Below are positions 1 through 64,000 of a stretch of DNA of 64,000 bases, one piece after another. A program made the translations under genes and the position numbers. The notes beneath the pieces were generated by a model, which saw only the letters and a list, made by a program, of their open reading frames with translations, had not been told where the DNA came from and made no database searches. Within the stretch, counting starts at the first letter, position 1, and each line of letters begins with the position of its first letter. Source of the stretch: Planotetraspora silvatica (GTDB lineage Bacteria; Actinomycetota; Actinomycetes; Streptosporangiales; Streptosporangiaceae); NCBI RefSeq assembly GCF_016863315.1, contig NZ_BOOQ01000040.1, positions 62,001 through 126,000 of the forward strand, in the 5' to 3' direction.

Positions 1-2
1 GT

Positions 3-1877
3 ATCGGGGCGGTGACCGATGCCGAGCGGGAGGTCCTGGAGTTGGTGGCGTATGGGGAGCCGTTCGGGGCGGAGTTGCTGGGCCGGTTGGGGTCGGCGCA
101 GGTGCTGGAGGGGCTGGAGGATCGTCAGCTCGTGTCGGTCGTGGTGGAGGGGCGGCGGCTGCAGGTGCGGCTCGCGCATCCTCTGTACGGCCAGGCCGTA
201 CGGGCCAGGTGTGGGACGTTGCGGACACGGCGGGTGTTGTTGCGGCTGGCCGAGGCGGTGGAGGCGGCGGGGTTGCGGCGGCGTGAGGACGCGTTGCGGG
301 TGGCGTTGTGGCGGCTGGACAGTGGGACGGCGGCTGATCCGCGTCTGTTGCTGGAGGCCTGTCGGGTGGCGCGGCTCGCGCGTGATCTGGGGTTGGCCGA
401 GCGGTTGGCGCGGGCGGCGTCGGCGGCGGGTGGCGGAGCCGAGGCCGACCTTCATCTGTCGCGGATTCTGCACTACATGGACCGGTATGAGGAGGCGGAG
501 GAGGTGCTTCAGGGGGTGCGGTTGGCTGACGACCTCCAGCGGATGGAGTACGTCGCGGCCCGGTCGTTCAATCTGTACTGGGGTCTCGGGCGGGAGGGTG
601 AGGCGCGGGCTCTGGCCGATGAGGTGGGTGCGGGCATGTCGGAGCCCGTCTACCGGCAGGGTATGGATGTCCTGCGGGCGGTGATGGATTCGTTCGCCGG
701 GGATCTGGTCGCGGCGGAGGCGGGGCTGGCGCGGGTGGTGGCGCTGGGGCCGTTGCCGGAGGAGGGTGCTCGGTCGTTGACGCCGTTGCGGGTGAGTGTC
801 TGTGCCTTCGACGGGCGGGCCGTTCAGGCTCTGGAGCTCGTCGAAGGGAACTCTTCTGAGGCCTTTCCGAGTTATCAGGCGGCGTTGCTCGAGTATGGGG
901 TGGTGGCCGCGTTGCTGGTCGGTGATCTGCGGGCGGCTGAACGGTATTCGGCGGCGGGGCTCCGGTTGGCGGAGGAGTTCGGCGCGTGGAACCGGGCGTT
1001 GGTGGGGTTCGGTGTCGACCGCGCGCGGGTGTGCCGGTTGCGTGGTGAGTCGGATGAGGCGCTGCGTCTGTGCCGGGAGGCGGCGGCGAGGTTGCCGCGG
1101 CGCAGCGTGTACGCGGGCGGGTGTCTGGGTGAGTTGGCCCATGTGCTGGCGATGCGGGGGGACGCCGCGGCGGCGGGGGACGCGTTGCGGGCCGCCGCGG
1201 AGATGACGGTGTCGCAGGGTCATTCTGTGGTGTTCCCTGTGCGGCTTGCCCGTACGTGGGTTCTCGCTGTGGGGGGTGATCTCGCGGCGGCCGTCAGGAA
1301 CGGGGTGGAGACGGCCGGTGAGGCGGCGTCTCGGGGGTTGCGGGCCTACGAGGTGACCGCGTGGCATGACCTTGTACGGCTGGGTGCGGCTCATTTGGCG
1401 GAGTCGCGTCTGGCTCGGCTGGCGGGCGAGGTCGAGGGTCCTTTGGTCGGGTTGTTGTCCCGGCATGCCACGGCGTGCGTGTCGAAGGACGGGGTGGGTC
1501 TGGACGCGTTGTCGGCCGAGTTCGCGGCGCTGGAGTTGCGTGTGCACGCGGCGGAGGCGGCTGCTCAGGCGGCGGTCGTCCACGATGGGGAGGGGAATGT
1601 GCGGGCGGCTCAGGCGTCGAGGACGAGGGCGTGGTCGCTGGCGCGTGACTGTCCGGGGGTGCGGACTCCGGCGTTGGTGCGTCTGGTGCTTCCCGAGTTG
1701 ACCGCGCGGCAGCGTGAGGTGGCGGCGCTGGCCGCTGAGGGGTTGACCAACCGGCAGATCGCCGATCGGCTGGTGTTGTCGATCCGTACGGTGGCGAACC
1801 ATCTCGGGGCGGTGTATGAGCGGCTCGGTGTGGGTGACCGGGTGGCTCTGGGCGAGATTCTGAGCCGCCTCGACTGA
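3..1877 (+). CDS. LuxR-family (LAL-type) transcriptional regulator, 5' partial
   Basis: The reading frame is open through the left window edge, so the gene is cut at its 5' end; the GTG at 12 is only an internal codon or arbitrary start. The visible 620 or so residues are mostly Ala/Leu/Arg-rich helical repeats typical of the TPR-like sensory part of large LuxR regulators. A LuxR HTH follows at the extreme C-terminus (LTARQREVAALAAEGLTNRQ, then IADRLVLSIRTVANHL and VYERLGVGDR). No Walker A is visible; if the protein is a full LAL regulator its ATPase domain lies upstream of the window. It is convergent with the small minus-strand gene at 1994-2398 and shares no operon with the hydrogenase genes. 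Its effector and targets are unknown. Confidence 0.85.
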   Translation: MGAVTDAEREVLELVAYGEPFGAELLGRLGSAQVLEGLEDRQLVSVVVEGRRLQVRLAHPLYGQAVRARCGTLRTRRVLLRLAEAVEAAGLRRREDALRVALWRLDSGTAADPRLLLEACRVARLARDLGLAERLARAASAAGGGAEADLHLSRILHYMDRYEEAEEVLQGVRLADDLQRMEYVAARSFNLYWGLGREGEARALADEVGAGMSEPVYRQGMDVLRAVMDSFAGDLVAAEAGLARVVALGPLPEEGARSLTPLRVSVCAFDGRAVQALELVEGNSSEAFPSYQAALLEYGVVAALLVGDLRAAERYSAAGLRLAEEFGAWNRALVGFGVDRARVCRLRGESDEALRLCREAAARLPRRSVYAGGCLGELAHVLAMRGDAAAAGDALRAAAEMTVSQGHSVVFPVRLARTWVLAVGGDLAAAVRNGVETAGEAASRGLRAYEVTAWHDLVRLGAAHLAESRLARLAGEVEGPLVGLLSRHATACVSKDGVGLDALSAEFAALELRVHAAEAAAQAAVVHDGEGNVRAAQASRTRAWSLARDCPGVRTPALVRLVLPELTARQREVAALAAEGLTNRQIADRLVLSIRTVANHLGAVYERLGVGDRVALGEILSRLD

Positions 1878-1993
1878 GCCGCTCGACGGGTCACGGCTTC
1901 GCTTTGGAGACCTGGTCCAGGAGCTTCGGCTCCCTCCGGTCCAGATCGGCTGGGCGACGGGAGGGCGGTCTGGGCTGCCCGGGCCGGTTGGGC

Positions 1994-2398
1994 TCAGCCT
2001 GCTTGGTCGCCGGGAGGGGAACCTGGGCTCTTGTCCTCGACGAGATGGGGCCGTCCGACGCCCGTTCCGTGTCCCACGGGGGTCTTTCCGTGCGGCCGGC
2101 CGGTCTTGTCGTGGGTGCCGGTCGGGTGGTGGGCTGATTCCTTCTTGTGGGCGATGTCCTCGGCGCGGGTGGTGGTGCTGACGCCGACGCCGAGGGGTGA
2201 GGAGGCGGTGACGTCGGTGGACGGGACGCCGTGGCGTTCGGTGGCGCCGACTTCGCGTCCGGGTCCCTGGTCGGCGGAGGGCTTGCGGAAGGCGCGGTCG
2301 CCCGCTCGGACGACCTCTTCGCTGGCCTTGCCGACGTCGGGTGAGAATCCGTGCTGGTGTTTGCCCTCGAACCGGCCGGGCTTGGTGGTTTTGCTCAT
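1994..2398 (-). CDS. Small hydrophilic protein of unknown function at the end of the hydrogenase operon
   Basis: This 134-aa product is very polar, with many Lys, His, Gly, Asp and Thr residues, no membrane segment and few hydrophobic residues, so it is probably disordered. It begins MSKTTKPGRFEGKHQHGFSP. A GGGGGAG ribosome-binding site lies about 6 nt before the ATG. It follows hypE by 26 nt on the same strand, so it is probably the last gene of the hydrogenase transcript, though it could have its own promoter. I do not recognise a named family. Its composition resembles stress-related hydrophilic proteins, which is only an impression. Confidence 0.6.
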   Translation of the reverse strand: MSKTTKPGRFEGKHQHGFSPDVGKASEEVVRAGDRAFRKPSADQGPGREVGATERHGVPSTDVTASSPLGVGVSTTTRAEDIAHKKESAHHPTGTHDKTGRPHGKTPVGHGTGVGRPHLVEDKSPGSPPGDQAG

Positions 2399-2424
2399 GT
2401 CCGACTCCCCCGGGTCGGCGGATC

Positions 2425-3501
2425 TCAGCAGATCCGCGGTAGCGGGTCACCGACCAGCAGGTCGACGATGCGGGTTCCGCCGAATGCGGTTTTCAGCAGG
2501 ACGAGGCCGGGCGGGTCGTCGTTGACCCGGCCGACGACGGCGGCTTCGTGGCCGAGCGGGTGCGAGTGCAGCGCGGTGAGCGCCGTCTCGGCGGACGCCT
2601 GGGACACGATCGCGACCATCCGGCCTTCGCAGGCGACGTACAGCGGGTCGATGCCTAGGAGTTCACATGCCCCGCGAACGTCAGGACGAACCGGAATTAT
2701 GTCCTCATTCACGACAATTGCCGCTTTGGATGCCTCGGCGATCTCGTTGAGGACGGTGGCCACTCCCCCGCGGGTGGCGTCGCGCAGGCAGCGGACCTCG
2801 CCGTCGTCGCAGGCGTCCAGCAGTCGCGCGGTGAGCTCGTTGAGCGGCGCGGTGTCGGAGGTGAGGTCGGCCTGGATGTCGAGCTCTCCCCTGGCCAGCA
2901 TGATCGTGATGCCGTGTTCGCCGATGGGCCCGGACACGATGACCGCGTCGCCGGGCCGGGCGGCGGCGGCGCTCAGCCGGGTCGGCCGGTCGAGCGTGCC
3001 GACGCCCGCGGTGACGACGTAGCAGCCGTCGGCCTTCCCCCTCTCGACGACCTTGGTGTCGCCGGTGACGATCTGCACGCCCGCCGCCTGCGCCGCCGTG
3101 GCCATGGACGCGGCGATGCGCCGCAGGTGGGCGATGGGGAAGCCTTCCTCGAGGATGAAGCCGGCCGACAGGTATCGGGGCCGGGCTCCGCACATGGCGA
3201 GGTCGTTGACGGTGCCGTTGACGGCCAGGTCGCCGATGTCGCCGCCGGGGAAGAACAGCGGGGTGACGACGAACGAGTCGGTCGTGAAGGCCATCTCGTC
3301 GATGACCGCGCCGTCCTCCAGCGGTTCGAGGAGGGGGTTGCGGAAGGCCTCGAGGAACACCCCTTCGATCAGGGTGTGGGTCGCCTTGCCGCCCGCTCCG
3401 TGGGCGAGGGTGATGTACTCCTCGCGCACGCGGGCCTTGCGGCGGCGGGCCCGCTCGATGCGTTCGAGGACCTGCTCCTCCAGGCCGGTGTCTCCTGTCA
3501 C
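2425..3501 (-). CDS. hypE: Hydrogenase maturation protein HypE (carbamoyl dehydratase)
   Basis: HypE converts the carbamoyl group received from HypF into the cyanide ligand of the [NiFe] centre and hands it to the HypC-HypD complex. The 358-aa protein has the AIRS/PurM-like fold features: ITLAHGAGGKATHTLIEG near residue 30, GDIGDLAVNGTVNDLAMCGA near residue 85, and GDTKVVE. It ends in the diagnostic PRIC tail, whose terminal Cys carries the thiocarbamate/thiocyanate. It has an N-terminal extension of about 28 charged residues before the usual start region. Its ATG overlaps the hypD stop (ATGA), so the two are translationally coupled. HypF, its partner, is not encoded in the window. Confidence 0.97.
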   Translation of the reverse strand: MTGDTGLEEQVLERIERARRRKARVREEYITLAHGAGGKATHTLIEGVFLEAFRNPLLEPLEDGAVIDEMAFTTDSFVVTPLFFPGGDIGDLAVNGTVNDLAMCGARPRYLSAGFILEEGFPIAHLRRIAASMATAAQAAGVQIVTGDTKVVERGKADGCYVVTAGVGTLDRPTRLSAAAARPGDAVIVSGPIGEHGITIMLARGELDIQADLTSDTAPLNELTARLLDACDDGEVRCLRDATRGGVATVLNEIAEASKAAIVVNEDIIPVRPDVRGACELLGIDPLYVACEGRMVAIVSQASAETALTALHSHPLGHEAAVVGRVNDDPPGLVLLKTAFGGTRIVDLLVGDPLPRIC

Positions 3502-4625
3502 TGGCGGGTCGCCTCCTTGACGCGCTCACGGGAGAAGCGCCCGAAGTTGTAGTAGGCGGCGCATGCTCCTTCGGAGGAGACCATGCAGGTGCCGATCGGC
3601 GTCTCCGGCGTGCAGGCGGTGCCGAAGACTTTGCACTCCCAGGGTTTGAGCACTCCCTTGAGCACCTCGCCGCACTGGCAGGAGGTGGGGTCGGCGACGC
3701 GGCCGCCGGGGATCTGGAAGATCCGTTCCGCGTCGTAGCGGGCGTATTTGGCGCTGACCCTGAGCGCGGACTGGGAGATGAATCCGAGGCCGCGCCATTC
3801 GAAGTGGGGCCGCAACTCCATGACCTCGTTGATGGCGGCCAGGGCCTTGGGGTTGCCGTCCCAGGGCACGACGCGGGCGTACTGGTTCTCCACTTCGCAC
3901 CGGCGCTGCGCGAGTTGGGTGAGGATCTGGTGGACCGACTGCAGGACGTCGAGCGGTTCGAACCCGGCCACGACGATGGGCTTGCCGTAGTCGCGGGCGA
4001 TGAACCGGTACGGCCGGCAGCCGATGACGGTGGAGACGTGGCCGGGGCCGATGAAGGCGTCCAGGCGCAGGTCGGGCGAGTCGAGGATGGCCTTGATGGC
4101 CGGGATGATCGTGACGTGGTTGCAGAAGACCGAGAAGTTGTCGACGCCGTCGGCCTTGGCCCGCAGGACGGTCATGGCGGTCGACGGTGCGGTCGTCTCG
4201 AAGCCGATGGCCATGAAGACGACGCGTTTGGACGGGTTCTGCTTGGCGATCTTCAGTGCGTCGAGCGGTGAGTAGACCATGCGGATGTCGGCGCCGCGTG
4301 CCTTGGCGTCGAGGAACGAGCCCTTGCCGCCGGGGACGCGCATCATGTCGCCGAACGACGTCATGATGACGTCGGGCTGCGCGGCGATGTGGATGGCGTC
4401 GTCGACCCGTCCCATCGGGATGACGCAGACGGGGCATCCGGGTCCGTGGACGAGCGTGACCGCTTCCGGCAGGTAGTCCTCGATGCCGTGCTTGTAGATC
4501 GTGTGGGTGTGGCCGCCGCAGACCTCCATGAACTTGTAGGCGCGGCCGGGTTCGCACAGCGCGGTGATCCGGGCGGCCAGTGCTCTGGCCGTGTCGGCGT
4601 CGCGATATTCGTCGACGAAGCGCAT
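3498..4625 (-). CDS. hypD: Hydrogenase maturation protein HypD
   Basis: HypD is the Fe-S scaffold on which the Fe(CN)2CO unit is assembled together with HypC. The 375-aa protein has normal family length and carries the hallmark cysteine motifs: EVCGGHTHT near residue 36, GPGCPVCVIP near residue 65, GFETTAPST, GPGHVSTVIG, and the C-terminal 4Fe-4S ligands in PTSCQCGEVLKG, WECKVFGTAC and GTCMVSSEGAC. It starts 7 nt downstream of the hypC stop and overlaps hypE by four bases. All expected Cys residues appear present, so it should be functional. Confidence 0.97.
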   Translation of the reverse strand: MRFVDEYRDADTARALAARITALCEPGRAYKFMEVCGGHTHTIYKHGIEDYLPEAVTLVHGPGCPVCVIPMGRVDDAIHIAAQPDVIMTSFGDMMRVPGGKGSFLDAKARGADIRMVYSPLDALKIAKQNPSKRVVFMAIGFETTAPSTAMTVLRAKADGVDNFSVFCNHVTIIPAIKAILDSPDLRLDAFIGPGHVSTVIGCRPYRFIARDYGKPIVVAGFEPLDVLQSVHQILTQLAQRRCEVENQYARVVPWDGNPKALAAINEVMELRPHFEWRGLGFISQSALRVSAKYARYDAERIFQIPGGRVADPTSCQCGEVLKGVLKPWECKVFGTACTPETPIGTCMVSSEGACAAYYNFGRFSRERVKEATRQ

Positions 4626-4632
4626 TCAGGTG

Positions 4633-4911
4633 TCACCCCTGTTCGATCATGGATTCTCGGAGCGCCGCGATCTCGTCGTCGTAGGCCTGGCCGATGCTCT
4701 CGAGGAAGTCGAGAGCGGCCTTGGCCTCGGTCTCGTCGATCTTGGACAGGGCGAAGCCGACGTGGATGAGGATCCAGTCGCCGGGCGCGACGGTCTCGTC
4801 CTCGAGCAGGCCGATGTTGATCGCGCGCCGTACGCCGCTGACGGCGACCATGGCGAGGTCGGGACGGTCATTCAGGATTTCCACGATCTCGCCGGGAATT
4901 CCCAGGCACAT
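4633..4911 (-). CDS. hypC: Hydrogenase maturation chaperone HypC
   Basis: HypC carries the Fe(CN)2CO unit with HypD to the large-subunit precursor. The frame opens upstream at 4932, but the start chosen is 4911 because the mature chaperone must begin MCLGIPG, with Cys2 as the essential ligand residue. The product is 92 aa, with the OB-fold core (VSGVRRAINIG, PGDWILIHVGFAL) and a C-terminal helix. Its first 44 bases lie inside the 3' end of hypA in another frame, an unusually long overlap. A second, diverged HypC-like protein is encoded at 13347-13721. Confidence 0.95.
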   Translation of the reverse strand: MCLGIPGEIVEILNDRPDLAMVAVSGVRRAINIGLLEDETVAPGDWILIHVGFALSKIDETEAKAALDFLESIGQAYDDEIAALRESMIEQG

Positions 4912-5251
4912 GGGTGGCCTCCGCCATCTCAATGGATTCGAGGATGAGGTCGTCGCCGCCCTCGGTGTCGATGTCCGCGCCGCCGCAGCCCGGGCACGTG
5001 ACGAACGGGTCGTGTGAGGTCGTGGTCTGTCCGCAGGACCGGCAGGTCAGCCGGGCCGGGACGATGACCAGGTCCACGCGGGCGCCCTCGGCGGGCGATC
5101 CCTCGGCGACCATGGCGAACGCCTGGTTGATCGCGGGCTCGGTGATGCGCAGCAGGGCTCCGGCGCGTACGCGTGCCTGCCGGACGCGGCGGCCGGCGGC
5201 GCGTTGCTCGACCGCGGAGAGGATGGCTTCGGCGATTCCGAACTCGTGCAT
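4868..5251 (-). CDS. hypA: Hydrogenase nickel-insertion protein HypA
   Basis: HypA delivers Ni to the large-subunit active site, normally with the GTPase HypB. The 127-aa protein starts MHEFGIAEAIL, giving the conserved N-terminal Met-His-Glu nickel site. It has a zinc-ribbon with CRSCG near residue 71 and CPGCGG near residue 87. After the usual end of the family it runs on for about 20 residues (THVPGNSRRDRGNPE), and this tail is encoded across the start of hypC. No HypB gene is present in the window. Confidence 0.95.
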   Translation of the reverse strand: MHEFGIAEAILSAVEQRAAGRRVRQARVRAGALLRITEPAINQAFAMVAEGSPAEGARVDLVIVPARLTCRSCGQTTTSHDPFVTCPGCGGADIDTEGGDDLILESIEMAEATHVPGNSRRDRGNPE

Positions 5252-5279
5252 GTCGTGCCTTCCTGGTCGGCGAGGGGTG

Positions 5280-5384
5280 TCACATCTTGCGGATCTCCAT
5301 GTAGCGCCTCAGGTCGGGCATCGCCCGGTAGACCATGACTCCGACGGTGACGACGGCGGCGCCGATGACGAGTCGTCTCAACAT
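5280..5384 (-). CDS. 34-aa single-pass membrane peptide, DUF6893-like
   Basis: The ORF is very short but well supported. The peptide begins MLRRLVIGAAVVTVGVMVYR and ends DLRRYMEIRKM: two Arg, one hydrophobic segment of about 15 residues, then a charged tail. An AGAGGAG ribosome-binding site precedes the ATG, and the start overlaps the protease stop by 7 nt. It sits between the maturation protease and hypA on the same strand. Similar tiny peptides are known to me as DUF6893 in actinobacterial hydrogenase loci; that assignment is from memory. It may be a membrane anchor or adaptor for the complex, which is speculation. Confidence 0.75.
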   Translation of the reverse strand: MLRRLVIGAAVVTVGVMVYRAMPDLRRYMEIRKM

Positions 5385-5902
5385 GTCCGCTCCTCTTGCT
5401 GGGCAGGTGGGTGGGCGGGTGCGTGGTCGTGGTGGTCCGCGTTGATGTGCTGTTCGATGAGGTCGGCGACGACGGACGCGGCCTTGGGCACGGCGTCGGC
5501 GACGGGCGGGGTGAGCTCCATGCCGGGTGAGGTGTCGGCGGGTTCGCAGCCGACGATCAGCACCTGGCCCGCTCCCCCGCCGAAGGTGCCGGCCAGGGCG
5601 AGCACGGTGTCCGGCGTCAGGGCGTGGGCGTCGACGAAGGCCGCCCCGCGCTGCCGCTCAGGTGGGGGTTCCAGCACGTAGACGGTGCCGGGTGCGCCGC
5701 CGCGGGCGGTGGCGTCGACCAGGATGGTGAGGTCGTAGCCGCCGCTGGTGAGCTCGTAGGCGAGGTGGATGCCGCGGATGCCGAAGTCGGCGACCCGCGC
5801 CTGTTCGGGCAGGTCGACGTCGGCCAGGTGCCTGGCGACGGCGACGCCGAACCCGTCGTCGCGCAGGAAGATGTTTCCCACTCCCGCGACCAGGATCTTC
5901 AT
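5378..5902 (-). CDS. [NiFe]-hydrogenase maturation endopeptidase (HyaD/HupD family)
   Basis: This protease removes the C-terminal extension of the hydrogenase large subunit after Ni insertion. The start is the ATG at 5902 (MKILVAGVGNIFLRDDGFG), which overlaps the preceding gene's stop by ATGA; the longer open frame upstream is a shadow. The 174-aa protein has the family's metal-sensing residues: the acidic pair in LRDDGFG near residue 15, Asp in LVDATARGG near residue 60, and His in FVDAHALTPD near residue 90. It has a His/Asp-rich C-terminal tail (HINADHHDHAPAH) that might bind metal. Its likely substrate is the large subunit at 9624-11411. Confidence 0.93.
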   Translation of the reverse strand: MKILVAGVGNIFLRDDGFGVAVARHLADVDLPEQARVADFGIRGIHLAYELTSGGYDLTILVDATARGGAPGTVYVLEPPPERQRGAAFVDAHALTPDTVLALAGTFGGGAGQVLIVGCEPADTSPGMELTPPVADAVPKAASVVADLIEQHINADHHDHAPAHPPAQQEERTC

Positions 5903-7446
5903 GGGTGCGCCTCCTCGTCGCCGAGCGGCTCCACCTCGTCGGGTGCGAAGTAGAGGAAACGCCCTTGGGTTCGTTGCAGGTCGGCGGCCGGGTCGTCGGC
6001 GAGGGTGACCGCCAGGTGACGTGATCCGTCCACGTCGAGGAACACCGCCTCGACATGGGCGACCTTCCCGGTGAGGAACATGTCGTGGGCGTCGGCGCGG
6101 CGTTTGCCGGGATTGAGGCGGACGCGGCTGCCCTTGGCGAGCGGGACTCCGGAGACGGTGACGGTGTCGGTCTCCGGTGAGACGCGCGCGTCGGTGCCGG
6201 GGTCCCACCACGGTTTGCCGGGTGCCGCACCCGCAATGCCCGGGTCCGCGGCATGACCGTTCGTGCGGCCGCCGGCCAGCCCGGGAACACCAGGAACCCC
6301 GGGGGCACCGCCGGGGCCGGAGACACCGGAATCACCGGAGAAGCCGGGGAAGCCCGCCAGGGCCGGACCGCCGGGGCCTGTCGAAGCAGGCATCGTCGTG
6401 GCGGGAGCGGCGGGATGCGACGGCGCGCCGAGGTATCTGATGACGCCGTGCAGCCGCTCGACCAGTTCGGGCGGCAACTCCCGCGCCCTGCGGAGGATCT
6501 CGGCCGCTCGCGGGTCGGTCGCCGCCGCCTCCCGCGTCTCCTCGTCGGTCAGCGTGATCGCCCGCAGGTGGAGCATCTCGTCGATCTCGGTCGAGTCGAA
6601 CATGTCGCCCTGGCTCTCCGGGGCGATGTCCGGGTAGTCGTAGAGGATGATCGGCGAGGACAACATCAGCGAGCGGTCGCCCGGCTCGCCGACCAGGACC
6701 GGCCAGACATGCTGGTTCCTGCAGCCGTCGACGGCGGGACCCGCCCATTCCGGTGGGTCGATCAGGGAGACGAATCCTCCCCGGGTGGTCCCGATGAGCA
6801 GGTGCGCCGCGATCAGCGACCGGCGCAGCGCCTCCTCACGAGGCGCCCCCGGCTCGTCCCAGGAACTCGTGTTCCTCGTCTCGATGTGCAGCTTGACCAG
6901 CCCGTACGGCCCGGCCTGCCGCGCCGCGGAGACGCGGAGCCTGGCGTCGATGGGCTGCTGCTCCGACACCACCCGGCCCAGAGGTTCGCCCGCCGGCGAC
7001 AGGATCGGCTCGGCCGTCCTGCCCCCGGCGACCTGGACCTCGACGGAGTGTTCCTCGGCGAGGAGGTCACGCAGCGGCAGGACGGCCTCCGCCTCACGCT
7101 CGGTCGCGTCGTCGAAGCCGAGGTACACGGTCTCGCCGCTGGTCAGCTCGGGCACGGCCCGGTAGCCGCCGTCGCCGGTCGGCTCCTCGACGGTGCGGGA
7201 TCTGATGTGGAGGAACCGCAGACGCAGATGGACGTCGGCGTCCTCGGCGTCGCCGCCGGCCTCGAGGAGACATTCGGTCACGCTCCTGGACGGCTCGGCG
7301 GTGGCCGGGTAGCCGGCCGGGACGAGCACGCCGAACTGCCAGCGGAGCTGGTTCTTGGCCGCCGAGGCGCGATACGGGTAGAGCAGGTAGCCCTCGTACA
7401 GGACGGCGTCGGCCACCCGCCGGGCGATGTCCATGGGGACGCTCAC
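5899..7446 (-). CDS. Hydrogenase-locus protein of unknown function with collagen-like linker
   Basis: The start chosen is GTG 7446, which overlaps the previous stop as GTGA and gives a 515-aa product beginning MSVPMDIARRVADAVLYEGY; an ATG at 7434 is an alternative. The N-terminal 340 or so residues look globular. A Gly/Pro/Ala-rich linker with collagen-like triplets (GFPGFSGDSGVSGPGGAPG and onward) follows at about residues 350-405. A C-terminal domain of about 100 residues ends DEVEPLGDEEAHP. I see no cofactor motif and no signal peptide. It is embedded between the DUF6084-like gene and the protease with coupled starts on both sides, so a role in assembling or electronically connecting the hydrogenase is likely, but its biochemical function is unknown. 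Confidence 0.8.
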   Translation of the reverse strand: MSVPMDIARRVADAVLYEGYLLYPYRASAAKNQLRWQFGVLVPAGYPATAEPSRSVTECLLEAGGDAEDADVHLRLRFLHIRSRTVEEPTGDGGYRAVPELTSGETVYLGFDDATEREAEAVLPLRDLLAEEHSVEVQVAGGRTAEPILSPAGEPLGRVVSEQQPIDARLRVSAARQAGPYGLVKLHIETRNTSSWDEPGAPREEALRRSLIAAHLLIGTTRGGFVSLIDPPEWAGPAVDGCRNQHVWPVLVGEPGDRSLMLSSPIILYDYPDIAPESQGDMFDSTEIDEMLHLRAITLTDEETREAAATDPRAAEILRRARELPPELVERLHGVIRYLGAPSHPAAPATTMPASTGPGGPALAGFPGFSGDSGVSGPGGAPGVPGVPGLAGGRTNGHAADPGIAGAAPGKPWWDPGTDARVSPETDTVTVSGVPLAKGSRVRLNPGKRRADAHDMFLTGKVAHVEAVFLDVDGSRHLAVTLADDPAADLQRTQGRFLYFAPDEVEPLGDEEAHP

Positions 7447-8087
7447 TTCTGGGCCTCCTTGAGTCCCCGGGCCTCGCCCAGAAGCATGTCGATGGCGTCG
7501 TCCCAGGTGGGAACGGCGTGTTCGGATTTGTAGCGGTGGAGCGCCCGCAGGGTGTCGCGCCGCAGCAGCAGCCAGCCGGAGCCGGGGAAGTAGCGGTCCA
7601 TGAGTTCGCGCCACACCGCGACCGGCAGCCGATGGCGGCTCTCGCAGTGCCAGGGCACCTGCCGTACGGTGAAGCCGCTCTCGGTCCGGACGAACACCGT
7701 GCCGCTGAACAGCAGGATGAGCGGGATCTCGCCGTCGTCGAGCGCGGCGAAGTACTTCCCGGCGGCGACTTCCAGGTCGTAGGTGAACGGCACCTGCAGG
7801 TCGATCTCGGTGGAGCCCTCGAAGCCGGGGACCATGACGGAGACGCCGGCGAGGTGCAGGGGTTTGAGGGTCTCCCCCCAGCGGGACGGCTCTCCGAACA
7901 GGTCGCCGAGCAGCGCGGCTTCGGCGGGGCCGTACCTCCTGCGCTGGGGCTCGATGCGGATCTGGCAGTGCAGCAGGATGGCGTGGACCGGTGAGGGGTC
8001 GGTGATCCGGAGGCGGAAGTCCATGGTGGGCGAGGCCGCGTAGGGCTCCGGCCGTGCGCCCAGGCAGTCGAACCGCGGTTCGCTCAC
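7443..8087 (-). CDS. DUF6084-like hydrogenase-associated protein
   Basis: The start is GTG 8087, overlapping the preceding stop as GTGA, giving 214 aa beginning MSEPRFDCLGARPEPYAASP. The protein looks all-beta at first (MDFRLRITDPSPVHAILLHC, QIRIEPQRRRYG) with a C-terminal helical end. I associate it with DUF6084, a family found beside actinobacterial group 1h hydrogenases; this is from memory. No metal-binding Cys cluster or catalytic motif is evident. Its place between the DUF5947-like protein and the 515-aa protein suggests these three work together on hydrogenase assembly or electron transfer. Confidence 0.8.
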   Translation of the reverse strand: MSEPRFDCLGARPEPYAASPTMDFRLRITDPSPVHAILLHCQIRIEPQRRRYGPAEAALLGDLFGEPSRWGETLKPLHLAGVSVMVPGFEGSTEIDLQVPFTYDLEVAAGKYFAALDDGEIPLILLFSGTVFVRTESGFTVRQVPWHCESRHRLPVAVWRELMDRYFPGSGWLLLRRDTLRALHRYKSEHAVPTWDDAIDMLLGEARGLKEAQK

Positions 8088-8890
8088 GAGCGCCCGCCTC
8101 CCCGGTCGTCGCCGCCCGGTTCGTACGGCACGGCCTGGCCCTGCCGTACGAGTTCGGCGAAGAAGCCGTCGATGGCGGCCCAGGCCTCCTCGCCTCCGCT
8201 GAACCCCTTCCAGTGCAGCCGGACGAGGCCGACCAGTTCGTAGCAGGCGGAGATCGGCACGAGGTGGCAGACGAAGGCTCCCGCGCGGTCGGTGCCGGCG
8301 CCGCGGTCGATGAGCAGCGCCTCGACATCGGGCTCCGCCCCGGGAAGCTCGGGGTTGGCCGCGAGGATCCGCTCCCAGGCCGGGATCGGGAGCAGCGATT
8401 CGGTGGCGCCGGCGGGGCTGGGATAGAACGCGACGGCGTGGCCGAGCGCGGAGTTGTGGAAGAAGAACGCCGTGCGGACCGGGATCTGCAGTTCGTCCCA
8501 GTCGGCGGCCGACATCCGGAACGCCGGGGCGTGCAGGTAGCGGCGCGGCACGGCGCGGTAGCGGCCCTGCGCGGCGGGCGCGAAGAGCAGGTGACAGCCG
8601 GGGCAGGCGCACAGCAGTGCCCTGTCGTCCATGTCGACGACGTGGCCGTGGTCCTGTCCGACGGGTTCGGAGCACAGCTCGCACCGGGTGCCCTCCGCCG
8701 GGCGCCGCGCCGTTCCAGGACCGGCGGCCGGAGACACCGGTGCCGGGTGAGCCTGCTGCTGGGCGCGCTGATGGTCCTGGCGGTCCTGATGGCGGTCCAG
8801 ATGGTGGTTCTGGTGTGGATCCTGGTGCTGGTCCTGGTGGTGGGTTCGCGGCGGCGGCTCACGGAACCGGCGCAGCCCGCTCCCCGTCAC
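8084..8890 (-). CDS. DUF5947-like hydrogenase-associated protein with His/Gln-rich head
   Basis: The 268-aa product begins MTGSGLRRFREPPPRTHH. It continues with an extremely His/Gln/Asp-rich stretch at about residues 16-48 (such as HQDQHQDPHQNHHLDRHQD), then a Cys-containing module with RCELC near residue 69 and LLCACPGCHLLF near residue 92, a likely zinc or Fe-S site. The remaining part (FRMSAADWDELQIPVRTAFF onward) matches my memory of DUF5947. The His-rich head resembles nickel-storage segments seen in some HypB proteins, and HypB itself is missing here. ATGA and GTGA overlaps link it to both neighbours. Nickel binding is inference. Confidence 0.82.
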   Translation of the reverse strand: MTGSGLRRFREPPPRTHHQDQHQDPHQNHHLDRHQDRQDHQRAQQQAHPAPVSPAAGPGTARRPAEGTRCELCSEPVGQDHGHVVDMDDRALLCACPGCHLLFAPAAQGRYRAVPRRYLHAPAFRMSAADWDELQIPVRTAFFFHNSALGHAVAFYPSPAGATESLLPIPAWERILAANPELPGAEPDVEALLIDRGAGTDRAGAFVCHLVPISACYELVGLVRLHWKGFSGGEEAWAAIDGFFAELVRQGQAVPYEPGGDDRGGGRS

Positions 8891-9570
8891 GAGATCTCCT
8901 CCGGCACCGGGCAGGGCCCCGGCGGGCGCCGCTGGATCTGCAGCAGCGGCCGGCCGGCGCCATGTCCGTTCGAGGGTCCGGGCCCGGCGCCGTGGTCATG
9001 ATCGTGACGCCCGGCGCCGCCGTTGATGTCGTCGTCGGGGTCGAGTCCTTCGACGTCGACCCTGGTCACCTCGGGTGCCGCCCGCGTGATGGCCCGTTCG
9101 ATGGCGCCGGTGACGGTCAACCGGGAGGACGGGCAGCCGTGACAGGTTCCTTCGAGCCGCAGCCGCACCACTCCCGAGGGATCGACCCCGACCAGTTCCA
9201 CTCCCCCGTCGTGCAGCCCGAGATGCGGCCGGACCTCCTCCAGCGCGGCCAGCACCCGGTCGGCCGTCCCCAGCGGGTGCAGGTCGTGCACGATGAGCAG
9301 GCCGGAGACGAGGTCGTCGGTGGTGAGCCGGTGCAGGACCTCGGCGGCCTCGGCCCCGGTGACCGTCCGCATGACACGCTCGAGGGCCTCGCCGTACAGG
9401 CCGACGAGGACCCTGACGAGTTCCTCGGCCTTCGACCGCGTGCCATGCGGGCCGAGTTCGGCGAGTTCGGCGATGAGCGCCTCGACCCGGGCCCCCGCCT
9501 CGTGGACGTCCGCCATGGGCCCGTCGGAGGCCGCGCCGGCCCTGGTGTTGTGGTCGCTGGCTTCGGGCAT
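8887..9570 (-). CDS. NifU C-terminal-domain Fe-S protein of the hydrogenase locus
   Basis: The 227-aa protein has a helical N-terminal half (ADVHEAGARVEALIAELAEL). A NifU-C-like domain follows at about residues 105-170, with LEEVRPHLGLHDGGVELVGV and the CxxC motif in EGTCHGCPSS, which in NifU/NfuA proteins binds a shared 4Fe-4S cluster. It ends in a His/Asp/Gly-rich tail (GRHDHDHGAGPG). It may supply clusters to the small subunit or act as an electron carrier. It lies 53 nt downstream of the large-subunit gene and overlaps the DUF5947-like gene by ATGA. Confidence 0.88.
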   Translation of the reverse strand: MPEASDHNTRAGAASDGPMADVHEAGARVEALIAELAELGPHGTRSKAEELVRVLVGLYGEALERVMRTVTGAEAAEVLHRLTTDDLVSGLLIVHDLHPLGTADRVLAALEEVRPHLGLHDGGVELVGVDPSGVVRLRLEGTCHGCPSSRLTVTGAIERAITRAAPEVTRVDVEGLDPDDDINGGAGRHDHDHGAGPGPSNGHGAGRPLLQIQRRPPGPCPVPEEIS

Positions 9571-9623
9571 CTGCCCCGGGTTCCTTTCCGTCAGTCGGTC
9601 GTCAGCCGGTCACCGGGCGCCGG

Positions 9624-11411
9624 TCACGGCGCGGTGAAGGCGTGGGGGCTGTGCAACGTGCGCAGCAGCTTCCCTTCGCCGAGGTACATGTGCACGCCGC
9701 ACGGCAGGCACGGGTCGAAGCTGCGGATGGCGCGCATGATGTCGATGCCCTTGAAGTTCTCCGGGGAGTTCTCCTCGAAGATGGGCGTGTTCTGCACCGC
9801 GTCCTCGTACGGCCCGGGCGTGCCGTAGCTGTCGCGGACGCTGGCGTTCCACGGCGTCGGCGGGTACGGATGGTAGTTGGCGATCTTGCCGTTCCTGATG
9901 ACCATGTGGTGGGACAGGACGCCGCGGACGGCCTCGGTGAACCCGCAGCTGATCGCCTCGTCGGGAACGGTGAACGGCTCCCAGGTCTGCGTGCGGCCCT
10001 GCCGTACCTCGTTGAGGCCCTGCTCGGCGAAGTGGAGCGCGCAGGCCGCGACGTAGGCCTGGAAGTAGGAACGCGCGCGATTGCGTTCGAGGGCGTTGGA
10101 CAGCGGCTCACCCTTGTACGTCGGGATCTTCCACTCGAACGTCTTCTCCGGCTTGGTGGCCGTCCGCGGGAGGTTGATCAGCACGCTGTGCCCGGTGGAC
10201 TTGACGTAACCGATGTCGACGAGCCCGTTGAGCGCCGTCGACCACAGCCGCGCGATGGGTCCGCCGCCGGTGTCGAGGGCGAGCATGTCCTTCCCGTCGA
10301 ACCAGCGGGGTGACATGACCCAGCTGTACTTGTCGGTGAAGTCGCGTTTCTGCGGCCGCGGGATGGTGTGCTGGTTCCACGGATGGCGGATGTCGACGGG
10401 GTTGCCGAGCGGGTCGTGGGTGACGAACGGGTCGGTGGCGCCCACCCAGTCGTCGTAGTAGGAACTGCCGAGCAGGATGCGGATGCCGAGGTTGATGTCG
10501 ACGAGGTCGTTGGTGACCAGCCGTCCGTCGACGATGACGCCCGGCGTGACGAACATCTTCCGGCCCCAGTCGCCCATGTTCTCGTAGGTGAAGTCGCAGT
10601 GGTCGGGGTCGTTCAGGCTTCCCCAGCAGCCGAGCAGCACACGGCGGCGGCCGACGTTCTCGTAGCCGGGCAGCGCGTCGTAGAAGAAGTCGAACAGGTC
10701 GTCGTGCATCGGCACGACCCGCTTCATGAACTCGACGTAGCGCATCAGCCGGGTCATGTAGTCGGTGAACAACTGCACGGTCGCGACCGTGCCGACCCCG
10801 CCCGGGTAGAGGGTGGAGGGATGCACGTGCCTGCCCTCCATCAGGCAGAACATCTCGCGGGTGAGGCGGCTCATCGCCAGCGCCTCGCGGTAGAAGTCCC
10901 CCTCCAGGGGGTTGAGCGAGCGCATGATGTCGGCGATCGTCTTGTAGCCGTGGTCCTCGGCGTGCGGCGCCTCGGTCCGCTCGGCCTTGGCCAGGACGCC
11001 GGGGTTGGTCTCGCGGACCATCTTCTCGCAGTAGTCCACCCCCACCAGGTTCTCCTGGTAGATGTTGTGGTCGAACATGTATTCGGCGGCCTCGCCGCAG
11101 TTGATGATCCATTCGGCGAGGTGCGGCGGGCGTACGCCGTAGGCCATGTTCTGCGCGTAGACCGAGCAGGTGGCGTGGTTGTCGCCGCAGATGCCGCAGA
11201 TCCTGCTGGTGATGAAGTGGGCGTCGCGGGGGTCCTTGCCCTTCATGAAGATGCTGTAGCCGCGGAAGATGGACGAGGTGCTGTAACACTCGGCCACCTG
11301 CCGATTGGCGAAGTCGATCTTGCAGTAGACGCCGAGACTGCCGACGATCCGGGTGATGGGATCCCAGGCCATCTCGACCAGCTCACGGCCTTGCTCCGAT
11401 GAGGTCGTCAT
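9624..11411 (-). CDS. hhyL: Group 1h (actinobacterial) [NiFe]-hydrogenase large subunit
   Basis: This is the catalytic subunit that oxidises H2 at the NiFe(CN)2CO centre. The 595-aa protein carries the N-terminal ligand motif RICGICGDNHA near residue 70 and the C-terminal motif DPCLPCGVH near residue 568. About 23 residues after that motif (MYLGEGKLLRTLHSP onward) would be removed by the protease at 5378-5902. Its length, motif sequence and partner set fit group 1h/5 high-affinity uptake hydrogenases. Only one nucleotide separates its ATG from the stop of the small-subunit gene. All four Cys ligands are present. Confidence 0.96.
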   Translation of the reverse strand: MTTSSEQGRELVEMAWDPITRIVGSLGVYCKIDFANRQVAECYSTSSIFRGYSIFMKGKDPRDAHFITSRICGICGDNHATCSVYAQNMAYGVRPPHLAEWIINCGEAAEYMFDHNIYQENLVGVDYCEKMVRETNPGVLAKAERTEAPHAEDHGYKTIADIMRSLNPLEGDFYREALAMSRLTREMFCLMEGRHVHPSTLYPGGVGTVATVQLFTDYMTRLMRYVEFMKRVVPMHDDLFDFFYDALPGYENVGRRRVLLGCWGSLNDPDHCDFTYENMGDWGRKMFVTPGVIVDGRLVTNDLVDINLGIRILLGSSYYDDWVGATDPFVTHDPLGNPVDIRHPWNQHTIPRPQKRDFTDKYSWVMSPRWFDGKDMLALDTGGGPIARLWSTALNGLVDIGYVKSTGHSVLINLPRTATKPEKTFEWKIPTYKGEPLSNALERNRARSYFQAYVAACALHFAEQGLNEVRQGRTQTWEPFTVPDEAISCGFTEAVRGVLSHHMVIRNGKIANYHPYPPTPWNASVRDSYGTPGPYEDAVQNTPIFEENSPENFKGIDIMRAIRSFDPCLPCGVHMYLGEGKLLRTLHSPHAFTAP

Positions 11412-11412
11412 G

Positions 11413-12489
11413 TCAGCTCCAGGGCGCCTTGTATCCGGTGAGCAGCTCGCGGCCCTTCCTGCGCCACTTCGGCTCTTTGTCGACGGTTCTGAACGTGAAG
11501 CCGCGCAGCGTCCGGATGACCGAGCCGTACGCTTCGCTGATGGTGGAGGAGACGTGCGCGCCGGGCGGCTCGTCCATGAAGGGCATGAACTTGTCCGGGA
11601 AGCCCGGCATGGTGCAGGCGATGCAGATGCCGCCGACGTTGGGGCAGCCGCCGATGCCGTTCATCCAGCCGCGTTTGGGGACGTTGCACTTCACGACCGG
11701 CCCCCAGCAGCCGATCTTGACGAGGCACTCGGGTGTGCCGTACTCGGTGGCGAACTGGCCCTGCTCGTAGTAGCCCGCCCGGTCGCAGCCCTCGTGGACG
11801 GTGGCGGTGAACAGCCAGGTCGGGCGGAGCGCCTGGTCCAGCGGGATCATCGGCGCCTGCCCGGCGAGCTGGTAGAGCAGGTAGAGCACGGTCTCCGACA
11901 GGTTGTCCGGCTGGATGGGGCAGCCGGGCACGTTGACGATGGGCAGGCCGGCCTTCGACCGCCAGTCCCAGCCGAGGTAGTCGGCCACGCCCATGGCACC
12001 GGTCGGGTTGCCCGCCATGGCGTGGATGCCGCCGTAGGTGGCGCACGTGCCCGCGGCGATGATGCCGGTCGCGTTCGGCGCGAGCCGGTCGAGCCATTCG
12101 GGGACCGTCATGGGCTGGCCGGTGTCGGGGTTGTTGCCGAACCCGGTCCAGTAGCCCTCCCGCTTGAGCGACTCGTTGGGGATCGACCCCTCGACGACGA
12201 GGACGAACGGGTCGAGTTCGCCGCGCGCGGCCTTGAAGAACCATTCGATGAAGGCGTCGGCGCCCTGCATCGGGCCGGACTCGTAGTCGATCAGAGGCCA
12301 GTGCACGGCCACCTTGGGCAGCCCGGGGAACACGCCGAGCACGATGTCCTCGATGCTCGGCTGGGTCGCGGCGGTGAGGGCCACGGAATCGCCGTCACAG
12401 CTCAGGCCGGCGTTCATCCAGAGAATGTGGATGACCGGCTCTTCCTGCTTGCGCTGCTTGCTGGTCGCTGACTTCGTCGGCGTTGTCAT
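11413..12489 (-). CDS. hhyS: Group 1h [NiFe]-hydrogenase small subunit
   Basis: This subunit relays electrons from the active site through Fe-S clusters. The start chosen is ATG 12489 (MTTPTKSATSKQRKQEEPVI), preceded by GGGGAGG; the longer frame upstream lacks support. The 358-aa protein has no twin-arginine signal, consistent with the soluble or inward-facing group 1h enzymes. Motifs are LSCDGDSVA near residue 33, GTCATYGGIHA, VPGCPIQPDN, HEGCDRAGYY, CLVKIGCWGP and GGCPNVGGICIACTMPGFPD. The CDGD motif matches the family's unusual proximal cluster, held by three Cys and one Asp, as known from the Ralstonia eutropha actinobacterial-type enzyme. Confidence 0.96.
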   Translation of the reverse strand: MTTPTKSATSKQRKQEEPVIHILWMNAGLSCDGDSVALTAATQPSIEDIVLGVFPGLPKVAVHWPLIDYESGPMQGADAFIEWFFKAARGELDPFVLVVEGSIPNESLKREGYWTGFGNNPDTGQPMTVPEWLDRLAPNATGIIAAGTCATYGGIHAMAGNPTGAMGVADYLGWDWRSKAGLPIVNVPGCPIQPDNLSETVLYLLYQLAGQAPMIPLDQALRPTWLFTATVHEGCDRAGYYEQGQFATEYGTPECLVKIGCWGPVVKCNVPKRGWMNGIGGCPNVGGICIACTMPGFPDKFMPFMDEPPGAHVSSTISEAYGSVIRTLRGFTFRTVDKEPKWRRKGRELLTGYKAPWS

Positions 12490-12628
12490 GACGCCTCCCC
12501 GTCTCGATACCGTGTCGGTGACTGTCGCTGGCTGTGTCTGGCTGTCTAGGGCTTCGGACGCCGTGCCTCGTGCCGGGTTCGTCGCGTGATCTGCGGGTGC
12601 GCCTTCCCCGGTGTGCCGGTCTGCCCGG

Positions 12629-13360
12629 TCACGGTGGGCTGGACGCCGGCGTGGCCGCGGCACAGTCGTGCTCCGCCGCCGGACGGCCGGCCAGGACGTG
12701 CTGGATGACCTCCCACAGCACGTGGTAGACCGTCGTCTGCGTCTCCTGGATGCGGTGCACCGACGACGACGGGACGACGAAGAGGTGGTCGAGCACCCCT
12801 GCTTCGGAAAGTTCGGTGAGCATCCCGCCGTGCCCGCCGGCCAGGCCGACCGTGAGCATGCCCCGGCGTGCCGCCTCCTCGAAGGCCCGGGCCACGTTGG
12901 CCGAGCCCCCGCTGGTGGACAGCCCGAGCGCGACGTCGCCGCGGCGGCCGAGCGCGGCGAGTTGGCGGGCGAAGACCGCGTCGAAGCCCACGTCGTTGGA
13001 CAGTGCCGTGACGACGGCGACGTCGGTGGTCAGCGACAGGGCGGGCAGCGGACGGCCATGGGCGGGACGCAGGAACGCGGTCGCCACCTCCTGGGCGTCG
13101 GTGCTGCTTCCGCCGTTGCCGAACGTGAACATCCGCCCGCCTCCGGCGAAGGCGCCGGCCATCCGCTCGGCGCACACGGCGACGCGGTCGCCGCACAACT
13201 CGGCCATCCGGCGGCGCAGCAGCACGATCTCGGTGGCCTTGCCCTCGGAGGACCGGGTGGCGTCGGCCCAGACCGGGGCCGGGTCGGCGGAGACCTCGTA
13301 GAGGAACGGGTACAGCTCCCGCATCCCCCGGCCGCGTGCCGGGTCCTCAGCGGCACCCAT
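12629..13360 (-). CDS. SIS-domain phosphosugar isomerase-like protein 2 (GmhA-type)
   Basis: The 243-aa protein has a SIS fold of the sedoheptulose-7-phosphate isomerase type: FTFGNGGSSTDAQEVATAFL near residue 78, LGLSTSGGSANVARAFEEA near residue 145, and LFVVPSSSVHRIQETQTTVY near residue 195. It sits between the HypC-like gene, which it overlaps by 14 nt, and the hydrogenase small subunit. An ATG at 13324 is an alternative start. SIS proteins recur beside group 1h hydrogenases, but no one has explained to my knowledge what sugar or ligand they act on there. It is one of two in this operon. Confidence 0.9.
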   Translation of the reverse strand: MGAAEDPARGRGMRELYPFLYEVSADPAPVWADATRSSEGKATEIVLLRRRMAELCGDRVAVCAERMAGAFAGGGRMFTFGNGGSSTDAQEVATAFLRPAHGRPLPALSLTTDVAVVTALSNDVGFDAVFARQLAALGRRGDVALGLSTSGGSANVARAFEEAARRGMLTVGLAGGHGGMLTELSEAGVLDHLFVVPSSSVHRIQETQTTVYHVLWEVIQHVLAGRPAAEHDCAAATPASSPP

Positions 13361-13721
13361 CGTCGTCCACCCTCGTGACGACGGCGATCGCCTCCTTGGC
13401 GTGCACCAGGATGGTGTCGCCCACGGCGGTCTCCACCAGCGCCACGCTGACCTCCTCCGGCTCGCCGTCGCCGGTGTCGACGACCGCCATGTCCCGGTAC
13501 TTCAGGCGCACGACCGTGACCGGTATGGCCTCGTCGGAACACGTGACGCAGCCTCCGGTCGAGTGGCAGTCGTCAGCCGGGCCGCCGAAAGCGTCGTCGG
13601 GGTCGTCAGGGTCGCCGATCTCGCCGAATTCGCCGATGAAGAGGTCGCTCAAGCGGTCGTCCGAGCCGTTATCCGAGCCGTCGCGCGGACGGCCGCCGGG
13701 CTCGCCGGTGGGTTCGTTCAT
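13347..13721 (-). CDS. HypC/HupF-like chaperone with Cys-rich head
   Basis: The start is ATG 13721 (MNEPTGEPGGRPRDGSDNGS), overlapping SIS protein 1 as ATGA. The 124-aa product has an acidic N-terminal half of about 60 residues, then CHSTGGCVTCSDEAIPVTVV. That is followed by the HypC-type beta-barrel core (MAVVDTGDGEPEEVSVALVE, VGDTILVHAKEAIAVV). Unlike classical HypC it does not begin with Met-Cys, so the ligand Cys is internal. It may be a dedicated chaperone for this hydrogenase or for its proposed CO/formyl chemistry; its role is unproven. Confidence 0.85.
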   Translation of the reverse strand: MNEPTGEPGGRPRDGSDNGSDDRLSDLFIGEFGEIGDPDDPDDAFGGPADDCHSTGGCVTCSDEAIPVTVVRLKYRDMAVVDTGDGEPEEVSVALVETAVGDTILVHAKEAIAVVTRVDDDGCR

Positions 13722-14344
13722 GTGAGGGCCTCCCCGCCCTGTTCGAGAAAGACGTGGACCAGTTCCCACAGCAGGTGATAGGTCGTGACGTGGATCTCTT
13801 TGACCACGGCGGGGTCGGTCGAGGCGACGGCTATGACGTGGTCGGCGCGCGTCATGGGTCCGGCACGATCTGCATGGTCCGCACGGTCTGCATGGTGTGC
13901 ACCCGTCAGGGCGACGGTCAGCAGGCCCAGATCACGGGCGGCCGCAAGGCCCTGCCGTACGGCGGAGCATCCGCCGTCCCGGGAGATCCCCAGCGCGATG
14001 TCGCCCGGGTCCGCCCAGTGGCGCACCTGATGGGCGAACACCTCGGCAATCCCGTCGTCGGTGCCGACCGCGGAGACCGTCGCGGCGTCGTTGCTGAGCG
14101 CCATGGCGGGCAACGCCGGTTTGCCCACGATGACGGGGTGCATGAACTCGACGGCGACGTGGGCGGCGTCGGTGCCCGCCCCTCCGCTGCCGAAGACGAT
14201 GAGCTTCCCGCCGCGGCGGAACCGCACGGCCATGTCACGGGCCGTGCGGGTGATCAGCTCCGCGTCGCGCGCCAGAGCGCCGCCGGCGGTGTTCCGGCGG
14301 GCGAAGGCCTCACGTGCGACCTGCTCGAGCGATGCGACGGACAT
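13718..14344 (-). CDS. SIS-domain phosphosugar isomerase-like protein 1
   Basis: First gene of the hydrogenase operon. The start is ATG 14344 (MSVASLEQVAREAFARRNTA), preceded by AAGGAG; the frame upstream to 14512 is non-coding leader. The 208-aa product has SIS motifs: LIVFGSGGAGTDAAHVAVEF near residue 44, LGISRDGGCSAVRQGLAAAR near residue 113, and KEIHVTTYHLLWELVHVFLE near the C-terminus. An internal His/Asp repeat (HHADRADHADRAG, near residue 146) interrupts a loop. It is a diverged paralogue of SIS protein 2, with the usual SGGS loop changed to RDGG, so catalysis may be lost. Confidence 0.88.
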   Translation of the reverse strand: MSVASLEQVAREAFARRNTAGGALARDAELITRTARDMAVRFRRGGKLIVFGSGGAGTDAAHVAVEFMHPVIVGKPALPAMALSNDAATVSAVGTDDGIAEVFAHQVRHWADPGDIALGISRDGGCSAVRQGLAAARDLGLLTVALTGAHHADRADHADRAGPMTRADHVIAVASTDPAVVKEIHVTTYHLLWELVHVFLEQGGEALT

Positions 14345-14520
14345 GTGACGCTCCTTGACGGTAGTCGTCAGGCTACGGTGGGTGTCCGAGGACGAGATAC
14401 CTCGAGCGTCACAACCCCGAGTAAAGCTCTTATCGCGGGCGTAATCCCCTGTCTCCGGCAGGACATCGCGACGCGTGCCACCGGGGCAGCGGGGACGCGG
14501 CAGGACTACCATCCGCCGCT

Positions 14521-15477
14521 ATGCGGATTCTGATTCTGGGCGGCACCTCGTTCGTGGGCCGGGCCATCGTCGACGAAGCGCGGCAGACCGGCGCCGACGT
14601 GACTCTCTTCTCCCGCGGCAGAACCGGCCCCGAGTTGTTCCCCGACCTGCCGCGCCGCATCGGCGACCGTGACGCCGGCGACTACACGGCGCTGCGTGAC
14701 GGTGCCTGGGACGCGGTGGTGGACGTCAGCGGCTACGTGCCCCGGCACGTACGGCAGGCCTCCGACGCGATCGGCGAGCAGGTCGGCCGGTACCTGTTCA
14801 TCTCCAGCAACGCGGTCTACCGGCCCGGTTACGGGCCGGGCTCGGACGAGGACGCGCCGCGCCTCCCGGCCGAGCGGGACACCGAACAGATCGGGGCCGA
14901 CACCTACGGACCGCTCAAGGTGGCCTGCGAGGACGACCTGCTGGACAGGTTCGGGCAGCGGGCGACGATCGTGCGGCCCGGGGTCGTGGCCGGGCCGTAC
15001 GACAACCAGGACCTGTTCACGTACTGGGTGCGCCGGGCCGCGCGCGGTGGACGGGTCGCCCTGCCCGGACGTCCCGAACAGCCGGTGCAGGTGGTCGACT
15101 CACGTGACCTCGCCCGCCTCGTCCTGCGCCTGCTCGCCGACGACCGGCCGGGGGCCTTCAACGCGGTGGGTCCGGCCGAAGCGGTGACGCTGGCCGGGCT
15201 CGTCGAGACGTGCGCGGCCGCGGCCGGCGCCCACGTCGAGATCGTGCCGGTGCCGCCCGAGTCGGCGCCGCCCCGGTTCCCGCTGGTGCGCACCGACCCG
15301 GTCTGGGGGCTGACGTTCCAGCGCAGCGCCGCGCGCGCCCGTGCGGCCGGCATGCCCGCGACGCCGTTGGCCGTCACCGCCGCCGACGTCCTGGCCTGGG
15401 ATCGCGAGCGGGGCCTGCCGCCGCTGTCCGTAGGCCTGTCCCCGGAGGAGGAGGACAGGCTTCTCGCCGGAACATGA
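14521..15477 (+). CDS. NAD(P)-dependent epimerase/dehydratase (extended SDR)
   Basis: The 318-aa protein begins MRILILGGTSFVGRAIVDEA, with a Rossmann nucleotide-binding GGTSFVG. It also has VDVSGYVPRHV, FISSNAVY and the SDR catalytic pair region DTYGPLKVACE (Tyr...Lys). Its substrate is probably a sugar nucleotide or small carbonyl compound and cannot be told from sequence. It is transcribed divergently from the hydrogenase operon with a 176-nt intergenic region. Nothing in it points to a hydrogenase role. Confidence 0.9.
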   Translation: MRILILGGTSFVGRAIVDEARQTGADVTLFSRGRTGPELFPDLPRRIGDRDAGDYTALRDGAWDAVVDVSGYVPRHVRQASDAIGEQVGRYLFISSNAVYRPGYGPGSDEDAPRLPAERDTEQIGADTYGPLKVACEDDLLDRFGQRATIVRPGVVAGPYDNQDLFTYWVRRAARGGRVALPGRPEQPVQVVDSRDLARLVLRLLADDRPGAFNAVGPAEAVTLAGLVETCAAAAGAHVEIVPVPPESAPPRFPLVRTDPVWGLTFQRSAARARAAGMPATPLAVTAADVLAWDRERGLPPLSVGLSPEEEDRLLAGT

Positions 15478-15514
15478 TCGGGCCTGCGTGAGGTCCCGGC
15501 CGGGGGGCTGTGGC

Positions 15515-15916
15515 CTACTCCACGGCGTAGTCGAGCGTGTAGGCGTGGCCGCCGTCCTCCAGGATCTCGATCCGGCCCTCGCCGCGCAGCCCGGTGAGTT
15601 CACCGGTTCCCGAGGTGGAGACGATCAGCCATCGCATCCAGGGCTTGCCGTCGTCGTCGCCGCCGCCCGCGCTGTGCTGCAGGACGAAGGTGCCCTTGCG
15701 GCCGCCGAGGGTTCCTTCGACATGCTCGATGCCGACGTAGGCCGCAGGGCCGGCCTCGGTGCCGACGGTCATGATCTCGGTGGTGCTGGTGCCCTCGAGG
15801 TCGCCGCGGAATGCCTTGGTGATGCGCGTCCGCCCGATCGTGGCGCCTGTCTTCTCCTCGGTGGCCACCTCTTCCCAACCGGTGATGTCGAACATGCCCG
15901 TCGCGTGATTCGTCAT
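15515..15916 (-). CDS. DUF3224-type protein
   Basis: The start chosen is ATG 15916 (MTNHATGMFDITGWEEVATE). The 133-aa protein is a beta-rich small domain with GTSTTEIMTV, GIEHVEGTLGGRKGTFVLQH and GTGELTGLRGEGRIEI, which fits DUF3224, an allene-oxide-cyclase-like barrel found in many actinomycetes. No catalytic residues are known for the family. It converges on the SDR gene, with 37 nt between the two stops. Confidence 0.85.
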   Translation of the reverse strand: MTNHATGMFDITGWEEVATEEKTGATIGRTRITKAFRGDLEGTSTTEIMTVGTEAGPAAYVGIEHVEGTLGGRKGTFVLQHSAGGGDDDGKPWMRWLIVSTSGTGELTGLRGEGRIEILEDGGHAYTLDYAVE

Positions 15917-16092
15917 GTCTCGACCATGCCGCATCTTCCTGTCATCCGCCGTCAGGTATGACCGGCGTCAGGTATGACCGGCGGCCGCGGCGACAGGCCC
16001 ACACGGCCTCCGGCCGCACTCTCCGCCCGCGCCGCCCATCGCCCGGCGCCGCCCGCAGCCATCATCCGCCATGCCGTCACGCCGCCACGCCG

Positions 16093-16551
16093 TCATCCGG
16101 GCAGTTCGCCGAGCGCCGCGGCCATGGCCGCCCCATCCTGATACTCCCGGACGTGCACGACCTTCCCGTCACGGACGCGGAGAACGGTGACGAACCCCGC
16201 CGACGCCTGGCGGCCGGTCGTGAGCACCGTGCCCGCGAGAAGGTATTCGGCGATGATCACCTCGGGATCGGCGGTCTCATGGATGACGAGGTCGCGAAAC
16301 TCCTCGAACCGCACAGGCAGTGCGGCCCGGCCGGGCCCGGCGATCGCCTCGAACGCTGCTCTGCCCTCGACGCGGCGCGGCCGTCCCGGCGGGTTGAAGG
16401 GCCACTCGACCACCAGGTCGTCCGCGAGGTCGCCGCCGTACGCCGTGGGGCCGGCCGTGCTCGTCGCACGGTCCGTGTCGGCGTCTTCCGGGAAACCGGA
16501 CAGCACGGCGTGCTGCCACCGGGTGAAGGCGTCGCGTGGGGTGAGGGTCAT
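16093..16551 (-). CDS. SnoaL-like (NTF2-fold) protein
   Basis: The start is ATG 16551 (MTLTPRDAFTRWQHAVLSGF) with an AGGA site upstream; the longer open frame runs into the neighbouring regulator and is rejected. The 152-aa protein has the NTF2/SnoaL pattern: DDLVVEWPFNPPGRPRRVEG, FRDLVIHETADPEVIIAEYL and a C-terminal VTVLRVRDGKVVHVREYQDG. It is divergent from the TetR gene at 16649, with two matching operator palindromes between them, so it is very probably that regulator's target. Its substrate is unknown. Confidence 0.88.
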   Translation of the reverse strand: MTLTPRDAFTRWQHAVLSGFPEDADTDRATSTAGPTAYGGDLADDLVVEWPFNPPGRPRRVEGRAAFEAIAGPGRAALPVRFEEFRDLVIHETADPEVIIAEYLLAGTVLTTGRQASAGFVTVLRVRDGKVVHVREYQDGAAMAAALGELPG

Positions 16552-16598
16552 GACGTCCTGATTCCTTTCCGTGGGGTCCGGACTGCATGCCGTACACT

Positions 16599-16614
16599 CG
16601 GAGTCGTGACTCCG
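16599..16614. promoter_or_regulatory. Operator copy 1 for the TetR regulator
   Basis: A perfect 16-bp inverted repeat, CGGAGTC-GT-GACTCCG, lies between the divergent SnoaL and TetR genes. A near-identical second copy lies 27 bp further on. This is the expected layout for a TetR autoregulatory operator. Binding is inferred. Confidence 0.8.
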
Positions 16615-16625
16615 CTTAGAAAATA

Positions 16626-16641
16626 CGGAGCGACGACTCCG
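16626..16641. promoter_or_regulatory. Operator copy 2 for the TetR regulator
   Basis: CGGAGCGACGACTCCG is a one-mismatch-per-arm variant of the palindrome at 16599-16614. It ends eight bases before the TetR ATG, so occupancy would block transcription of the regulator itself. Confidence 0.75.
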
Positions 16642-16648
16642 TTTGTCA

Positions 16649-17212
16649 ATGGGTGAGGGACGGCCGCTGCGAGCGGACGCCCAGCGAAACCGCGCGAAGA
16701 TCCTCGACGCGGCCGAATCCGTCTTCGCGGCCCAGGGCCTGTCTGCCTCCACGGAGGATGTGGCGAAGGAGGCCGGCGTCGGCATCGGCACCGTCTTCCG
16801 CCATTTCCCCGTGAAGGAATCGCTGATCGAGGCGGTCTTCCTCGCCCGGGTGCGCAAACTGGCCGACAAGGCGGCGGCGTTGTCGGAGGCTCAGGCGGGC
16901 CCGGCGTTCTACGGGTTCTTCACCTACGCGGTGGAGCAGGCGGCGACACAGAGCGCCTACGCCGACGTGCTGTCGGAGGCCGCGGTCGCGGGCGGCGGCG
17001 AGGAGCCGTCCGTGGTCGGGGCGGAACTGGCGGCCACCGTCGAGACGTTGCTGGTCCGCGCGCAGCAGGCCGGAGCCGTCCGTACGGACATCGGTCCGGC
17101 CGAGTTGATCGCGTTGCTGATCGGAGCATCCCGGGCGGCGGAGCGGGTGAGTCCGGACGTCCGGCTTCGGGCGCTCGACATCGTGTTCGACGGACTTCGT
17201 CCTGTTCGGTGA
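16649..17212 (+). CDS. TetR/AcrR-family regulator
   Basis: The 187-aa protein has an N-terminal TetR HTH (ILDAAESVFAAQGLSASTED, then VAKEAGVGIGTVFRHFPVKE) and a helical ligand domain. The start chosen is ATG 16649; a TTG six bases upstream is possible. No ribosome-binding site is visible, and the operator lies right at the start, so the transcript may be leaderless. It probably represses the divergent SnoaL gene and itself through the paired palindromes. Confidence 0.92.
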   Translation: MGEGRPLRADAQRNRAKILDAAESVFAAQGLSASTEDVAKEAGVGIGTVFRHFPVKESLIEAVFLARVRKLADKAAALSEAQAGPAFYGFFTYAVEQAATQSAYADVLSEAAVAGGGEEPSVVGAELAATVETLLVRAQQAGAVRTDIGPAELIALLIGASRAAERVSPDVRLRALDIVFDGLRPVR

Positions 17213-17278
17213 TGACATGAGCGCATCCGACAAGAAACTTGTCTGAATCCTGAAAACCCCGTCACTTCTCAACGTTCC

Positions 17279-18061
17279 ATGACAGATGATCGGAGGCATG
17301 CGTCTTCCTCGGCTGCTCCCGCAGCCCGCGTCCGCCGGGGCCTTCCGGGAGTCACTCCGAGGATGTTGACCTCACCGTTCTCGTCCCATGGCGACCGGCG
17401 GGTCGCCGACAGGGTGTTCGGCTCCGCGCTGACCGCGCCGAGACGGGCCCGGGCCTTCGTGCGCTGTCAACTCGGCAGGTGGGAGCTGGCCAACCTCGCC
17501 GACACCGCCGAACTACTGGTGTCGGAGCTGGTGACCAACGCCGTGCACGCCACCAACCTCGTCCGCAACGCCCCGATCGCGTCGTCGATGTTCCCTGTGG
17601 CGTTGCGGATGGTCGCGCTCCGGCTGCGCGTCTCCTCCGGCCCGCGCAGCCTGTTCATCGAGGTGTGGGACGGGAGTGAGCGGGCGCCGGTGGTGGCCGA
17701 GAACGACACGTCCGCCGAGGGCGGTCGGGGGCTCGCCCTCGTCGGCACGTTGTCGACGAGCTGGGGCCACTACACCGCGCGCGACCGGGGGAAGATCGTC
17801 TGGTGCGAGGTCCCTCTCCCGCCGCCCGTTCTGGCAAGATCCGCCGCCAGGCCGGCCCGCGTCGCGGCCGCCATCGGCCGGAGGAAGGGCCCGGCCGGCG
17901 CCGACGACGCGTACAGGGGCCTGCCCCGGAGGGTCCGGCAACATCCGCAGGCCGAGCGGGCCGCGGGGCCGGATGAGATGACGCTGCTACGCGTCCTCGA
18001 CGGTCTGCGCAACCTCGATGTCGCCGCTCCCGGCCGTGATGTGCTGGACGGTCCCGGCTGA
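17279..18061 (+). CDS. ATP-binding protein, RsbW/anti-sigma-type HATPase
   Basis: The 260-aa protein contains a HATPase_c_2 domain at about residues 40-185. The N box is VSELVTNAVHATN, the G1 box is IEVWDGSERAP and the G2 box is GGRGLALVGTLS. Such stand-alone domains in actinomycetes act as anti-sigma-factor kinases or switch proteins. The C-terminal 75 residues are Arg/Ala-rich and have no recognised domain. No partner sigma factor or anti-anti-sigma is adjacent. Confidence 0.85.
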   Translation: MTDDRRHASSSAAPAARVRRGLPGVTPRMLTSPFSSHGDRRVADRVFGSALTAPRRARAFVRCQLGRWELANLADTAELLVSELVTNAVHATNLVRNAPIASSMFPVALRMVALRLRVSSGPRSLFIEVWDGSERAPVVAENDTSAEGGRGLALVGTLSTSWGHYTARDRGKIVWCEVPLPPPVLARSAARPARVAAAIGRRKGPAGADDAYRGLPRRVRQHPQAERAAGPDEMTLLRVLDGLRNLDVAAPGRDVLDGPG

Positions 18062-18217
18062 CAACGGCCGACCCGGCGCATTCCCCGTCTCCGGGCCTTC
18101 TGGCCGGTCCCCGAGCCGGTCATGGTGCCCCTGTCGTCCGCTCTCCATGATCATCATTGGTCGAGGTGGGCCCCCGGGGCGAAGTCCTCCGGGGGCCCAG
18201 GCCGTACCGGGCGGGTG

Positions 18218-18967
18218 TCAGGCGAAGGCGTGTGAGAGCCAGGACTGCCAGGCCTGCTCGGCCTTCTTGGCGTCCGCCTCGTCCGAGAAGCCGTGGCGTT
18301 CCACGAAGACGGACTCCTGGTAGCCGTGGATGAAGGTGTAGAGCGCGTCGCGAGTGACCACGATCACGGAGCCGGGCAGGTCGGCGAAGACGACGATACC
18401 CTCCTCCGGCACGAGCCCGTCGACGCCGAGCGTGACGCTGTCGCCAACGGCGGGCGTGCCGGTCAGCCCGAGCGCGGCGGTGACGATCCGGAGGGCCCGC
18501 TCGGCGTCGGCCACCTGCGGACCTGGAGCGAACAGGTTGGACGTGGAGGTCCGGCCGGAGAAGTGCTCGAGGTAGGCGGCGAGCTTGCGCAGGTACATGC
18601 CGTCGCCCTTGGACAGCGCGTCGTACTCCGCCTCCCAGTCGTCGCCGAGGAAGCCGCTGTGCACGAACCTGAGGGTGGTGCCGCTTCCCTCACGCCCCTC
18701 GATGATGTATTCGAACGCCATGAACGTGCCGTCGGGGTTCTCGTCGCCGCGATAGGCGAACCGCTTGCCCGGCTCCCATGCGGTCACGGTGGAATGGGCG
18801 GTGAAACCCATCAGGGTCATGTGGCCCCTGCCGCCCTCCCGCGGCTCGATCTCGGTGTGTCCCATGAACCAGGAGTCGACGCCCGGCCCGCTGGAGATCG
18901 CCTCCCACACCTGCTCAGGGGTGGCGTTCAGCTCGATTTCCTCGTTTACCTCGAACGGGTGCGTCAT
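18218..18967 (-). CDS. SRPBCC/AHSA1-like protein, paralogue A
   Basis: The 249-aa protein starts MTHPFEVNEEIELNATPEQV and has the AHSA1/START-like core (VWEAISSGPGVDSWFMGHTE, STVTAWEPGKRFAYRG). The C-terminal half is a second domain ending EQAWQSWLSHAFA. It lies one nucleotide downstream of an ArsR-like regulator on the same strand, a regulator/SRPBCC pairing that recurs twice more in the window. It is closely similar to the protein at 40431-41186. The ligand is unknown. Confidence 0.9.
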   Translation of the reverse strand: MTHPFEVNEEIELNATPEQVWEAISSGPGVDSWFMGHTEIEPREGGRGHMTLMGFTAHSTVTAWEPGKRFAYRGDENPDGTFMAFEYIIEGREGSGTTLRFVHSGFLGDDWEAEYDALSKGDGMYLRKLAAYLEHFSGRTSTSNLFAPGPQVADAERALRIVTAALGLTGTPAVGDSVTLGVDGLVPEEGIVVFADLPGSVIVVTRDALYTFIHGYQESVFVERHGFSDEADAKKAEQAWQSWLSHAFA

Positions 18968-18968
18968 A

Positions 18969-19649
18969 TCAAGACTCCTTACCTTCTGTAGTGATGTCCG
19001 GGTCGGGCGACCCGTCCGTGTCCACGGAGGGGACGTTCGCGGGGCCGATGTCCGGGGCGCGATGGACGGTGGGGTGGACGGCGACGATCACCCGGTGGTC
19101 ACGCCCGCCCTCGGCGGTCTCGTCGTGGTACTTGCCGACCAGCGCCGCCACCGCACCCGCCAACTCCTCCGCGAACGCCGCCCGGTCGGCCGCCGACGCG
19201 AAGCGGACCTCCCCGTCCAGAGCGAACGTGGCCACCCGCCTGCGCGCCGCCGCCGCGCCCGTGATCAGCACACCCACGTCCCGCACCAACCGCGCCGCCA
19301 CCGCCAGCAACCACCGCGCCGACAACCGATCCGGCGAACGCGACGGATCCGGCTGCACCGCCGCCAACGCCGCCGGCGAGATCACATACGACGCCGCCGT
19401 CGCCCGCATCACCCGCTCGGTCATATTGCCCTTACGGCGCTCCTCCACCAACTCCACCAGACCATGCCGCTCCAACGCCCTCAGGTGATAATTCACCTTC
19501 TGCCGCGGCAACCCCACCTTCGCCGCCAGCATCGTCGCCGACCCCGCCACCGCCAACTCCGCCAGCAACCGCGCCCGCACCGGATCCAGCGACACCTCAG
19601 CCGCCGCCGCATCCTCGATCACCGCCACCTCGAACATGCCCCCTACCAT
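18969..19649 (-). CDS. ArsR-like winged-helix regulator
   Basis: The start chosen is ATG 19649 (MVGGMFEVAVIEDAAAAEVS); ATG 19637, with a GGGGG site before it, is an alternative. The protein of about 226 aa has an HTH with VRARLLAELAVAGSATMLAA and VGLPRQKVNYHLRALERHGL, typical of ArsR/winged-helix proteins that bind next to SRPBCC genes. The C-terminal half is helical and could bind a ligand. It is co-transcribed with SRPBCC paralogue A. A 40-bp dyad sits at its promoter. Confidence 0.88.
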   Translation of the reverse strand: MVGGMFEVAVIEDAAAAEVSLDPVRARLLAELAVAGSATMLAAKVGLPRQKVNYHLRALERHGLVELVEERRKGNMTERVMRATAASYVISPAALAAVQPDPSRSPDRLSARWLLAVAARLVRDVGVLITGAAAARRRVATFALDGEVRFASAADRAAFAEELAGAVAALVGKYHDETAEGGRDHRVIVAVHPTVHRAPDIGPANVPSVDTDGSPDPDITTEGKES

Positions 19650-19652
19650 TCC

Positions 19653-19692
19653 ACCGACAAGTAATAGTGTCAAGACACTGGAAATTGTCGGT
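19653..19692. promoter_or_regulatory. Nested palindrome upstream of the ArsR-like gene
   Basis: An outer inverted repeat ACCGACAA/TTGTCGGT (19653-19660, 19685-19692) and an inner one GTGTC-AA-GACAC (19667-19678) share the same centre at 19672/19673. Fifteen of twenty half-site positions are symmetric. A TTGACA -35-like element reading toward the regulator is part of it. This is a strong candidate for autoregulation. Confidence 0.75.
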
Positions 19693-20007
19693 AGTGATCG
19701 GTCGACCGGACCGGCTTTCCTGGCTGGGGGTTCATCCGGGAGGCGATCCGCAGACGCGTGAACGGCAGAGCGCCGGGCCACGCCGCGGCCTCAGGCGGCG
19801 GGACGATTGCGAGCCCGTCATGAGCTGGATGCGGGCGGGGTCGTGCGCCCGAAGAGGCGTCGCCGGCCTACAGGTGACGGCGCGACGGAGAACGGTGATT
19901 GGGAACGGTGAGGGCGGGTTCTCCCGGTCGTGGCATCCATGACGCTCAGAACTCACAGCGCTCAGGAACTCACGGCGCACTGATACTGCTCAGGGCACGA
20001 CTAGTGC
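19693..20007. other. Intergenic region with nothing recognised
   Basis: Between the palindrome and the UspA gene there are 315 bases with no ORF that looks coding, no clear terminator and no RNA gene that I can see. Several short direct repeats (ctcaggaactcac, ctcagggcacgac) lie at 19949-20010 but have no evident function. Confidence 0.5.
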
Positions 20008-20457
20008 TCAGGGCACGACGGTCACGGGCCACCGGCCGGCGCGGACGAGGCGGATCGCCACCGAGCCCATGATGCGGTGACCCGCCTGAACCGAGGCGCC
20101 GACGACGACGGCGTCGGCTCTGACCTCGTCGGCGACGCGGATCAGCATGGACGCGGCGTCGCCCTGCTCGACGCGGAAGGTGTACGGAACCGGGGGATGG
20201 ATGGTCTCCGAGACCCTGCTCACCCGCTCGACCAGATCGGTCGCCACCTCCTGGCCGGCCATGATGGCGGAGGCGGTGGCATCGGGCAGGAACGAGGTGA
20301 TCGTGTTGGAGGAGGCGGCGAACACGAAGACCAGCCGGGAGCCCTGCCGGCGGGCGAGCCCCCACGCGTAGGCCGTCGCGCGCATCGAGGTGTCCGAGCC
20401 GTCGATTCCCACGACGATCACCTGAGGGCCGTCGGTGCCTAACTCGAACCCGCTCAT
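20008..20457 (-). CDS. Universal stress protein (UspA family)
   Basis: The 149-aa single-domain Usp begins MSGFELGTDGPQVIVVGIDG and has the family's nucleotide-site pattern: VGIDGSDTS near the N-terminus and VVVGASVQAGHRIMGSVAIR near the C-terminus. The classical ATP motif GxxGxxxxxx(G)S/T is partly altered (GASVQAGHRIMGSVA), so ATP binding is uncertain. It is monocistronic and divergent from the ABC exporter genes. Confidence 0.92.
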   Translation of the reverse strand: MSGFELGTDGPQVIVVGIDGSDTSMRATAYAWGLARRQGSRLVFVFAASSNTITSFLPDATASAIMAGQEVATDLVERVSRVSETIHPPVPYTFRVEQGDAASMLIRVADEVRADAVVVGASVQAGHRIMGSVAIRLVRAGRWPVTVVP

Positions 20458-20599
20458 ATCGAGAGCTTATGGCCCGGCGGAGACGCTGATCCACCGCAGG
20501 GGCGGTGAACGGCGCGGACCGTGCGCCCGGTGCCCGGCCATGGTGGCGGCTGAAAACCTGTTGCGGAAATGTCGGTGCCGTTGGTTAAGGTCTCGACAC

Positions 20600-21535
20600 G
20601 TGGCTGACCAATCTCTGATCTCTGCTCGCGGCCTGGTCAAGCGCTTCGGGGACTTCACCGCCGTCGACGGGATCGACCTGGAGGTGGCTCCGGGTGAGGC
20701 CTTCGGCTTCCTCGGGCCCAACGGCGCCGGTAAGTCCTCGACGATGCGCATGATCGGCTGCGTTTCCACGCCGACCGCCGGTGAGCTGCGCATCCTGGGG
20801 ATGGATCCGGTTCGCGACGGCACCCGGATCCGGGCCAGGCTCGGAGTCTGCCCGCAGCTGGACAACCTCGATCCCGATCTGTCCGTCCGGGAGAACCTGA
20901 CGACCTATGCGCGCTATTTCGGGGTGAGCAGGGCCGAGGCGCGCAGGCGGGCCGACGAGCTTCTGGAGTTCGTCCAGCTGTCCGACCGGGCCAACGGCAA
21001 GGTGGAGCCGCTGTCCGGCGGCATGAAGCGGCGCCTGACGATCGCCAGGGCGATGGTCAACGAGCCCGACCTGGTGCTGCTCGACGAGCCCACGACCGGC
21101 CTCGACCCGCAGGCCCGCCATCTGGTGTGGGAGCGCCTGTTCCGGCTCAAGCAGCGCGGCACCACCCTGGTGCTGACCACGCACTACATGGACGAGGCGG
21201 AGCAGTTATGCGACCGGCTCGTCGTCATGGACGGCGGGAAGATCGTCGCTGAGGGCTCCCCGCGCGCGCTCATCGAGAACTATTCGACGGCCGAGGTCGT
21301 CGAGTTGCGCTTCGCCGACGGGCTCGACTCCAACGCCCAGTACGCCGCCAAGCTCGACGGGATCGGCGAGCGGGTCGACCCGCTGCCCGACAGGGTGCTC
21401 CTCTACGCCGACGACGGCGACGCCGCCGTGGCCGAGGTGCACCGCCGCGGCCTGTCACCGGCGAGCGTGCTCGTGCGCCGCTCCACCCTGGAAGACGTGT
21501 TCCTGCACCTGACCGGCCGGACGCTGGTGGACTGA
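20600..21535 (+). CDS. ABC-2-type exporter, ATP-binding subunit
   Basis: The start chosen is GTG 20600 (VADQSLISARGLVKRFGDF). The 311-aa protein has Walker A GPNGAGKSST near residue 40, signature LSGGMKRRL near residue 140, Walker B LVLLDEPTTGLDP near residue 160, and a DrrA/NodI-like C-terminal extension ending in STLEDVFLHLTGR. It forms one operon with two membrane subunits (2-nt gap, then a 1-nt overlap). Such systems export antibiotics or lipids, but the substrate is not predictable. Confidence 0.95.
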   Translation: MADQSLISARGLVKRFGDFTAVDGIDLEVAPGEAFGFLGPNGAGKSSTMRMIGCVSTPTAGELRILGMDPVRDGTRIRARLGVCPQLDNLDPDLSVRENLTTYARYFGVSRAEARRRADELLEFVQLSDRANGKVEPLSGGMKRRLTIARAMVNEPDLVLLDEPTTGLDPQARHLVWERLFRLKQRGTTLVLTTHYMDEAEQLCDRLVVMDGGKIVAEGSPRALIENYSTAEVVELRFADGLDSNAQYAAKLDGIGERVDPLPDRVLLYADDGDAAVAEVHRRGLSPASVLVRRSTLEDVFLHLTGRTLVD

Positions 21536-21537
21536 CG

Positions 21538-22341
21538 ATGACCACGGAAACGACCACGGTGAGGGGCGCCGGCGATCCGCGCCCGCTGCGTCCCGTCGTC
21601 GCCGTCGTGGAGCGTTATCTGACGCTCTACCGGCGGCTCTGGCAGGCATCGGTCTTCTCGTCGTTCATCCTGCCGATCCTGTTCCTCGTCAGCATCGGCA
21701 TCGGTGTCGGCGGATACGTCGGATCCATCGAGGGAGTCGACTACCTGTCGTGGATCGTCCCCGGAGTGCTCGTTTCCACGGCGTTCCAGATCTGCGTCGG
21801 CGAGTCGACCTATCCGGTCCTGGGCGATTTCAAATGGGTGCGGGCCTACCACGCCATGCGCGCCGCGCCGGTCCAGCCGAAGGACATCGTCCACGGGCAC
21901 CTGCTCTACATGATCTTCCGGGTGCAGCTCTCCATCGTGGCGTTCCTGCTGGTGGTCGTCTTCTTCGGCGGTCTGCACTCACCCTGGGCGCTCGCCACCC
22001 TGCCCATCTGCGCCCTGCTGACGGCCGCGGTCGTGACTCCGGTCACCGCCTTCGCCGCCACGATCGAGAGTGACAGCTACTTCGCGTTGCTCTTCCGGTT
22101 CGTCGTGATCCCCGCGACGTTGTTCTCCGGCGTGTTCTTCCCCGTCGAGCAGCTTCCCGTCGCGATCCGGCCCGTGGCGTACGCGTCGCCGGTGTGGCAT
22201 GCGGTGGAGCTGAGCCGGGCCGCCACGCTCGGCCGCGCGCCGAGCTGGCCGATAGTCGTGCACATCGGATATCTGCTGCTGTGGGCCGTGGTCGGGCTGC
22301 TGGCGGCGAGACGAGCGTTCGCCCGGAGGCTGGAAGACTGA
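21538..22341 (+). CDS. ABC-2-type exporter membrane subunit 1
   Basis: The 267-aa integral membrane protein has six predicted hydrophobic segments. Examples are SSFILPILFLVSIGIGVGGY, LSIVAFLLVVVFFGG and LLWAVVGLLAARRAF. It shows the ABC2_membrane pattern, including PATLFSGVFFPVEQLP in the loop before the last segments. It starts right after the ATPase stop and shares one base with the next permease start (TGATG), indicating coupled translation. Confidence 0.93.
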   Translation: MTTETTTVRGAGDPRPLRPVVAVVERYLTLYRRLWQASVFSSFILPILFLVSIGIGVGGYVGSIEGVDYLSWIVPGVLVSTAFQICVGESTYPVLGDFKWVRAYHAMRAAPVQPKDIVHGHLLYMIFRVQLSIVAFLLVVVFFGGLHSPWALATLPICALLTAAVVTPVTAFAATIESDSYFALLFRFVVIPATLFSGVFFPVEQLPVAIRPVAYASPVWHAVELSRAATLGRAPSWPIVVHIGYLLLWAVVGLLAARRAFARRLED

Positions 22342-23147
22342 TGATGACCACCCTTGTGGCCGCCCGGATCTCGGTCTCACCGGGCCGGGTGGGCGCCGTG
22401 ATCAACCGGAACGTGGGCGCGCTCCGGTCGGGCCCCTCCTACTGGGTCGTGCTCATATCCGGCTTCTTCGAGCCGCTGCTGTACCTGCTGTCCATCGGTG
22501 TGGGGGTGGGCGCCCTCGTCGGGGATCTGACCTTCGACGGGCAGACCATGTCCTACGCGGCGTTCGTCGCCCCGGCGATGCTCGCCGTGTCGGCCATGTC
22601 CGGCGCGCTGGCGGAGACCACGTTCAACTTCTTCTTCAAGCTCAAATACATGAAGACGTTCGAAGCGGTCCTCGCCACCCCGGTGCGGCCCTTCGAGATC
22701 GCGGTGGGTGAGCTCGTCTGGGCGGTGATCCGCGGTTCGCTGTACACCGCGATCTTCCTGGGGTTCATGGTCGCGATGGGACTGACGACGGTGGCCGGGG
22801 CTCTTGCCGCGTTCCCGGCGACCGTGCTGGTCGGCCTGGCCTTCGGCGCCGTCGGCATGTGGGTCAGCACGCTGATGCGCGGATGGCAGGACTTCGACCT
22901 GCTGGGCACGGGCCAGTTCGCGCTGTTCCTGTTCTCCGGCACTTTCTCGCCTGTGCAGAATTACCCCGTCGGGGTGGAGATCCTGATCCAGCTCACTCCG
23001 CTTTACCACGCGGTCGAGTTGGTGCGGGCGCTGTGCACGGGAATCGTCGGGCCTGGCATCCTGGTGAACATCGCCTACCTGGCCGTCATGGGTGTGGGCG
23101 GGTTGTGGCTCGCCTCGCGCCGCGTGGAGAAGATGTTGTGCCTCTAG
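22341..23147 (+). CDS. ABC-2-type exporter membrane subunit 2
   Basis: The start is ATG 22341, overlapping the previous stop; a second ATG follows directly. The 268-aa protein is homologous to subunit 1, with six hydrophobic segments and the FSGTFSPVQNYPVGVEILIQ loop. With subunit 1 it should form a heterodimeric channel for the ATPase at 20600-21535. Confidence 0.93.
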   Translation: MMTTLVAARISVSPGRVGAVINRNVGALRSGPSYWVVLISGFFEPLLYLLSIGVGVGALVGDLTFDGQTMSYAAFVAPAMLAVSAMSGALAETTFNFFFKLKYMKTFEAVLATPVRPFEIAVGELVWAVIRGSLYTAIFLGFMVAMGLTTVAGALAAFPATVLVGLAFGAVGMWVSTLMRGWQDFDLLGTGQFALFLFSGTFSPVQNYPVGVEILIQLTPLYHAVELVRALCTGIVGPGILVNIAYLAVMGVGGLWLASRRVEKMLCL

Positions 23148-23207
23148 TGTGTCCCGCCTGCCGCGTCCGGATCCCGTCCGGCGCCGAGTCCCGGATGTCG
23201 TGACCGG

Positions 23208-23966
23208 GTGCCGGTGACGGACGCGCGTGACGGCGGCGTGGTGACGGATCCCGATCCCGGTGCGTACCGGGAGCGGGCCTCGCACGTCCCCGGCGCGGTC
23301 CTGTGGCGACGGGTGATGCCGGCTTCGGAGTCCGCGCAGCGGGTGCTCCCGGACGGCTGCATGGACCTCATCTGGGCGGACGGCGAGTTGATGATCGCCG
23401 GGCCCGACACCGAGGCGCACCTGGCCTCGGATCCGGCGGGCACGCGCTATGTCGGGCTTCGGTTCGCGCCGGGCACCGGCCCCGCCATCCTCGGAGCGCC
23501 CGCGCACGAGCTGCGTGACCGCCGGGTTCCACTCGCTGATCTGTGGCCGGCCGTACGAGTCCGGCGGCTGGCCGGCCACCTGCACGCGGTGCTGGAGTCA
23601 GGCACGCTGACGGATCTCGGCGCGGCGATGGAGCAGGTCGCGGGGGATCGCTACCAGCAGGCGGGTCCGCCGGACCCCGTGGTGGCGAACATGGTCGCGC
23701 TGGTGCGTGCGGGCCTGCCCGCCGCGGGAGTGGCCGAGGCGACGGGGATCAGCGAGCGGCAGTTGCACCGGCGGTGCCTGACGGCCTTCGGGTACGGTCC
23801 CAAGACCTTGGGACGGATCCTCCGCATGAACCGCGCGGTCGACCTGGCACGCACTGGCACGTCGTTCGCGACCGTGGCCGCCGTGGCCGGTTATGCCGAC
23901 CAGGCCCATCTCGCCCGTGACGTGAAGGCGCTGACCGGGGTGCCCCTCGGCACGCTCATCCGCTGA
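23208..23966 (+). CDS. AraC-family regulator with DUF6597-like sensor
   Basis: The 252-aa protein has an N-terminal domain with the motif LPDGCMDLIWADGELMIAGP at about residues 47-66, as in DUF6597-type AraC proteins. A C-terminal AraC HTH pair follows (GVAEATGISERQLHRRCLTA, then TVAAVAGYADQAHLARDVKA). The start is GTG 23208. It overlaps the 3' end of the convergent VOC gene by 11 nt. It might respond to the adjacent ABC exporter or VOC gene, which is a guess from position. Confidence 0.9.
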   Translation: MPVTDARDGGVVTDPDPGAYRERASHVPGAVLWRRVMPASESAQRVLPDGCMDLIWADGELMIAGPDTEAHLASDPAGTRYVGLRFAPGTGPAILGAPAHELRDRRVPLADLWPAVRVRRLAGHLHAVLESGTLTDLGAAMEQVAGDRYQQAGPPDPVVANMVALVRAGLPAAGVAEATGISERQLHRRCLTAFGYGPKTLGRILRMNRAVDLARTGTSFATVAAVAGYADQAHLARDVKALTGVPLGTLIR

Positions 23967-24357
23967 CGGGAAGCGGCGCGAACAGTTCGACGTTGTTGCC
24001 GTCCGGATCGAACACGGTCGCGTAGCGCTGGCCCCAGAACGCGTCCCACGGAGGGTTATGCCCTTCGTATCCGGCTTCGACGAGTCCCGCGTAGGCGCGG
24101 TCCACGTCCGCGGGATCGTCGCACAGGAAGGCCAGGCTGATCTTGGAGCCGGCGCTCGGCGGTGTCCAGGCCGGGTCGAAGGAACGAATGGTCTCGACGT
24201 CGTCCCACGCGAGCCGTATGCCGCCGGGCAGTACCACCTCGACGTGCGGTTCCGCGTCGGCCGTCGCCGGGATGTCGAGCCCGAGGTGGCGGTAGAAGGC
24301 GAGTGATTTGCCCATGTCGGCCACCACGAGGCCGATCAGATTGAAGGAAGGTGCCAT
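23956..24357 (-). CDS. VOC-family (glyoxalase-like) protein
   Basis: The start is ATG 24357 (MAPSFNLIGLVVADMGKSLA). The 133-aa protein carries the VOC repeat pattern: FYRHLGLDIP, HVEVVLPGGIRLAWDD and RYATVFDPDGNNVELFAPL, the last being the usual metal-ligand Glu segment. These small proteins bind or modify toxic metabolites or antibiotics; the substrate is unknown. Its start codon lies inside a perfect 15-bp hairpin. Confidence 0.9.
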   Translation of the reverse strand: MAPSFNLIGLVVADMGKSLAFYRHLGLDIPATADAEPHVEVVLPGGIRLAWDDVETIRSFDPAWTPPSAGSKISLAFLCDDPADVDRAYAGLVEAGYEGHNPPWDAFWGQRYATVFDPDGNNVELFAPLPVSG

Positions 24358-24388
24358 GCGGGTCACGCTACGGGACCCGCATGGCACC
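24350..24388 (-). promoter_or_regulatory. Perfect 15-bp hairpin covering the VOC start codon
   Basis: GGTGCCATGCGGGTC (24350-24364) and GACCCGCATGGCACC (24374-24388) are exact reverse complements with a nine-base loop. The ATG of the VOC gene is at 24355-24357, within one arm, and the ribosome-binding region lies in the loop and other arm. In the mRNA this would hide the start codon. It could alternatively be a DNA operator. Confidence 0.75.
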
Positions 24389-24420
24389 GTCTTGAACGAA
24401 TCAGACACCCGGTGCCCTGG

Positions 24421-25338
24421 TCAGCTCCACGTCATCGTGATCTGACGTTCGTCGTTGGCATACCCGGCCCGCTGGAAGGCCTTCGCCATGGGGACGTTGC
24501 CGACGTCCGTGGCGGCCCGGATACGCGGAACGTCCTGTCCGGCGAGCACACGGGTGCCCTCGGCGAGGATGCCGTCGACGTAGCCGTTGCCGCGGTGGGC
24601 GGGCAGCACGCCGATGTAGGCGATGATCGGGTTGTAGTCGTTGCGGGCCGCGATGACGAACCCCACCGGCTCGCCGCCGGACAGAGTCGCGATCCGCCAC
24701 CACTCCCGCGGGCTCGTGTAATGCGCGAGCTCGTCGTCGTGATGTCTGACCGCCGCTTCACGGGCGGAAAAACGCGTCAGGTCGTCGCGACCGTGCGCGT
24801 CGAGAGTCCCGTCCATCGTCAGGGTCATCAGGTCGAGGATCTCTTCGGTGTCGCGGACCGGCCGGAACTCCAGACGGCCGTCCGGCTCGGGAACCGGTGT
24901 CCCGGGACGCCAGACCAGCCGGAGCCGTTCGACGAACAGGCGGGCACCGACCTTTTCCAGCGCCGCCATGCGGTCCTCGACCACGCCCCTGGACGCCGCG
25001 TCTTCGTGCCAGTCGGGCGGGATGAACCGCATGTACTCGGGCGGCGTCGTCCCCGCCCGGAGAGTTTCGGGCATGGCCGTCCGCAACAGCCGTACGCCGA
25101 TGTCCACGCGATCGGGTTCCGCGTCGTCGACGTCGAAGACGTCCAGGAAGGACGGTGACTCTTCGTCTGGCCGGCCCCACCAGGCGGCCCTGGCCACGAG
25201 ACGGTCGCCACGCAGGGCGACCCACATCCACGGCGGCCGTCGGCGGCCGGTGTCGAGGTCGTCCGCCAGTTCCTCGTTGAGGGTGTAGGGCAGCCGGGAG
25301 AAGAGGTCGAGTTCTTCGCGTCCGGTGATCGGACGCAT
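24421..25338 (-). CDS. GNAT-family acetyltransferase
   Basis: The start chosen is ATG 25338 (MRPITGREELDLFSRLPYTL); the frame extends 11 codons upstream without support. The 305-aa protein is longer than a single GNAT domain. The C-terminal part has the acetyl-CoA motif PAHRGNGYVDGIL near residue 240 and the last-strand pattern ATDVGNVPMAKAFQRAGYAN. The N-terminal half may be a degenerate second GNAT fold. The substrate is unknown. Confidence 0.9.
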   Translation of the reverse strand: MRPITGREELDLFSRLPYTLNEELADDLDTGRRRPPWMWVALRGDRLVARAAWWGRPDEESPSFLDVFDVDDAEPDRVDIGVRLLRTAMPETLRAGTTPPEYMRFIPPDWHEDAASRGVVEDRMAALEKVGARLFVERLRLVWRPGTPVPEPDGRLEFRPVRDTEEILDLMTLTMDGTLDAHGRDDLTRFSAREAAVRHHDDELAHYTSPREWWRIATLSGGEPVGFVIAARNDYNPIIAYIGVLPAHRGNGYVDGILAEGTRVLAGQDVPRIRAATDVGNVPMAKAFQRAGYANDERQITMTWS

Positions 25339-25700
25339 GATCAGGTCGTTCGGGTACAAGTTAAGGCACACTCCAGTGAGGGCGCCTGTGTTCCGGGGTC
25401 AAACGCGGTGCGCGCCCCGGGAGGACACAAGCGCAGTGATCATGGGGATCATGGGCTTATCCCTCCTCTCATCGATCATCGGCCCCGCGGTTCCGTTGGG
25501 GCATCTACCGGTAATAAGTAGCGAATCGCTGGATCTACCGCAAATGCATTTCCTGGCCGATTGCATGATCACCGAATGTGTCCGCCCAGGTCGGACGGTC
25601 CAATGCCGAATCCGTGCATGATCACGATTCGCGTTGTACCAGCTCAAGGGGTATTCCGCCGAACCTGCGCATGATCACGACCGAGGGTGCGTGATCACCA
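25335..25700. repeat. Scattered GCATGATCA-type repeats in a gene-poor stretch
   Basis: The 379 bases between the GNAT start and the DUF952 end hold no plausible gene. GCATGATCA recurs at 25335-25343 (over the GNAT start), 25563-25572, 25616-25627, 25669-25680, with a GCGTGATCAC variant at 25689-25698. The last three full copies are spaced 53 bp, and TGATCA is itself palindromic. They may be binding sites for a regulator. Confidence 0.5.
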
Positions 25701-25717
25701 TGGACGGTCGTGCGTGG

Positions 25718-26041
25718 CTACGGGCGGGGGGTGAAGGGGGTCGCGTCGGTGACGGCGGCGACGGGGATCGGGCCGTAGATGTGAGGGAAGGCCTCGGTCG
25801 TCCCCTCGGCGACCTCGAACTTCAGCGGGCAGTTCAGCAGGCTCTCATCGATGGCCAGGAGCAGCAGCGGCTCGGTGACGTCCAGATAGAAACGCCGGGC
25901 CACCCCCTCGGCCTGGGCCAGGTCGGCGGAGGCGTGGATGAAGCCCTCCTCGTCGAGCGTGCGGCCGAGGGTGGACACCCGATACTCGCCCGCCTTCTCG
26001 GCGTGTTCCCAGTCGGCCGCCAGTGCAAGGTGAAAAATCAT
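25718..26041 (-). CDS. DUF952-family protein
   Basis: The start is ATG 26041 (MIFHLALAADWEHAEKAGEY). The 107-aa protein shows the DUF952 pattern: STLGRTLDEEGFIHASADLA, FYLDVTEPLLLLAIDESLL and FPHIYGPIPVAAV. This family resembles the ADP-ribosyltransferase-like/GST-associated small fold and has no established function. It is the last gene of an SMR-TetR-DUF952 group, 17 nt after the TetR stop. Confidence 0.9.
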   Translation of the reverse strand: MIFHLALAADWEHAEKAGEYRVSTLGRTLDEEGFIHASADLAQAEGVARRFYLDVTEPLLLLAIDESLLNCPLKFEVAEGTTEAFPHIYGPIPVAAVTDATPFTPRP

Positions 26042-26058
26042 GACACGGAGCCTAGGGG

Positions 26059-26682
26059 TCAGCTGATGGCATTGAGCGCGCGGGCCACCACGTCGCGGGC
26101 ACGCTCGAGGCCCTCGGGCCGCGCCTCCACGATGTCCTCCAGCCACAGACCCGACAACACGGTGGTGACGAACCGGACCTCGGACCGCCCGCAGGCGTAT
26201 CCGGCCCGTTCGAGCACCGACGCGACGATCTCGTCGCAGCCGTCCGTCCACGCCCGCGCGACGTCCTGAAGAGCCGGATCCCGGCCCGCCTGCAGATAGA
26301 GCTCCCACAGGCCGAGCTGCCGTGGCCGGTCGACGGCGTAGACCGTGGCGAGCTTGTCCGCGAGAACCTCGGGAGACCGCTCGCGCACGTCTTCCAGCGA
26401 CAGGCGCATGTCGGCCAGTTCCCGCTCGACGAGCAGGGCGAACGCCTGGGCGAGCAACTCGTCACGACCGGCGAAGTAGTAGGTGGTCGCCGCGAGGGGG
26501 ATCCCGGCCCGCCGGGCGACGGCACGGTGCGTCGCGGCGGCGAAGCCGCCCTCCCCCAGCAGATCGGCGGCCGCGCCCAACAGCGCCTCGCGACGGCGGA
26601 GGGCACGTTCCTGCCTGCGCCGCCGCTGGGTCACGACCTCCGCGCCGGCGTGCCCCTCGCGCCGCTCGTCCACCTCATCCAA
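26059..26682 (-). CDS. TetR-family regulator of the SMR exporter operon
   Basis: The 207-aa protein has an Arg-rich N-terminus and then a TetR HTH (LLGAAADLLGEGGFAAATHR, VARRAGIPLAATTYYFAGRD). The C-terminal helices are typical of drug-binding TetR proteins. It lies 57 nt downstream of the SMR gene on the same strand, so it is probably co-transcribed with, and regulates, that exporter. The dyad upstream of the SMR gene is the likely operator. Confidence 0.9.
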   Translation of the reverse strand: MDEVDERREGHAGAEVVTQRRRRQERALRRREALLGAAADLLGEGGFAAATHRAVARRAGIPLAATTYYFAGRDELLAQAFALLVERELADMRLSLEDVRERSPEVLADKLATVYAVDRPRQLGLWELYLQAGRDPALQDVARAWTDGCDEIVASVLERAGYACGRSEVRFVTTVLSGLWLEDIVEARPEGLERARDVVARALNAIS

Positions 26683-26739
26683 GGAACGACCTCACGAAAC
26701 AGAGCCGATGCGACGTACCGACTCGAGGTGCCATCCGGC

Positions 26740-27063
26740 TCAGTGGGAGCCGGCCAGGTTCAGCACCACGACGCCACAGATGATCAAAACGATACCGGCG
26801 GCCTTGGTCAGGTTCATCCCCTCGCCGAGGAATAACGTGCCGATCAGGGCGATGGCCGCCGTGCCGATGCCCGCCCACACGGCGTAGGCCACGCCGACCG
26901 GCATCTCCAGCTTGAGGGCACGTGCGAGCAGGACGAGGGACGCCACGTATCCGATGACGACCACGATGGTCCACCCGACGTTGGACAGCCCGTTGCTCAA
27001 CTTGAGAGCGGAGGTGGCCAGGACCTCCGTGGCGATGGCGGCGACGAGCAGGATCCACGCCAT
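26740..27063 (-). CDS. Small multidrug resistance (SMR) exporter
   Basis: The start is ATG 27063 (MAWILLVAAIATEVLATSAL), with a GGAGG site just before it. The 107-aa, four-helix protein has the essential membrane Glu at residue 13 (AIATEVLATSALK), a GxxLxLL-like third helix, and WAGIGTAAIALIGTLFLGEG. SMR dimers exchange protons for cationic drugs or guanidinium. Whether it is a drug or guanidinium type cannot be settled by eye. Confidence 0.93.
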   Translation of the reverse strand: MAWILLVAAIATEVLATSALKLSNGLSNVGWTIVVVIGYVASLVLLARALKLEMPVGVAYAVWAGIGTAAIALIGTLFLGEGMNLTKAAGIVLIICGVVVLNLAGSH

Positions 27064-27074
27064 GGGAACCTCCA

Positions 27075-27106
27075 CTTAAGCGGTACGCTTGTACCAGTTT
27101 AAGGGT
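27075..27106. promoter_or_regulatory. Operator-like dyad upstream of the SMR operon
   Basis: GGTAC-GCTT-GTACC (27082-27095) is flanked by CTTAAG (27075-27080) and TTTAAG (27098-27103), giving a two-layered imperfect palindrome. The segment TTGTACCAGTTTAAGGG is nearly repeated as TTGTACCAGCTCAAGGG at 25634-25650, beyond the other end of the operon. It is a probable TetR site. Confidence 0.6.
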
Positions 27107-27226
27107 TTCCCATGGTCAGGGCCATGGGCATTTCGCCACTCTTTCCAGGCGGCGAATCCTGTCCCTCCATGCCCCCGCCGGGCGGGGGCCACTCCCGTAC
27201 GGCGCGGCACTTGGCGTCAGGGTCGA

Positions 27227-28264
27227 ATGCGTGTTCTACTGATCCCCATGCGTCGCGACGCCTCTCCCGGCCCCGCCATCACTCCAGGGGTTCAGCAGTC
27301 GCTCCTCGACGGAGGGCCCTCGCGGCCCCGGGTCGAACGGCAGGCCGTCATGCGGGCCTTCGACGGAATCACCTGCTACGAGGTGCCCGCCCGGGTCGCG
27401 ATCGACAAGGTCCCCGAGGCCGCGGAGCTTCCCTATCAATGGGCGGTCAGCCCCTATCGCGGCTGTCAGGCCGCGTGCAGCTACTGCATGGCCAGGCGCG
27501 GCCACCGCTACCTCGGGCTCGACGCGGGAGAGGACTTCGCCTCGCGGATCGTCGTCAAGACCAACCTGGCCGATCGGTTACGCCGCGAGCTCACCTCACC
27601 TCGCTGGCACGGTGATCCGGTCGCGCTCGGGCTGACCGGCGACTGCTACCAGCCCGCCGAGGAGACCTACCAGCTGATGCCCCGCGTCATCCGCGCCCTC
27701 GCGGAGGCGGGCAACCCCTTCACCGTTCTGACCAAGAGCCCGCTCATCCTCCGCGATCTCGACGTGCTGCGCGAGGCGGCCAAGATGACCCAGGTGAACG
27801 CCTCGGTGTCGGTGGGCTTCGTCGACGACCGCATCCGCCGGGCCGTCGAGCCGGGCGCGGCGACCCCCCAGCGACGGCTGGAGGTGTGCGCCGCGCTGAA
27901 CGACGGCGGCATCCCCTGCGGTGTCCTGATGGCGCCGATCCTCCCCCTGATCACCGACTCGGCCGACCACCTCCTGTCCACGGTGCGGCGGGCGGCCGAG
28001 GCGGGCGCGGTCAGCGTGACCCCGGTCGTCCTGCGGCTCCCCTCCGGGGCCCGGGAGTGGTACATGGGCTGGCTGGAGCGCGAACACCCCGGGCTCGTCC
28101 CCCGATACCAGGCGCTGTACGGCAAGGGCCCCACGGCCGACGCCGACTACCGGCGCCGGATCGCCGACCAGGTCCGCAGCTTGACGGAGGCGTACGGCAT
28201 CGGGCAGTCGGCCAGACGGTGGCGCCGCCGCCGATCACCGGCCAGGCAACTCGCCCTGGTCTGA
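27227..28264 (+). CDS. Rv2578c-type radical SAM protein
   Basis: The start chosen is ATG 27227, which has a weak AGGG site; ATG 27248 is an alternative. The protein of about 345 aa matches the Rv2578c/SplB-like radical SAM layout: FDGITCYEVPARVAIDKVPE, then SPYRGCQAACSYCMARRGHR with CxxxCxxC for the 4Fe-4S cluster and S-adenosylmethionine, and LGLTGDCYQPAEETYQLMPR. DNA photoproduct lyase-like activity has been proposed for relatives but is not shown. It is transcribed divergently from the SMR operon. Confidence 0.93.
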   Translation: MRVLLIPMRRDASPGPAITPGVQQSLLDGGPSRPRVERQAVMRAFDGITCYEVPARVAIDKVPEAAELPYQWAVSPYRGCQAACSYCMARRGHRYLGLDAGEDFASRIVVKTNLADRLRRELTSPRWHGDPVALGLTGDCYQPAEETYQLMPRVIRALAEAGNPFTVLTKSPLILRDLDVLREAAKMTQVNASVSVGFVDDRIRRAVEPGAATPQRRLEVCAALNDGGIPCGVLMAPILPLITDSADHLLSTVRRAAEAGAVSVTPVVLRLPSGAREWYMGWLEREHPGLVPRYQALYGKGPTADADYRRRIADQVRSLTEAYGIGQSARRWRRRRSPARQLALV

Positions 28265-28411
28265 GTCCTGGTCTGAGTTTTCGTCTGTGCTCTGGTGCGA
28301 GCCCTGTCCAGAGTCGAAGTCTGGGCCGAAGTCTGGGCCGCAACGCCGTTCGGCCCGGCGGCCGAAAATAATGAGGAGACGTGGGGGCTCCGGATCGTTA
28401 GCGTTCATGGC

Positions 28412-29182
28412 ATGAGTACGGTGGATGGCCCGGCGGTCGACGTGGACGTCGAGCGGTTCGTGGCGGACGGATTCATCAAGGTCGAAGAGGCCTTCCCGCG
28501 GGCGGTCGGCGACCGTATCCGGGAGTCGTTCTGGGAGCAGATCGGGCTGTCGCCGGACAGGCCGTCGGAGTGGGTCAAGCCGGTCATCTGGGCGGTCGAC
28601 GAGACGGGACAAGGCCCGTTCGGGGAGGCGATCCGCGGCCCGAAGATTGCCGCGGCGCTGGATCAGATCGCGGGCAAGGGCGGCTGGCTCCCGCGCGGCA
28701 CCGTCGGCATGGCACCGATCCGCTTCCCGCACCCGGAGGATGCCGGGGACACCGGCTGGCACATCGACCAGAACGATCCCGGTCCGGACGGCGCCTGGGG
28801 GATCATCTCGGCCAGACCGCACACCATGCTGGCGCTGCTGCTCTACTCCGAGGTCACCGAGCAGGACGCCCCCACTCGGATCCGGGTGGGCTCCCATCTC
28901 GACACGGCCCGCGTCCTGGAGCCGTACGCTGAGCGTGCCCTGCCGTTCCTCGAGTCCGGCCCCGTCATGGATGCGGCGGGCGCGGACCGTCCGGTGGCCC
29001 TCGCCACCGGACTGCCCGGCGACGTCTACCTGTGCCACCCGTTCCTGGTCCACGCGGCCCAGCCGCACCACGGGACGCGGCCGAGGTTCATGTCGCAGGT
29101 CCCGTTCTTCCTGTCCGAGCCCCTGCGGGCCGGCGAGTCCACACCCCTGTCCCGGGCGATACGGCTCGGCCTCACAGGCTGA
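28412..29182 (+). CDS. Phytanoyl-CoA dioxygenase (PhyH) family protein
   Basis: The start chosen is ATG 28412 (MSTVDGPAVDVDVERFVADG). The 256-aa protein has the double-stranded beta-helix iron triad: His and Asp in GWHIDQND near residue 115, and a distal His in CHPFLVHAAQPHHGTRPR near residue 210, where the Arg binds 2-oxoglutarate. It should be a non-haem Fe(II)/2-oxoglutarate dioxygenase. The 28262-28340 stretch before it holds degenerate gtctgag-type repeats and no gene. Confidence 0.9.
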   Translation: MSTVDGPAVDVDVERFVADGFIKVEEAFPRAVGDRIRESFWEQIGLSPDRPSEWVKPVIWAVDETGQGPFGEAIRGPKIAAALDQIAGKGGWLPRGTVGMAPIRFPHPEDAGDTGWHIDQNDPGPDGAWGIISARPHTMLALLLYSEVTEQDAPTRIRVGSHLDTARVLEPYAERALPFLESGPVMDAAGADRPVALATGLPGDVYLCHPFLVHAAQPHHGTRPRFMSQVPFFLSEPLRAGESTPLSRAIRLGLTG

Positions 29183-29203
29183 CCGACAGGAGATCCCCGG
29201 CGT

Positions 29204-29590
29204 TCAACCCGATGAGTAGACGCTGATCTCGATCAGGTTGCCATCGGGATCGCGCAGGTAGACGCTGTCCATCGGGCCGATCGCGCCCGTGCGCGGGACC
29301 GGCCCTTCCTCGATCGGCACACCGTGCGCGGTCAGCTCGGTGATCACCTGCTCCAGCGAGTCTGTCGTGATCAAGCACAGATCGGCGCTGCCCGGGATCG
29401 GGTGAGTGGCCTTGGGTTCGAACTCCTGACCCGCCTGGTGCAGGTTGATCTTCGAGTGGCCGAAGACCAGCGCCCGGCGGCCACCTCCGAAGGTGATCGG
29501 GGTCATCCCCAGTACCCGGGTGTAGAAGTCGACCGTGGCCTCCAGATCGGCGACGGTCAGCACCAGGTGATCGAGCCGGTCAATCCGCAT
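29204..29590 (-). CDS. VOC-family protein
   Basis: The 128-aa protein begins [20 protein letters not shown] and has the full VOC pattern: the N-terminal His (DHLVLTV), [15 protein letters not shown] and [15 protein letters not shown] with the metal-binding Glu. It overlaps the upstream DUF6817-like gene by 11 nt, an arrangement that suggests the two proteins work together. The substrate is unknown. Confidence 0.93.
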
Positions 29591-30143
29591 CGGCCACCTC
29601 CTTCCCGGCCAGGATCGTCTGGCAGTCTGTCCAGGCCGCCACCGACAACAGCGGCCGGGCGCGAGTGAACAGCGTCAGCAGATCAGATCCGTACTTCACG
29701 GCGAAGTCAGGGTCGTGGTCGGCCAGGTCGAGCTCGTTGGCCGCGGTCAGCTCGGCGAACCAGGCCAGCTCGGCCGCCGCGATCGGCGCGGTCCGGCCGG
29801 TGAACCTGTCGCGGAATTCGACTGGGTCGGCGACCCCCAACTGGGGGTAGACGTGTGCACGATTGCAGGCGCCGTACCGGTAGACCAGGTCTTCGGCCTC
29901 CGATCCGATGACCTCCTCGAGCAGGTCCCGCCCGGCGAGGCCGAGCAGGCCAGTCGGGAAGCCGTCGGTTCCGTAGAAGGCGTGGCACAGTCCGGCTGTC
30001 CGCAGTGCGGGTGAGGCCTTCCAGCGGGTCAGGCGGTCACGCACCCGAATCAGATGGTCCAGCAACATGCCACCGGGGTGGGGGACGGTCTCCGCGCCGA
30101 GCCGGCGTAGGAGCCGTATCGCATTGCCATGCATACCTGGCAT
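29580..30143 (-). CDS. DUF6817-like protein
   Basis: The 187-aa protein begins [20 protein letters not shown] and has [36 protein letters not shown] and [16 protein letters not shown]. The conserved His and Asp residues ([16 protein letters not shown]) recall an HD-type metal site. I associate it with DUF6817 from memory. It is the first gene of a two-gene operon with the VOC protein downstream. Confidence 0.82.
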
Positions 30144-30218
30144 TGTCCCAAGGCGCTCGGCGTGGAAGGAGGATCGCCACCCCCGCCGACGTCAGACCCC
30201 CTGCCGAGGGCAGCGAAA

Positions 30219-30248
30219 AGGGCCCTCCGGTGAACACCCGAGGGCCCT
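30219..30248 (-). terminator. Rho-independent terminator after the L,D-transpeptidase gene
   Basis: AGGGCCCTC (30219-30227) pairs perfectly with GAGGGCCCT (30240-30248) around a 12-base loop. Read on the minus strand, the stem is followed by CTTTTCG, giving a short T-run, 16 bases beyond the transpeptidase stop. Confidence 0.85.
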
Positions 30249-30263
30249 GATGCCGAGGCGCCG

Positions 30264-31469
30264 CTACTTGAGCGCGCTGCCCTTCTCCCACTCCTTGAAC
30301 GGCATCTGCCAGAAGCCCCAGCCGTTCCACGACTCCAGGATGCGGGTGGTGCCGGTGACCTTGACGACGTCACCGCGGTGGAAGTTGTCGTAGAACCACT
30401 TGGCCTGCGCCGGGCTGGCGTTCACGCAGCCGTGGCTGACGTTGGCGTAGCCCTGCGAGCCGACCGACCACGGTGCGCTGTGGACGTACTCGCCACTGTT
30501 GGAGATGCGGACGGCGTAGTTGACGATCTCCTTGTAGTAGCCGGGGTCGCCCTCCTTCTTACCCGGAGAGATCATCGTGACCGGGTTCGCGCGCTCCATC
30601 GTGAGGTGGATGCCGCTGGTCGTCGTGTACTCGCGGGTGTCGCCCTTGCCGGCACTGATCTTCATCGTCTGGACGGTCTTGCCGTCCTTCTTGACGTACA
30701 TCATGTGCGTCTTCACGTTGACGGTGCTGATCAACGCCGCGCCGATGTTGATGGTCGCGCTGGAGTTCTTGACGCCGTACATGTCCTTGCCGCCGCGCAC
30801 GCCCGCGAGGTTCGCGGTGAACTTCACCTGCTGGTGGGCGGGCCAGTACTTGGCGGGACGGTAGATCACCTGCTTGGCGCTCATCCAGCGCCAGGCACCG
30901 TCGACCGGCTTCTGGGCCTTGACCTTCAGGGCCTTCTCGACGGACGCCTTGTCGGTCACCGCCTGGTTGAAGGTCACCATGATCGGCATTCCGACACCCA
31001 CCGACTCGCCCTTGACGCCCGGGGTGATGTCGGCGACGGCCAAAGGAAACTTGGGCTTCAGTGTGCTGAACTGGCTGGTCGCCTCGGCGGGGCCGCCCTC
31101 ACCGCTGGCCTTGGCCGACACGGTGTACTTGCTCGACGGCTTCAACGGGCCCTTCGACGTCCACTTGGTGCGAGTGGAGTCGAACTCACCCTCGACCGGC
31201 ACGCCGCCGGCCTGGACGACGACCTCTTCGAGGGAACCGTTGTCGGCCGTCACGACCACGGCTTTGTCCGGGCGCACCTTCGCGGTGCCCTTGACCGGAC
31301 TGATCTTGATGGTCGGTACCGGCTTCGCGGGCGTGGACTCACCGGAGTCGCCCCCCGGCGACACGGTGGATCCCGATCCCGACCCACTGGAACATGCTGC
31401 CAATGCCGTGACCATGGCCACGGCGACCCCGGCGATGGGCAACTTAGACCGGGTGTGAGTGCTCGTCAC
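30264..31469 (-). CDS. L,D-transpeptidase lipoprotein (Ldt, YkuD family)
   Basis: The start is GTG 31469, with GGGGGAGAA just before it; the frame further upstream is leader. The 401-aa protein has a lipoprotein signal peptide ending in the lipobox LAAC near residue 25. Two Ig-like domains (about residues 50-240) and a YkuD catalytic domain follow, with HSAPWSVG then the motif SHGCVNAS near residue 360 (catalytic Cys). It forms 3-3 cross-links in peptidoglycan outside the membrane, as in mycobacterial LdtMt proteins. It is monocistronic with a good promoter and terminator. Confidence 0.96.
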   Translation of the reverse strand: MTSTHTRSKLPIAGVAVAMVTALAACSSGSGSGSTVSPGGDSGESTPAKPVPTIKISPVKGTAKVRPDKAVVVTADNGSLEEVVVQAGGVPVEGEFDSTRTKWTSKGPLKPSSKYTVSAKASGEGGPAEATSQFSTLKPKFPLAVADITPGVKGESVGVGMPIMVTFNQAVTDKASVEKALKVKAQKPVDGAWRWMSAKQVIYRPAKYWPAHQQVKFTANLAGVRGGKDMYGVKNSSATINIGAALISTVNVKTHMMYVKKDGKTVQTMKISAGKGDTREYTTTSGIHLTMERANPVTMISPGKKEGDPGYYKEIVNYAVRISNSGEYVHSAPWSVGSQGYANVSHGCVNASPAQAKWFYDNFHRGDVVKVTGTTRILESWNGWGFWQMPFKEWEKGSALK

Positions 31470-31506
31470 AACTTCTCCCCCATGGGCGCAAAGTGCACAC
31501 AAGACC

Positions 31507-31535
31507 TTATTAGGGGTAGCCGTTGATATGTGCAA
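31507..31535 (-). promoter_or_regulatory. Promoter of the L,D-transpeptidase gene
   Basis: Read on the minus strand, TTGCAC (31530-31535) and TAATAA (31507-31512) are separated by exactly 17 bases. This is a strong housekeeping-type -35/-10 pair, about 38 nt upstream of the GTG start. Confidence 0.75.
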
Positions 31536-31626
31536 TTTCTGGGTCGGTTAGGTCACAGTTTGGTCGCCGAATGTTCACACCTATCTCGATCACCGGTAAA
31601 GTCCGCGTCAAACCTGATCATGAGCG

Positions 31627-32796
31627 TCAGTCAGCTGTTTTTCCGGGGCTCGTCCGCCGCAGATCAAGGCGTGCGGGAACCCGCAGATTGGGCGACGGCT
31701 CGTAGTGGATCTCCGGGTTGACAAGCACCCACGAGGCCGCTGCTTCGACCACTCCCGCCGCGAGGGCGGTCGCGGGCGCATCGCCGGGACACGACCTGAT
31801 TCCGGCGCCGAATCCGAAATGCGGACAGCCGGCAGGTTCGCCCTCCGTGTCCTCGCCCGTGTGCCGGCGATCGGCATCGGATCTTCGGGGATCGAACCGG
31901 TCGGGATCGAACCGGTGAGGATCAGGGAACGCGTCGGGATCGCGGTTGGCGGACGCGAGGTCGAGGACGACCACGGTGCCCGCGGGAACGAGCACTCCGC
32001 CCACGATCGTGTCCGCCGTGGCCACCCTGCGCGTCAGCCGTACGGGAGGGGTGTGGCGGAGAGCCTCCGTGAGGATCGCCTCGGCCGGCCACCGGGCGAC
32101 CACGGCGCGCGGCAGTCGCGTCAGCAGATCGAGAGCGTTGCCGATCAGGCCCGCCGTCGCGTCGCACGCCTGGATCAACAGCGCCGCCACGGCGGCCAGC
32201 CGTTCCGGCTCCGGGTGTCCGAGCAGGTCCGCCAGTACAACCACGGCCCGGTCGGCATGTTCGTCCCGCTCATCGGCCCCGGGGCCGTGCCGTGCCGTAG
32301 CGGGCCGCGGGTGGTAGGCGGCGGCCATCGCGGTGACGGCGCCGACGGCCTCCTCCCGGCGCTCCGGGACGATGCCCAGGTGCGTGGCGAGAACGCCGAC
32401 CGGTACGCGGCGGGCGAGCCGTGCCATCACGTCGACGACGACCGCCTCGGCCGGCCCAGACGAGGACGACCAGGGCGAGGACGACCCGGCGGAAGACGGC
32501 TCAGCAGAAGAGGGCCCGGACGAGGACAGGTCGGCGGAGGCCAGGTCGGCGGAGGCCAGGTCGAAAGCGTCCGCGCGCAGTCGGGTTGGACTGATCGGGG
32601 ACAGCAGTCCGATCGCGCGTGACCTGCGCCGGGCGTGCTCCTCCCCGTTGCTGAACCTGCTCACCGCTCCCCGGAGCCAGGCGATGCCGTGTGTGCCGTC
32701 CGTCACGGGCGAGGCCGCGGGCACCTCGAAGCGCGCATCGGACAACACGGCTCGAACGTCGGCGTGCCGTGTGATCACGGGAGGTTCGTGTGTCAT
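31627..32796 (-). CDS. Cytochrome P450
   Basis: The 389-aa protein has the P450 landmarks: an I-helix-like segment QACDATAGLIGNALDLL, the ExxR region LTEALRHTPPVRLTR, and the haem-ligand loop HFGFGAGIRSCPGD near residue 340 with the axial Cys. The I-helix lacks the usual A-G-x-D/E-T signature in a clear form. Residues about 80-115 are an Ala/Ser-rich insertion built from tandem ASADL and SSAEP-type units that most P450s lack. No ferredoxin partner is adjacent. Confidence 0.92.
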   Translation of the reverse strand: MTHEPPVITRHADVRAVLSDARFEVPAASPVTDGTHGIAWLRGAVSRFSNGEEHARRRSRAIGLLSPISPTRLRADAFDLASADLASADLSSSGPSSAEPSSAGSSSPWSSSSGPAEAVVVDVMARLARRVPVGVLATHLGIVPERREEAVGAVTAMAAAYHPRPATARHGPGADERDEHADRAVVVLADLLGHPEPERLAAVAALLIQACDATAGLIGNALDLLTRLPRAVVARWPAEAILTEALRHTPPVRLTRRVATADTIVGGVLVPAGTVVVLDLASANRDPDAFPDPHRFDPDRFDPRRSDADRRHTGEDTEGEPAGCPHFGFGAGIRSCPGDAPATALAAGVVEAAASWVLVNPEIHYEPSPNLRVPARLDLRRTSPGKTAD

Positions 32797-32910
32797 GCCC
32801 GGAACGCTAGGCGCGCGACGTTTCGGTGCGAGGCGAAGCGTGTGCCCCCTCTGCCCGTGGACGGCACATCCTCCCCCGGCGGGCCAATTCCAGAATGGTT
32901 AAGCAACCAC

Positions 32911-32940
32911 TTGACTATTGAGCCCTCGCAACGGATAGTT
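32911..32940 (+). promoter_or_regulatory. Promoter of the ArsR-SRPBCC operon
   Basis: TTGACT (32911-32916), an 18-base spacer and ATAGTT (32935-32940) form a promoter whose start site would fall about at the GTG start codon at 32947, so the message is probably leaderless. ACTAT/ATAGT half-sites straddle the spacer and could be the ArsR operator. Confidence 0.65.
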
Positions 32941-32946
32941 AAGTAC

Positions 32947-33309
32947 GTGCCTAAGTATGAGTTGGATCGGGTCTTCCAGGCGCTGGCGGACACGACCCGC
33001 CGGAGCATGGTCGAGCGGCTGGTCCGCGGGCCGGCCTCGGTGAGCGATCTGGCCAGGCCGCTGGACATGTCCCTGCCGGCCGTCATGCAGCACCTGCAGG
33101 TCCTGGAAGCATGCGGCCTGGTCAGGTCCGGCAAGACCGGCCGCGTCCGCACCTGCCACATCGAGCCGGAGGTGCTGCGGGCCGCCGAGGAGTGGATCAC
33201 GCGGCAGCGCACGTCCTGGGAGCGGAGTCTCGACCGACTCGGCGACTACCTGACCGAAGATCCCCAGGCGGCACCAGGCCAGGAACCAGAGAACAGGAGC
33301 ACATCATGA
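32947..33309 (+). CDS. ArsR-family regulator
   Basis: The start is GTG 32947 (VPKYELDRVFQALADTTRRS); no ribosome-binding site is visible. The 120-aa protein has a classical ArsR winged helix (SVSDLARPLDMSLPAVMQHL, QVLEACGLVRSGKTGRVRTC). There is no metal-binding Cys pair of the ArsR/SmtB kind, so it likely senses something else. It overlaps the SRPBCC gene by ATGA, the usual regulator/AHSA1 pairing. Confidence 0.94.
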   Translation: MPKYELDRVFQALADTTRRSMVERLVRGPASVSDLARPLDMSLPAVMQHLQVLEACGLVRSGKTGRVRTCHIEPEVLRAAEEWITRQRTSWERSLDRLGDYLTEDPQAAPGQEPENRSTS

Positions 33310-33752
33310 GCGACCGTTCCGTCACCCACACCACGTTCACCCTCGAACGCGTCTACAAGGCGTCACCGGCCCGCGTCTTCGCCGCGTGGGCCGACCCCGA
33401 GGCGAAGGCCCGCTGGTTCGCCGGACCCGCCGCCGAGCACGAGCTCGACTTCCGCATCGGCGGCAGAGAGGTCACCCGCGGGCACGCGGCGGACGGCTCG
33501 GCGCTGACGTTCGAGTCCGTCTACCACGACATCATCCCCGACCAGCGGATCGTCGCGGCCTCCGTCCTCAAGTCCGGCGACACCATGGCCACGGTGTCCG
33601 TCACAGCCGTGGAGCTCACCCCGGACGGTGAGGGCACCCGGCTGCTGCTCACCGAGCAGGGCACGTTCCTCGACGGGCACGAACAGCCCTCCTGGCGGCA
33701 GCAGGGCACGCTCGACCAGCTCACCGCGCTGGAGGCCGAACTCCGGCGTTAG
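33306..33752 (+). CDS. SRPBCC/AHSA1-family protein
   Basis: The start is ATG 33306. The 148-aa protein has the AHSA1 pattern: FTLERVYKASPARVFAAWAD, KARWFAGPAAEHELDFRIGG and a C-terminal GTLDQLTALEAELRR. It is translationally coupled to the ArsR regulator, which is assumed to control it. These proteins bind hydrophobic ligands, but no ligand is known here. Confidence 0.94.
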   Translation: MSDRSVTHTTFTLERVYKASPARVFAAWADPEAKARWFAGPAAEHELDFRIGGREVTRGHAADGSALTFESVYHDIIPDQRIVAASVLKSGDTMATVSVTAVELTPDGEGTRLLLTEQGTFLDGHEQPSWRQQGTLDQLTALEAELRR

Positions 33753-33792
33753 AGCCGGTCCCGAGGGCGGGCCGCGGCACCCGGGCCGGTCG

Positions 33793-36054
33793 TCAGGGTC
33801 GCGCCGGGGCGTCGAGGCGATGGGTCAGGCCGGTGTGCCGGCGGCCCGCCCCCTTCGTCCGTACGGCCTGCGCGAGCGCGCGCCGGGACCCCACGATGAC
33901 CACGAGCTTCTTGGCCCGGGTGATGGCGGTGTAGAGCAGGTTGCGCTGCAGCATCATCCACGCACTCGTCGCGAGCGGGATGACGACGGCCGGATACTCG
34001 CTCCCCTGGGACCGGTGGATGCTGACCGCGTACGCGTGGGCGAGCTCGTCGAGTTCGTCGAAGGAGTAGTCGACGTTCTCGTCCTCGTCGGTGAGGACGG
34101 TCAGCTTGCTCTCCTCCGGCGACATGCCGGTGACCACGCCGACCGTGCCGTTGAACACCCCGGCGGCGCCCTTGTCGTAGTTGTTGCGCAGCTGTGTGAC
34201 CTTGTCGCCCACGCGGAAGACCCGCCCGCCGTAGCGGCGCTCGGGCATGCCCTCTCGTGCCGGCGTCAGCGCCTCCTGCAGGGCGATGTTGAGCGCTCCC
34301 GCGCCGGCGGCCCCGCGGTGCATCGGAGCGAGCACCTGGACGTCGCGCCGCGGGTTGAGACCGAACTTCGCCGGAATGCGCCGCGCCACCACGTCGACCG
34401 TCAGGGAGGCGATCTCCTCCGGCTCCTCGCAGGGGAAGAGGAAGAAGTCCGGGAAATCCCTGACCAGGGGGGACTGGCCGGTGTTGACCCGGTGGGCGTT
34501 GACGACGACCCCGGACTCCTGCGCCTGGCGGAAGATCTGCGTCAGCCGTACCCGGGGGATCTCCGGAGCGGCCAGCAGGTCACGCAGCACCTCGCCCGCG
34601 CCGACCGAGGGAAGTTGGTCGACGTCGCCGACGAACAGCAGGTGCGCGCCGGGTGCCACGGCCTTGGCCAGCTTGTTGGCGAGCAGCAGGTCGAGCATGG
34701 ACGCCTCGTCGACGACGACCAGGTCGGCGTCGAGCGGATTGTCGCGGTCGAACGTGGCGTCGCCGCCCGGGCGCAACTGCAGCAACCGGTGGACGGTGGT
34801 GGCCTCGTGGCCGGTCAGCTCCGACAGGCGCTTGGCGGCGCGCCCGGTGGGCGCCGCCAAGATGACCTTGGCCCGTTTGGCCTTGGCCAGTGTGACGACC
34901 GAGCGGACGGTGAAGCTCTTGCCGCAGCCGGGGCCGCCGGTGAGGACGGCCACCTTCTCCGTCAGGGCCAGCCGTACGGCCTGGGCCTGCTCGGGGGCGA
35001 GGTCGGAACCGGTTCTGCCGCGCAGCCAGTCGAGGGCGGCGGGCCAGTCGACGTCGGCGAACGCCTTCATCCGGTCGTGGCCGGAGGCCAGGAGCCCGCG
35101 CAGCGTGCCCGCCAGTGAGAGCTCGGCGCGGTGGAAGGGCACCAGGTAGACGGCGGGCACGGAGCCCTCCCCGACCGGCACCTCCTCGCGGACCACGCCC
35201 TCCTCGGCGACGAGTTCGTCGAGGCAGGTGGCGGTGAGGTCGGGCGCCACCTCGAGGATCTTCACCGCGTCCGCCACGAGGTTGGGCGCGGGGAGGTAAC
35301 AGTGGCCGTCGTCGGCCGCCTGCGACAGGGTGTAGCGCAGGCCGGCCTTCACCCGTTCGGGGCTGTCGTGCGGGATGCCCACCGCCTGGGCGATGGTGTC
35401 GGCGGTCTTGAAGCCGATGCCCCACACGTCGTCGGCGAGCCGGTAGGGCTCCTTGCGGACCACGTCGATCGACTCGTCGCCGTACTGCTTGAAGATCCGC
35501 ACCGCGATCGAGGTGGAGACGCCGACGCCCTGCAGGAAGATCATCACTTCCTTGATGATCTTCTGTTCCTCCCAGGCGGCGCCGATCATCTTCGTCCGCT
35601 TCGGGCCGAGCCCCGGCACTTCGACGAGCCGGCCCGGTTCCTCTTCGATCACGCGCAGGGTGTCGGTGCCGAAATGGTCCACGATGCGCTCGGCCATCTT
35701 GGGGCCGATGCCCTTGATCAGCCCCGAGCCGAGGTACCGCTGGATTCCCTGGATCGTGGCCGGCAGGACCGTGGTGTAGGACCACACCTCGAACTGCCTG
35801 CCGTACCGGGGGTGAGAGCCCCACCGGCCGGTCAGCCGCAGCGACTCGCCGACCTGCGCCCCGAGCAGCGGGCCGACGACGGTCAGCAACTCGTTGCCGC
35901 CGCGGTCGGTGGCGACCCGCGCGATCGTGTACCCCGTCTCCTCGTTGGCGTAGGTGATCCGTTCGAGGACCGCCTCGAGGACCGCGCCCGGCGGCCTGCC
36001 TCCCTCGGAGCCCGTGCCGGACCCGCCGGAGGGGCCGCCAGGAGGATTGGTCAT
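33793..36054 (-). CDS. recD2: RecD2-like ATP-dependent DNA helicase (SF1B)
   Basis: The start chosen is ATG 36054 (MTNPPGGPSGGSGTGSEGGR). The 753-aa protein has an N-terminal OB-like region, helix-hairpin-helix repeats (YLGSGLIKGIGPKMAERIVD, LVEVPGLGPKRTKMIGAAWE) near residue 110, Walker A VLTGGPGCGKSFTVRSV near residue 380, Walker B VVDEASMLDL, and C-terminal UvrD-like motifs (YAVSIHRSQGSEYPAVVI). RecD2 is a 5'-3' helicase working without RecBC. Its length and order of domains are normal. Confidence 0.95.
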   Translation of the reverse strand: MTNPPGGPSGGSGTGSEGGRPPGAVLEAVLERITYANEETGYTIARVATDRGGNELLTVVGPLLGAQVGESLRLTGRWGSHPRYGRQFEVWSYTTVLPATIQGIQRYLGSGLIKGIGPKMAERIVDHFGTDTLRVIEEEPGRLVEVPGLGPKRTKMIGAAWEEQKIIKEVMIFLQGVGVSTSIAVRIFKQYGDESIDVVRKEPYRLADDVWGIGFKTADTIAQAVGIPHDSPERVKAGLRYTLSQAADDGHCYLPAPNLVADAVKILEVAPDLTATCLDELVAEEGVVREEVPVGEGSVPAVYLVPFHRAELSLAGTLRGLLASGHDRMKAFADVDWPAALDWLRGRTGSDLAPEQAQAVRLALTEKVAVLTGGPGCGKSFTVRSVVTLAKAKRAKVILAAPTGRAAKRLSELTGHEATTVHRLLQLRPGGDATFDRDNPLDADLVVVDEASMLDLLLANKLAKAVAPGAHLLFVGDVDQLPSVGAGEVLRDLLAAPEIPRVRLTQIFRQAQESGVVVNAHRVNTGQSPLVRDFPDFFLFPCEEPEEIASLTVDVVARRIPAKFGLNPRRDVQVLAPMHRGAAGAGALNIALQEALTPAREGMPERRYGGRVFRVGDKVTQLRNNYDKGAAGVFNGTVGVVTGMSPEESKLTVLTDEDENVDYSFDELDELAHAYAVSIHRSQGSEYPAVVIPLATSAWMMLQRNLLYTAITRAKKLVVIVGSRRALAQAVRTKGAGRRHTGLTHRLDAPARP

Positions 36055-36118
36055 GCACGGCATTCTTCCGCAGTGGCCGAGGGCCTGTGCTCACTCGCCG
36101 ACGTCCGGCCGGGGCCGG

Positions 36119-36970
36119 CTATGCCTCAACCGCGAGCATGGACGCGGCTTCCGGCGGGACCGCCAGCGTGGCGAGGAGGTGGAGGCGCTGCTCGGAGTCG
36201 GAGCCGGGGTCGGCGTGGTAGGTGATCAGCATCTGGCCCGCGCCGGACAGGGCGAGCTTCTCGTAGCGCAGGTCGAGCGGGCCGACCTGCGGGTGCAGCA
36301 GCCGGGTCAGGCCGCTGGTCTTGTGCCGGACGTCGTGACGAGCCCACAGGGTGCGGAAGCGTTCGCTGCCCAGGCTCAGCTCCCCGATGAGGTTGACCAG
36401 GCGCGGGTCGTCGACGCCCGCCCCGATCACCGACCGCAGGTACGGCACGGCCTTGGCGGTCATGTCGTCCCAGTCGCGGTAGAAGACGCGCATCTCCGGC
36501 TCGAGGAAGGCCGCGCGGAGGGTGTTGGAGCCGGGCGCGTAGTGGGGTGACAGCGCGACGGCCAGCGGGTTGGCGGCCAGGACGTCCCCGCTGCGGCCGT
36601 GGACGTACGCCGGCGTCGTCGTCCAGTTGCCGATCAGGTTCCGCACGCTGTCGCTGACGCGCTCGGGGCGTGCGGTCCTGCGCCGTTTCTGCGGCACCGG
36701 ATGGGCGAGGTCGTGCAGGTACGCCGACGCCTCGCCGTCGAGCCGCAACGCCTTCGCGATGCAGTCGAGGATCTGGTCGGACGGGTGCCGGTCGCGCCCC
36801 TGTTCCAGCCGCAGGTAGTACTCGGTGCTGATCCCGGCCAGCAGCGCGACCTCCTCGCGCCGCAGCCCGGGGACCCGGCGCCGCTCCCCCTCGGGAAGGC
36901 CGACCTCGCCGGGACGGACGAGCTCACGCCTGGCCCGCAGATATTCACCGAGTGTGCTGGTCACAGCCAT
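36119..36970 (-). CDS. XRE-type regulator with MmyB-like ligand domain
   Basis: The start is ATG 36970 (MAVTSTLGEYLRARRELVRP). The 283-aa protein has an N-terminal HTH (GLRREEVALLAGISTEYYLR, LEQGRDRHPSDQILDCIAKA) and a MmyB ligand-binding domain from about residue 105 (GNWTTTPAYVHGRSGDVLAA, MRVFYRDWDDMTAKAVPYLR). This is the standard actinomycete helix-turn-helix/MmyB regulator, thought to bind fatty acid-like ligands. It is divergent from the serine hydrolase gene, a possible target. Confidence 0.94.
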   Translation of the reverse strand: MAVTSTLGEYLRARRELVRPGEVGLPEGERRRVPGLRREEVALLAGISTEYYLRLEQGRDRHPSDQILDCIAKALRLDGEASAYLHDLAHPVPQKRRRTARPERVSDSVRNLIGNWTTTPAYVHGRSGDVLAANPLAVALSPHYAPGSNTLRAAFLEPEMRVFYRDWDDMTAKAVPYLRSVIGAGVDDPRLVNLIGELSLGSERFRTLWARHDVRHKTSGLTRLLHPQVGPLDLRYEKLALSGAGQMLITYHADPGSDSEQRLHLLATLAVPPEAASMLAVEA

Positions 36971-37100
36971 GACGCCGATGCTATCCGGCTCGAACGGGCC
37001 GTTCCTGTCCCTGCCGGCACCAGGATCGGCGGGAACCCGGCGGCCCGGCACAGGGGGCGCGTTAGCCTGGACCGATCACGAAACGGGGAGGGTCGCGAAG

Positions 37101-38453
37101 ATGGTTCTCGAGGGTACGGCTCGCGCGTTGCTGCGGAGACTGGCGGTCGAACAGGCGGAATCGCGCATTCCGTCGATAGTGGCGGCGCTGGTCCGGGACG
37201 GCCGGGTCGCGTGGTTCGGCGGCCGCGGACGGGTCGGCGGGGAGCAGCCCGGCGAGGACACGCAGTACCGCATCGGATCGATCACCAAGAGCATGGTCGC
37301 GGTCCTGATCATGCGGCTCCGCGACGAGGGGCAGCTCGACCTGCTCGACCCCCTGGACAAGCTCCTGCCGGGAACGCCGGTCGGCGACGTGACGATCGCC
37401 CAGCTGCTCTCCCACACGGCCGGGCTCACCGCCGAGTCGCCGGGTGAATGGTGGGAACGCACCCCGGGAGTCCCCGCGGCCGAGCTCATCGGCTCGCTCG
37501 GATCGGAGTCGGCCAGGCACCGGCCCGGCCGCCGTTACCACTACTCGAACGTCGGCTTCGCCCTGCTCGGCGAGATCGTCGCGCGCAGGCGCTCGGCCCC
37601 ATGGGGGGAGGTCCTGCGGGAGGAGGTCCTGGAACCGCTCGGCATGCGTGAGACCACTCCGCGTCCGCGAGCGCCGCACGCGACCGGCTTCGCCGTCCAC
37701 CCGTGGGCCGACGTGCTGCTCCCCGAGCCGGAAAACGACCACGGGGCGATGGCGCCGGCCGGGCAGCTCTGGTCGACGGCGACCGATCTGGCCCGATGGG
37801 CGGCGTTCGTGGGCGGCGACACCGGCGGCGTGCTGCGGCCGGAGACGGTCGCGGAGATGCGCGAGCCCGCCGCCGTCGAGGACGGAGACGTCTGGACGCG
37901 GGGATACGGCCTCGGCCTTCAGCTGAGCCGGTACACCGGCCCGGCCGGTTCTCGCAGGCTCGCCGGGCACACCGGTTCCATGCCGGGCTTCCTGGCCACC
38001 GTCTGGGCGGATCCGGCGGACGGCACGGGCGTGCTGTTCCTGGCGAACACCACCTCGGGGATGCGCGCCTCCCTGCTCACCGATCTGCTCGACATCCTGA
38101 CCCAGCACGAGCCGCCGTTGCCGGCCGAATGGTCGCCGGCCCCCGTCGACGAGGACCTCCTGGCGTTGACCGGGCCGTGGTACTGGGGCCCGACGGCATA
38201 TGTCTGCCGGGTGCTGCCGGGGCGGGGGCTGTCGCTCACCCCGGTGAGCGCCCAGGGCCGGGCCTCCCGCTTCGCCGCCCGGGCCGACGGCACCTGGCTG
38301 GGGCTCGACGGCTACTACGCGGGCGAGACGCTCCAGGTCGTCAGGACCGACGGCGGTGTGCACCTGGACCTCAACACGTTCGTCTTCACGCGGGAGCCGT
38401 ACGACGCGGCCGTCCCGGTGCCGGGAGGTGTCGACCCGCAGGGCTGGCGCTGA
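37101..38453 (+). CDS. Beta-lactamase-family serine hydrolase
   Basis: The start is ATG 37101 (MVLEGTARALLRRLAVEQAE), with GGGGAGGG before it. The 450-aa protein carries the class C/PBP4* motifs SITKSM (SxxK) near residue 64, YSNVGFALLG (YxN) near residue 155 and HTGSMPGF near residue 290, followed by a C-terminal lipocalin-like domain. There is no evident signal peptide, so it is probably cytosolic. It may be an esterase or D-aminopeptidase rather than a true beta-lactamase. Confidence 0.93.
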   Translation: MVLEGTARALLRRLAVEQAESRIPSIVAALVRDGRVAWFGGRGRVGGEQPGEDTQYRIGSITKSMVAVLIMRLRDEGQLDLLDPLDKLLPGTPVGDVTIAQLLSHTAGLTAESPGEWWERTPGVPAAELIGSLGSESARHRPGRRYHYSNVGFALLGEIVARRRSAPWGEVLREEVLEPLGMRETTPRPRAPHATGFAVHPWADVLLPEPENDHGAMAPAGQLWSTATDLARWAAFVGGDTGGVLRPETVAEMREPAAVEDGDVWTRGYGLGLQLSRYTGPAGSRRLAGHTGSMPGFLATVWADPADGTGVLFLANTTSGMRASLLTDLLDILTQHEPPLPAEWSPAPVDEDLLALTGPWYWGPTAYVCRVLPGRGLSLTPVSAQGRASRFAARADGTWLGLDGYYAGETLQVVRTDGGVHLDLNTFVFTREPYDAAVPVPGGVDPQGWR

Positions 38454-38459
38454 CGGGCC

Positions 38460-38665
38460 TCAGCCGTCGAGGTAGCCGCAGGATGGCGAGCATCCTGCGG
38501 CTGTAGCCGGGATCACGGGGCAGGTCGAACTTGTCCATGATGGCGTTGACGTGCCTTTCGACGGTGTTGAGCGACACATGCGGGGGTTCGGCGATCGCCG
38601 CGTTTGACGTAGCCCTGCGCGAGGTCTCTCAGCACCTCCGCCTCGCGCGGGCTCAGCCTGCTCAT
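38460..38665 (-). pseudogene. LuxR HTH remnant broken by two frameshifts
   Basis: From MSRLSPREAEVLRDLAQGYV the frame must be shifted by one base at about 38614 (extra A) to read NAAIAEPPHVSLNTVERHVN. It shifts again at about 38475 (extra C) to end LAILRYLDG then TGA at 38460-38462. The length, 206 nt, equals 68 codons plus two extra bases. The restored product is a complete LuxR DNA-binding domain with no sensor domain in front of it, so it is a truncated and decaying response-regulator gene. Confidence 0.8.
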
Positions 38666-38973
38666 CGGGTCGGCGTGGGTGGTGATGCGCGTGCCCGCTG
38701 TGCCCGGGATGCGGGGCGCGGGCGTCCAGGAGCGCGCCGACCGTCCGGTCACCGCAGCGTTTACACAATCCGTCTAGAGTGATCATGCCGATAACGCTGG
38801 GCAGCCGGTGATGCGGCCACCATGGTGGCGAACCTCCGGCTCCGATGGCGGAAAACCGTAAAACCCCGGTGACCCGCGGGTGATCGCGCGACTTCTTTAC
38901 CCGATGTCCCTTTCCCCGCAGCAGTAGGGGAAGGATCTGCCACGCCCGATCATCCGAGCGTTTGTCGAAGGCT

Positions 38974-38995
38974 GACAAGTAAAATCTGACTTGTC
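38974..38995. promoter_or_regulatory. Inverted repeat upstream of the riboswitch promoter
   Basis: GACAAGT (38974-38980) and ACTTGTC (38989-38995) form a perfect 7-bp dyad with an 8-base spacer just before the TTGACC element at 39001. It could be an operator adding protein control to the riboswitch-controlled CHAP gene. Between 38666 and 38973 nothing else is recognised. Confidence 0.5.
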
Positions 38996-39000
38996 CTTAC

Positions 39001-39036
39001 TTGACCGGTATGGATGCGTCTATTACCTTTTAGGTA
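39001..39036 (+). promoter_or_regulatory. Probable promoter of the riboswitch-CHAP transcript
   Basis: TTGACC (39001-39006) and TACCTT (39024-39029) are 17 bases apart and lie about 80 nt before the riboswitch. A perfect TACCT-TTT-AGGTA dyad overlaps the -10 at 39024-39036. Confidence 0.5.
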
Positions 39037-39109
39037 ACTCAGGGCATACCTGTCCGTTTCAATCAACGGCAGATGTGCCCTCTCGGATGGCGGTTCCTTC
39101 CGTCAAGAA

Positions 39110-39255
39110 GGACCGTCCACCGCCGAGTCCGCGCCAGCGCGGAGCCGGGGACCCACCTCTCCTGGGGTGAATCGGCACACATCGTGCCGTAGGGCGCCTT
39201 CCAGCCCGAACCCGTCAGCTAACCCGGTAGGCGGCCTGGAAGCAAGGGAGTAGAC
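39110..39255 (+). ncRNA. c-di-AMP (ydaO-yuaA) riboswitch
   Basis: The leader shows the conserved ydaO aptamer signatures in order: CCGCCGAGTCCG, GGAGCCGGGGACCCA, GGGGTGAATCGGC, GCCGTAGGGCGCCTTCC, AGCCCGAACCCGTCAGCTAA, CCCGGTAGGCGG, ending GGAAGCAAGGGAG. It sits directly before a secreted CHAP-domain gene, the usual actinobacterial target (as with Rpf and NlpC/P60 genes). c-di-AMP binding generally turns expression off. The last G-rich segment overlaps the ribosome-binding site, so control may be translational. Edges are approximate. Confidence 0.92.
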
Positions 39256-39261
39256 CCCAGC

Positions 39262-39933
39262 ATGCGAGCCCTGAAGACCTGCATCAACGCTGCTCTCGTG
39301 ACCGGCGCTCTCGCTTCGGCGGTGGCCGCCGGACCGATGGCGGCAACGGCTCACGCCCAGAACTCCGACCACATCGTGGCCGGTAGCGACAACACGACGC
39401 CCCTGGCCAAGGAGGCTGCGGGACTGCCCAAGGTCAGCCCGTCTCAACTGCTGAAGCTGGCCGAAAGCCAGGTCGGCGTGCGAGAGAACTCTCTCGGCGG
39501 CGGCACCAAGTTCCAGGCCTGGTACATGTCCTCGCCGCGCGCCAGGGAGACCGTGGCCCGCGACGGCGGGCGCCCGGCCGACTACGCCAACGCTGAGTGG
39601 TGCGACATGTTCGTCTCCTGGGTGGGCAACCAGCTCGGCATCCAGCCCGTCCTCGGAGCGGACGCCTACACCGTCACGCACGCACGCTGGTTCGCGCAGA
39701 ACGGCCGCTGGGGCACCGTCCCCAAGCCGGGCGCCGTGGTGTTCTTCAGCTGGAGCGGCAGCAAGAGCATCGACTCGATCAACCACGTCGGCTTTGTCAT
39801 CAAGGACAACGGCAACGGCACCATCCAGACGGTCGAAGGCAACACCGGCAACGCCGTGCAGATCCGCACCAGGCCGACCTCAGAGGTGGCCGGATACGGC
39901 TACCCGTACTACACGGCGAGTGACAGCGCCTGA
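39262..39933 (+). CDS. Secreted CHAP-domain cell-wall hydrolase
   Basis: The 223-aa protein has a signal peptide (MRALKTCINAALVTGALASA, cleavage probably after AHA near residue 32). A CHAP-type amidase/peptidase domain runs from about residue 66, with NAEWCDMFVSWVGNQLG (catalytic Cys near residue 115) and SINHVGFVIKDNGNG (His near residue 177). It cleaves peptidoglycan outside the cell, probably during growth or spore germination. It is controlled by the c-di-AMP riboswitch directly upstream and ends in a strong terminator. Confidence 0.95.
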   Translation: MRALKTCINAALVTGALASAVAAGPMAATAHAQNSDHIVAGSDNTTPLAKEAAGLPKVSPSQLLKLAESQVGVRENSLGGGTKFQAWYMSSPRARETVARDGGRPADYANAEWCDMFVSWVGNQLGIQPVLGADAYTVTHARWFAQNGRWGTVPKPGAVVFFSWSGSKSIDSINHVGFVIKDNGNGTIQTVEGNTGNAVQIRTRPTSEVAGYGYPYYTASDSA

Positions 39934-39942
39934 TCGGATCTC

Positions 39943-39987
39943 AAACCGAAAGCGCGCCCGGAGGCGTTCCGGGCGCGCTTTCGGTTT
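39943..39987 (+). terminator. Rho-independent terminator after the CHAP gene
   Basis: A perfect 19-bp stem, AAACCGAAAGCGCGCCCGG with CCGGGCGCGCTTTCGGTTT, surrounds a 7-base loop. It starts 10 nt after the CHAP stop and ends in TTT. Confidence 0.92.
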
Positions 39988-40056
39988 ACGATCTTCTGGG
40001 CCGGACGGCAAGCTTCGAAGTTGATTTATATAAGCCACAGCTGAGACGCTGCGTCC

Positions 40057-40434
40057 ATGCACGCGTTCGACGTTCTCGGAGACCCGGTGAGGCGCCGGAT
40101 CCTGGAACTGCTCGCCGGCGGCGAGCGCTCGGCCGGTGAGATCGGCACGATCGTCCAGGACGAGTTCGGAATCTCCCAGCCCGGGGTGTCGCAACACCTG
40201 CGGGTGTTGCGGGAGAGCGGGTTCGCCACCGTGCGGGCCGCCGGCACACGACGCCTCTACTCCGTCGACCCCGCGCCCTTGCGCGAGGTCGACATCTGGC
40301 TGGAGCACTTCCGCCGGTTCTGGACCCAGCGCCTCGACGCGCTCGGCACCGAGGTCGCCCGAGGCCGGAGGCCCCGCCGTACGGCAGGCGAGGCCGGCCC
40401 CCTCCCGGATGGGACACCCGGCTCGGACGGCTAG
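40057..40434 (+). CDS. ArsR-family regulator
   Basis: The 125-aa protein has an ArsR winged helix (MHAFDVLGDPVRRRILELLA, ISQPGVSQHLRVLRESGFAT, VRAAGTRRLYSVDPAPLREV). A disordered basic tail follows. The ATG is at 40057. It converges on SRPBCC paralogue B and shares four bases with it at the stop codons, an odd opposite orientation compared with the other two ArsR/SRPBCC pairs in the window. It probably still regulates that gene. Confidence 0.93.
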   Translation: MHAFDVLGDPVRRRILELLAGGERSAGEIGTIVQDEFGISQPGVSQHLRVLRESGFATVRAAGTRRLYSVDPAPLREVDIWLEHFRRFWTQRLDALGTEVARGRRPRRTAGEAGPLPDGTPGSDG

Positions 40435-41186
40435 GCGAACAGCCCGTCCACCCAGGACTGCCAGGTCTGCTGGGCCTGATCACGGTCCACGTCCGCCGAG
40501 TAGATGTGATGCCCGAGGACCACGACGTCGCCGCGCTGCGGCCCGGAGTGGATGAAGCGGTAGAGCCCGTCGGCGGTGCGCACGCCGATGAAGGTGGGCA
40601 GGCCGGCGTAGTCGACGACCCCCTCGACGGGGGCGGCCCCCTTGATCTCCAGGTGCACACGGTCGCCCACGGCGATCTCTCCGGCCAGGCCGAGCTCCGA
40701 CTTGATCACGGCCCACGCCCTGTCGCGATCGGCCGCCTGTGGCTTGACGACCGTGACCACGGCTCCATGCCGGCCGGGGAAGTGCGCCAGGTACTGGGCC
40801 AGGCTGTGCAGGTAGACGTTCCAGCCCTCGTTCAGCGCGTCGTACTCGGTCTCCCAGTCGCCGCCCAGCACTCCGCTCTGCACCATCCGGAGCACGGTGC
40901 TGCCGCCGGCTCGTCCCTCGATGAGGTACTCGAAGGCCATGAAGGCCCCCTCGGCCCCGACCGGACTCTGGTGCGCGAGCCGTTTCTCCGGCTCCCACGC
41001 GGTCACCGTGGACTCGTCGGTGTGCCCGGCCACGGTCATCCGGATCGTGCCGCCCACACCCGGCTCGATCTCGTTGTGGCCCATGAACCACGAGTCGACC
41101 CCCGGGCCGGTGGAGATGGCCTCCCACACCTGTTCGGGCGTCGCGTCCAGCTCGATTTCCTTGCGCAGTTCGAACTCGTGGGCCAT
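40431..41186 (-). CDS. SRPBCC/AHSA1-like protein, paralogue B
   Basis: The 251-aa protein starts MAHEFELRKEIELDATPEQV and parallels paralogue A throughout (VWEAISTGPGVDSWFMGHNE, STVTAWEPEKRLAH, QQTWQSWVDGLFA). The shared ends and middle indicate a duplication. It ends against the convergent ArsR gene. Confidence 0.92.
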   Translation of the reverse strand: MAHEFELRKEIELDATPEQVWEAISTGPGVDSWFMGHNEIEPGVGGTIRMTVAGHTDESTVTAWEPEKRLAHQSPVGAEGAFMAFEYLIEGRAGGSTVLRMVQSGVLGGDWETEYDALNEGWNVYLHSLAQYLAHFPGRHGAVVTVVKPQAADRDRAWAVIKSELGLAGEIAVGDRVHLEIKGAAPVEGVVDYAGLPTFIGVRTADGLYRFIHSGPQRGDVVVLGHHIYSADVDRDQAQQTWQSWVDGLFA

Positions 41187-41280
41187 CGGTGCTCCCCGTC
41201 TCCGTCATGGTCGACCGGCGGCCGGGCGACCCCGGCCCTTCGCGAACAGGTCGAAAGCCTGCCACCGAACACTTTTATAG

Positions 41281-42345
41281 TCAAGGCGATGAAAGATGTC
41301 GGGATGCCGGTCTCGGCAGCGGCGAGGCTGCCCGTCTGTCCGGCGAGGCGGCGAGGAGGGACACGGCGGCGGAGGTGCGGGCGTACAACACCGAACGGCC
41401 GGCCCGGTGGGCGCTGACCAGGCCCGCGTCGCGCAGCGCGGTGAGGTACTGGGACACCCCGGCCGGGGACAGGCCGGTGCGCCGGGCGAGTTCGGCGGTG
41501 GAGGCCGGGGCGTCCAGTTCGGCCAGCAGCCGGGTCCGCGAGCGGCCGAGGACGGCGGCGAGGGCGTCGAGCCCGGTGGTCGGCTGGGGTTCCCAGAGCG
41601 AGCCGATGCCGCGTGCCGGGTAGGCGAGTTGCGGCGGGTCCGGCGGCGTCACCCGGGTGAGCAATTCCGGCCCGGTGAAGACCGAGGGAATGAGCAGCAG
41701 TCCCGGGCCGGCCGTCTCACGGGACAGGGTCCGCTGCCGGCGGATCAGCCGCAGTGTGTCGTCATCCCAGCTCACCGAGGCGTGCAGCTCGTTGAAGAGG
41801 TGGGCCGCGCCGTGCTCGGCGACCTGCCGGGCCCGGTGGAAGACGTCGGCGTCGAGCACGGTCCGGATCCGCGCCCAGTAGGGGGCGAGCGCCAGCTCCC
41901 AATAGGTCTCGATCTCCTCCGCGACTCGCGCCATACGGTCCTGCGGCTCGGCGTAGAGGGTCCGCAGCCGGGGTCCCAGGCCTCCTTGGTGGCGCGACAG
42001 ACGGTCGAGGTCATGGCGGACCTGGCCGACGGGAGTGGCCAGGAGGCGGGTCAACTCCGCCGGCAGGGCGAGGGCCGGTCCGGTGGGAGCCGGATTGAGG
42101 AAGTCGGGGACGTAACCCGAGGTCGGGATCAGCTCGGCGAGCCACCCCCGGAACAGCCCGGCGGCGGCCACCCGTGGGCGCACCTGCTCGATCCAGGGGC
42201 GGTGCACGGCATGCGCCGCGCCGGAGCTCAGCAGCTTGAAGCTGGTCCCGACCTCCCACATCGGCGAGACGGCGAACCGCATCTGCGCCAGATCGCTCGC
42301 CGAGAACGCCAGCTCCGCCAGCGCGGCCACCTCCACGATTAACAC
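41281..42345 (-). CDS. DUF5937-type winged-helix regulator
   Basis: The start is GTG 42345 (MLIVEVAALAELAFSASDLA); an out-of-frame ATG overlaps it. The 354-aa protein has a long N-terminal DUF5937-like region (MRFAVSPMWEVGTSFKLLSS) and a C-terminal ArsR-type HTH (LARRTGLSPAGVSQYLTALR, DAGLVSAHRAGRSVLYARTS). It is divergent from the aldo-keto reductase gene with only 48 nt between starts, so that gene is the probable target. Confidence 0.9.
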   Translation of the reverse strand: MLIVEVAALAELAFSASDLAQMRFAVSPMWEVGTSFKLLSSGAAHAVHRPWIEQVRPRVAAAGLFRGWLAELIPTSGYVPDFLNPAPTGPALALPAELTRLLATPVGQVRHDLDRLSRHQGGLGPRLRTLYAEPQDRMARVAEEIETYWELALAPYWARIRTVLDADVFHRARQVAEHGAAHLFNELHASVSWDDDTLRLIRRQRTLSRETAGPGLLLIPSVFTGPELLTRVTPPDPPQLAYPARGIGSLWEPQPTTGLDALAAVLGRSRTRLLAELDAPASTAELARRTGLSPAGVSQYLTALRDAGLVSAHRAGRSVLYARTSAAVSLLAASPDRRAASPLPRPASRHLSSP

Positions 42346-42393
42346 ATGTCTGAATCAATGGCGGCCACCCTACCGCGCGGGGATCATTCCGGC

Positions 42394-43302
42394 ATGACCT
42401 CACAGACGATCACTGCGGCGGCATCGGGCACCTGGAAGCTCGGCGACATGGAGATCAACCGGATCGGGTTCGGCGCGATGCGCCTGACGCAGACCGGCGA
42501 GGCGCTCACCGCCGGCGCCACACCCCGCGACCGCGGCCAGGCCGTCAGCGTGCTGCGCCGAGCGGTCGAGCTCGGGGTGAACCACATCGACACCGCCGCG
42601 TTCTACTTCTCTCCGCTGCGGTCGGCCAACGAGCTGATCAACCGGGCACTCGCCCCCTACCCCGACGATCTCGTCATCGCCACCAAGGTCGGGCCCGGCC
42701 GGGACCCCTCCGGTGAATGGCTGCCCCACGCCACCCCCGAGCGACTGCGCGGTCAGGTCGAGGAGAACCTGCGCCAGCTCGGCCGTGACCATCTCGACGT
42801 GGTCAACCTGCGCATCGTCGGGACCGGCTCGATCGCCGAGCGTTTCGGCGCGCTGGCCGAACTGCGCGACGCCGGGCTCATCCGCCATCTCGGCATCTCC
42901 AACGTCACCCCCGGACACCTCGCCGAGGCCCAGTCCATCGCCCCGGTGGCATGCGTGCAGAACATGTACGGCATCGGCGTGCGGCCCGACCAGGACGAGT
43001 TCGTACGCGCCTGCGGTGAACAGGGAATCGCGTTCGTCCCGTTCTACGCGATCGCCGGCGCCGGGCGTACGGCGGGCACCACCGGCGCCGACGACGAGGA
43101 GGTGCTGGCCGTCGCGCGGGCACACGGGATGAGCGCGGCACAGGTCCGGCTGGCGTGGACGTTGCACCGCGGGCCGCACGTGCTGGCCATTCCCGGCACC
43201 GGCGACCCGGACCACCTGGCCGCCAACGTGGCCGCCGGCGCATTGCGTCTGTCCGAGGACGACCTGGCCCTCCTGGACTCCCTCCACCGGCGCCCTCGCT
43301 GA
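42394..43302 (+). CDS. Aldo/keto reductase
   Basis: The start chosen is ATG 42394 (MTSQTITAAASGTWKLGDME). The 302-aa TIM-barrel protein has GVNHIDTAAFY (catalytic Asp and Tyr), LVIATKVGPGRDPSGEWLPH (Lys), HLDVVNLRIVG and IPGTGDPDHLAANVAAG for NADPH. The usual catalytic His in the HxD segment appears replaced (VVNLRI), as in the YdbC-like subgroup. Its substrate is unknown. Confidence 0.93.
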   Translation: MTSQTITAAASGTWKLGDMEINRIGFGAMRLTQTGEALTAGATPRDRGQAVSVLRRAVELGVNHIDTAAFYFSPLRSANELINRALAPYPDDLVIATKVGPGRDPSGEWLPHATPERLRGQVEENLRQLGRDHLDVVNLRIVGTGSIAERFGALAELRDAGLIRHLGISNVTPGHLAEAQSIAPVACVQNMYGIGVRPDQDEFVRACGEQGIAFVPFYAIAGAGRTAGTTGADDEEVLAVARAHGMSAAQVRLAWTLHRGPHVLAIPGTGDPDHLAANVAAGALRLSEDDLALLDSLHRRPR

Positions 43303-43471
43303 TTGTTCGATCGTCTCGACGGGCCCCCGCGTGAGCGGACCAGTCCGTCACGCCGGCCGCGCCGGCCAGCTCAAGATCATCAAGTGTTTCCGCCGCCGAC
43401 GCCCCATCGGCGGGAGATCTGGATAGTGTGGGCCCGCCCCACATTCGGCCCGGCACCTGGATCGGAGCGAG

Positions 43472-43837
43472 ATGTTCGAGCACACCAGGGCGTTCAGCGG
43501 ATTCTCCGTGGACGACATCCCGGCGGCCAAGCGGTTCTACGGCGAGACCCTCGGCATCCGGGTGTCCGAGGAGAACGGCATGCTCACGCTGCACATCGCC
43601 GGCGACCGGAACACGCTGATCTACCCCAAGCCGGACCACACGCCGGCCACGTTCACGATCCTCAACTTCCCCGTCGACGACATCGAGTCCGCCGTCGACG
43701 AACTCGTCTCACGGGGAGTCCGCTTCGAGTTCTACGACGGTGCGGACGACAAGGGCATCTTCCGCCGCGTCGGACCGCCCATCGCCTGGTTCAAGGACCC
43801 CGCCGGCAACATCCTGTCGGTGCTCCAGCAGAGTTGA
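43472..43837 (+). CDS. VOC-family protein
   Basis: The 121-aa protein begins [20 protein letters not shown] and has one VOC module ([35 protein letters not shown]). The usual C-terminal metal-ligand Glu is replaced by Ser (NILSVL), so metal-dependent catalysis is doubtful. Its stop overlaps the start of the next gene (TTGA). The 169 bases before it hold no gene. Confidence 0.92.
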
Positions 43838-44796
43838 GCCCACCCGCCCCGGCCCGTGCCGAGAACCTTGATCATGCCCGGCGCGTCGCCGGTGCGGTGA
43901 TCGGTTCCGCGGTCGGTGACGCTCTGGGAGCCCCTTTCGAGTTCGGACCGGCAGGAGCGTTCTCCGCGCGCTTCCCCGTGCGCACGTCGAGGGATGAGAT
44001 GTGTGGTGGCGGCGGCTGGGACCCCGGTGAGGCCACCGACGACACACAGATGGCCGTTCTGATCGCGGAGTCGCTGCTGGAACGCCGTGGCCTGGACCTC
44101 CCCGACATGTTCGCCCGCTTCCAGAGGTGGGCGACGTCGGACCCGAAGGACATCGGCCTGCAGACCGAGGACGTCCTGACCAACGGCCTGGCATGGGACC
44201 GCGCAGCGGCGCACCACTTCCAGACCAACCAGCGAGCGGCGGGCAACGGCTCCCTGATGAGAGCCACGACCTCCGCGGTGTACTTCGCTCGCGATGGCCG
44301 GGAAGCCACCATGGACGCGGCTCGCCGCGTCGCCGCCCTCACTCACGGCGACCGCGCCGCCTGGGAGGGCACCGCCGTCTTCCACGAACTCGTCCGCGTG
44401 GCGCTGCGCGGTGGCGATCCGCTGGCCGCCCTCCCCGGCACCCTCACCCTCGTTCACCCTGACCACCGCCGCAGATATGCCACTGTCCTGGCCGATGATT
44501 GGCACCCCGATCAGGCGACAGAGTTCAACGGCGCCGTGTGGCCGTGCCTGGGCTCGGCCGTCTGGGCCTTCCGCACCACCACCTCCTACGAGGACGCGCT
44601 CCGCGCGGCGGTGGACCTCGGCGGTGACACCGACACCGTCGCCGCCGTCACGGGCGGGCTTGCGGGTGCGTATTACGGAGTGGACGCCATCCCTGCGCGT
44701 TGGACCGAACCTCTGCACGTTCCCCTGCCCGGCTTCGACGGCCGGGTACTGAGGCTGCCGGACCTGCTCGAGCTCGCACGTCGCCTCGCTAGCTGA
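43834..44796 (+). CDS. ADP-ribosylglycohydrolase (DraG/ARH3 family)
   Basis: No ATG or GTG gives a complete domain; the best start is TTG 43834, overlapping the VOC stop as TTGA and giving 320 aa. The protein has [20 protein letters not shown] near residue 20, the Mg-ligand motif [11 protein letters not shown] near residue 68, [11 protein letters not shown] near residue 135, and [20 protein letters not shown] near residue 270. These are all the catalytic metal-binding positions of the family. It should remove ADP-ribose from proteins or nucleic acid. No toxin partner is adjacent. Confidence 0.92.
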
Positions 44797-44836
44797 ACGA
44801 CCTGTCTGCCCTGATCAGGTGCGAGCGCCGCCGCCG

Positions 44837-45370
44837 TCAGGTGAGGGCGGCCGGGACCGGTACGTCGAGGTACTCGAGCAGTGCGGCGAGTTCCCGGTCG
44901 AGTTCGAGGCCGACCTCGGTGATGTCCGGACTGCCGAAGCTGGAGAAGTGGCTGCTGGGCTGCTCCACCGTGAACCAGGTCTCACCCGCGGCGTCCTCGT
45001 GGATCGTTGTGCGGAGCGGGGCGTACAGCAGGATGGCGGGATTGTGGTGGAACATCCGCTGGGCGATCGTATGGTTGCCCATCAGGTATTCGACGCAGCG
45101 CAACCGGTCCCCCGCCAGCCGCATGAGCGCGTTGAAGTCTCCCGCCCAGTAGATGATGAACGTGTGCGGGGCGTTCTCGGCCGTCGCCTGGAGAATGGTG
45201 TCCCAGTCGGCCTCGTCCTCGACGAGCCGCCTGAAGCGTTCGGCCTCGAATCGGGGGACGGCGCTCTCGTACCTGGCGCGGAAGACGTCGAACGGCTCGC
45301 CGACCGCGATGGACAGGCGATTCACCCGATGCGGCACGGTTTCGATTCTGTTGTGCACCGACTGGCTCAT
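44837..45370 (-). CDS. DUF302-family protein
   Basis: The start chosen is ATG 45370 (MSQSVHNRIETVPHRVNRLS). The 177-aa protein shows a DUF302-like pattern: RFEAERFRRLVEDEADWDTI and VEYLMGNHTIAQRMFHHNPA, followed by ILLYAPLRTTIHEDAAGETW. The assignment rests on overall pattern and is tentative. It is monocistronic. Confidence 0.7.
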   Translation of the reverse strand: MSQSVHNRIETVPHRVNRLSIAVGEPFDVFRARYESAVPRFEAERFRRLVEDEADWDTILQATAENAPHTFIIYWAGDFNALMRLAGDRLRCVEYLMGNHTIAQRMFHHNPAILLYAPLRTTIHEDAAGETWFTVEQPSSHFSSFGSPDITEVGLELDRELAALLEYLDVPVPAALT

Positions 45371-45612
45371 GATTCCTCCGACTCCTTGGTCCACGTTCCG
45401 GGGCGCGGGCGTCATGGATCGCTCGGGGCGGGTGAACCAGGCCGGCACCTCTATGGCGGGGGCGACGTCGTTCGCGGGTCCACACGTACGAGGCCGGGCG
45501 CGGCGACGGGGCCCTCGTCGACGTGTTATGTGACCGCTCGCCGGTCCGAAACGCCTCGTCGGCCGACCCTTTGCCGACCATGGCCGGGTTTTTGCGATGG
45601 AGCGGCCCTTAT

Positions 45613-45659
45613 AAGCAACTCATGTTGACTATCTCCAGATTAGTCAATTAATGTTGCTT
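45613..45659. promoter_or_regulatory. 47-bp palindrome and promoter of the HTH/Clp-N operon
   Basis: AAGCAAC (45613-45619) pairs with GTTGCTT (45653-45659), and TTGACTA (45625-45631) with TAGTCAA (45641-45647), all centred on 45636. TTGACT and TAATGT (45649-45654) with an 18-base spacer form the promoter inside it, so the start site would be at about the ATG at 45662 and the message leaderless. A protein bound here would shut the promoter. Confidence 0.8.
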
Positions 45660-45661
45660 AC

Positions 45662-45898
45662 ATGCCCGCGACCGACATCCCCGTCCCCCAGGACCCTGCC
45701 GACGCGCTGGCGGCCGTAGTGGCACTACGGCGCCTGGCCGACCAGCTGGAGGACGCCGCCGTCGAACAGGCGATGCGCGCGGGCTGGAGCTGGCCGCACG
45801 TCGCCGAGGCACTCGGCGTGACCCGTCAAGCCGTCCACAGGAAGCACGCCAAGCGGCTCATCGCCGCGGGCGTCAAGCTGAGGAGACGTTCACCATGA
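45662..45898 (+). CDS. Small HTH regulator paired with a Clp-N protein
   Basis: The 78-aa protein has a helical N-terminal half (DALAAVVALRRLADQLEDAA) and a C-terminal HTH (AGWSWPHVAEALGVTRQAVH, RKHAKRLIAAGVKLRRR). It overlaps the next gene as ATGA. The palindrome covering its promoter suggests it represses its own operon. Such HTH plus Clp-N gene pairs recur in actinomycetes, to my memory, without a known function. Confidence 0.88.
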   Translation: MPATDIPVPQDPADALAAVVALRRLADQLEDAAVEQAMRAGWSWPHVAEALGVTRQAVHRKHAKRLIAAGVKLRRRSP

Positions 45899-46380
45899 GC
45901 CCGTTCGACGAGTACATCCATACGATCATCATGGAAGGAGCGGTCGAGGCGCAGAGGCACGGATCAGCCACGGTCGAGGCGCAGCATCTGCTGCTGGCCG
46001 TCGCGGCCCAGGAGGGCACCGCCCCGCAGCGCGTCCTGGCCGCCGCCGGCCTCGACCACGAGGCGATCCAGGCTGCTCTCGACCGGGAGTTCGACCACAG
46101 CCTGAGCACGGTCGGAGTGTTCCGCGACTCCTTCGGCCTCTCCCGGCCGAGCGCCACACTCAAGCGCCTGCCCACCATGGGCGCGACGGGCAAGCTCGCC
46201 CTTGAGCGCGGCTTCGCCTCGGTTCCCCGCAAGAAGGACCTGCGGTCGGCGCACGTACTGCTCGGAATCCTGCAGGCCGAGGCCGGCACGGTGCCACGCG
46301 CCCTGGCCCTGGCGGGCGTCGACCGTACGGACCTGCTGACCCGCGTCCAAGACACCATCACCGACGACGACAGCGAGTAA
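45895..46380 (+). CDS. Stand-alone Clp N-terminal domain protein
   Basis: The 161-aa protein is made of two Clp-N repeats: IIMEGAVEAQRHGSATVEAQ with HLLLAVAAQEGTAPQRVLAA, then GKLALERGFASVPRKKDLRS with AHVLLGILQAEAGTVPRALA. No AAA domain follows. In ClpA/C the domain binds substrates and adaptors, so this could be an adaptor or a sensor that controls the HTH protein. It is the second gene of the operon. Confidence 0.92.
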   Translation: MSPFDEYIHTIIMEGAVEAQRHGSATVEAQHLLLAVAAQEGTAPQRVLAAAGLDHEAIQAALDREFDHSLSTVGVFRDSFGLSRPSATLKRLPTMGATGKLALERGFASVPRKKDLRSAHVLLGILQAEAGTVPRALALAGVDRTDLLTRVQDTITDDDSE

Positions 46381-46517
46381 CGAGTCGCCGGCGGCAGAGC
46401 CATGCCTGACCCCCGCCGTCTCCGACCGTTCTTCCATGCCCAAGGAGGCAGAATGTCCATGTTCCATGCCCGCACAGGCCTGCTCGCCGGCGCGCCGACT
46501 GTGGCCGGGAGCGCCTG

Positions 46518-47552
46518 ATGACCCCCGCGGCCGACCGCGGCCGAGGCCACGCCGACATTCAGCACGCGCTCGACCAGGTCGTGGCCGACGGGGGCGGCCC
46601 CGGCATGGTCGCCGAGATCAGAGACGGCCACGCGACACCGTGGTTCGGCACGGCGGGGGTGGCCGACATGACGACCGGCCGTAAACGCCAACCAGGTGAG
46701 CACTTTCGCGTCGGCAGCTTCACCAAGGCGTTCACCGGCACGGTGGTCCTGCAACTGGCGGCCGAAGGAAAGCCGGCCCTCGATGACACGGTGGCCAAGT
46801 GGCTGCCCGGCGTCGTGGAGGAGTCCCTCGGCGCGGACGGCACCGAGATCACCATCAGGCAACTGCTCAACCACACCAGCGGACTCCCCGACGCAATCCT
46901 CGGCCAGGAGACCCCGCGCCCCGAAGAGCCAGGGAAGCGCTTCATCTACTCCAAGGTCAACTACAACCTCGCGGGAATGATCGTCGAGAGTGCGACAGGC
47001 TCGACTCTCGCGGATGAGATCGAGCGCCGCATCGCCCGCCCGCTGCGTCTGACGGGGACCTACCTCCCAGGCGATGAACAGACGATCCGCGACCCGCATG
47101 CGCGGCACTACTCGAAGCTGGGACGGACCGGCCCCGACGCGGAGATCCACGACGTGACCGAAATGGACCTGAGCTGGGCCTGGGCCGCCGGCGGCATGAT
47201 CTCGACGACCTCGGATCTGCACCTGTTCCTGAGCGCGCTGCTGCACGGCCGCCTCCTCCCTCCCGCCCAGCAGAAGGAGATGTTCACCACCGTGTCGACG
47301 GAAGGCTCGGGCTGGGTCCCGAACACCAGGTACGGCCTCGGCGTCTACTCCCAGACGCTTCCGTGCGGGGTCACAGTCTGGGGCGGCGGCGGCTTCATCC
47401 AGGGCTCGATGTCGTACGTGATGGGCAACCGCCAGGGCACCCACACGATGGTGAGCAACCTGAACGGCGACTGGAACGACTTCCTGGAGACCTTCACCAA
47501 GCTCTTCGAGACGGGCTTCTGCCCGGAATCCCCCCGAAACCCGGCCTCGTAA
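46518..47552 (+). CDS. Beta-lactamase-family serine hydrolase / D-Ala-D-Ala carboxypeptidase-like
   Basis: The open frame starts at ATG 46518 and encodes 344 aa with SFTKAFTG (SxxK) near residue 69, YSKVNYNLAG (YxN region) near residue 150, and WGGGGFIQGSMSY near residue 293. Upstream a strong AAGGAGG serves another ATG at 46453, whose 21-codon frame (MSMFHARTGLLAGAPTVAGS) ends in TGATG at this start. That piece looks like a signal-peptide remnant put out of frame, so the enzyme may have lost export or rely on coupled re-initiation. Confidence 0.88.
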   Translation: MTPAADRGRGHADIQHALDQVVADGGGPGMVAEIRDGHATPWFGTAGVADMTTGRKRQPGEHFRVGSFTKAFTGTVVLQLAAEGKPALDDTVAKWLPGVVEESLGADGTEITIRQLLNHTSGLPDAILGQETPRPEEPGKRFIYSKVNYNLAGMIVESATGSTLADEIERRIARPLRLTGTYLPGDEQTIRDPHARHYSKLGRTGPDAEIHDVTEMDLSWAWAAGGMISTTSDLHLFLSALLHGRLLPPAQQKEMFTTVSTEGSGWVPNTRYGLGVYSQTLPCGVTVWGGGGFIQGSMSYVMGNRQGTHTMVSNLNGDWNDFLETFTKLFETGFCPESPRNPAS

Positions 47553-47645
47553 CTCGGCGGTACGGGACAGCCGCCGGCGGGACGGTGCGCAGCCACACCG
47601 CCGAAGGCGGCAGCCCCGTCACGGCCGAGGAACCAGGCGAATTCA

Positions 47646-48260
47646 GTGGAGAAGCAGCGGATCGGCGGAGGCCCGCGTTCATACGACATGGACGGTGAAA
47701 CCTTACGACTGACGGAGCGGGTGCCCCAGGCGCCCACTCCGTCAGTCCTGATCCCCGGCTCCCCCGACGTCGAGGTGGTCGCCCTCTATCGCGACCACCG
47801 GCTCCACCTGGTCCGGCTGGCGGTGCTCCTCGTCGGTGACCAGGAGACAGCCGAGGACATCGTGCAGGACGTGTTCGCCCGGCTGCACGGCAAGTGGCGG
47901 CCGGGCGTCACGACACTCGCGTACGTGAGGACCTGTGTCCTGAACGCCGCCCGATCGGTGCTCCGCCGCAGGGCGGTCGCCCTGCGGCGGACCGAGCGGG
48001 TCACGGACCTGGTCGACTCCGCGGAGACCGCCGCGTTGGTCGGAGAGTCACGACGAGAGGTGCTGGTGGCGCTCGGCCGGTTGCCGCGACGCCAGCGAGA
48101 GGCCCTGGTCCTGCGCTACTACCTCGACCTGCCCGAGTCCGAGATCGCGGAGATCATGCGCGTCAGGCGGAGCACGGTCAGGTCCACGACCGCACGAGCC
48201 CTGGCCAGGCTGCTCCGCGAACTGGGAGACGGACAAGACGAATCTGGAGAGGACGTATGA
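47646..48260 (+). CDS. ECF sigma factor (SigE/SigM-like)
   Basis: The 204-aa protein contains sigma region 2 (VVALYRDHRLHLVRLAVLLV, AEDIVQDVFARLHGKWRPG) and region 4 (LGRLPRRQREALVLRYYLDL, PESEIAEIMRVRRSTVRSTT). The first 15 or so codons are uncertain; ATG 47688 is another possible start. It overlaps the downstream membrane-protein gene by ATGA, the position normally held by an anti-sigma factor. Confidence 0.93.
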   Translation: MEKQRIGGGPRSYDMDGETLRLTERVPQAPTPSVLIPGSPDVEVVALYRDHRLHLVRLAVLLVGDQETAEDIVQDVFARLHGKWRPGVTTLAYVRTCVLNAARSVLRRRAVALRRTERVTDLVDSAETAALVGESRREVLVALGRLPRRQREALVLRYYLDLPESEIAEIMRVRRSTVRSTTARALARLLRELGDGQDESGEDV

Positions 48261-48910
48261 GCGCCATCGAGGATCGACTGCGTGACGCCATGGCCGCCCG
48301 CGCGCGGACCGTCCGGGACGACGACCTCCCGTTGCCCGCGCCGCGTGCCGGAGGAGGCCGATTCAAGATCGCCGCCGCGGCTCTGGCCGTGACCGTGACG
48401 GCTTTCGGGTTGGTACGGCTCGCGTCGCCGTCCCCGGAACCGCAGGAGGAGAGCACCCTCGCCGTATCCCTGAGCGCCGTCGAGTCATCCGGTAGGCCTG
48501 TGGTGTCGGTCTTCCTCTGCATGGAGGACGACGTCTTCGCGAGTTGCAAGAGCGGCGAGGCGACCGATGCGGAACGGGAGAAGCTTCGGCGGGCGCTGGA
48601 GAGACGGCCCGACGTGGAAAGTGTCTCCTTCGAAGACCAGCAGCAGGCATGGGAGAACTTCCGCAGGAACATGACCGACAAGCCGGAACTCTTATGGACG
48701 GTCGTCCCGTCGGACCTTCCCGAGGCCTTCCGCATCCAGGTCAGACCGGGTGCGGACTTCTCCGCCGTGGCCCGGGCCGCGAGTGGGTTCCCCGGCGTGT
48801 CCAACAGCGTCGACGGTGCCTGCATCGCCGACAGCCTCTCCGCGTGGGGATCGGTCAAGAGGTGGCTGGGATCGAAGGACGAGTGTTCCTTCGGGGGCAC
48901 GGGACGGTGA
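48257..48910 (+). CDS. Membrane protein with FtsX-extracellular-domain-like region, possible anti-sigma
   Basis: The 217-aa protein has a short cytoplasmic N-terminus, one membrane segment at about residues 36-54 (IAAAALAVTVTAFGLVRLA) and an external domain. That domain (VVSVFLCMEDDVFASCKSGE, ERRPDVESVSFEDQQQAWEN, SDLPEAFRIQVRPGADFSAV) resembles the FtsX ECD. There is no zinc-binding anti-sigma motif. Its coupling to the ECF sigma gene suggests it signals cell-wall state to that factor, an inference from position. Confidence 0.85.
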   Translation: MSAIEDRLRDAMAARARTVRDDDLPLPAPRAGGGRFKIAAAALAVTVTAFGLVRLASPSPEPQEESTLAVSLSAVESSGRPVVSVFLCMEDDVFASCKSGEATDAEREKLRRALERRPDVESVSFEDQQQAWENFRRNMTDKPELLWTVVPSDLPEAFRIQVRPGADFSAVARAASGFPGVSNSVDGACIADSLSAWGSVKRWLGSKDECSFGGTGR

Positions 48911-49003
48911 CCTGACCCGTCGGGCGGAACGGCGGCCTGCCCATCGGCCGCGATGTCCGGCGCCGGGATAACTCGTTGCCGGTCCGAGAGCAGGTTGGGC
49001 AGC

Positions 49004-49888
49004 ATGGCGGCCATGCGACGCAGCGAGTACGCCGGTCCCGTGGCGCTGCGCGCCATGCAGGCTCTGGCCGTCCGGAGTTTCCCCGCGACCGGATATCGGC
49101 ACATCGGTGACCTCACCTGGAACTGGTGTCTGTCCCTCGACCGGGAAGCCGAATGCCCGACGGCGATCTGGACACACGGGGACCGGACGCTGGCGTGGGG
49201 GTGGCTGGAATCGCCTGACGGCCTGATGCTCCAGGTGGATCCCGGCCACCCCGAACTGGCCGACGAGGTGCTCGACTGGGCCGAACGGGTGGCCGCCGGC
49301 CCGCTGAGTGCCGAGGTCGCCGAGACCGAACCGCATCTGGCCGCCGCGCTGGAACGGCGCGGCTACGCCCGTGCCGCCGATGGCCCTTTCATGGTGTGTC
49401 TCGACCGTCCGCTCATCGATCTGCCGGATGCGCCCCGCCTGCCGGACGATTACACGATGCGAGCCCAGCGGGACCACGCCGACGTGGCCGGGCGGGCCGC
49501 GGCGCACCGCGCCGCCTTCGGGTCGACCCGGGTCACAGCCGAGCGGCACGCCCGCATGAGGGAGACGTGGCCCTACCGCCCCGAACTGGACCTCGTCGTG
49601 GTGTCACCCGCCGGTGACGTCGTGGCCTACTGCCAGGGCTGGTACGACGAGGCCAACGGAACCGGCGAGTTCGAACCGGTCGGCACACATCCGGGCCACC
49701 GTCGCCTCGGCCTCGCCCGCTCCGTCTGCACCGCCGTACTGCATGCCTTCGCCGATGCGGGCGGCCGGCGCGCCGTCGTCTACTCGCGCGGAGACGCCGC
49801 CTATCCCCTCCCCAAACGGCTCTACGAGTCCATGGGCTTCCGCGCGTACACCCGGACCCACACCTATACGGGGCCCGCGGGCGCGTGA
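49004..49888 (+). CDS. GNAT-family acetyltransferase
   Basis: The start chosen is ATG 49004; ATG 49013 is equally possible. The 294-aa protein resembles mycothiol synthase-like tandem GNATs. The C-terminal domain has FEPVGTHPGHRRLGLARSVC for acetyl-CoA near residue 225 and PLPKRLYESMGFRAYTRTHT near the end. The N-terminal half (LTWNWCLSLDREAECPTAIW) is probably a degenerate GNAT domain. The substrate is unknown. Confidence 0.92.
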   Translation: MAAMRRSEYAGPVALRAMQALAVRSFPATGYRHIGDLTWNWCLSLDREAECPTAIWTHGDRTLAWGWLESPDGLMLQVDPGHPELADEVLDWAERVAAGPLSAEVAETEPHLAAALERRGYARAADGPFMVCLDRPLIDLPDAPRLPDDYTMRAQRDHADVAGRAAAHRAAFGSTRVTAERHARMRETWPYRPELDLVVVSPAGDVVAYCQGWYDEANGTGEFEPVGTHPGHRRLGLARSVCTAVLHAFADAGGRRAVVYSRGDAAYPLPKRLYESMGFRAYTRTHTYTGPAGA

Positions 49889-49959
49889 CCGCGGGGTCTC
49901 CTCCCCCCCGCCGAACTGGCCGAGCGGGTGCGCGCGGTTGTGCCCGCGGAGGGGCCCCG

Positions 49960-50616
49960 TCATTGAGTCGCGGACACCAGGCCGGACTCGTAGGCGATGA
50001 TCACGAGCTGGACCCGGTCGCGGGCGTCGAGTTTGGCGATCAGCCGTGTCACATGCGTTTTGACGGTGGCGACGCTGATGACCAGGTCTGCGGCGATCTC
50101 GGTGTTGGACCTGCCACGGCCGACGAGAGTCAGCACCTCGCGTTCACGCTCGGTGATGCCGTCGACCGGGCGGCGCTTCGGGGCGGAGGGCGGCCGTCCC
50201 GCGAACTCCTCGATCAGCCGGCGGGTGACGCTGGGTGCGATCAGCCCGTCACCGGCGGCGACGACGCGGATCGCCGCGAGGATGTCGTCCAGGGCCATGT
50301 CCTTGACGAGGAATCCCGACGCGCCGGCGCGCAACGCGCCGTAGACGTGATCGTCGTCGTCGAAGGTGGTCAGGACGATGACGTGGGCCCCGCCAGGGCC
50401 CGAGGTGATCAGCCGGGTCGCGTCGATGCCGTTCATCTCCGGCATGCGGAGGTCCATCACGACGACATCGGGGCGGACGGTCTCGGCCAGCCGGACCGCT
50501 TCCACGCCGGTTCCGGCCTCCCCGGCGACTTCGAGGTCGGGGGCGTCGGCGATGACCATCCGCAGGGCGGCGCGCACCAGAGGCTGGTCGTCGGCGAGGA
50601 CGACGCGAACGGTCAT
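49960..50616 (-). CDS. NarL/LuxR-family response regulator
   Basis: The 218-aa protein has a receiver domain (RVVLADDQPLVRAALRMVIA; phospho-Asp in VVVMDLRMPEMNG near residue 54; Lys in FLVKDM near residue 104) and a LuxR HTH (ITEREREVLTLVGRGRSNTE, IAADLVISVATVKTHVTRLI). It forms a two-component system with the kinase just upstream, which it overlaps by ATGA. Confidence 0.96.
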   Translation of the reverse strand: MTVRVVLADDQPLVRAALRMVIADAPDLEVAGEAGTGVEAVRLAETVRPDVVVMDLRMPEMNGIDATRLITSGPGGAHVIVLTTFDDDDHVYGALRAGASGFLVKDMALDDILAAIRVVAAGDGLIAPSVTRRLIEEFAGRPPSAPKRRPVDGITEREREVLTLVGRGRSNTEIAADLVISVATVKTHVTRLIAKLDARDRVQLVIIAYESGLVSATQ

Positions 50617-51767
50617 CGGACCTCTGCCGGAACGGGCAGCCGGGCCGCCACCCGGAAGCCGCCTTCGGCTCGCGGACCGGCGGAGAACTCTCCGTGCAGC
50701 AGGCCGACCCGCTCGCGCATCCCGAGCAGGCCGTAGCCGCTGCCCGCGGTGGTGGGGACGCCCTGCCCGTCGTCGAGCACCTCGATGGAGATCTCCTCAG
50801 CCCGGTAGTCGATGGACACACAGCAGAAGTCGGTGCCGGCATGGCGCACCACGTTGGTGATCGCCTCCTGGATGATGCGGTAGGCGGACATGTCGATCTC
50901 CGGAGGAAGCGGACGGTGCTCGCCCCGCCGGCGCACGTCGACACGGACCCCGGCGTCGGTCGTCGTCGCGGCGAGCCGGTCGACGTCGGCCAGTCGGAGT
51001 CCCGGTTCGAGTGGCAGCGTCTGCGACGCCGTTGCGGGTTCGGCCTGGCGGAGCGCACCGAGCATCCGGCGCAACCCCGACAACGTCTCCCGGCTGGCCG
51101 TCTCGATCTCACCCAGCGCGTCACGCGCCTGCGCCGGCTGCGTGTCGATGACGCGCCGTGCCGCTCCGGCCTGCAGCGCGACGATGCCGATGTTGTGCGC
51201 GACCATGTCGTGCAACTCGCGCGCGATCCGGAGCCGTTCGTCGCTCACCGCCCGGGCCGCGGCCTGAGCGCTCAGGCTCTCGGCGTACTCACGGGCCTGG
51301 CGCACCGAATTGCCGATCAACCAGGCGATGACGGCCGCCAGGACCACCGCCGATTCCCACGAGGTCCCGATGTCCCAGCCGAGCAGCACCTGCGTGGCCA
51401 GGTAGCCGACGAGTACGGCGAGCGCCATGGCGACGGTGGAGACTCCGACCCGGCGGGACCGGGTGGCCGCGATGAAGTACAGCGCGACGTCGACCGCCAG
51501 GAACTGGAACAGGGGGATCTCCCCCGAGCTCAAGGGGAACGACACGAGGGCGGAAGCGGCGATCAACAGGGTCAGAGCCGCCAGGGGCCGGCGATGCAGC
51601 AGAGCACTGCCCACCAGCACCAGCGCGGTGGCGATCGCCAGGGTCATCAACCCGTCCCACCGGTAGAGGACCCCGGGCAGCACCGCCGCGCCGGCGCACC
51701 AGGCCAGAATCGTCCAGACGCCGGGCGGCACCCGCTCCAGCACGGGGAACGACGGTGTGACCTGCAT
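50613..51767 (-). CDS. Sensor histidine kinase (HisKA_3)
   Basis: The start is ATG 51767 (MQVTPSFPVLERVPPGVWTI); the longer frame upstream is not supported. The 384-aa protein has five to six membrane segments in its first 170 residues. A HisKA_3 dimerisation region follows with RIARELHDMVAHNIGIVALQ near residue 195 (phospho-His), then a HATPase domain (IIQEAITNVVRHAG, VLDDGQGVP, GYGLLGMRERV). The first transmembrane part is of the DUF7134 type seen in actinomycete NarX-like kinases. No sensed signal can be read off. Confidence 0.95.
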   Translation of the reverse strand: MQVTPSFPVLERVPPGVWTILAWCAGAAVLPGVLYRWDGLMTLAIATALVLVGSALLHRRPLAALTLLIAASALVSFPLSSGEIPLFQFLAVDVALYFIAATRSRRVGVSTVAMALAVLVGYLATQVLLGWDIGTSWESAVVLAAVIAWLIGNSVRQAREYAESLSAQAAARAVSDERLRIARELHDMVAHNIGIVALQAGAARRVIDTQPAQARDALGEIETASRETLSGLRRMLGALRQAEPATASQTLPLEPGLRLADVDRLAATTTDAGVRVDVRRRGEHRPLPPEIDMSAYRIIQEAITNVVRHAGTDFCCVSIDYRAEEISIEVLDDGQGVPTTAGSGYGLLGMRERVGLLHGEFSAGPRAEGGFRVAARLPVPAEVR

Positions 51768-51984
51768 GCGCCGATCGTAACCGCGCGGTTTCCGCCCGGG
51801 CATCGGACCACGGGTGTACATCCACGGTCTGGGATGCTCCCGCGAATGCAAATCCGCAGGCCGATGTGGCGCGGGTGCGGCCTGCGGCACCGTCGGCCGG
51901 GTGATCGAAGTCTACGAACGAACCTTCGCCGGAGTCGGCAGCGGGTTACCCGGACGGGCGCGAGACGGGGAAGGACCATCCGCC

Positions 51985-52953
51985 ATGGCGGCCCGTCCGC
52001 GCGGGAGCCGCCTGCGCCGCACCGTGCTCGCCGTCCTCGTCACCGCCTCGGTGGCCGTGCCGGTGACGGGCGCGGCACGCCCCGCCGCGGTCCCCGCACC
52101 GGTCCCGCCCGCTTCGACCCCGCTGCCGGCGGCGACCCCGGCGGCCCTGGCTGATCGGTACGCCGCGAGCCGCGACGCCATCTGGGCGGCCGAGCGGATG
52201 GCCGCCGACAACGGCCACCAGTGGAGGGCGGCGATGTTGCGTGCGATGGCGGACCCCGCGCGCCACTTCCTGTCCTTCGACGGCCGCGACGGCGGCCGGG
52301 CCGACGAAGTCTTCGGGGACCTGTCCCGGGCCGAGCGCATCGCTGTGCTGGTCCCCGGTTCCGACACCGATCTCGACCGTTACGGACTTCTGCGCGGCGG
52401 CTCGATGCGACTGCAGCAGAGGCTCGGCGATCGGTCCGCCGTCATCGCCTGGCTCGGATACCGGACCCCGAGCACGGTGAGCCTCCAGGCGGTGACACCC
52501 GGCCGAGCGGCCGAGGCCGCCCCTGACCTGCGCTCCTTCGTTCGGGACCTGAGTACGGCCAAGCCCGGCGCCCGGATCTCGCTGGTGTGCCACTCCTACG
52601 GCTCCGTGGTCTGCGTCCGGGCCGCGGCCGGGCTCGAAGTCGCGGACATCATCCTGTACGGCAGCGCCGGCACCACCGCGGACGACGCCGCCGCGCTGCA
52701 CACCCCTGCCACCGTGTGGGCGGGCCGGGCCACGCACGACTGGATCGCCCATGTGCCGCACACACGGCTCCGCCTTCCGTTCGCCACCATCGGATTCGGC
52801 ACCGACCCGGTCTCACCGGAGTTCGGTGCCCGGATCTTCGCGGCAGGCGACGGCGGCCACAGCGACTACCTGAAAGCTCACTCTCCCGCGCTGGAGAACA
52901 TCGCCCGGATCGTCTCAGGACAGACCCCCTCGGAGGCGGGCGGCGGTGCGTGA
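51985..52953 (+). CDS. Secreted alpha/beta hydrolase (DUF1023-like)
   Basis: The start is ATG 51985, with GGGGAAGGA upstream. The 322-aa protein has a signal peptide (RRTVLAVLVTASVAVPVTGA) and a Pro/Ala linker. The hydrolase domain has nucleophile elbow SLVCHSYGSVVC near residue 205 and a late His in GDGGHSDYLK near residue 297. It belongs to the actinomycete alpha/beta hydrolase group including DUF1023. It overlaps the next gene by eight bases. Confidence 0.9.
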   Translation: MAARPRGSRLRRTVLAVLVTASVAVPVTGAARPAAVPAPVPPASTPLPAATPAALADRYAASRDAIWAAERMAADNGHQWRAAMLRAMADPARHFLSFDGRDGGRADEVFGDLSRAERIAVLVPGSDTDLDRYGLLRGGSMRLQQRLGDRSAVIAWLGYRTPSTVSLQAVTPGRAAEAAPDLRSFVRDLSTAKPGARISLVCHSYGSVVCVRAAAGLEVADIILYGSAGTTADDAAALHTPATVWAGRATHDWIAHVPHTRLRLPFATIGFGTDPVSPEFGARIFAAGDGGHSDYLKAHSPALENIARIVSGQTPSEAGGGA

Positions 52954-54091
52954 CCTCATCAGGCGGATCGAGGCGGCGACTCCGCCCGGCCGCGACCGCG
53001 CCGTCGACGCGCTGCGAGCCCTGGCCATCCTCGGCGTGGTGCTCGGCCACTGGCTGGTGACCGCGCTGGTCGACGACAGCGGCACGGTGCACGCCGCCAG
53101 CCCGCTGCGATACCTGCCCGGGCTCGCCCCGGTCTCCTGGCTGTTCCAGACGCTGGCGGTCTTCTTCCTGGTGGGCGGACTGGTGGGGGCCAAGAGTCAT
53201 GCCTCGGCCCGCGCCCATGGCGCGAGATACGGACAGTGGCTCGGAACGCGAATGGGCCGGTTGTTCAGACCGGTCGTCGCCGTACTGATCGTGTGGGGCG
53301 TGGCGGTGGTCGCGATGCTCGCCTTCGGAGCCGGCCTGGAGACCGTGCGGGCGCTGGTCAAGCTGGTGGTGTCCCCGCTGTGGTTCCTGCTGGTGTTCGC
53401 GGTGCTGACGGCGGCGACCCCGCTGGCCGCCAGGCTGCATCCGGTCTGGCCGCTGGCGGCCGTCGCGTTCGTGGACGTGGTCCGGTACGGCCTCGGCGGA
53501 CCCGCCGGGCTCGGCTCGATCAACGTGGTGGCCGGGTGGCTGGTGCCGTACTGCCTGGGCGCGGCCTGGGCCCGCGGCGACCTGCGGAGCCGTGCGACCG
53601 GGTGGGCATTGTTGATCGGCGGCGCGGCCGCCGCCACCGGACTGGTCATGTGGGCGGGCTATCCGGCGGCGATGGTCGGCGTGCCGGGCGCCGCCGTCTC
53701 GAACCTCGACCCGCCCACTCTCGCGGTCGTCGCGTTCGGGCTCGCCCAGTGCGGAGCCGTCCTGCTGTTCCTCGGCCCGCTGCGCCGGGCGCTACGGCGT
53801 CCCGCTGTCTGGGCGGTGGCGGCGCTGGTCAATCTCTCCGCGATGACGATCTTCCTGTGGCACCAGACCGCGATGATCGCGGTCACCGCGATCGGGCTGC
53901 TCGCCGGGCCGCTGCCCGGGCTGCACACCGTCCCCGACGGCGGGGGCTGGGTGCTCGCCCGGCTGGCCTGGCTGCCCGCGTTCGCGCTGGCGCTCCTGGT
54001 CTGTCTGGCCGCGTTCCGCGTCCACGAGCAGCGACGGCCCGACGAGCGGCACTCAACCGTTCCCATGGGTGTGGACACGGGCGCCGCGTGA
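52946..54091 (+). CDS. Acyltransferase 3-type membrane protein
   Basis: The start is GTG 52946, overlapping the hydrolase stop. The 381-aa protein has about ten hydrophobic segments, beginning RDRAVDALRALAILGVVLGH with the family's R...H motif. It also has VFFLVGGLVGAKSH and FLWHQTAMIAVTAIGLLAGP. It probably transfers acyl groups to a cell-surface sugar or lipid. Coupling to the secreted hydrolase suggests a shared envelope function. Its 3' end overlaps the convergent MFS gene by 39 bp. Confidence 0.92.
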   Translation: MRDLIRRIEAATPPGRDRAVDALRALAILGVVLGHWLVTALVDDSGTVHAASPLRYLPGLAPVSWLFQTLAVFFLVGGLVGAKSHASARAHGARYGQWLGTRMGRLFRPVVAVLIVWGVAVVAMLAFGAGLETVRALVKLVVSPLWFLLVFAVLTAATPLAARLHPVWPLAAVAFVDVVRYGLGGPAGLGSINVVAGWLVPYCLGAAWARGDLRSRATGWALLIGGAAAATGLVMWAGYPAAMVGVPGAAVSNLDPPTLAVVAFGLAQCGAVLLFLGPLRRALRRPAVWAVAALVNLSAMTIFLWHQTAMIAVTAIGLLAGPLPGLHTVPDGGGWVLARLAWLPAFALALLVCLAAFRVHEQRRPDERHSTVPMGVDTGAA

Positions 54092-55529
54092 CGGGCCCGC
54101 CGCGGCGCCGGCGTCCACGCCGTCGAACAACGCCGCGGCGCGCGCGGCGGTGTCCGAGGCCCAGCGCCCGGTGCCGAGCAGCCCCAGGACAAGGATGCCG
54201 ACGCCGAGGCCGAGCACCAGCAACCACACGTCGTGCGCCGCGGCGGTGAACGCCGTACCACCGCGGGACGCGGCCGATCCCACGACCGTCCCCGCGATCG
54301 CGACACCCAGGGTGGTGCCGGTCTGCCGGCCCGCGGAGGCCACCGAGGCGGCCACCCCGGCCATCGACGCGGGCATTCCGGAGACCGCCGAGTTGGTGAT
54401 CGGCGGGTTGACGGTGCCCTGCGCGATGCCGAACAGCAGATACATCGCGAGCACGGCGGGCAGCGGGGTGGCCGGCCCGAGCCAGATCGACGTGCCGCCG
54501 CCCAGTGCCAGCGCGGCCCCGGACACCACGAGCGGGAGTCGGGGACCGCGCGTGCCGACCAGCCGGCCGGTGAGCGGGGCGAGCACCACGATCAGCGCCC
54601 CGACCGGAAGGAGGCACAGCCCGGCCGTCAGCGCCGACATGCCGCGCACGTTCTGCAGGTACAGGGTGGTCACGAACAAAAACGCGCCGAACCCGCACAA
54701 GGCGAAGAGCGCCGTCAGGATCGCCGAGCTGAACGGCACGCTGCGGAACAGACGCAGCTCCAGCAGCGGGTCCGGCACGGCGCCGTTCGTAACCGAGGAT
54801 GCCCAGCACACCGAGCACGGCGACGGCGAGCAGGCCGAGGGTGACCGGCGAGGTCCAGCCCGACTCGCCGGACTCGATGATCGGGTAGACGACGCCACCC
54901 AGCACCAGGATCACCAGGGTCTGACCCACCGGGTCGAATCGGCGCGCCCGGGCGGCCCGGGACTCGGGCACGAACAGCGCCGAGCACACGAGCGCGGCGG
55001 CGACGACCGGCACGTTGATCAAGAAGATGGAGCGCCAGCCGAAAACGTCGACCAGGGCGCCGCCGAGAATCGGGCCCAACCCCAGCGACAGGCCGGACAT
55101 CGCGCCGAACACACCGATGGCCCTGGCCCGCTCGGCCCGGTCGGGGAACGTGGTGGCGATGATCGCCATCGCCACCGGGTTGAGCATCGTGCCGCCGACG
55201 GCCTGAAGCACACGCGCCGCGATCAGCCAACCGATGCTCGGCGCCAGGCTGCACAGCAGCGAGCCGAGTCCGAAGGCGGCGAGGCCGACCTGGAAGATCC
55301 GCCGACGGCCGACCCGGTCGGCGGTGGACCCGGCCAGCAACAGGAGGCAGGCCAGCACCAGGGTGTACGCGTCGACCGTCCACTGCAGACCGGACACCGA
55401 GGCGTGCAGGTCCCGGCGAATCGCCGGCAGGGCGACGTTGACGATGGAGATGTCCATCACCACGACGACCATGCTGGCGCAGCAGATCGCGAGCACCAGG
55501 AATCGGCGGCGTTGGCTGAGTTCGGGCAT
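54053..55529 (-). pseudogene. DHA2-type MFS exporter with a frameshift
   Basis: The N-terminal frame (MPELSQRRRFLVLAICCASM, about 250 residues with GSTADRVGRRRIFQVGL and QAVGGTMLNPVAMAII) reads correctly to GILGYERR at about 54785. It continues in the next frame with VPDPLLELRLFRSVPFSSAI. One extra C in the GGCGCCG run explains it, and the total of 1477 nt is one more than a multiple of three. The restored protein would be 491 aa with 14 membrane segments. It is either a recent inactivation or a sequencing error. It is divergent from the MerR gene. Confidence 0.85.
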
Positions 55530-55608
55530 GCGGGGTCCAATCGGCGGGCTGCTGAGGATCGTCGGTGAGGTTTTCTCCGCGACCGACCACGACGCTAGGA
55601 TTTAGAGC

Positions 55609-56076
55609 GTGCTCGAAGTCAACCCGCAGCCGGTGTCCGGGCTCGTTCCCCCCATCCCCCAGGCGGGCCTGAGCATCGCCGAGGCCGCCCGCCGCACCGG
55701 GGTCAGCGCGCACACCCTGCGCTACTACGAACGCGCCGGCCTGGTCATCACCACCGTCGACCGCACCCACGGCGGCCGGCGGCGCTACCGGCAGCAAGAC
55801 TTGAACTGGATCACCGTCTGCACCAGGCTGCGGGCCACCGGCATGCCCATCAAGACCATCCAGCGCTATGCCGAACTCGTATCCGCAGGACCCGGCAACG
55901 AGAAGGAACGGCTTGCCCTCATGGAGGCCCACCGCGCCGACGTGACCGCCAAGCTCGCTGAGATACAGGAGAACCTCAAGGTCATCGACCGCAAGATCGA
56001 CGTCTACCGAGGCCGGCTCGCCGCCGGCGACGCCGACCGACTGTGGGCCCCCGGCCGCCAAGGGAGTGCCCGCTGA
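55609..56076 (+). CDS. MerR-family regulator
   Basis: The 155-aa protein has an N-terminal winged helix (LSIAEAARRTGVSAHTLRYY, ERAGLVITTVDRTHGGRRRY) and a C-terminal dimerisation coil (KLAEIQENLKVIDRKIDVYR). The start is GTG 55609, close to a TAGGAT -10-like element at 55594-55599, so the message may be leaderless. It is divergent from the MFS exporter and likely activates it. No conserved metal-binding Cys is seen, so it is probably an organic-ligand sensor. Confidence 0.93.
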   Translation: MLEVNPQPVSGLVPPIPQAGLSIAEAARRTGVSAHTLRYYERAGLVITTVDRTHGGRRRYRQQDLNWITVCTRLRATGMPIKTIQRYAELVSAGPGNEKERLALMEAHRADVTAKLAEIQENLKVIDRKIDVYRGRLAAGDADRLWAPGRQGSAR

Positions 56077-56194
56077 GCAATCCCCGACTGAAGTGAGCTG
56101 AGCCGGTCCAGACCTGGCGATCCGGCGCCACCCAGATCGCACCGGCGCGGTTGCCGATCAGCCCCTTCGCCTCATCGTCGGGCGCCCGGGCGCC

Positions 56195-57379
56195 CTACGC
56201 GTGGTCGCGCAGGCGCAACTCGGCGGTGATCGCCCGCTCGCGCAGCTCGGCCGCCTCCGCTCTGGCGGCCTCGAGTTGGGCGCGCAGGTCCACCAGCCGT
56301 GACCGCTCCAATTCGAGCTCGGCCGCGATCCGCTCCCGCTGAGCGCCCGCCGCACGAACCTCGCCCGCCCGGCGCTCCAGTTCGCCGGCCGCCTCCTCCA
56401 CGCGTGCGGCGGAGTGCGCCGCCTCGGCGGCGGCCCGGCCGGCGTCCGCCACGGCGACCGCCCGCGCGGTCTCGGCCGCCTCCGCGCGGCTCAGCGCCTG
56501 GTCACGTTGTGCCTCCGCCACCGCGACGGCGCGGTCTCGCTCGGCCTCGGCCCGGGAGACCGCGCGGTCGCGTTCGGCCTCCGCCGCCTGAGTTCGGGCG
56601 AGGGACGCCGCGCTCGCCTGCTCGGCCTCACGCCGCGCCCGTTGCGCCTGTTCGCCCTCTTTCCGCGCGCTCGCGGCGTCCGCCTGGGCCCGCTCCCGTT
56701 CCTGGCGCTCCTGTACGGCTTGCGCCTCCGCCTGCCGTACGTCAGCGGTCGCCTTCTCGACCCGCTCGGCGAGTTCCCGTGCGGCCTGATCCCTGGCGGC
56801 CTCGGCGCCATCGGCTCTGCGGTGAGCGTCCTCGGCCTCCTGCCTGGCCCGCCGTTCGGTGGCCGCCGCCTCCCGGAGCGCGGCGAGCGCTTGTTCCCGG
56901 GCGGTCTCGGCATCGGCGAACGCACCGTCCCGCTCGGTGTGGGCCTCCTCGGCCCGAACCCGGGCCTCCTCCGTCTCGCGCCTGGCCTCGTCGGCGGCCT
57001 CGCGCGCCATGCGCACCTGTGCCAGCGCCTGCTCACGCTCGGTATGCGCGATCGCCACGCGGGTGTGGGCCTCGGCCTGCACCGCGCTGAGCTTGGCCTC
57101 CACACCGGCCGGGCTCAGCTCCTCGGACAGAACCTGTGCCAGCGGCGCGATGGCCGCCGCGAGCCCCTTCTCCATCCGGTCGTAGAGATCCTCGACGCGG
57201 GCGAGGGCGCCATCGAGCCCCGGCGTTCCCCGGCGCACCTCACGCTCACGCTTGGCCGCCGCCTGACAGTCGCCGTCGGGACAGTACTCCTTGGGTCTCC
57301 CCCGCCCCGTTCTCTGCTCGATGGCGGTGCCGCAGTGCTTGCACGCGGTCGTTGCGGGAGCGGGCGCGGGGGTCGTCAC
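56195..57379 (-). CDS. Coiled-coil protein with N-terminal zinc-ribbon-like motif
   Basis: The start chosen is GTG 57379, with a TTG three codons upstream possible. The 394-aa protein begins with CKHCGTAIEQRTGRGRPKEY, CPDGDCQ, a likely zinc site. About 330 residues of Ala/Glu/Arg/Gln-rich heptads follow, forming a long coiled coil, with repeats such as AEAERDRAVSRAEAERDRAV. It resembles KfrA-like plasmid or segregation proteins in overall design only. A perfect 8-bp dyad lies just upstream. Its function is unknown. Confidence 0.85.
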   Translation of the reverse strand: MTTPAPAPATTACKHCGTAIEQRTGRGRPKEYCPDGDCQAAAKREREVRRGTPGLDGALARVEDLYDRMEKGLAAAIAPLAQVLSEELSPAGVEAKLSAVQAEAHTRVAIAHTEREQALAQVRMAREAADEARRETEEARVRAEEAHTERDGAFADAETAREQALAALREAAATERRARQEAEDAHRRADGAEAARDQAARELAERVEKATADVRQAEAQAVQERQERERAQADAASARKEGEQAQRARREAEQASAASLARTQAAEAERDRAVSRAEAERDRAVAVAEAQRDQALSRAEAAETARAVAVADAGRAAAEAAHSAARVEEAAGELERRAGEVRAAGAQRERIAAELELERSRLVDLRAQLEAARAEAAELRERAITAELRLRDHA

Positions 57380-57406
57380 GGAACCCAAATCTAGCGACTT
57401 TCTGAA

Positions 57407-57430
57407 TTTCTGGAAATAGAAATCCAGAAA
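57407..57430. promoter_or_regulatory. Operator-like dyad upstream of the coiled-coil gene
   Basis: TTTCTGGA (57407-57414) and TCCAGAAA (57423-57430) are exact reverse complements separated by eight bases, 28 nt upstream of the GTG start. A TAGATT -10-like element lies between it and the start. Autoregulation is plausible. Confidence 0.7.
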
Positions 57431-57558
57431 CGAAGATTCGTTGCGCGGGTCAGGTGAGCATCACTTGGGAGATGTTCAATTCTCGCAAGTTATCGTCCTG
57501 AGACCTTTCTCCTCGTAGACGGCGGATGGCGTGCGGGTGCCGTTGAGCGCAGTCGTTC

Positions 57559-57610
57559 TGACAGTGGAAACGCAGGGTTTTGTCAGTAGGCGCAGAGTTT
57601 TGTCAGTGAC
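57559..57610 (+). repeat. Mobile-element-like terminal repeats, left cluster
   Basis: A 28-base unit at 57559-57586 (TGACAGTGGAAA then CGCAGGGTTTTGTCAG) is followed at once by a partial second copy, so that CGCAGRGTTTTGTCAGT recurs with a 20-bp period (57571-57590, 57591-57610). Clustered direct repeats of this sort are found at the ends of IS21-type elements. No transposase gene is present. Nothing else is recognised between 57431 and 57824 apart from the right copy. Confidence 0.6.
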
Positions 57611-57800
57611 TCCATGCGCCGTTTCCCGGCGAATCTGCAGGTCAGGCCACTTCCCCGGCTGGGAGCCCTCACGCGGTGCACGGCTCGACTGGCGACGGGT
57701 AGTCACGGCCGTGTGACGGTATTTAGCACCGCTAGCCTGGCTCCGTCGCCGCGTGAGACAAGCAGGTGATGTCACTTCCAGCGCGGCTCTGCGCGCGCTC

Positions 57801-57828
57801 TGCCAGGGAAAATGCAGAGTTTTGTCAG
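57801..57828 (+). repeat. Mobile-element-like repeat, right copy
   Basis: TGCCAGGGAAAA then TGCAGAGTTTTGTCAG matches the left 28-base unit at 22 or more of 28 positions in the same orientation, 242 bp away. Its end coincides with the point where the gene at 57825-58172 is cut off. Confidence 0.6.
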
Positions 57829-58172
57829 TGTGGGCTCATGGTTATGTCCTGGTAGAACGGGCGTCCCGTGCGCGTGTTCACCCACTGCGCCAACTGCCCT
57901 GCTTGACCCGCGATCGCCATCCGCACCGCGTCACCGACCGGTAGCGAGGCATCGATGGGAATTTGTAGCGAGGCGGAGAAACACTGCCGCAGCCCACGCC
58001 GCAGCGTCTCGCGGGACTGCTCATCTGCACGGGCGACCACCGCCTCGATGGCCTGATGGATCGCCTTGCGTAACGCCCGCTCGTCTGCCGGACCCCGTAC
58101 CAGCGCAATCCCGGCCTTCCCTAACACCTGAACCAGGTAACCGGCAACTGCACCGGCCAGATCGATCGGCAT
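57825..58172 (-). pseudogene. 3'-truncated gene, possibly the N-terminal domain of a STAND/NACHT-type protein
   Basis: The start chosen is ATG 58172 (MPIDLAGAVAGYLVQVLGKA), with GGAGGAAGG upstream. The 115 helical residues include GPADERALRKAIHQAIEAVV, ARADEQSRETLRRGLRQCFS and QLAQWVNTRTGRPFYQDI. The stop TGA is supplied by the repeat at 57801-57828, so the rest of the gene is gone. The pattern recalls N-terminal helical domains of actinomycete NACHT ATPases, a low-certainty impression. It has no intact partner nearby. Confidence 0.55.
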
Positions 58173-58593
58173 CCAGCCGTACCTTCCTCCCGACAAACCC
58201 CCGACCACGCGCCAGCACCCCAAGTGTGACCGCCCTTCCCTGCCCTGGCCATACCCGCGGGGCCCTTCATGATGGGGTCTTTGTGAGGGACATCATCGGG
58301 GGGCGCCCAGTTGAGGGACTGAGAAAGCAGGACGCTCCGTCCCGACTTTTCTGGCAGTGATTTAATGGCGGCGATTCGCGATCGCGGTCACGCTGGGCCT
58401 TCCAGCGTTCCTGCCGCTCCGGGCGCTGAACGGTCCGTTCGCTTAGACGTATCCACCTATTCGGAGACTGGCTACCGAGCGCGGCACGCGCCTCCGTCAT
58501 CTCCGCCAGCCCAATTTTGGTGTCACGCCAGCCCAATGGGACTCCTGCTAACAAGGATGCTTAACGGCCCCCCGGGGTGGCGATGCTGGAGAC
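58173..58593. other. Gene-poor stretch in a scarred region
   Basis: In 421 bases I see no convincing gene. A minus-strand frame at 58267-58554 (MLAGVPLGWRDTKIGLAEMT) could be a fragment of an unidentified protein but has no recognisable motif. A loose GA-TTTT-CAGTGA segment near 58347-58361 hints at another decayed copy of the repeat family. Confidence 0.4.
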
Positions 58594-58830
58594 ATGGACT
58601 TGACCTGCCTGATCGTCGACGACAACGATTACTTCCTGCACATCGCGAGGGAGGTTCTCGAGCAGGAGGGGATCTCGGTCACCCGCGTGGCGTCGTGGAG
58701 CGCGGATGCTTTCCGCATGGTGGTGCAACTCCAGCCGGATTTTGTGCTGGTGGACATCAGCCTGAGCGAAGAGTCCGGTCTGGATCTGGCGCGGAAACTC
58801 GTAGAGGACGCGGAACCCGCCGCTGTATAA
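58594..58830 (+). pseudogene. Response-regulator receiver, 3'-truncated
   Basis: The 78 residues start MDLTCLIVDDNDYFLHIARE with GGAG upstream. They contain the acidic pair (Asp9, Asp10) and the phospho-Asp in VLVDISLSEESG (Asp54), but stop at AEPAAV before the conserved Lys and without any output domain. The stop codon TAA is donated by the fragment on the other strand beginning at 58825. It is a truncated gene. Confidence 0.85.
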
Positions 58831-59127
58831 ATAGAGATCCTTATTCGTCGCGTTACGTGCCAGGACGGCCACACGCCCGTCTCCGTCGAAATCTCCCGGC
58901 GAGAAGATGACGTCGAAGGCGCCCCAGTTGTTGCCGACGACGGTGCCCGTGCCGGCCGTGAACCCGCCGGCGCCGTTTCCCCTGTACAGGTAGAGGTCCT
59001 TGGTGGTGGAGTTCCGCGCGATCAGATCGGTTTTGCCTCCGAGGGTGGATGCAAGAGCGGGAACAGGATCGACGACGGCCGCCAGACCGATGGCGCCGAC
59101 GAGTGCGGCCGTCAGGCCACCAGCCAT
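58825..59127 (-). pseudogene. FG-GAP/VCBS-repeat secreted protein, 3'-truncated
   Basis: The N-terminal 100 residues have a signal peptide (MAGGLTAALVGAIGLAAVVD...ALAS) and two FG-GAP-type units: DLIARNSTTKDLYLYRGNG and FSPGDFDGDGRVAVLARNAT NKDLYLY. The frame continues past 58825 but the sequence there is the reverse strand of the response-regulator fragment. Family members normally have six or more repeats, so most of the gene is missing. Confidence 0.8.
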
Positions 59128-59241
59128 TCGGGTCTCGCCCCGTCTTCGGTGCGCCGGCCCGGCACGCCGAAAGGGAGGCGCACCGCAGGGCGCGCCTCCC
59201 CGGTGGGTCTCGATGTAGCGAGACGATCGACGGCTGGATGG

Positions 59242-59817
59242 TCAGGCGTTCATGCACAGGACATAGATGACTCCGGAGATCGGGCCGGTACCGGGTGTGG
59301 TCTTCACCGACCAACCCACCGATACTTCGCCCTCAATCACGGGGACACTCGAGCGCACCGCGGCGCCGTCAGGGAGCATGGACCCCCCGCCGGTCGCGAT
59401 CCTTCCTGGCAGGCACCTCACTTGCCCGGCTCCGTCGGCGATCCGGGACTGAAGGATCTGGATGTCGGGCGCTCCGGCGGTGCCGGGCGGGCCGGCGGGA
59501 CCCCGTGCGCCTGTCGCGCCCTGCGGACCTGCCGGTCCGGTGGCGCCTTTCGCGCCGGTGGCGCCCTTCGGTCCGGTGGCCCCTCGCGCACCCTGGAGGC
59601 CCTTCTGGTTCCAGGACGTACGCGTCTCGGTGGTGCGGCATTTGGTGCCGGCGGACACGATGCGCGCTGCGCGGGTAGCCTTGTCGACACAGGCGTAGAT
59701 CACCGGGGCGGGGGCGGCGGAAGCGGTCGCCATCCCGCCGACGGCGAGCAGCGATCCGGCGAGCGAGCCCACCGCCAAGACGCCGACCGTACGTCCACCG
59801 GGCAACTTGAGGGTCAT
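59242..59817 (-). CDS. Secreted collagen-like triple-helix-repeat protein
   Basis: The 191-aa protein has a signal peptide (VGVLAVGSLAGSLLAVGGMA, cleavage near ASA at 32-34). A Cys-containing head (YACVDKATRAARIVSAGTKC) is followed by about 15 Gly-X-Y triplets at residues 73-115 (GARGATGPKGATGAKGATGP and onward). The C-terminal domain ends SGVIYVLCMNA. Such proteins are exported by many actinomycetes and may form trimers on the surface. The 59818-60050 gap after it holds nothing recognisable. Confidence 0.9.
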   Translation of the reverse strand: MTLKLPGGRTVGVLAVGSLAGSLLAVGGMATASAAPAPVIYACVDKATRAARIVSAGTKCRTTETRTSWNQKGLQGARGATGPKGATGAKGATGPAGPQGATGARGPAGPPGTAGAPDIQILQSRIADGAGQVRCLPGRIATGGGSMLPDGAAVRSSVPVIEGEVSVGWSVKTTPGTGPISGVIYVLCMNA

Positions 59818-60050
59818 GTGGGTGTGGCCTCCCGCGGCGATGACGGATCTTGACGCATCCGAGCGTGGTCGATATCCGGGATCGCGTCATCGGTGTCAGC
59901 ACCTGGATCGTCAGGGTGCAGGCTCCCGGTCGGCTGGGTGCCTGCACCTAGGACGTGGGGCCCGCCCGAGTCGACCGGCCTTGGGACCGGCGGAGGGGTT
60001 CGCGATCCTCGGCGTGCCGGAGTCGCGGCCGGGACAGATCTGACAGACCG

Positions 60051-61031
60051 TCAGTCGTTCAGGGTGATGACGATCTTGCCGGCGGGGTGGCCTTCTGCGA
60101 GGTATCTGATGGCGTCGGGGGCCTCGCCGAGGTGGTACGTGCGGTCGATGACCGGAGTGACCGCGCCCGCATCGATCAGCCGGCCCAGCTCCTCCAGCTC
60201 CTGCGCGCGTTCCCTGGACGCCAGGCCGCGCAGGTGCTGTCGGGTGAACATGGAAACGAAGGGTGCGCGCATCTGGCGGGTGTAGCCGCCGAGCAGTCCG
60301 CCGGCGTCGTGGCCGCCGCCGGCCAGCACCAGCGTCCCGCGCGGGGTCAGCGCGCGCCGCAACAGCGACAGCGGCCGGCACCCCGCGGTGTCGATGATCA
60401 CGTCGTGACGCGGGCCGTCGCGGTCGACCTCCTCACGGGTGTAGTCGATCACCTCCTCGGCGCCGAGCGAGCGCACCAGTTCAGCCTTGCCGGTGCTGCA
60501 CACGCCGGTCACCCTCGCGCCGAACGCCTTGGCGATCTGCACCGCGTACGACCCGATGCCGCCGGCGGCGCCGACGACCATCACGTTCTGCCCCGGCTGG
60601 ACCCGCCCGCCGTCGCGGACGGCTTCCAAAGCGGTCACCCCGGAGATGGGAACCGCGGCGGCCTGCTCGAACGACAGCCTGGCCGGCTTGGGAGCGAGTC
60701 GCTCGCGAGGGGCGGCCGCGTATTCGGCGTAGCTGCCGCTCGGGGTGGTGCCGTACACCTCGTCGCCGGGCTGGAACCGCGTCACGCCGGAGCCGACCGC
60801 CGTCACCACCCCGGCCAGCGCGCGGCCGCGCACGGCGACCCTGGGCCGTGTCAGCCCGAAGGCGACCCGCGCGCCGTACGGCCGGCCGGTCATGCAGACC
60901 CACACGCCCGGGTCCACCCCGGCGGCGTGCACCTGGACCAGCACCTGGTCCGCTCCGATCGGCGGCCGGTCGACTTCGCGTAATCGGAGCACGTCGGCCG
61001 AGCCGTACACGTCCTGGGCGATGGCTTTCAT
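60051..61031 (-). CDS. Zinc-independent medium-chain dehydrogenase/reductase (quinone oxidoreductase type)
   Basis: The 326-aa protein starts MKAIAQDVYGSADVLRLREV and has the MDR GroES-like fold. The NADPH motif is VMVVGAAGGIGSYAVQIAKA near residue 153, and the C-terminal region is DAIRYLAEGHPAGKIVITL. No catalytic zinc ligands are evident. It is the last gene of an operon with an XRE regulator and a membrane protein, and overlaps the XRE gene by ATGA. Confidence 0.94.
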   Translation of the reverse strand: MKAIAQDVYGSADVLRLREVDRPPIGADQVLVQVHAAGVDPGVWVCMTGRPYGARVAFGLTRPRVAVRGRALAGVVTAVGSGVTRFQPGDEVYGTTPSGSYAEYAAAPRERLAPKPARLSFEQAAAVPISGVTALEAVRDGGRVQPGQNVMVVGAAGGIGSYAVQIAKAFGARVTGVCSTGKAELVRSLGAEEVIDYTREEVDRDGPRHDVIIDTAGCRPLSLLRRALTPRGTLVLAGGGHDAGGLLGGYTRQMRAPFVSMFTRQHLRGLASRERAQELEELGRLIDAGAVTPVIDRTYHLGEAPDAIRYLAEGHPAGKIVITLND

Positions 61032-61261
61032 GTCGTCTCCTCCTGTGAGCCGGGGTAGTGGAACACCTCTTCGAGCGGAACCTTGAACACGTGGGCGATC
61101 TGGAAGGCGATTTCGAGGGACGGCGAGTACCGGCCCTGCTCGATGGCGATGACGGTCTGCCGGGTCACGCCGATGCGCTCGGCCAGCTCGGCCTGGGTCA
61201 TCTCGTCGTGCGCGAACCGCAGAGCACGGATGCGGTTGGTCACCCGGGTCGGTTTCACCAT
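61028..61261 (-). CDS. XRE-family regulator (YozG-like)
   Basis: The start is ATG 61261 (MVKPTRVTNRIRALRFAHDE). The 77-aa protein is one HTH: MTQAELAERIGVTRQTVIAI, EQGRYSPSLEIAFQIAHVFK, VPLEEVFHYPG. It overlaps the membrane-protein gene by 7 bp and the dehydrogenase by 4 bp. Three direct repeats upstream of the operon are its likely binding sites. Confidence 0.94.
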   Translation of the reverse strand: MVKPTRVTNRIRALRFAHDEMTQAELAERIGVTRQTVIAIEQGRYSPSLEIAFQIAHVFKVPLEEVFHYPGSQEETT

Positions 61262-61683
61262 TGGGGGAAGCTCCCGCGATACACGATGACCTTGGTGACG
61301 TTGCCGAGGACCGCCGACAGCGCGAAGCACAGGTAGATGACGTTGGCGATCCAGAACCGGTCCCAGCCGGCGACCGCCATGAGCATCGCCGCGACCGCGC
61401 CGATCGTCACGAACGACTGGCCGACGTGGTCACCCAGCCGCCCGATCTCCCGGTCCCGCACGTCCTTGGCCCGGGACGCCTTCGGGTTCACCGCTCCGGC
61501 CACGACCTCGGCCACGATCGCGGCGACGATGGCCGCGCCCACGCTCCACAGCAGCGCCGCGGCATAGGGGGCCTCGGCCAGCGGCCGCCCCGCGGCCCGA
61601 CCCAGCACCACCACGACGTACCCGCCGTACGCGGCGACGGCCACCACCAGCCGGATCCACGCCCGTTTCTCTTCGAGGGTCAT
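61255..61683 (-). CDS. Four-helix membrane protein of unknown function
   Basis: The start chosen is ATG 61683 (MTLEEKRAWIRLVVAVAAYG), with GGAGAAGG before it; ATG 61716 is also open. The 142-aa protein has four hydrophobic segments (LVVAVAAYGGYVVVVLGRAA, AALLWSVGAAIVAAIVAEVV, FVTIGAVAAMLMAVAGWDRF, IANVIYLCFALSAVLGNVTK). This is the membrane protein commonly paired with YozG-like XRE regulators (DUF2178-like). Its role is unknown. It is the first gene of the operon. Confidence 0.88.
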   Translation of the reverse strand: MTLEEKRAWIRLVVAVAAYGGYVVVVLGRAAGRPLAEAPYAAALLWSVGAAIVAAIVAEVVAGAVNPKASRAKDVRDREIGRLGDHVGQSFVTIGAVAAMLMAVAGWDRFWIANVIYLCFALSAVLGNVTKVIVYRGSFPQW

Positions 61684-61702
61684 GACCTTCTCCGTGATGT
61701 AC

Positions 61703-61763
61703 AGAATCTTTGACATCTCAAAAGTAGCCAATCTTTGACCTCATGTCCAGAATCTTTTACATC
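61703..61763 (-). promoter_or_regulatory. Three operator-like direct repeats before the XRE operon
   Basis: Read on the plus strand, AGAATCTTTGACATC (61703-61717), CCAATCTTTGACCTC (61728-61742) and AGAATCTTTTACATC (61749-61763) share the core AATCTTTKAC, with start-to-start spacing of 25 and 21 bp. They sit directly upstream of the membrane-protein start, over its probable promoter. From 61764 to 62006 nothing else is recognised. Confidence 0.75.
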
Positions 61764-62006
61764 GCCGTACGGACTCCTGGTGACGGGACGTTCGGTGAAC
61801 GATCACGCGGACACGAGCGTGATCGCGGGACGGGCGGGGACGGCGTCGCGGCTACGTGCCGAGGCCCTTGGTCTCCAGGTGGCAGGAGCCCTTGCCTCTC
61901 ACGCTTCCGCAGTGAACATGGCGATCAACGCGGCACGTGCCGGCGCCGGTAGTGTCGTTGCCCAACGCAACTGGCGTGAACCGGACAACTCACAGGGGAT
62001 TCCGAC

Positions 62007-62675
62007 GTGAACCGCTCTTCCCTGCCCATCGCTGTCGCCCTCGCCCTGTCGGGGGGAATGCTGTTGACCGCCTGCGGCGGGGGCGGGTCGGACGACGGGG
62101 ACAAGATCCAGCCGCCCGCGACGACGGCGGCCGCCCCGACCATCACGGCGGCGACGCCGGCGCCGACGGCCACTCAGGCCGCAGCGGCGAACGCTCCGAA
62201 GTTCGACCTTCCCTCCGACATCACGGCGGACTTCAAGGGTTTCGACAGCGACCCCAAGAACAAGGCCGTACTCCAGGACGCGAGTTACGCGGCGAAAGCG
62301 GTGCTCGAACTGGAGGCGAGGACTAACACCAAGGTCACACCGAACTTCGCGCGCTTCTTCACCGGTGAGCGCGGTGCCGCATACGCCGACTCGCTGATCA
62401 GTCAGGGCAAGGACGGCAACGTCATCACCGGCACCTACCACTACTACAAGCCCGTGGTGAAGTCGGTGGCGGGCGGCAACCTTTCGGTCCGGTACTGCGA
62501 GGACCAGCGGAAGGCGTACGCGAAGAACGTGAAGACGGGCAAGGTCAACGTGACCACGCCCTCGTTGTCGGACTTCCGGCTGTGGACGCTGCTGATGACC
62601 AAGTCATCGACCGGCGAGTGGCAGGTCTTCGACCACACCTGGGTCAAGGGGGCGAAGCAATGCGAGGTCGTGTGA
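62007..62675 (+). CDS. Lipoprotein of unknown function
   Basis: The start is GTG 62007. The 222-aa protein has a lipoprotein signal ending LLTAC (Cys near residue 23) and a Thr/Ala/Pro-rich linker to about residue 62. A folded domain follows (DFKGFDSDPKNKAVLQDASY, NVITGTYHYYKPVVKSVAGG, FRLWTLLMTKSSTGEWQVFD). It resembles many actinomycete NTF2-like lipoproteins. No operon partner is visible. Confidence 0.9.
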   Translation: MNRSSLPIAVALALSGGMLLTACGGGGSDDGDKIQPPATTAAAPTITAATPAPTATQAAAANAPKFDLPSDITADFKGFDSDPKNKAVLQDASYAAKAVLELEARTNTKVTPNFARFFTGERGAAYADSLISQGKDGNVITGTYHYYKPVVKSVAGGNLSVRYCEDQRKAYAKNVKTGKVNVTTPSLSDFRLWTLLMTKSSTGEWQVFDHTWVKGAKQCEVV

Positions 62676-62688
62676 CGTGGTTGGCCGC

Positions 62689-63014
62689 ATGACGACCACA
62701 TCGACGGCCCAGGCGCCCGTTTCGCTCTACGGATTCCTCACTCCCATGCCCGGGCCGAGGAGCTCAGGAGACTCCTGATGGACCTCGCCGAGCCGTCCCG
62801 GGGGCACGCGGGCAACCTGCAATACCACCTCCACGAGCAGGAGGACGGCCGGTTCTTCCTCTACGAAGTCTGGCGCTCGCAGGAGGATCTCGACCGGCAC
62901 GACGCGACCCCGCTGCTGCGAGCCTTCATGGACCAACTGCCCGACCACACCGAAGGAACGCCCGAGGCCTACTTCGGCGCGATGAGAAGTCCCTATCCGG
63001 CCGTCGCGGCGTGA
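62689..63014 (+). pseudogene. ABM-domain (putative quinol) monooxygenase with a frameshift
   Basis: The frame from ATG 62689 reads APVSLYGFLTPMPG and then goes out of frame at about 62752. The sequence resumes as AEELRRLLMDLAEPSRGHAG, NLQYHLHEQEDGRFFLYEVW and SQEDLDRHDATPLLRAFMDQ, which is the antibiotic biosynthesis monooxygenase pattern. The total of 326 nt is one less than a multiple of three. One missing base explains both. An ATG at 62778 could give a 78-residue stub. Confidence 0.8.
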
Positions 63015-63144
63015 CGGGACCTCGGCCGTCGGCGGCGGTGATCGGCGCGTACCGCCGACCACCGCCGCCTTGAAACGCTCGGCCACGGTTACCAGGTCCA
63101 GGGCGGTGACCACACCGCCCACGGACCCGCCTTGCGGCAGCCCC

Positions 63145-64000
63145 TCAGCGCACGAGCCGTGCTGCGGGAATCCCTCCTTGGGGGACGTCCCGGAGTAGCC
63201 AGACGGGGTTGGAAAGAGCAAGTACGGCCCCCGTACGATCCCGCACCTCAACCCGCACGAACCGGGGCGCGGAGGTGTTGACGGGCACGTCGACGAATCC
63301 CTGAGCGGCCCATGCGGCCGACGGCATCTCGGTGAACGTGGTGCCAGGTTCAGGCTTCGACGGCCCGGCGAGGTCGACCGTTCCCTGCACGATGCGGACC
63401 ACGCTGTCGGCCGGAAGGCCGGTGAGGATGGCGCGGACGGTGCGGGTGGCGGCGGTGGAAACGGTGATGGACCCCATGGGGGCGGCCCCGTCGACCTGCA
63501 GGTCGATGACGCCGGAGAAACGCGCGGGGTCGCCGAAGTAGACCCGGCCCGCCGAGAGGCTGGTGAGCAGGTCGGCCAGCTCACGGCTGGGCGCATGCGC
63601 CCAGGTGACGAAGTTGGACTTCTGGCCGAGCCAGTCCTGGCCGGAGTGGTCGTCGCTGACGCCGGTGCCGGTGAGGAAGATCCCGTTGCGTGAGCAGACG
63701 TCCCACAGCTGCGAGTGCCGGTCGAGGTCGACCCCGCCGCGGCTGGGGTAACCGACCTCGAGGATGTCGCAGCCCATGGCCCGGTCGGCGAGAACGGTCT
63801 TGGCAACCGAGGCGCGCATCGCGTCCTGCTGGGCGGGCGGGAGGTTGGCCGGGGTGGAGGTGCCGAAGGGGTGGTTGTAGGAGGCGAGGCCGCCCATCGA
63901 CTGGATCATCGAGACGACGGCGAGCCCGGCGGCGGGGTCGGGGTCGGCGGTCGGCGTGGGCTTGGCGAAGGTCGGCATAGTGATCTTGGGGCCGAACCAG
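63145..64000 (-). CDS. PHP-type metallohydrolase (CehA/McbA-like), 5' partial
   Basis: The frame is open to the right edge (WFGPKITMPTFAK upstream of the ATG at 63978), so the 5' part lies outside the window. The visible 284 residues have GGLASYNHPFG (His, metal ligand), CDILEVGYPSRGG and GTGVSDDHSGQDW (Asp-His, metal ligands). A C-terminal beta-domain (VIDLQVDGAAPMGSITVSTA, FVRVEVRDRTGAVLALSNPV) follows. It is a phosphoesterase-like hydrolase of PHP fold; the substrate is unknown. Confidence 0.85.
   Translation of the reverse strand, partial: WFGPKITMPTFAKPTPTADPDPAAGLAVVSMIQSMGGLASYNHPFGTSTPANLPPAQQDAMRASVAKTVLADRAMGCDILEVGYPSRGGVDLDRHSQLWDVCSRNGIFLTGTGVSDDHSGQDWLGQKSNFVTWAHAPSRELADLLTSLSAGRVYFGDPARFSGVIDLQVDGAAPMGSITVSTAATRTVRAILTGLPADSVVRIVQGTVDLAGPSKPEPGTTFTEMPSAAWAAQGFVDVPVNTSAPRFVRVEVRDRTGAVLALSNPVWLLRDVPQGGIPAARLVR

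Follow-up and report, generated by a model that had tools for sequence, protein, structure and literature searches.

A group 1h-type hydrogenase operon of Planotetraspora silvatica with a divergent HypA, in a genome where no HypB was found

In the canonical scheme of [NiFe]-hydrogenase maturation, nickel insertion is the work of HypA and HypB together. A 2025 review, in the part of its text available, calls HypB-type NTPases essential for this step (PMC12134894); in E. coli, according to an excerpt of the report, maturation is abolished when the contact between HypA and HypB is lost (PMC3287977). Hydrogenases lacking hypB have been noted before, as the accessible portion of one paper records (PMC7285500). 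The described enzyme that serves here as the main comparison is the hydrogenase of C. necator H16, called group 1h in the available text of PMC9561532. A literature search found no report linking the type of HypA to the absence of HypB, and one on H2 uptake by Streptosporangiaceae was without result. The DNA analysed here, the window, is a stretch of 64,000 nucleotides from the soil actinomycete Planotetraspora silvatica; it carries a hydrogenase operon with a HypA of a divergent type.

The operon and its assignment to group 1h

The earlier note described a hydrogenase operon of sixteen genes, and this description stands: the genes lie on the minus strand from 14344 to 1994, with SIS1 first and the gene for a 134-aa protein last; the sixteenth gene is a 34-codon open reading frame (5384-5280). 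Its term 'nearly gapless' is apt for 13 of the 15 junctions: with starts as chosen, eight overlap and five have gaps of 1-28 bases. The other two are wider, at 53 bases between the genes for the large subunit and the NifU-like protein and 139 between those for SIS2 and the small subunit. Two junction values vary with the start chosen (13360 or 13324 for SIS2; 7434 or 7446 for the 511-aa protein). The internal promoters considered in the same note were not found: a sequence scan of 1700-15000, blind to other promoter types, gave no sigma-70-like promoter. Terminator-like matches in that interval are at chance level (3 observed, 3.3 expected).

Read in the direction of transcription, the operon opens with SIS1 (13718-14344; PF13580, 56.5 bits), a SIS-domain protein resembling phosphoheptose isomerase, which occurs in 1h loci both with and without HypB. 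HypC2 (13347-13721; PF01455, 39.1 bits) is the operon's other HypC-like protein, extended at its N-terminus and with an internal CVTC where Met-Cys would stand; SIS2 (12629-13360; PF13580, 65.2 bits) is another SIS-domain protein. The structural genes follow. The small subunit, HhyS (11413-12489), scores 119 bits on TIGR00391, below the cut-off of 179.5, and matches the small-subunit position in the C. necator operon at 68% (tblastn); the large subunit, HhyL (9624-11411), carries the motifs RICGICGDNH and DPCLPCGVH and a C-terminal extension. Then come a NifU-like domain protein (8887-9570; PF01106, 72.1 bits), a DUF5947 protein (8084-8890; PF19372, 237 bits), a DUF6084 protein (7443-8087; PF19562, 295.3 bits), a 511-aa protein (5899-7434) with no family match in profile searches but found by tblastn in most of the 1h loci fetched, and a maturation endopeptidase of the HyaD/HybD type (5378-5902; TIGR00072, 116.5 bits, above cut-off). 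The short frame (5280-5384) would encode a 34-aa putative membrane peptide, which has matches above 22 bits, a loose threshold, in 130 fetched loci (loci of one genome counted separately). The remaining genes encode the divergent HypA, HypA-II (4868-5251; assigned by PF01155, trees and a structure model), HypC1 (4633-4911; TIGR00074, 80.2 bits, above cut-off), HypD (3498-4625; TIGR00075, 502.9 bits), HypE (2425-3501; TIGR02124, 438.6 bits) and a 134-aa protein of biased composition (1994-2398), which belongs to no Pfam family and has tblastn matches downstream of hypE in Planotetraspora, several Streptosporangium and Microbispora. Profile searches thus bear out the presence of HypA, HypC, HypD, HypE and the protease, as first claimed from the letters.

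The large subunit is of the group 1h type, by its 77.3% identity to the C. necator H16 pHG1 large subunit and by its L1 and L2 Cys motifs. The accessory set regarded here, in part from the fetched loci, as a hallmark of this group is complete: the NifU-like, DUF5947, DUF6084 and 511-aa proteins and the protease. With its reading frames open and the large subunit's catalytic motifs preserved, the operon is, on its sequence, a real, intact group 1h-type [NiFe]-hydrogenase locus with maturation genes of its own. The enzyme is a predicted uptake hydrogenase; oxidation of H2 at atmospheric levels, a trait of group 1h, is putative for Planotetraspora.

HypF and HypB in the genome

The earlier note described HypB and HypF as absent from the window, and supposed that they either sit elsewhere or are replaced in part by other proteins of the operon. 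Their absence was confirmed by whole-genome searches, which placed neither gene in or adjoining the window and found no full hyp set just outside it. The two proteins then part company. HypF is still encoded: a complete hypF stands alone on another contig (749.8 bits in the whole-genome profile search; cut-off 466.1). No hypB passes the cut-off anywhere in the genome, and a HypB just beyond the window is rejected by the same search; the best match to the HypB model, at 69.7 bits against a cut-off of 121.2, is UreG (272.2 bits on TIGR00101), within a urease gene cluster (read by eye), and the second is MeaB (318 bits on TIGR00750). 'Elsewhere' therefore holds for HypF; no HypB was found in any part of the genome, so that a replacement or a bypass is needed for it.

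It is highly improbable that a HypB is present and was missed, whether through an assembly gap or through a sequence too divergent for the profile. The genome is split over 117 contigs; its completeness, however, is given as 100%, and the search is sensitive enough to detect UreG and MeaB far below the cut-off. Among 76 family genomes with a 1h-type hydrogenase, the same search detects a HypB above the cut-off in 12; of the 64 with none, seven are single-contig assemblies. Four of four other genomes from the genus also have no HypB over cut-off.

The uncharacterised proteins of the operon are unlikely HypB stand-ins, because SIS1, SIS2, HypC2 and the NifU-like, DUF5947, DUF6084 and 511-aa proteins also adjoin HypB-bearing hydrogenases, and because a P-loop pattern by which HypB and UreG are recognised is absent from 15 operon proteins (the 34-aa peptide left out). 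Of the 209 1h loci fetched, 26 carry a HypB-type P-loop, and every one of these is in a HypB-positive genome or plasmid. The supposition that other proteins here replace part of the work was rejected on these grounds; it is the type of HypA that changes with HypB instead.

UreG, the nickel GTPase of urease, might load HypA-II in HypB's place, as is proposed, in the part of the paper available, for the hypB-less Nitrosococcus oceani AFC132 (PMC7285500). UreG is encoded in the window genome, and within the family it is commoner where HypB is absent, in 54 of 64 HypB-less and 6 of 12 HypB-bearing genomes (Fisher p 0.015, kinship ignored), in line with such a role. Ten of those 64, however, including the single-contig G372, have no UreG match at E 1e-30, and in the phylum sample another six 1h genomes without HypB lack a match at E 0.001, which makes this substitution unlikely. 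A second UreG gene near three hydrogenase loci, next to hhyL, was considered as a HypB substitute and rejected: it is part of a second urease cluster (translations read for two of the three loci).

HypA type and HypB across genomes

HypA-II scores 87.5 bits on PF01155 (cut-off 28.9) and has the MHE nickel motif, Gly5, Gln43 and two CxxC pairs; its structure model (pLDDT 90.9) has 14 PDB matches at E <=0.001, all of them HypA. Two possible markers of the type were dropped. On TIGR00100 it scores 67.3 bits against a cut-off of 88.1, and four of five HypB-associated, type-I HypA tested also fall below. Gly5 is no sole marker either: nine Gly5 HypA of other lineages, outside the 1h family, sit on the type-I side (placed by a quick tree method, several on long branches), three of them on HypB-bearing loci (L216, L222, L224).

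The sample comprised 115 actinomycete genomes with a 1h-type or related hydrogenase. HypA-I is present in all 31 HypB-positive genomes and in none of the 84 HypB-negative ones; 73 of the latter have HypA-II only (one, G297, with the HypA N-terminus missing at a contig end), and the 11 without HypA over cut-off carry a different hydrogenase. The HypA tree splits the types on one branch (support 100/99; 39 versus 87 sequences; 200 of 200 bootstrap trees); it omits fragments below 60 residues and two truncated or weak rows (L312 of G297, L325 of G326), with which the residue-5 label needed two changes, and includes only 13 named loci. Five genomes have both types, and in these HypB adjoins type I.

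On a large-subunit tree of 99 rows, without second 1h copies and without those of genomes lacking a classifiable HypA, HypA type and HypB change jointly eight times and never separately; as independent pairs on well-supported branches, only four of the eight count (p 0.125). The type was assigned mostly per genome, and by locus for G329 and G346, set as type II without HypB because in these two HypB and HypA-I belong to a different hydrogenase locus. Fifty named genomes were picked for HypA-II, from 73 loci and with a pattern that included Gly5, many of the species being also in the family sample: 47 of the fifty show no HypB above the cut-off, and in the remaining three HypB adjoins a second, type-I-like HypA with Ser5, as predicted. 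HypA type changes together with HypB presence, and HypA-II is linked to the absence of HypB; as HypA-II is one clade, the link rests on few events.

Could the operon be non-functional, its HypB lost through decay? In two relatives (L173, L179) there are stretches that hold maturation genes but no structural genes. Against this stand the open frames and catalytic motifs of the window operon, a large subunit 70-99% identical across the family genomes listed, and a HypA kept by every HypB-less genome that has a 1h-like large subunit (72 in all: 64 of the family, 8 others); decay is scarcely credible.

In T. kodakarensis HypB is an ATPase of the Mrp/MinD family, according to the available part of PMC7055735, and a MinD/Mrp/CooC-type ATPase encoded elsewhere could act as HypB here. 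Other hydrogenases, for which neither HypA nor HypB is seen, come with a CooC-like ATPase. Among PDB entries, the HypA-II profile best matches (62.7 bits) the HypA found in the HypAB and HyhL complexes, presumably the Thermococcus protein; that HypA, however, has Ala5 and, at the aligned position of residue 43, Phe, as HypA-I does. A GKGG[AS]GK-type ATPase lies on only two fetched HypA-II loci (G400, G378), both of other genera, and the two belong to one family not seen elsewhere in the fetched loci; near the hydrogenase genes on the fetched Planotetraspora loci there is no CooC/MinD-type ATPase. On the loci fetched, such a substitute is doubtful.

A nickel-insertion module compared with known systems

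The best reading is probably that HypA-II belongs to a module for nickel insertion that needs no HypB; this independence is suggested by the pattern of co-occurrence. Following the known roles of the Hyp proteins, HypC1, HypD, HypE and HypF, the last from its solitary gene, would assemble the Fe(CN)2CO group and set it in position; HypA-II would insert nickel, standing in for the pair of HypA-I and HypB; the protease would then trim the large subunit. One may go further, tentatively and with less than even confidence: HypA-II might be a self-sufficient insertase, passing nickel from the cell pool to the large subunit without nucleotide hydrolysis. If so, a large group of 1h-type enzymes would have done away with the NTPase step.

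A widespread HypB-less lineage with its own type of HypA makes the role of the NTPase directly testable, through comparison of the two modules that nature has put on almost identical enzymes. It would also shorten the list of helpers needed to produce oxygen-tolerant hydrogenases in other hosts; and, when genomes are read, a missing hypB alone should not exclude hydrogenase activity.

With canonical HypA (E. coli, H. pylori, Thermococcus) the window protein shares the HypA fold, the MHE motif and two CxxC pairs; it departs from canonical HypA/HypB nickel insertion in that HypB was not found, and in having Gly5 and neither Phe nor Tyr at 43. The N. oceani AFC132 hydrogenase is alike in that hypB is reported missing and a stand-in proposed, in the text available (PMC7285500), but is another hydrogenase in another phylum. 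The C. necator H16 pHG1 operon (L156) has the NifU-like, DUF5947, DUF6084 and 511-aa-type proteins and the protease, and also encodes SIS, hypF, hypC, hypD, hypE and hypA; it differs in having hypB straight after a type-I hypA (Ser5), hypF inside the operon and one SIS gene annotated. The Streptomyces-type 1h operons (f3 genomes; Embleya L159) have the same structural genes and accessory proteins, whereas their HypA-I, HypB, HypF, HypC, HypD and HypE come from another lineage (HypD is about 49% identical to that of the window), and no SIS gene is matched on the fetched stretches.

The hydrogenase operon and its accessory genes

By translation and profile searches of the window, the hydrogenase genes form one operon: 16 co-directional genes on the minus strand, running from 14344 to 1994. 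They encode, in order, SIS1, a second HypC-like protein (HypC2), SIS2, the small and large hydrogenase subunits, a NifU-like protein, DUF5947, DUF6084, a 511-aa unknown protein, a HyaD/HybD protease, a 34-aa peptide, HypA, HypC, HypD, HypE and a 134-aa protein. The 16-gene, nearly gapless operon of the earlier note is largely borne out: 8 of the 15 junctions overlap, at 5 the genes lie no more than 28 bases apart, and the remaining two gaps measure 53 and 139 bases. A promoter scan found no sigma-70-like promoter inside the operon, and terminator-like sites are present at chance level.

The large subunit, HhyL, has both cysteine motifs (RICGICGDNH and DPCLPCGVH) and shares 77.3% identity with the corresponding subunit of Cupriavidus necator H16, an enzyme that a passage in PMC9561532 assigns to group 1h. 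On the C. necator pHG1 locus (L156:14854-15909) and two further stretches (L157:12884-13963 and L158:10851-11906), RefSeq gives the label ‘hydrogenase expression protein HypE’ to genes that place and tblastn identify as the small subunit, HhyS.

HypC2 (the 13347-13721 region within 13347-14344) is flanked by two SIS-domain proteins (SIS2, 12629-13360); it lacks the N-terminal Met-Cys and has an internal CVTC. The SIS1-HypC2-SIS2 trio is found again in many group 1h loci of the same hyp lineage; a part in ligand supply would be a guess. The 34-aa peptide (5280-5384) is hydrophobic, ends in a (P)D(I/L)(K/R)RY motif and has matches in loci both with and without HypB.

The same note held HypB and HypF to be absent from the window. 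Both are; only HypB is also missing above cut-off from the rest of the genome (8.66 Mb, 117 contigs). A profile search placed a single HypF above cut-off (749.8 bits) on contig 21, and none of the genes near it was recognised as a further hydrogenase gene; therefore, HypF acts from elsewhere, and it is an ordinary HypF. The neighbours of this solitary hypF (L005:8082-10385) were read by eye as a YceI-family protein and an NmrA-like reductase.

The HypB model gave two matches in the genome, both below cut-off. One is the urease nickel GTPase UreG, which scores 272.2 bits against the UreG model and lies beside other urease genes in the translations; the other is MeaB (318 bits). So far as the tests reach, the absence of HypB is genuine, and a large clade with a distinct HypA shares it. 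Among 150 sampled genomes of the family, Streptosporangiaceae, 76 carry the window-type large subunit, and HypB exceeds cut-off in 12 of these; it does so in none of the five genomes of the window's genus. Seven of the 64 HypB-less assemblies are single contigs. UreG occurs in 60 of the 76, more commonly without HypB (54/64) than with it (6/12; Fisher p 0.015, uncorrected for kinship); neither protein was found in 10. Part of an account of Nitrosococcus oceani AFC132 notes that hypB is not in every genome with that hydrogenase type, and suggests UreG (PMC7285500).

HypA type and the presence of HypB

Among named organisms, Planotetraspora has the HypA proteins closest to the window's (P. mira, 98%). 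Among the first fetched loci, HypA proteins with HypB on the same stretch (n=30) and those without (n=38) fell on opposite sides of one branch (support 100/99). To avoid dependence on locus choice, every HypA above the Pfam cut-off was sought in the 76 family genomes and 39 others from the sample of the phylum, Actinomycetota. All 31 HypB-bearing genomes have a type-I HypA, which is in none of the 84 HypB-less genomes; 73 of the latter have type II only (HypA-II, the window's lineage) and 11 have no HypA above cut-off. With two truncated or weak rows omitted, the tree of 126 sequences places 87 of them on one side of a single branch and 39 on the other (100/99; 200/200 bootstrap trees).

Three positions separate these sets completely: position 5 (Gly in type II; Ser, Ala or Asp in type I), 34 (His, Leu or Gln against Arg, Ser, Ala and one other) and 43 (Phe or Tyr never in type II, always in type I). 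In one of the 73 type-II-only genomes, G297, a contig end removes the HypA N-terminus, residue 5 included. Gly5 as the sole type-II marker was rejected: a named scan, whose search pattern itself contained Gly5, returned nine such HypA of other lineages, three on loci carrying HypB. On a quick tree these nine group with type I and leave the type-II clade unbroken.

Five HypA-II proteins in four genomes stop after the first domain: L148 (G296), L322 and L323 (G337), L324 (G376) and L111 (G134). Their Pfam match extends only to about position 66-69 and the zinc CxxC domain is absent; no type-I HypA of the same sets is so shortened. On the fetched stretches of Actinoallomurus iriomotensis (L173) and Microbispora amethystogenes (L179), HypA-II and other maturation genes appear with no hydrogenase structural genes.

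The association extends to genomes with two hydrogenases: in G329 and G346, HypB and type-I HypA are at the other hydrogenase, and the HypA of the group 1h locus is of type II, with no HypB there. HypB was found in three of 50 named genomes with HypA-II, and the prediction that it would adjoin a second, type-I-like HypA held in all three. A HypB-kind P-loop pattern occurs on 26 of 209 fetched group 1h loci, all 26 in genomes or plasmids with HypB. On the large-subunit tree (n=99; HypA type assigned per genome, by locus for G329 and G346), HypA type and HypB switch jointly eight times and separately never; restricting the count to well-supported branches leaves four independent pairs, a number too small to reach significance (p 0.125). 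Searches of an open-access library, in which few subscription papers are covered, turned up no description of a HypA lineage linked to the lack of HypB.

Hydrogenases without HypA and HypB

Eleven phylum-sample genomes (G073, G078, G108, G111, G125, G135, G179, G215, G232, G250 and G276; loci L334-L353) carry only a different hydrogenase, possibly of groups 1l/1m, whose large subunit is about 39-48% identical to HhyL where matched; the cysteine motifs are intact in most copies. In profile searches all 11 have HypF above cut-off and none has HypA or HypB above it. In 10, a fetched stretch with hydrogenase or maturation genes also encodes a CooC-like ATPase; the best PDB match of the one protein tested is CooC (E 9.9e-24). 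The CxC motif, the nickel site of CooC, is in only three of these ATPases. HypB loss may therefore have followed more than one route. For group 1m clusters a CooC-type protein is already on record (PMC9561532); the literature searched yielded no statement that such hydrogenases lack HypA and HypB.

A probable maturation route

The known roles of the Hyp families give the order of steps. HypF, HypC, HypD and HypE would assemble and install the Fe(CN)2CO group; nickel insertion, resting on HypA-II, would follow; the protease would then cut the large subunit after DPCLPCGVH. HypA-II retains Met-His-Glu and the CxxC pairs, and its predicted model (pLDDT 90.9) best matches HypA structures, including chains of HypAB and HypA-hydrogenase complexes. 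A HypB-free nickel route is chemically plausible because, in the relevant passages of PMC7055735 and PMC12134894, Escherichia coli HypA can bind a hydrogenase large subunit in the absence of HypB, and hypB mutants recover when nickel is supplied. Some NTPase other than HypB may load HypA-II. Near HypF or a second HypA-II, G400 (L144:233-1279) and G378 (L295:1729-2700) encode a MinD/ParA-like ATPase of 320-350 aa, 88% identical between the two and in no other fetched locus.

A passage of PMC12727194 describes HypA and HypB neighbours as poorly conserved for some clades. The window's operon, with hypA and no hypB, differs in this from two known systems: C. necator has both genes beside its group 1h genes, as does Mycobacterium smegmatis in the part of PMC2799521 that treats them.
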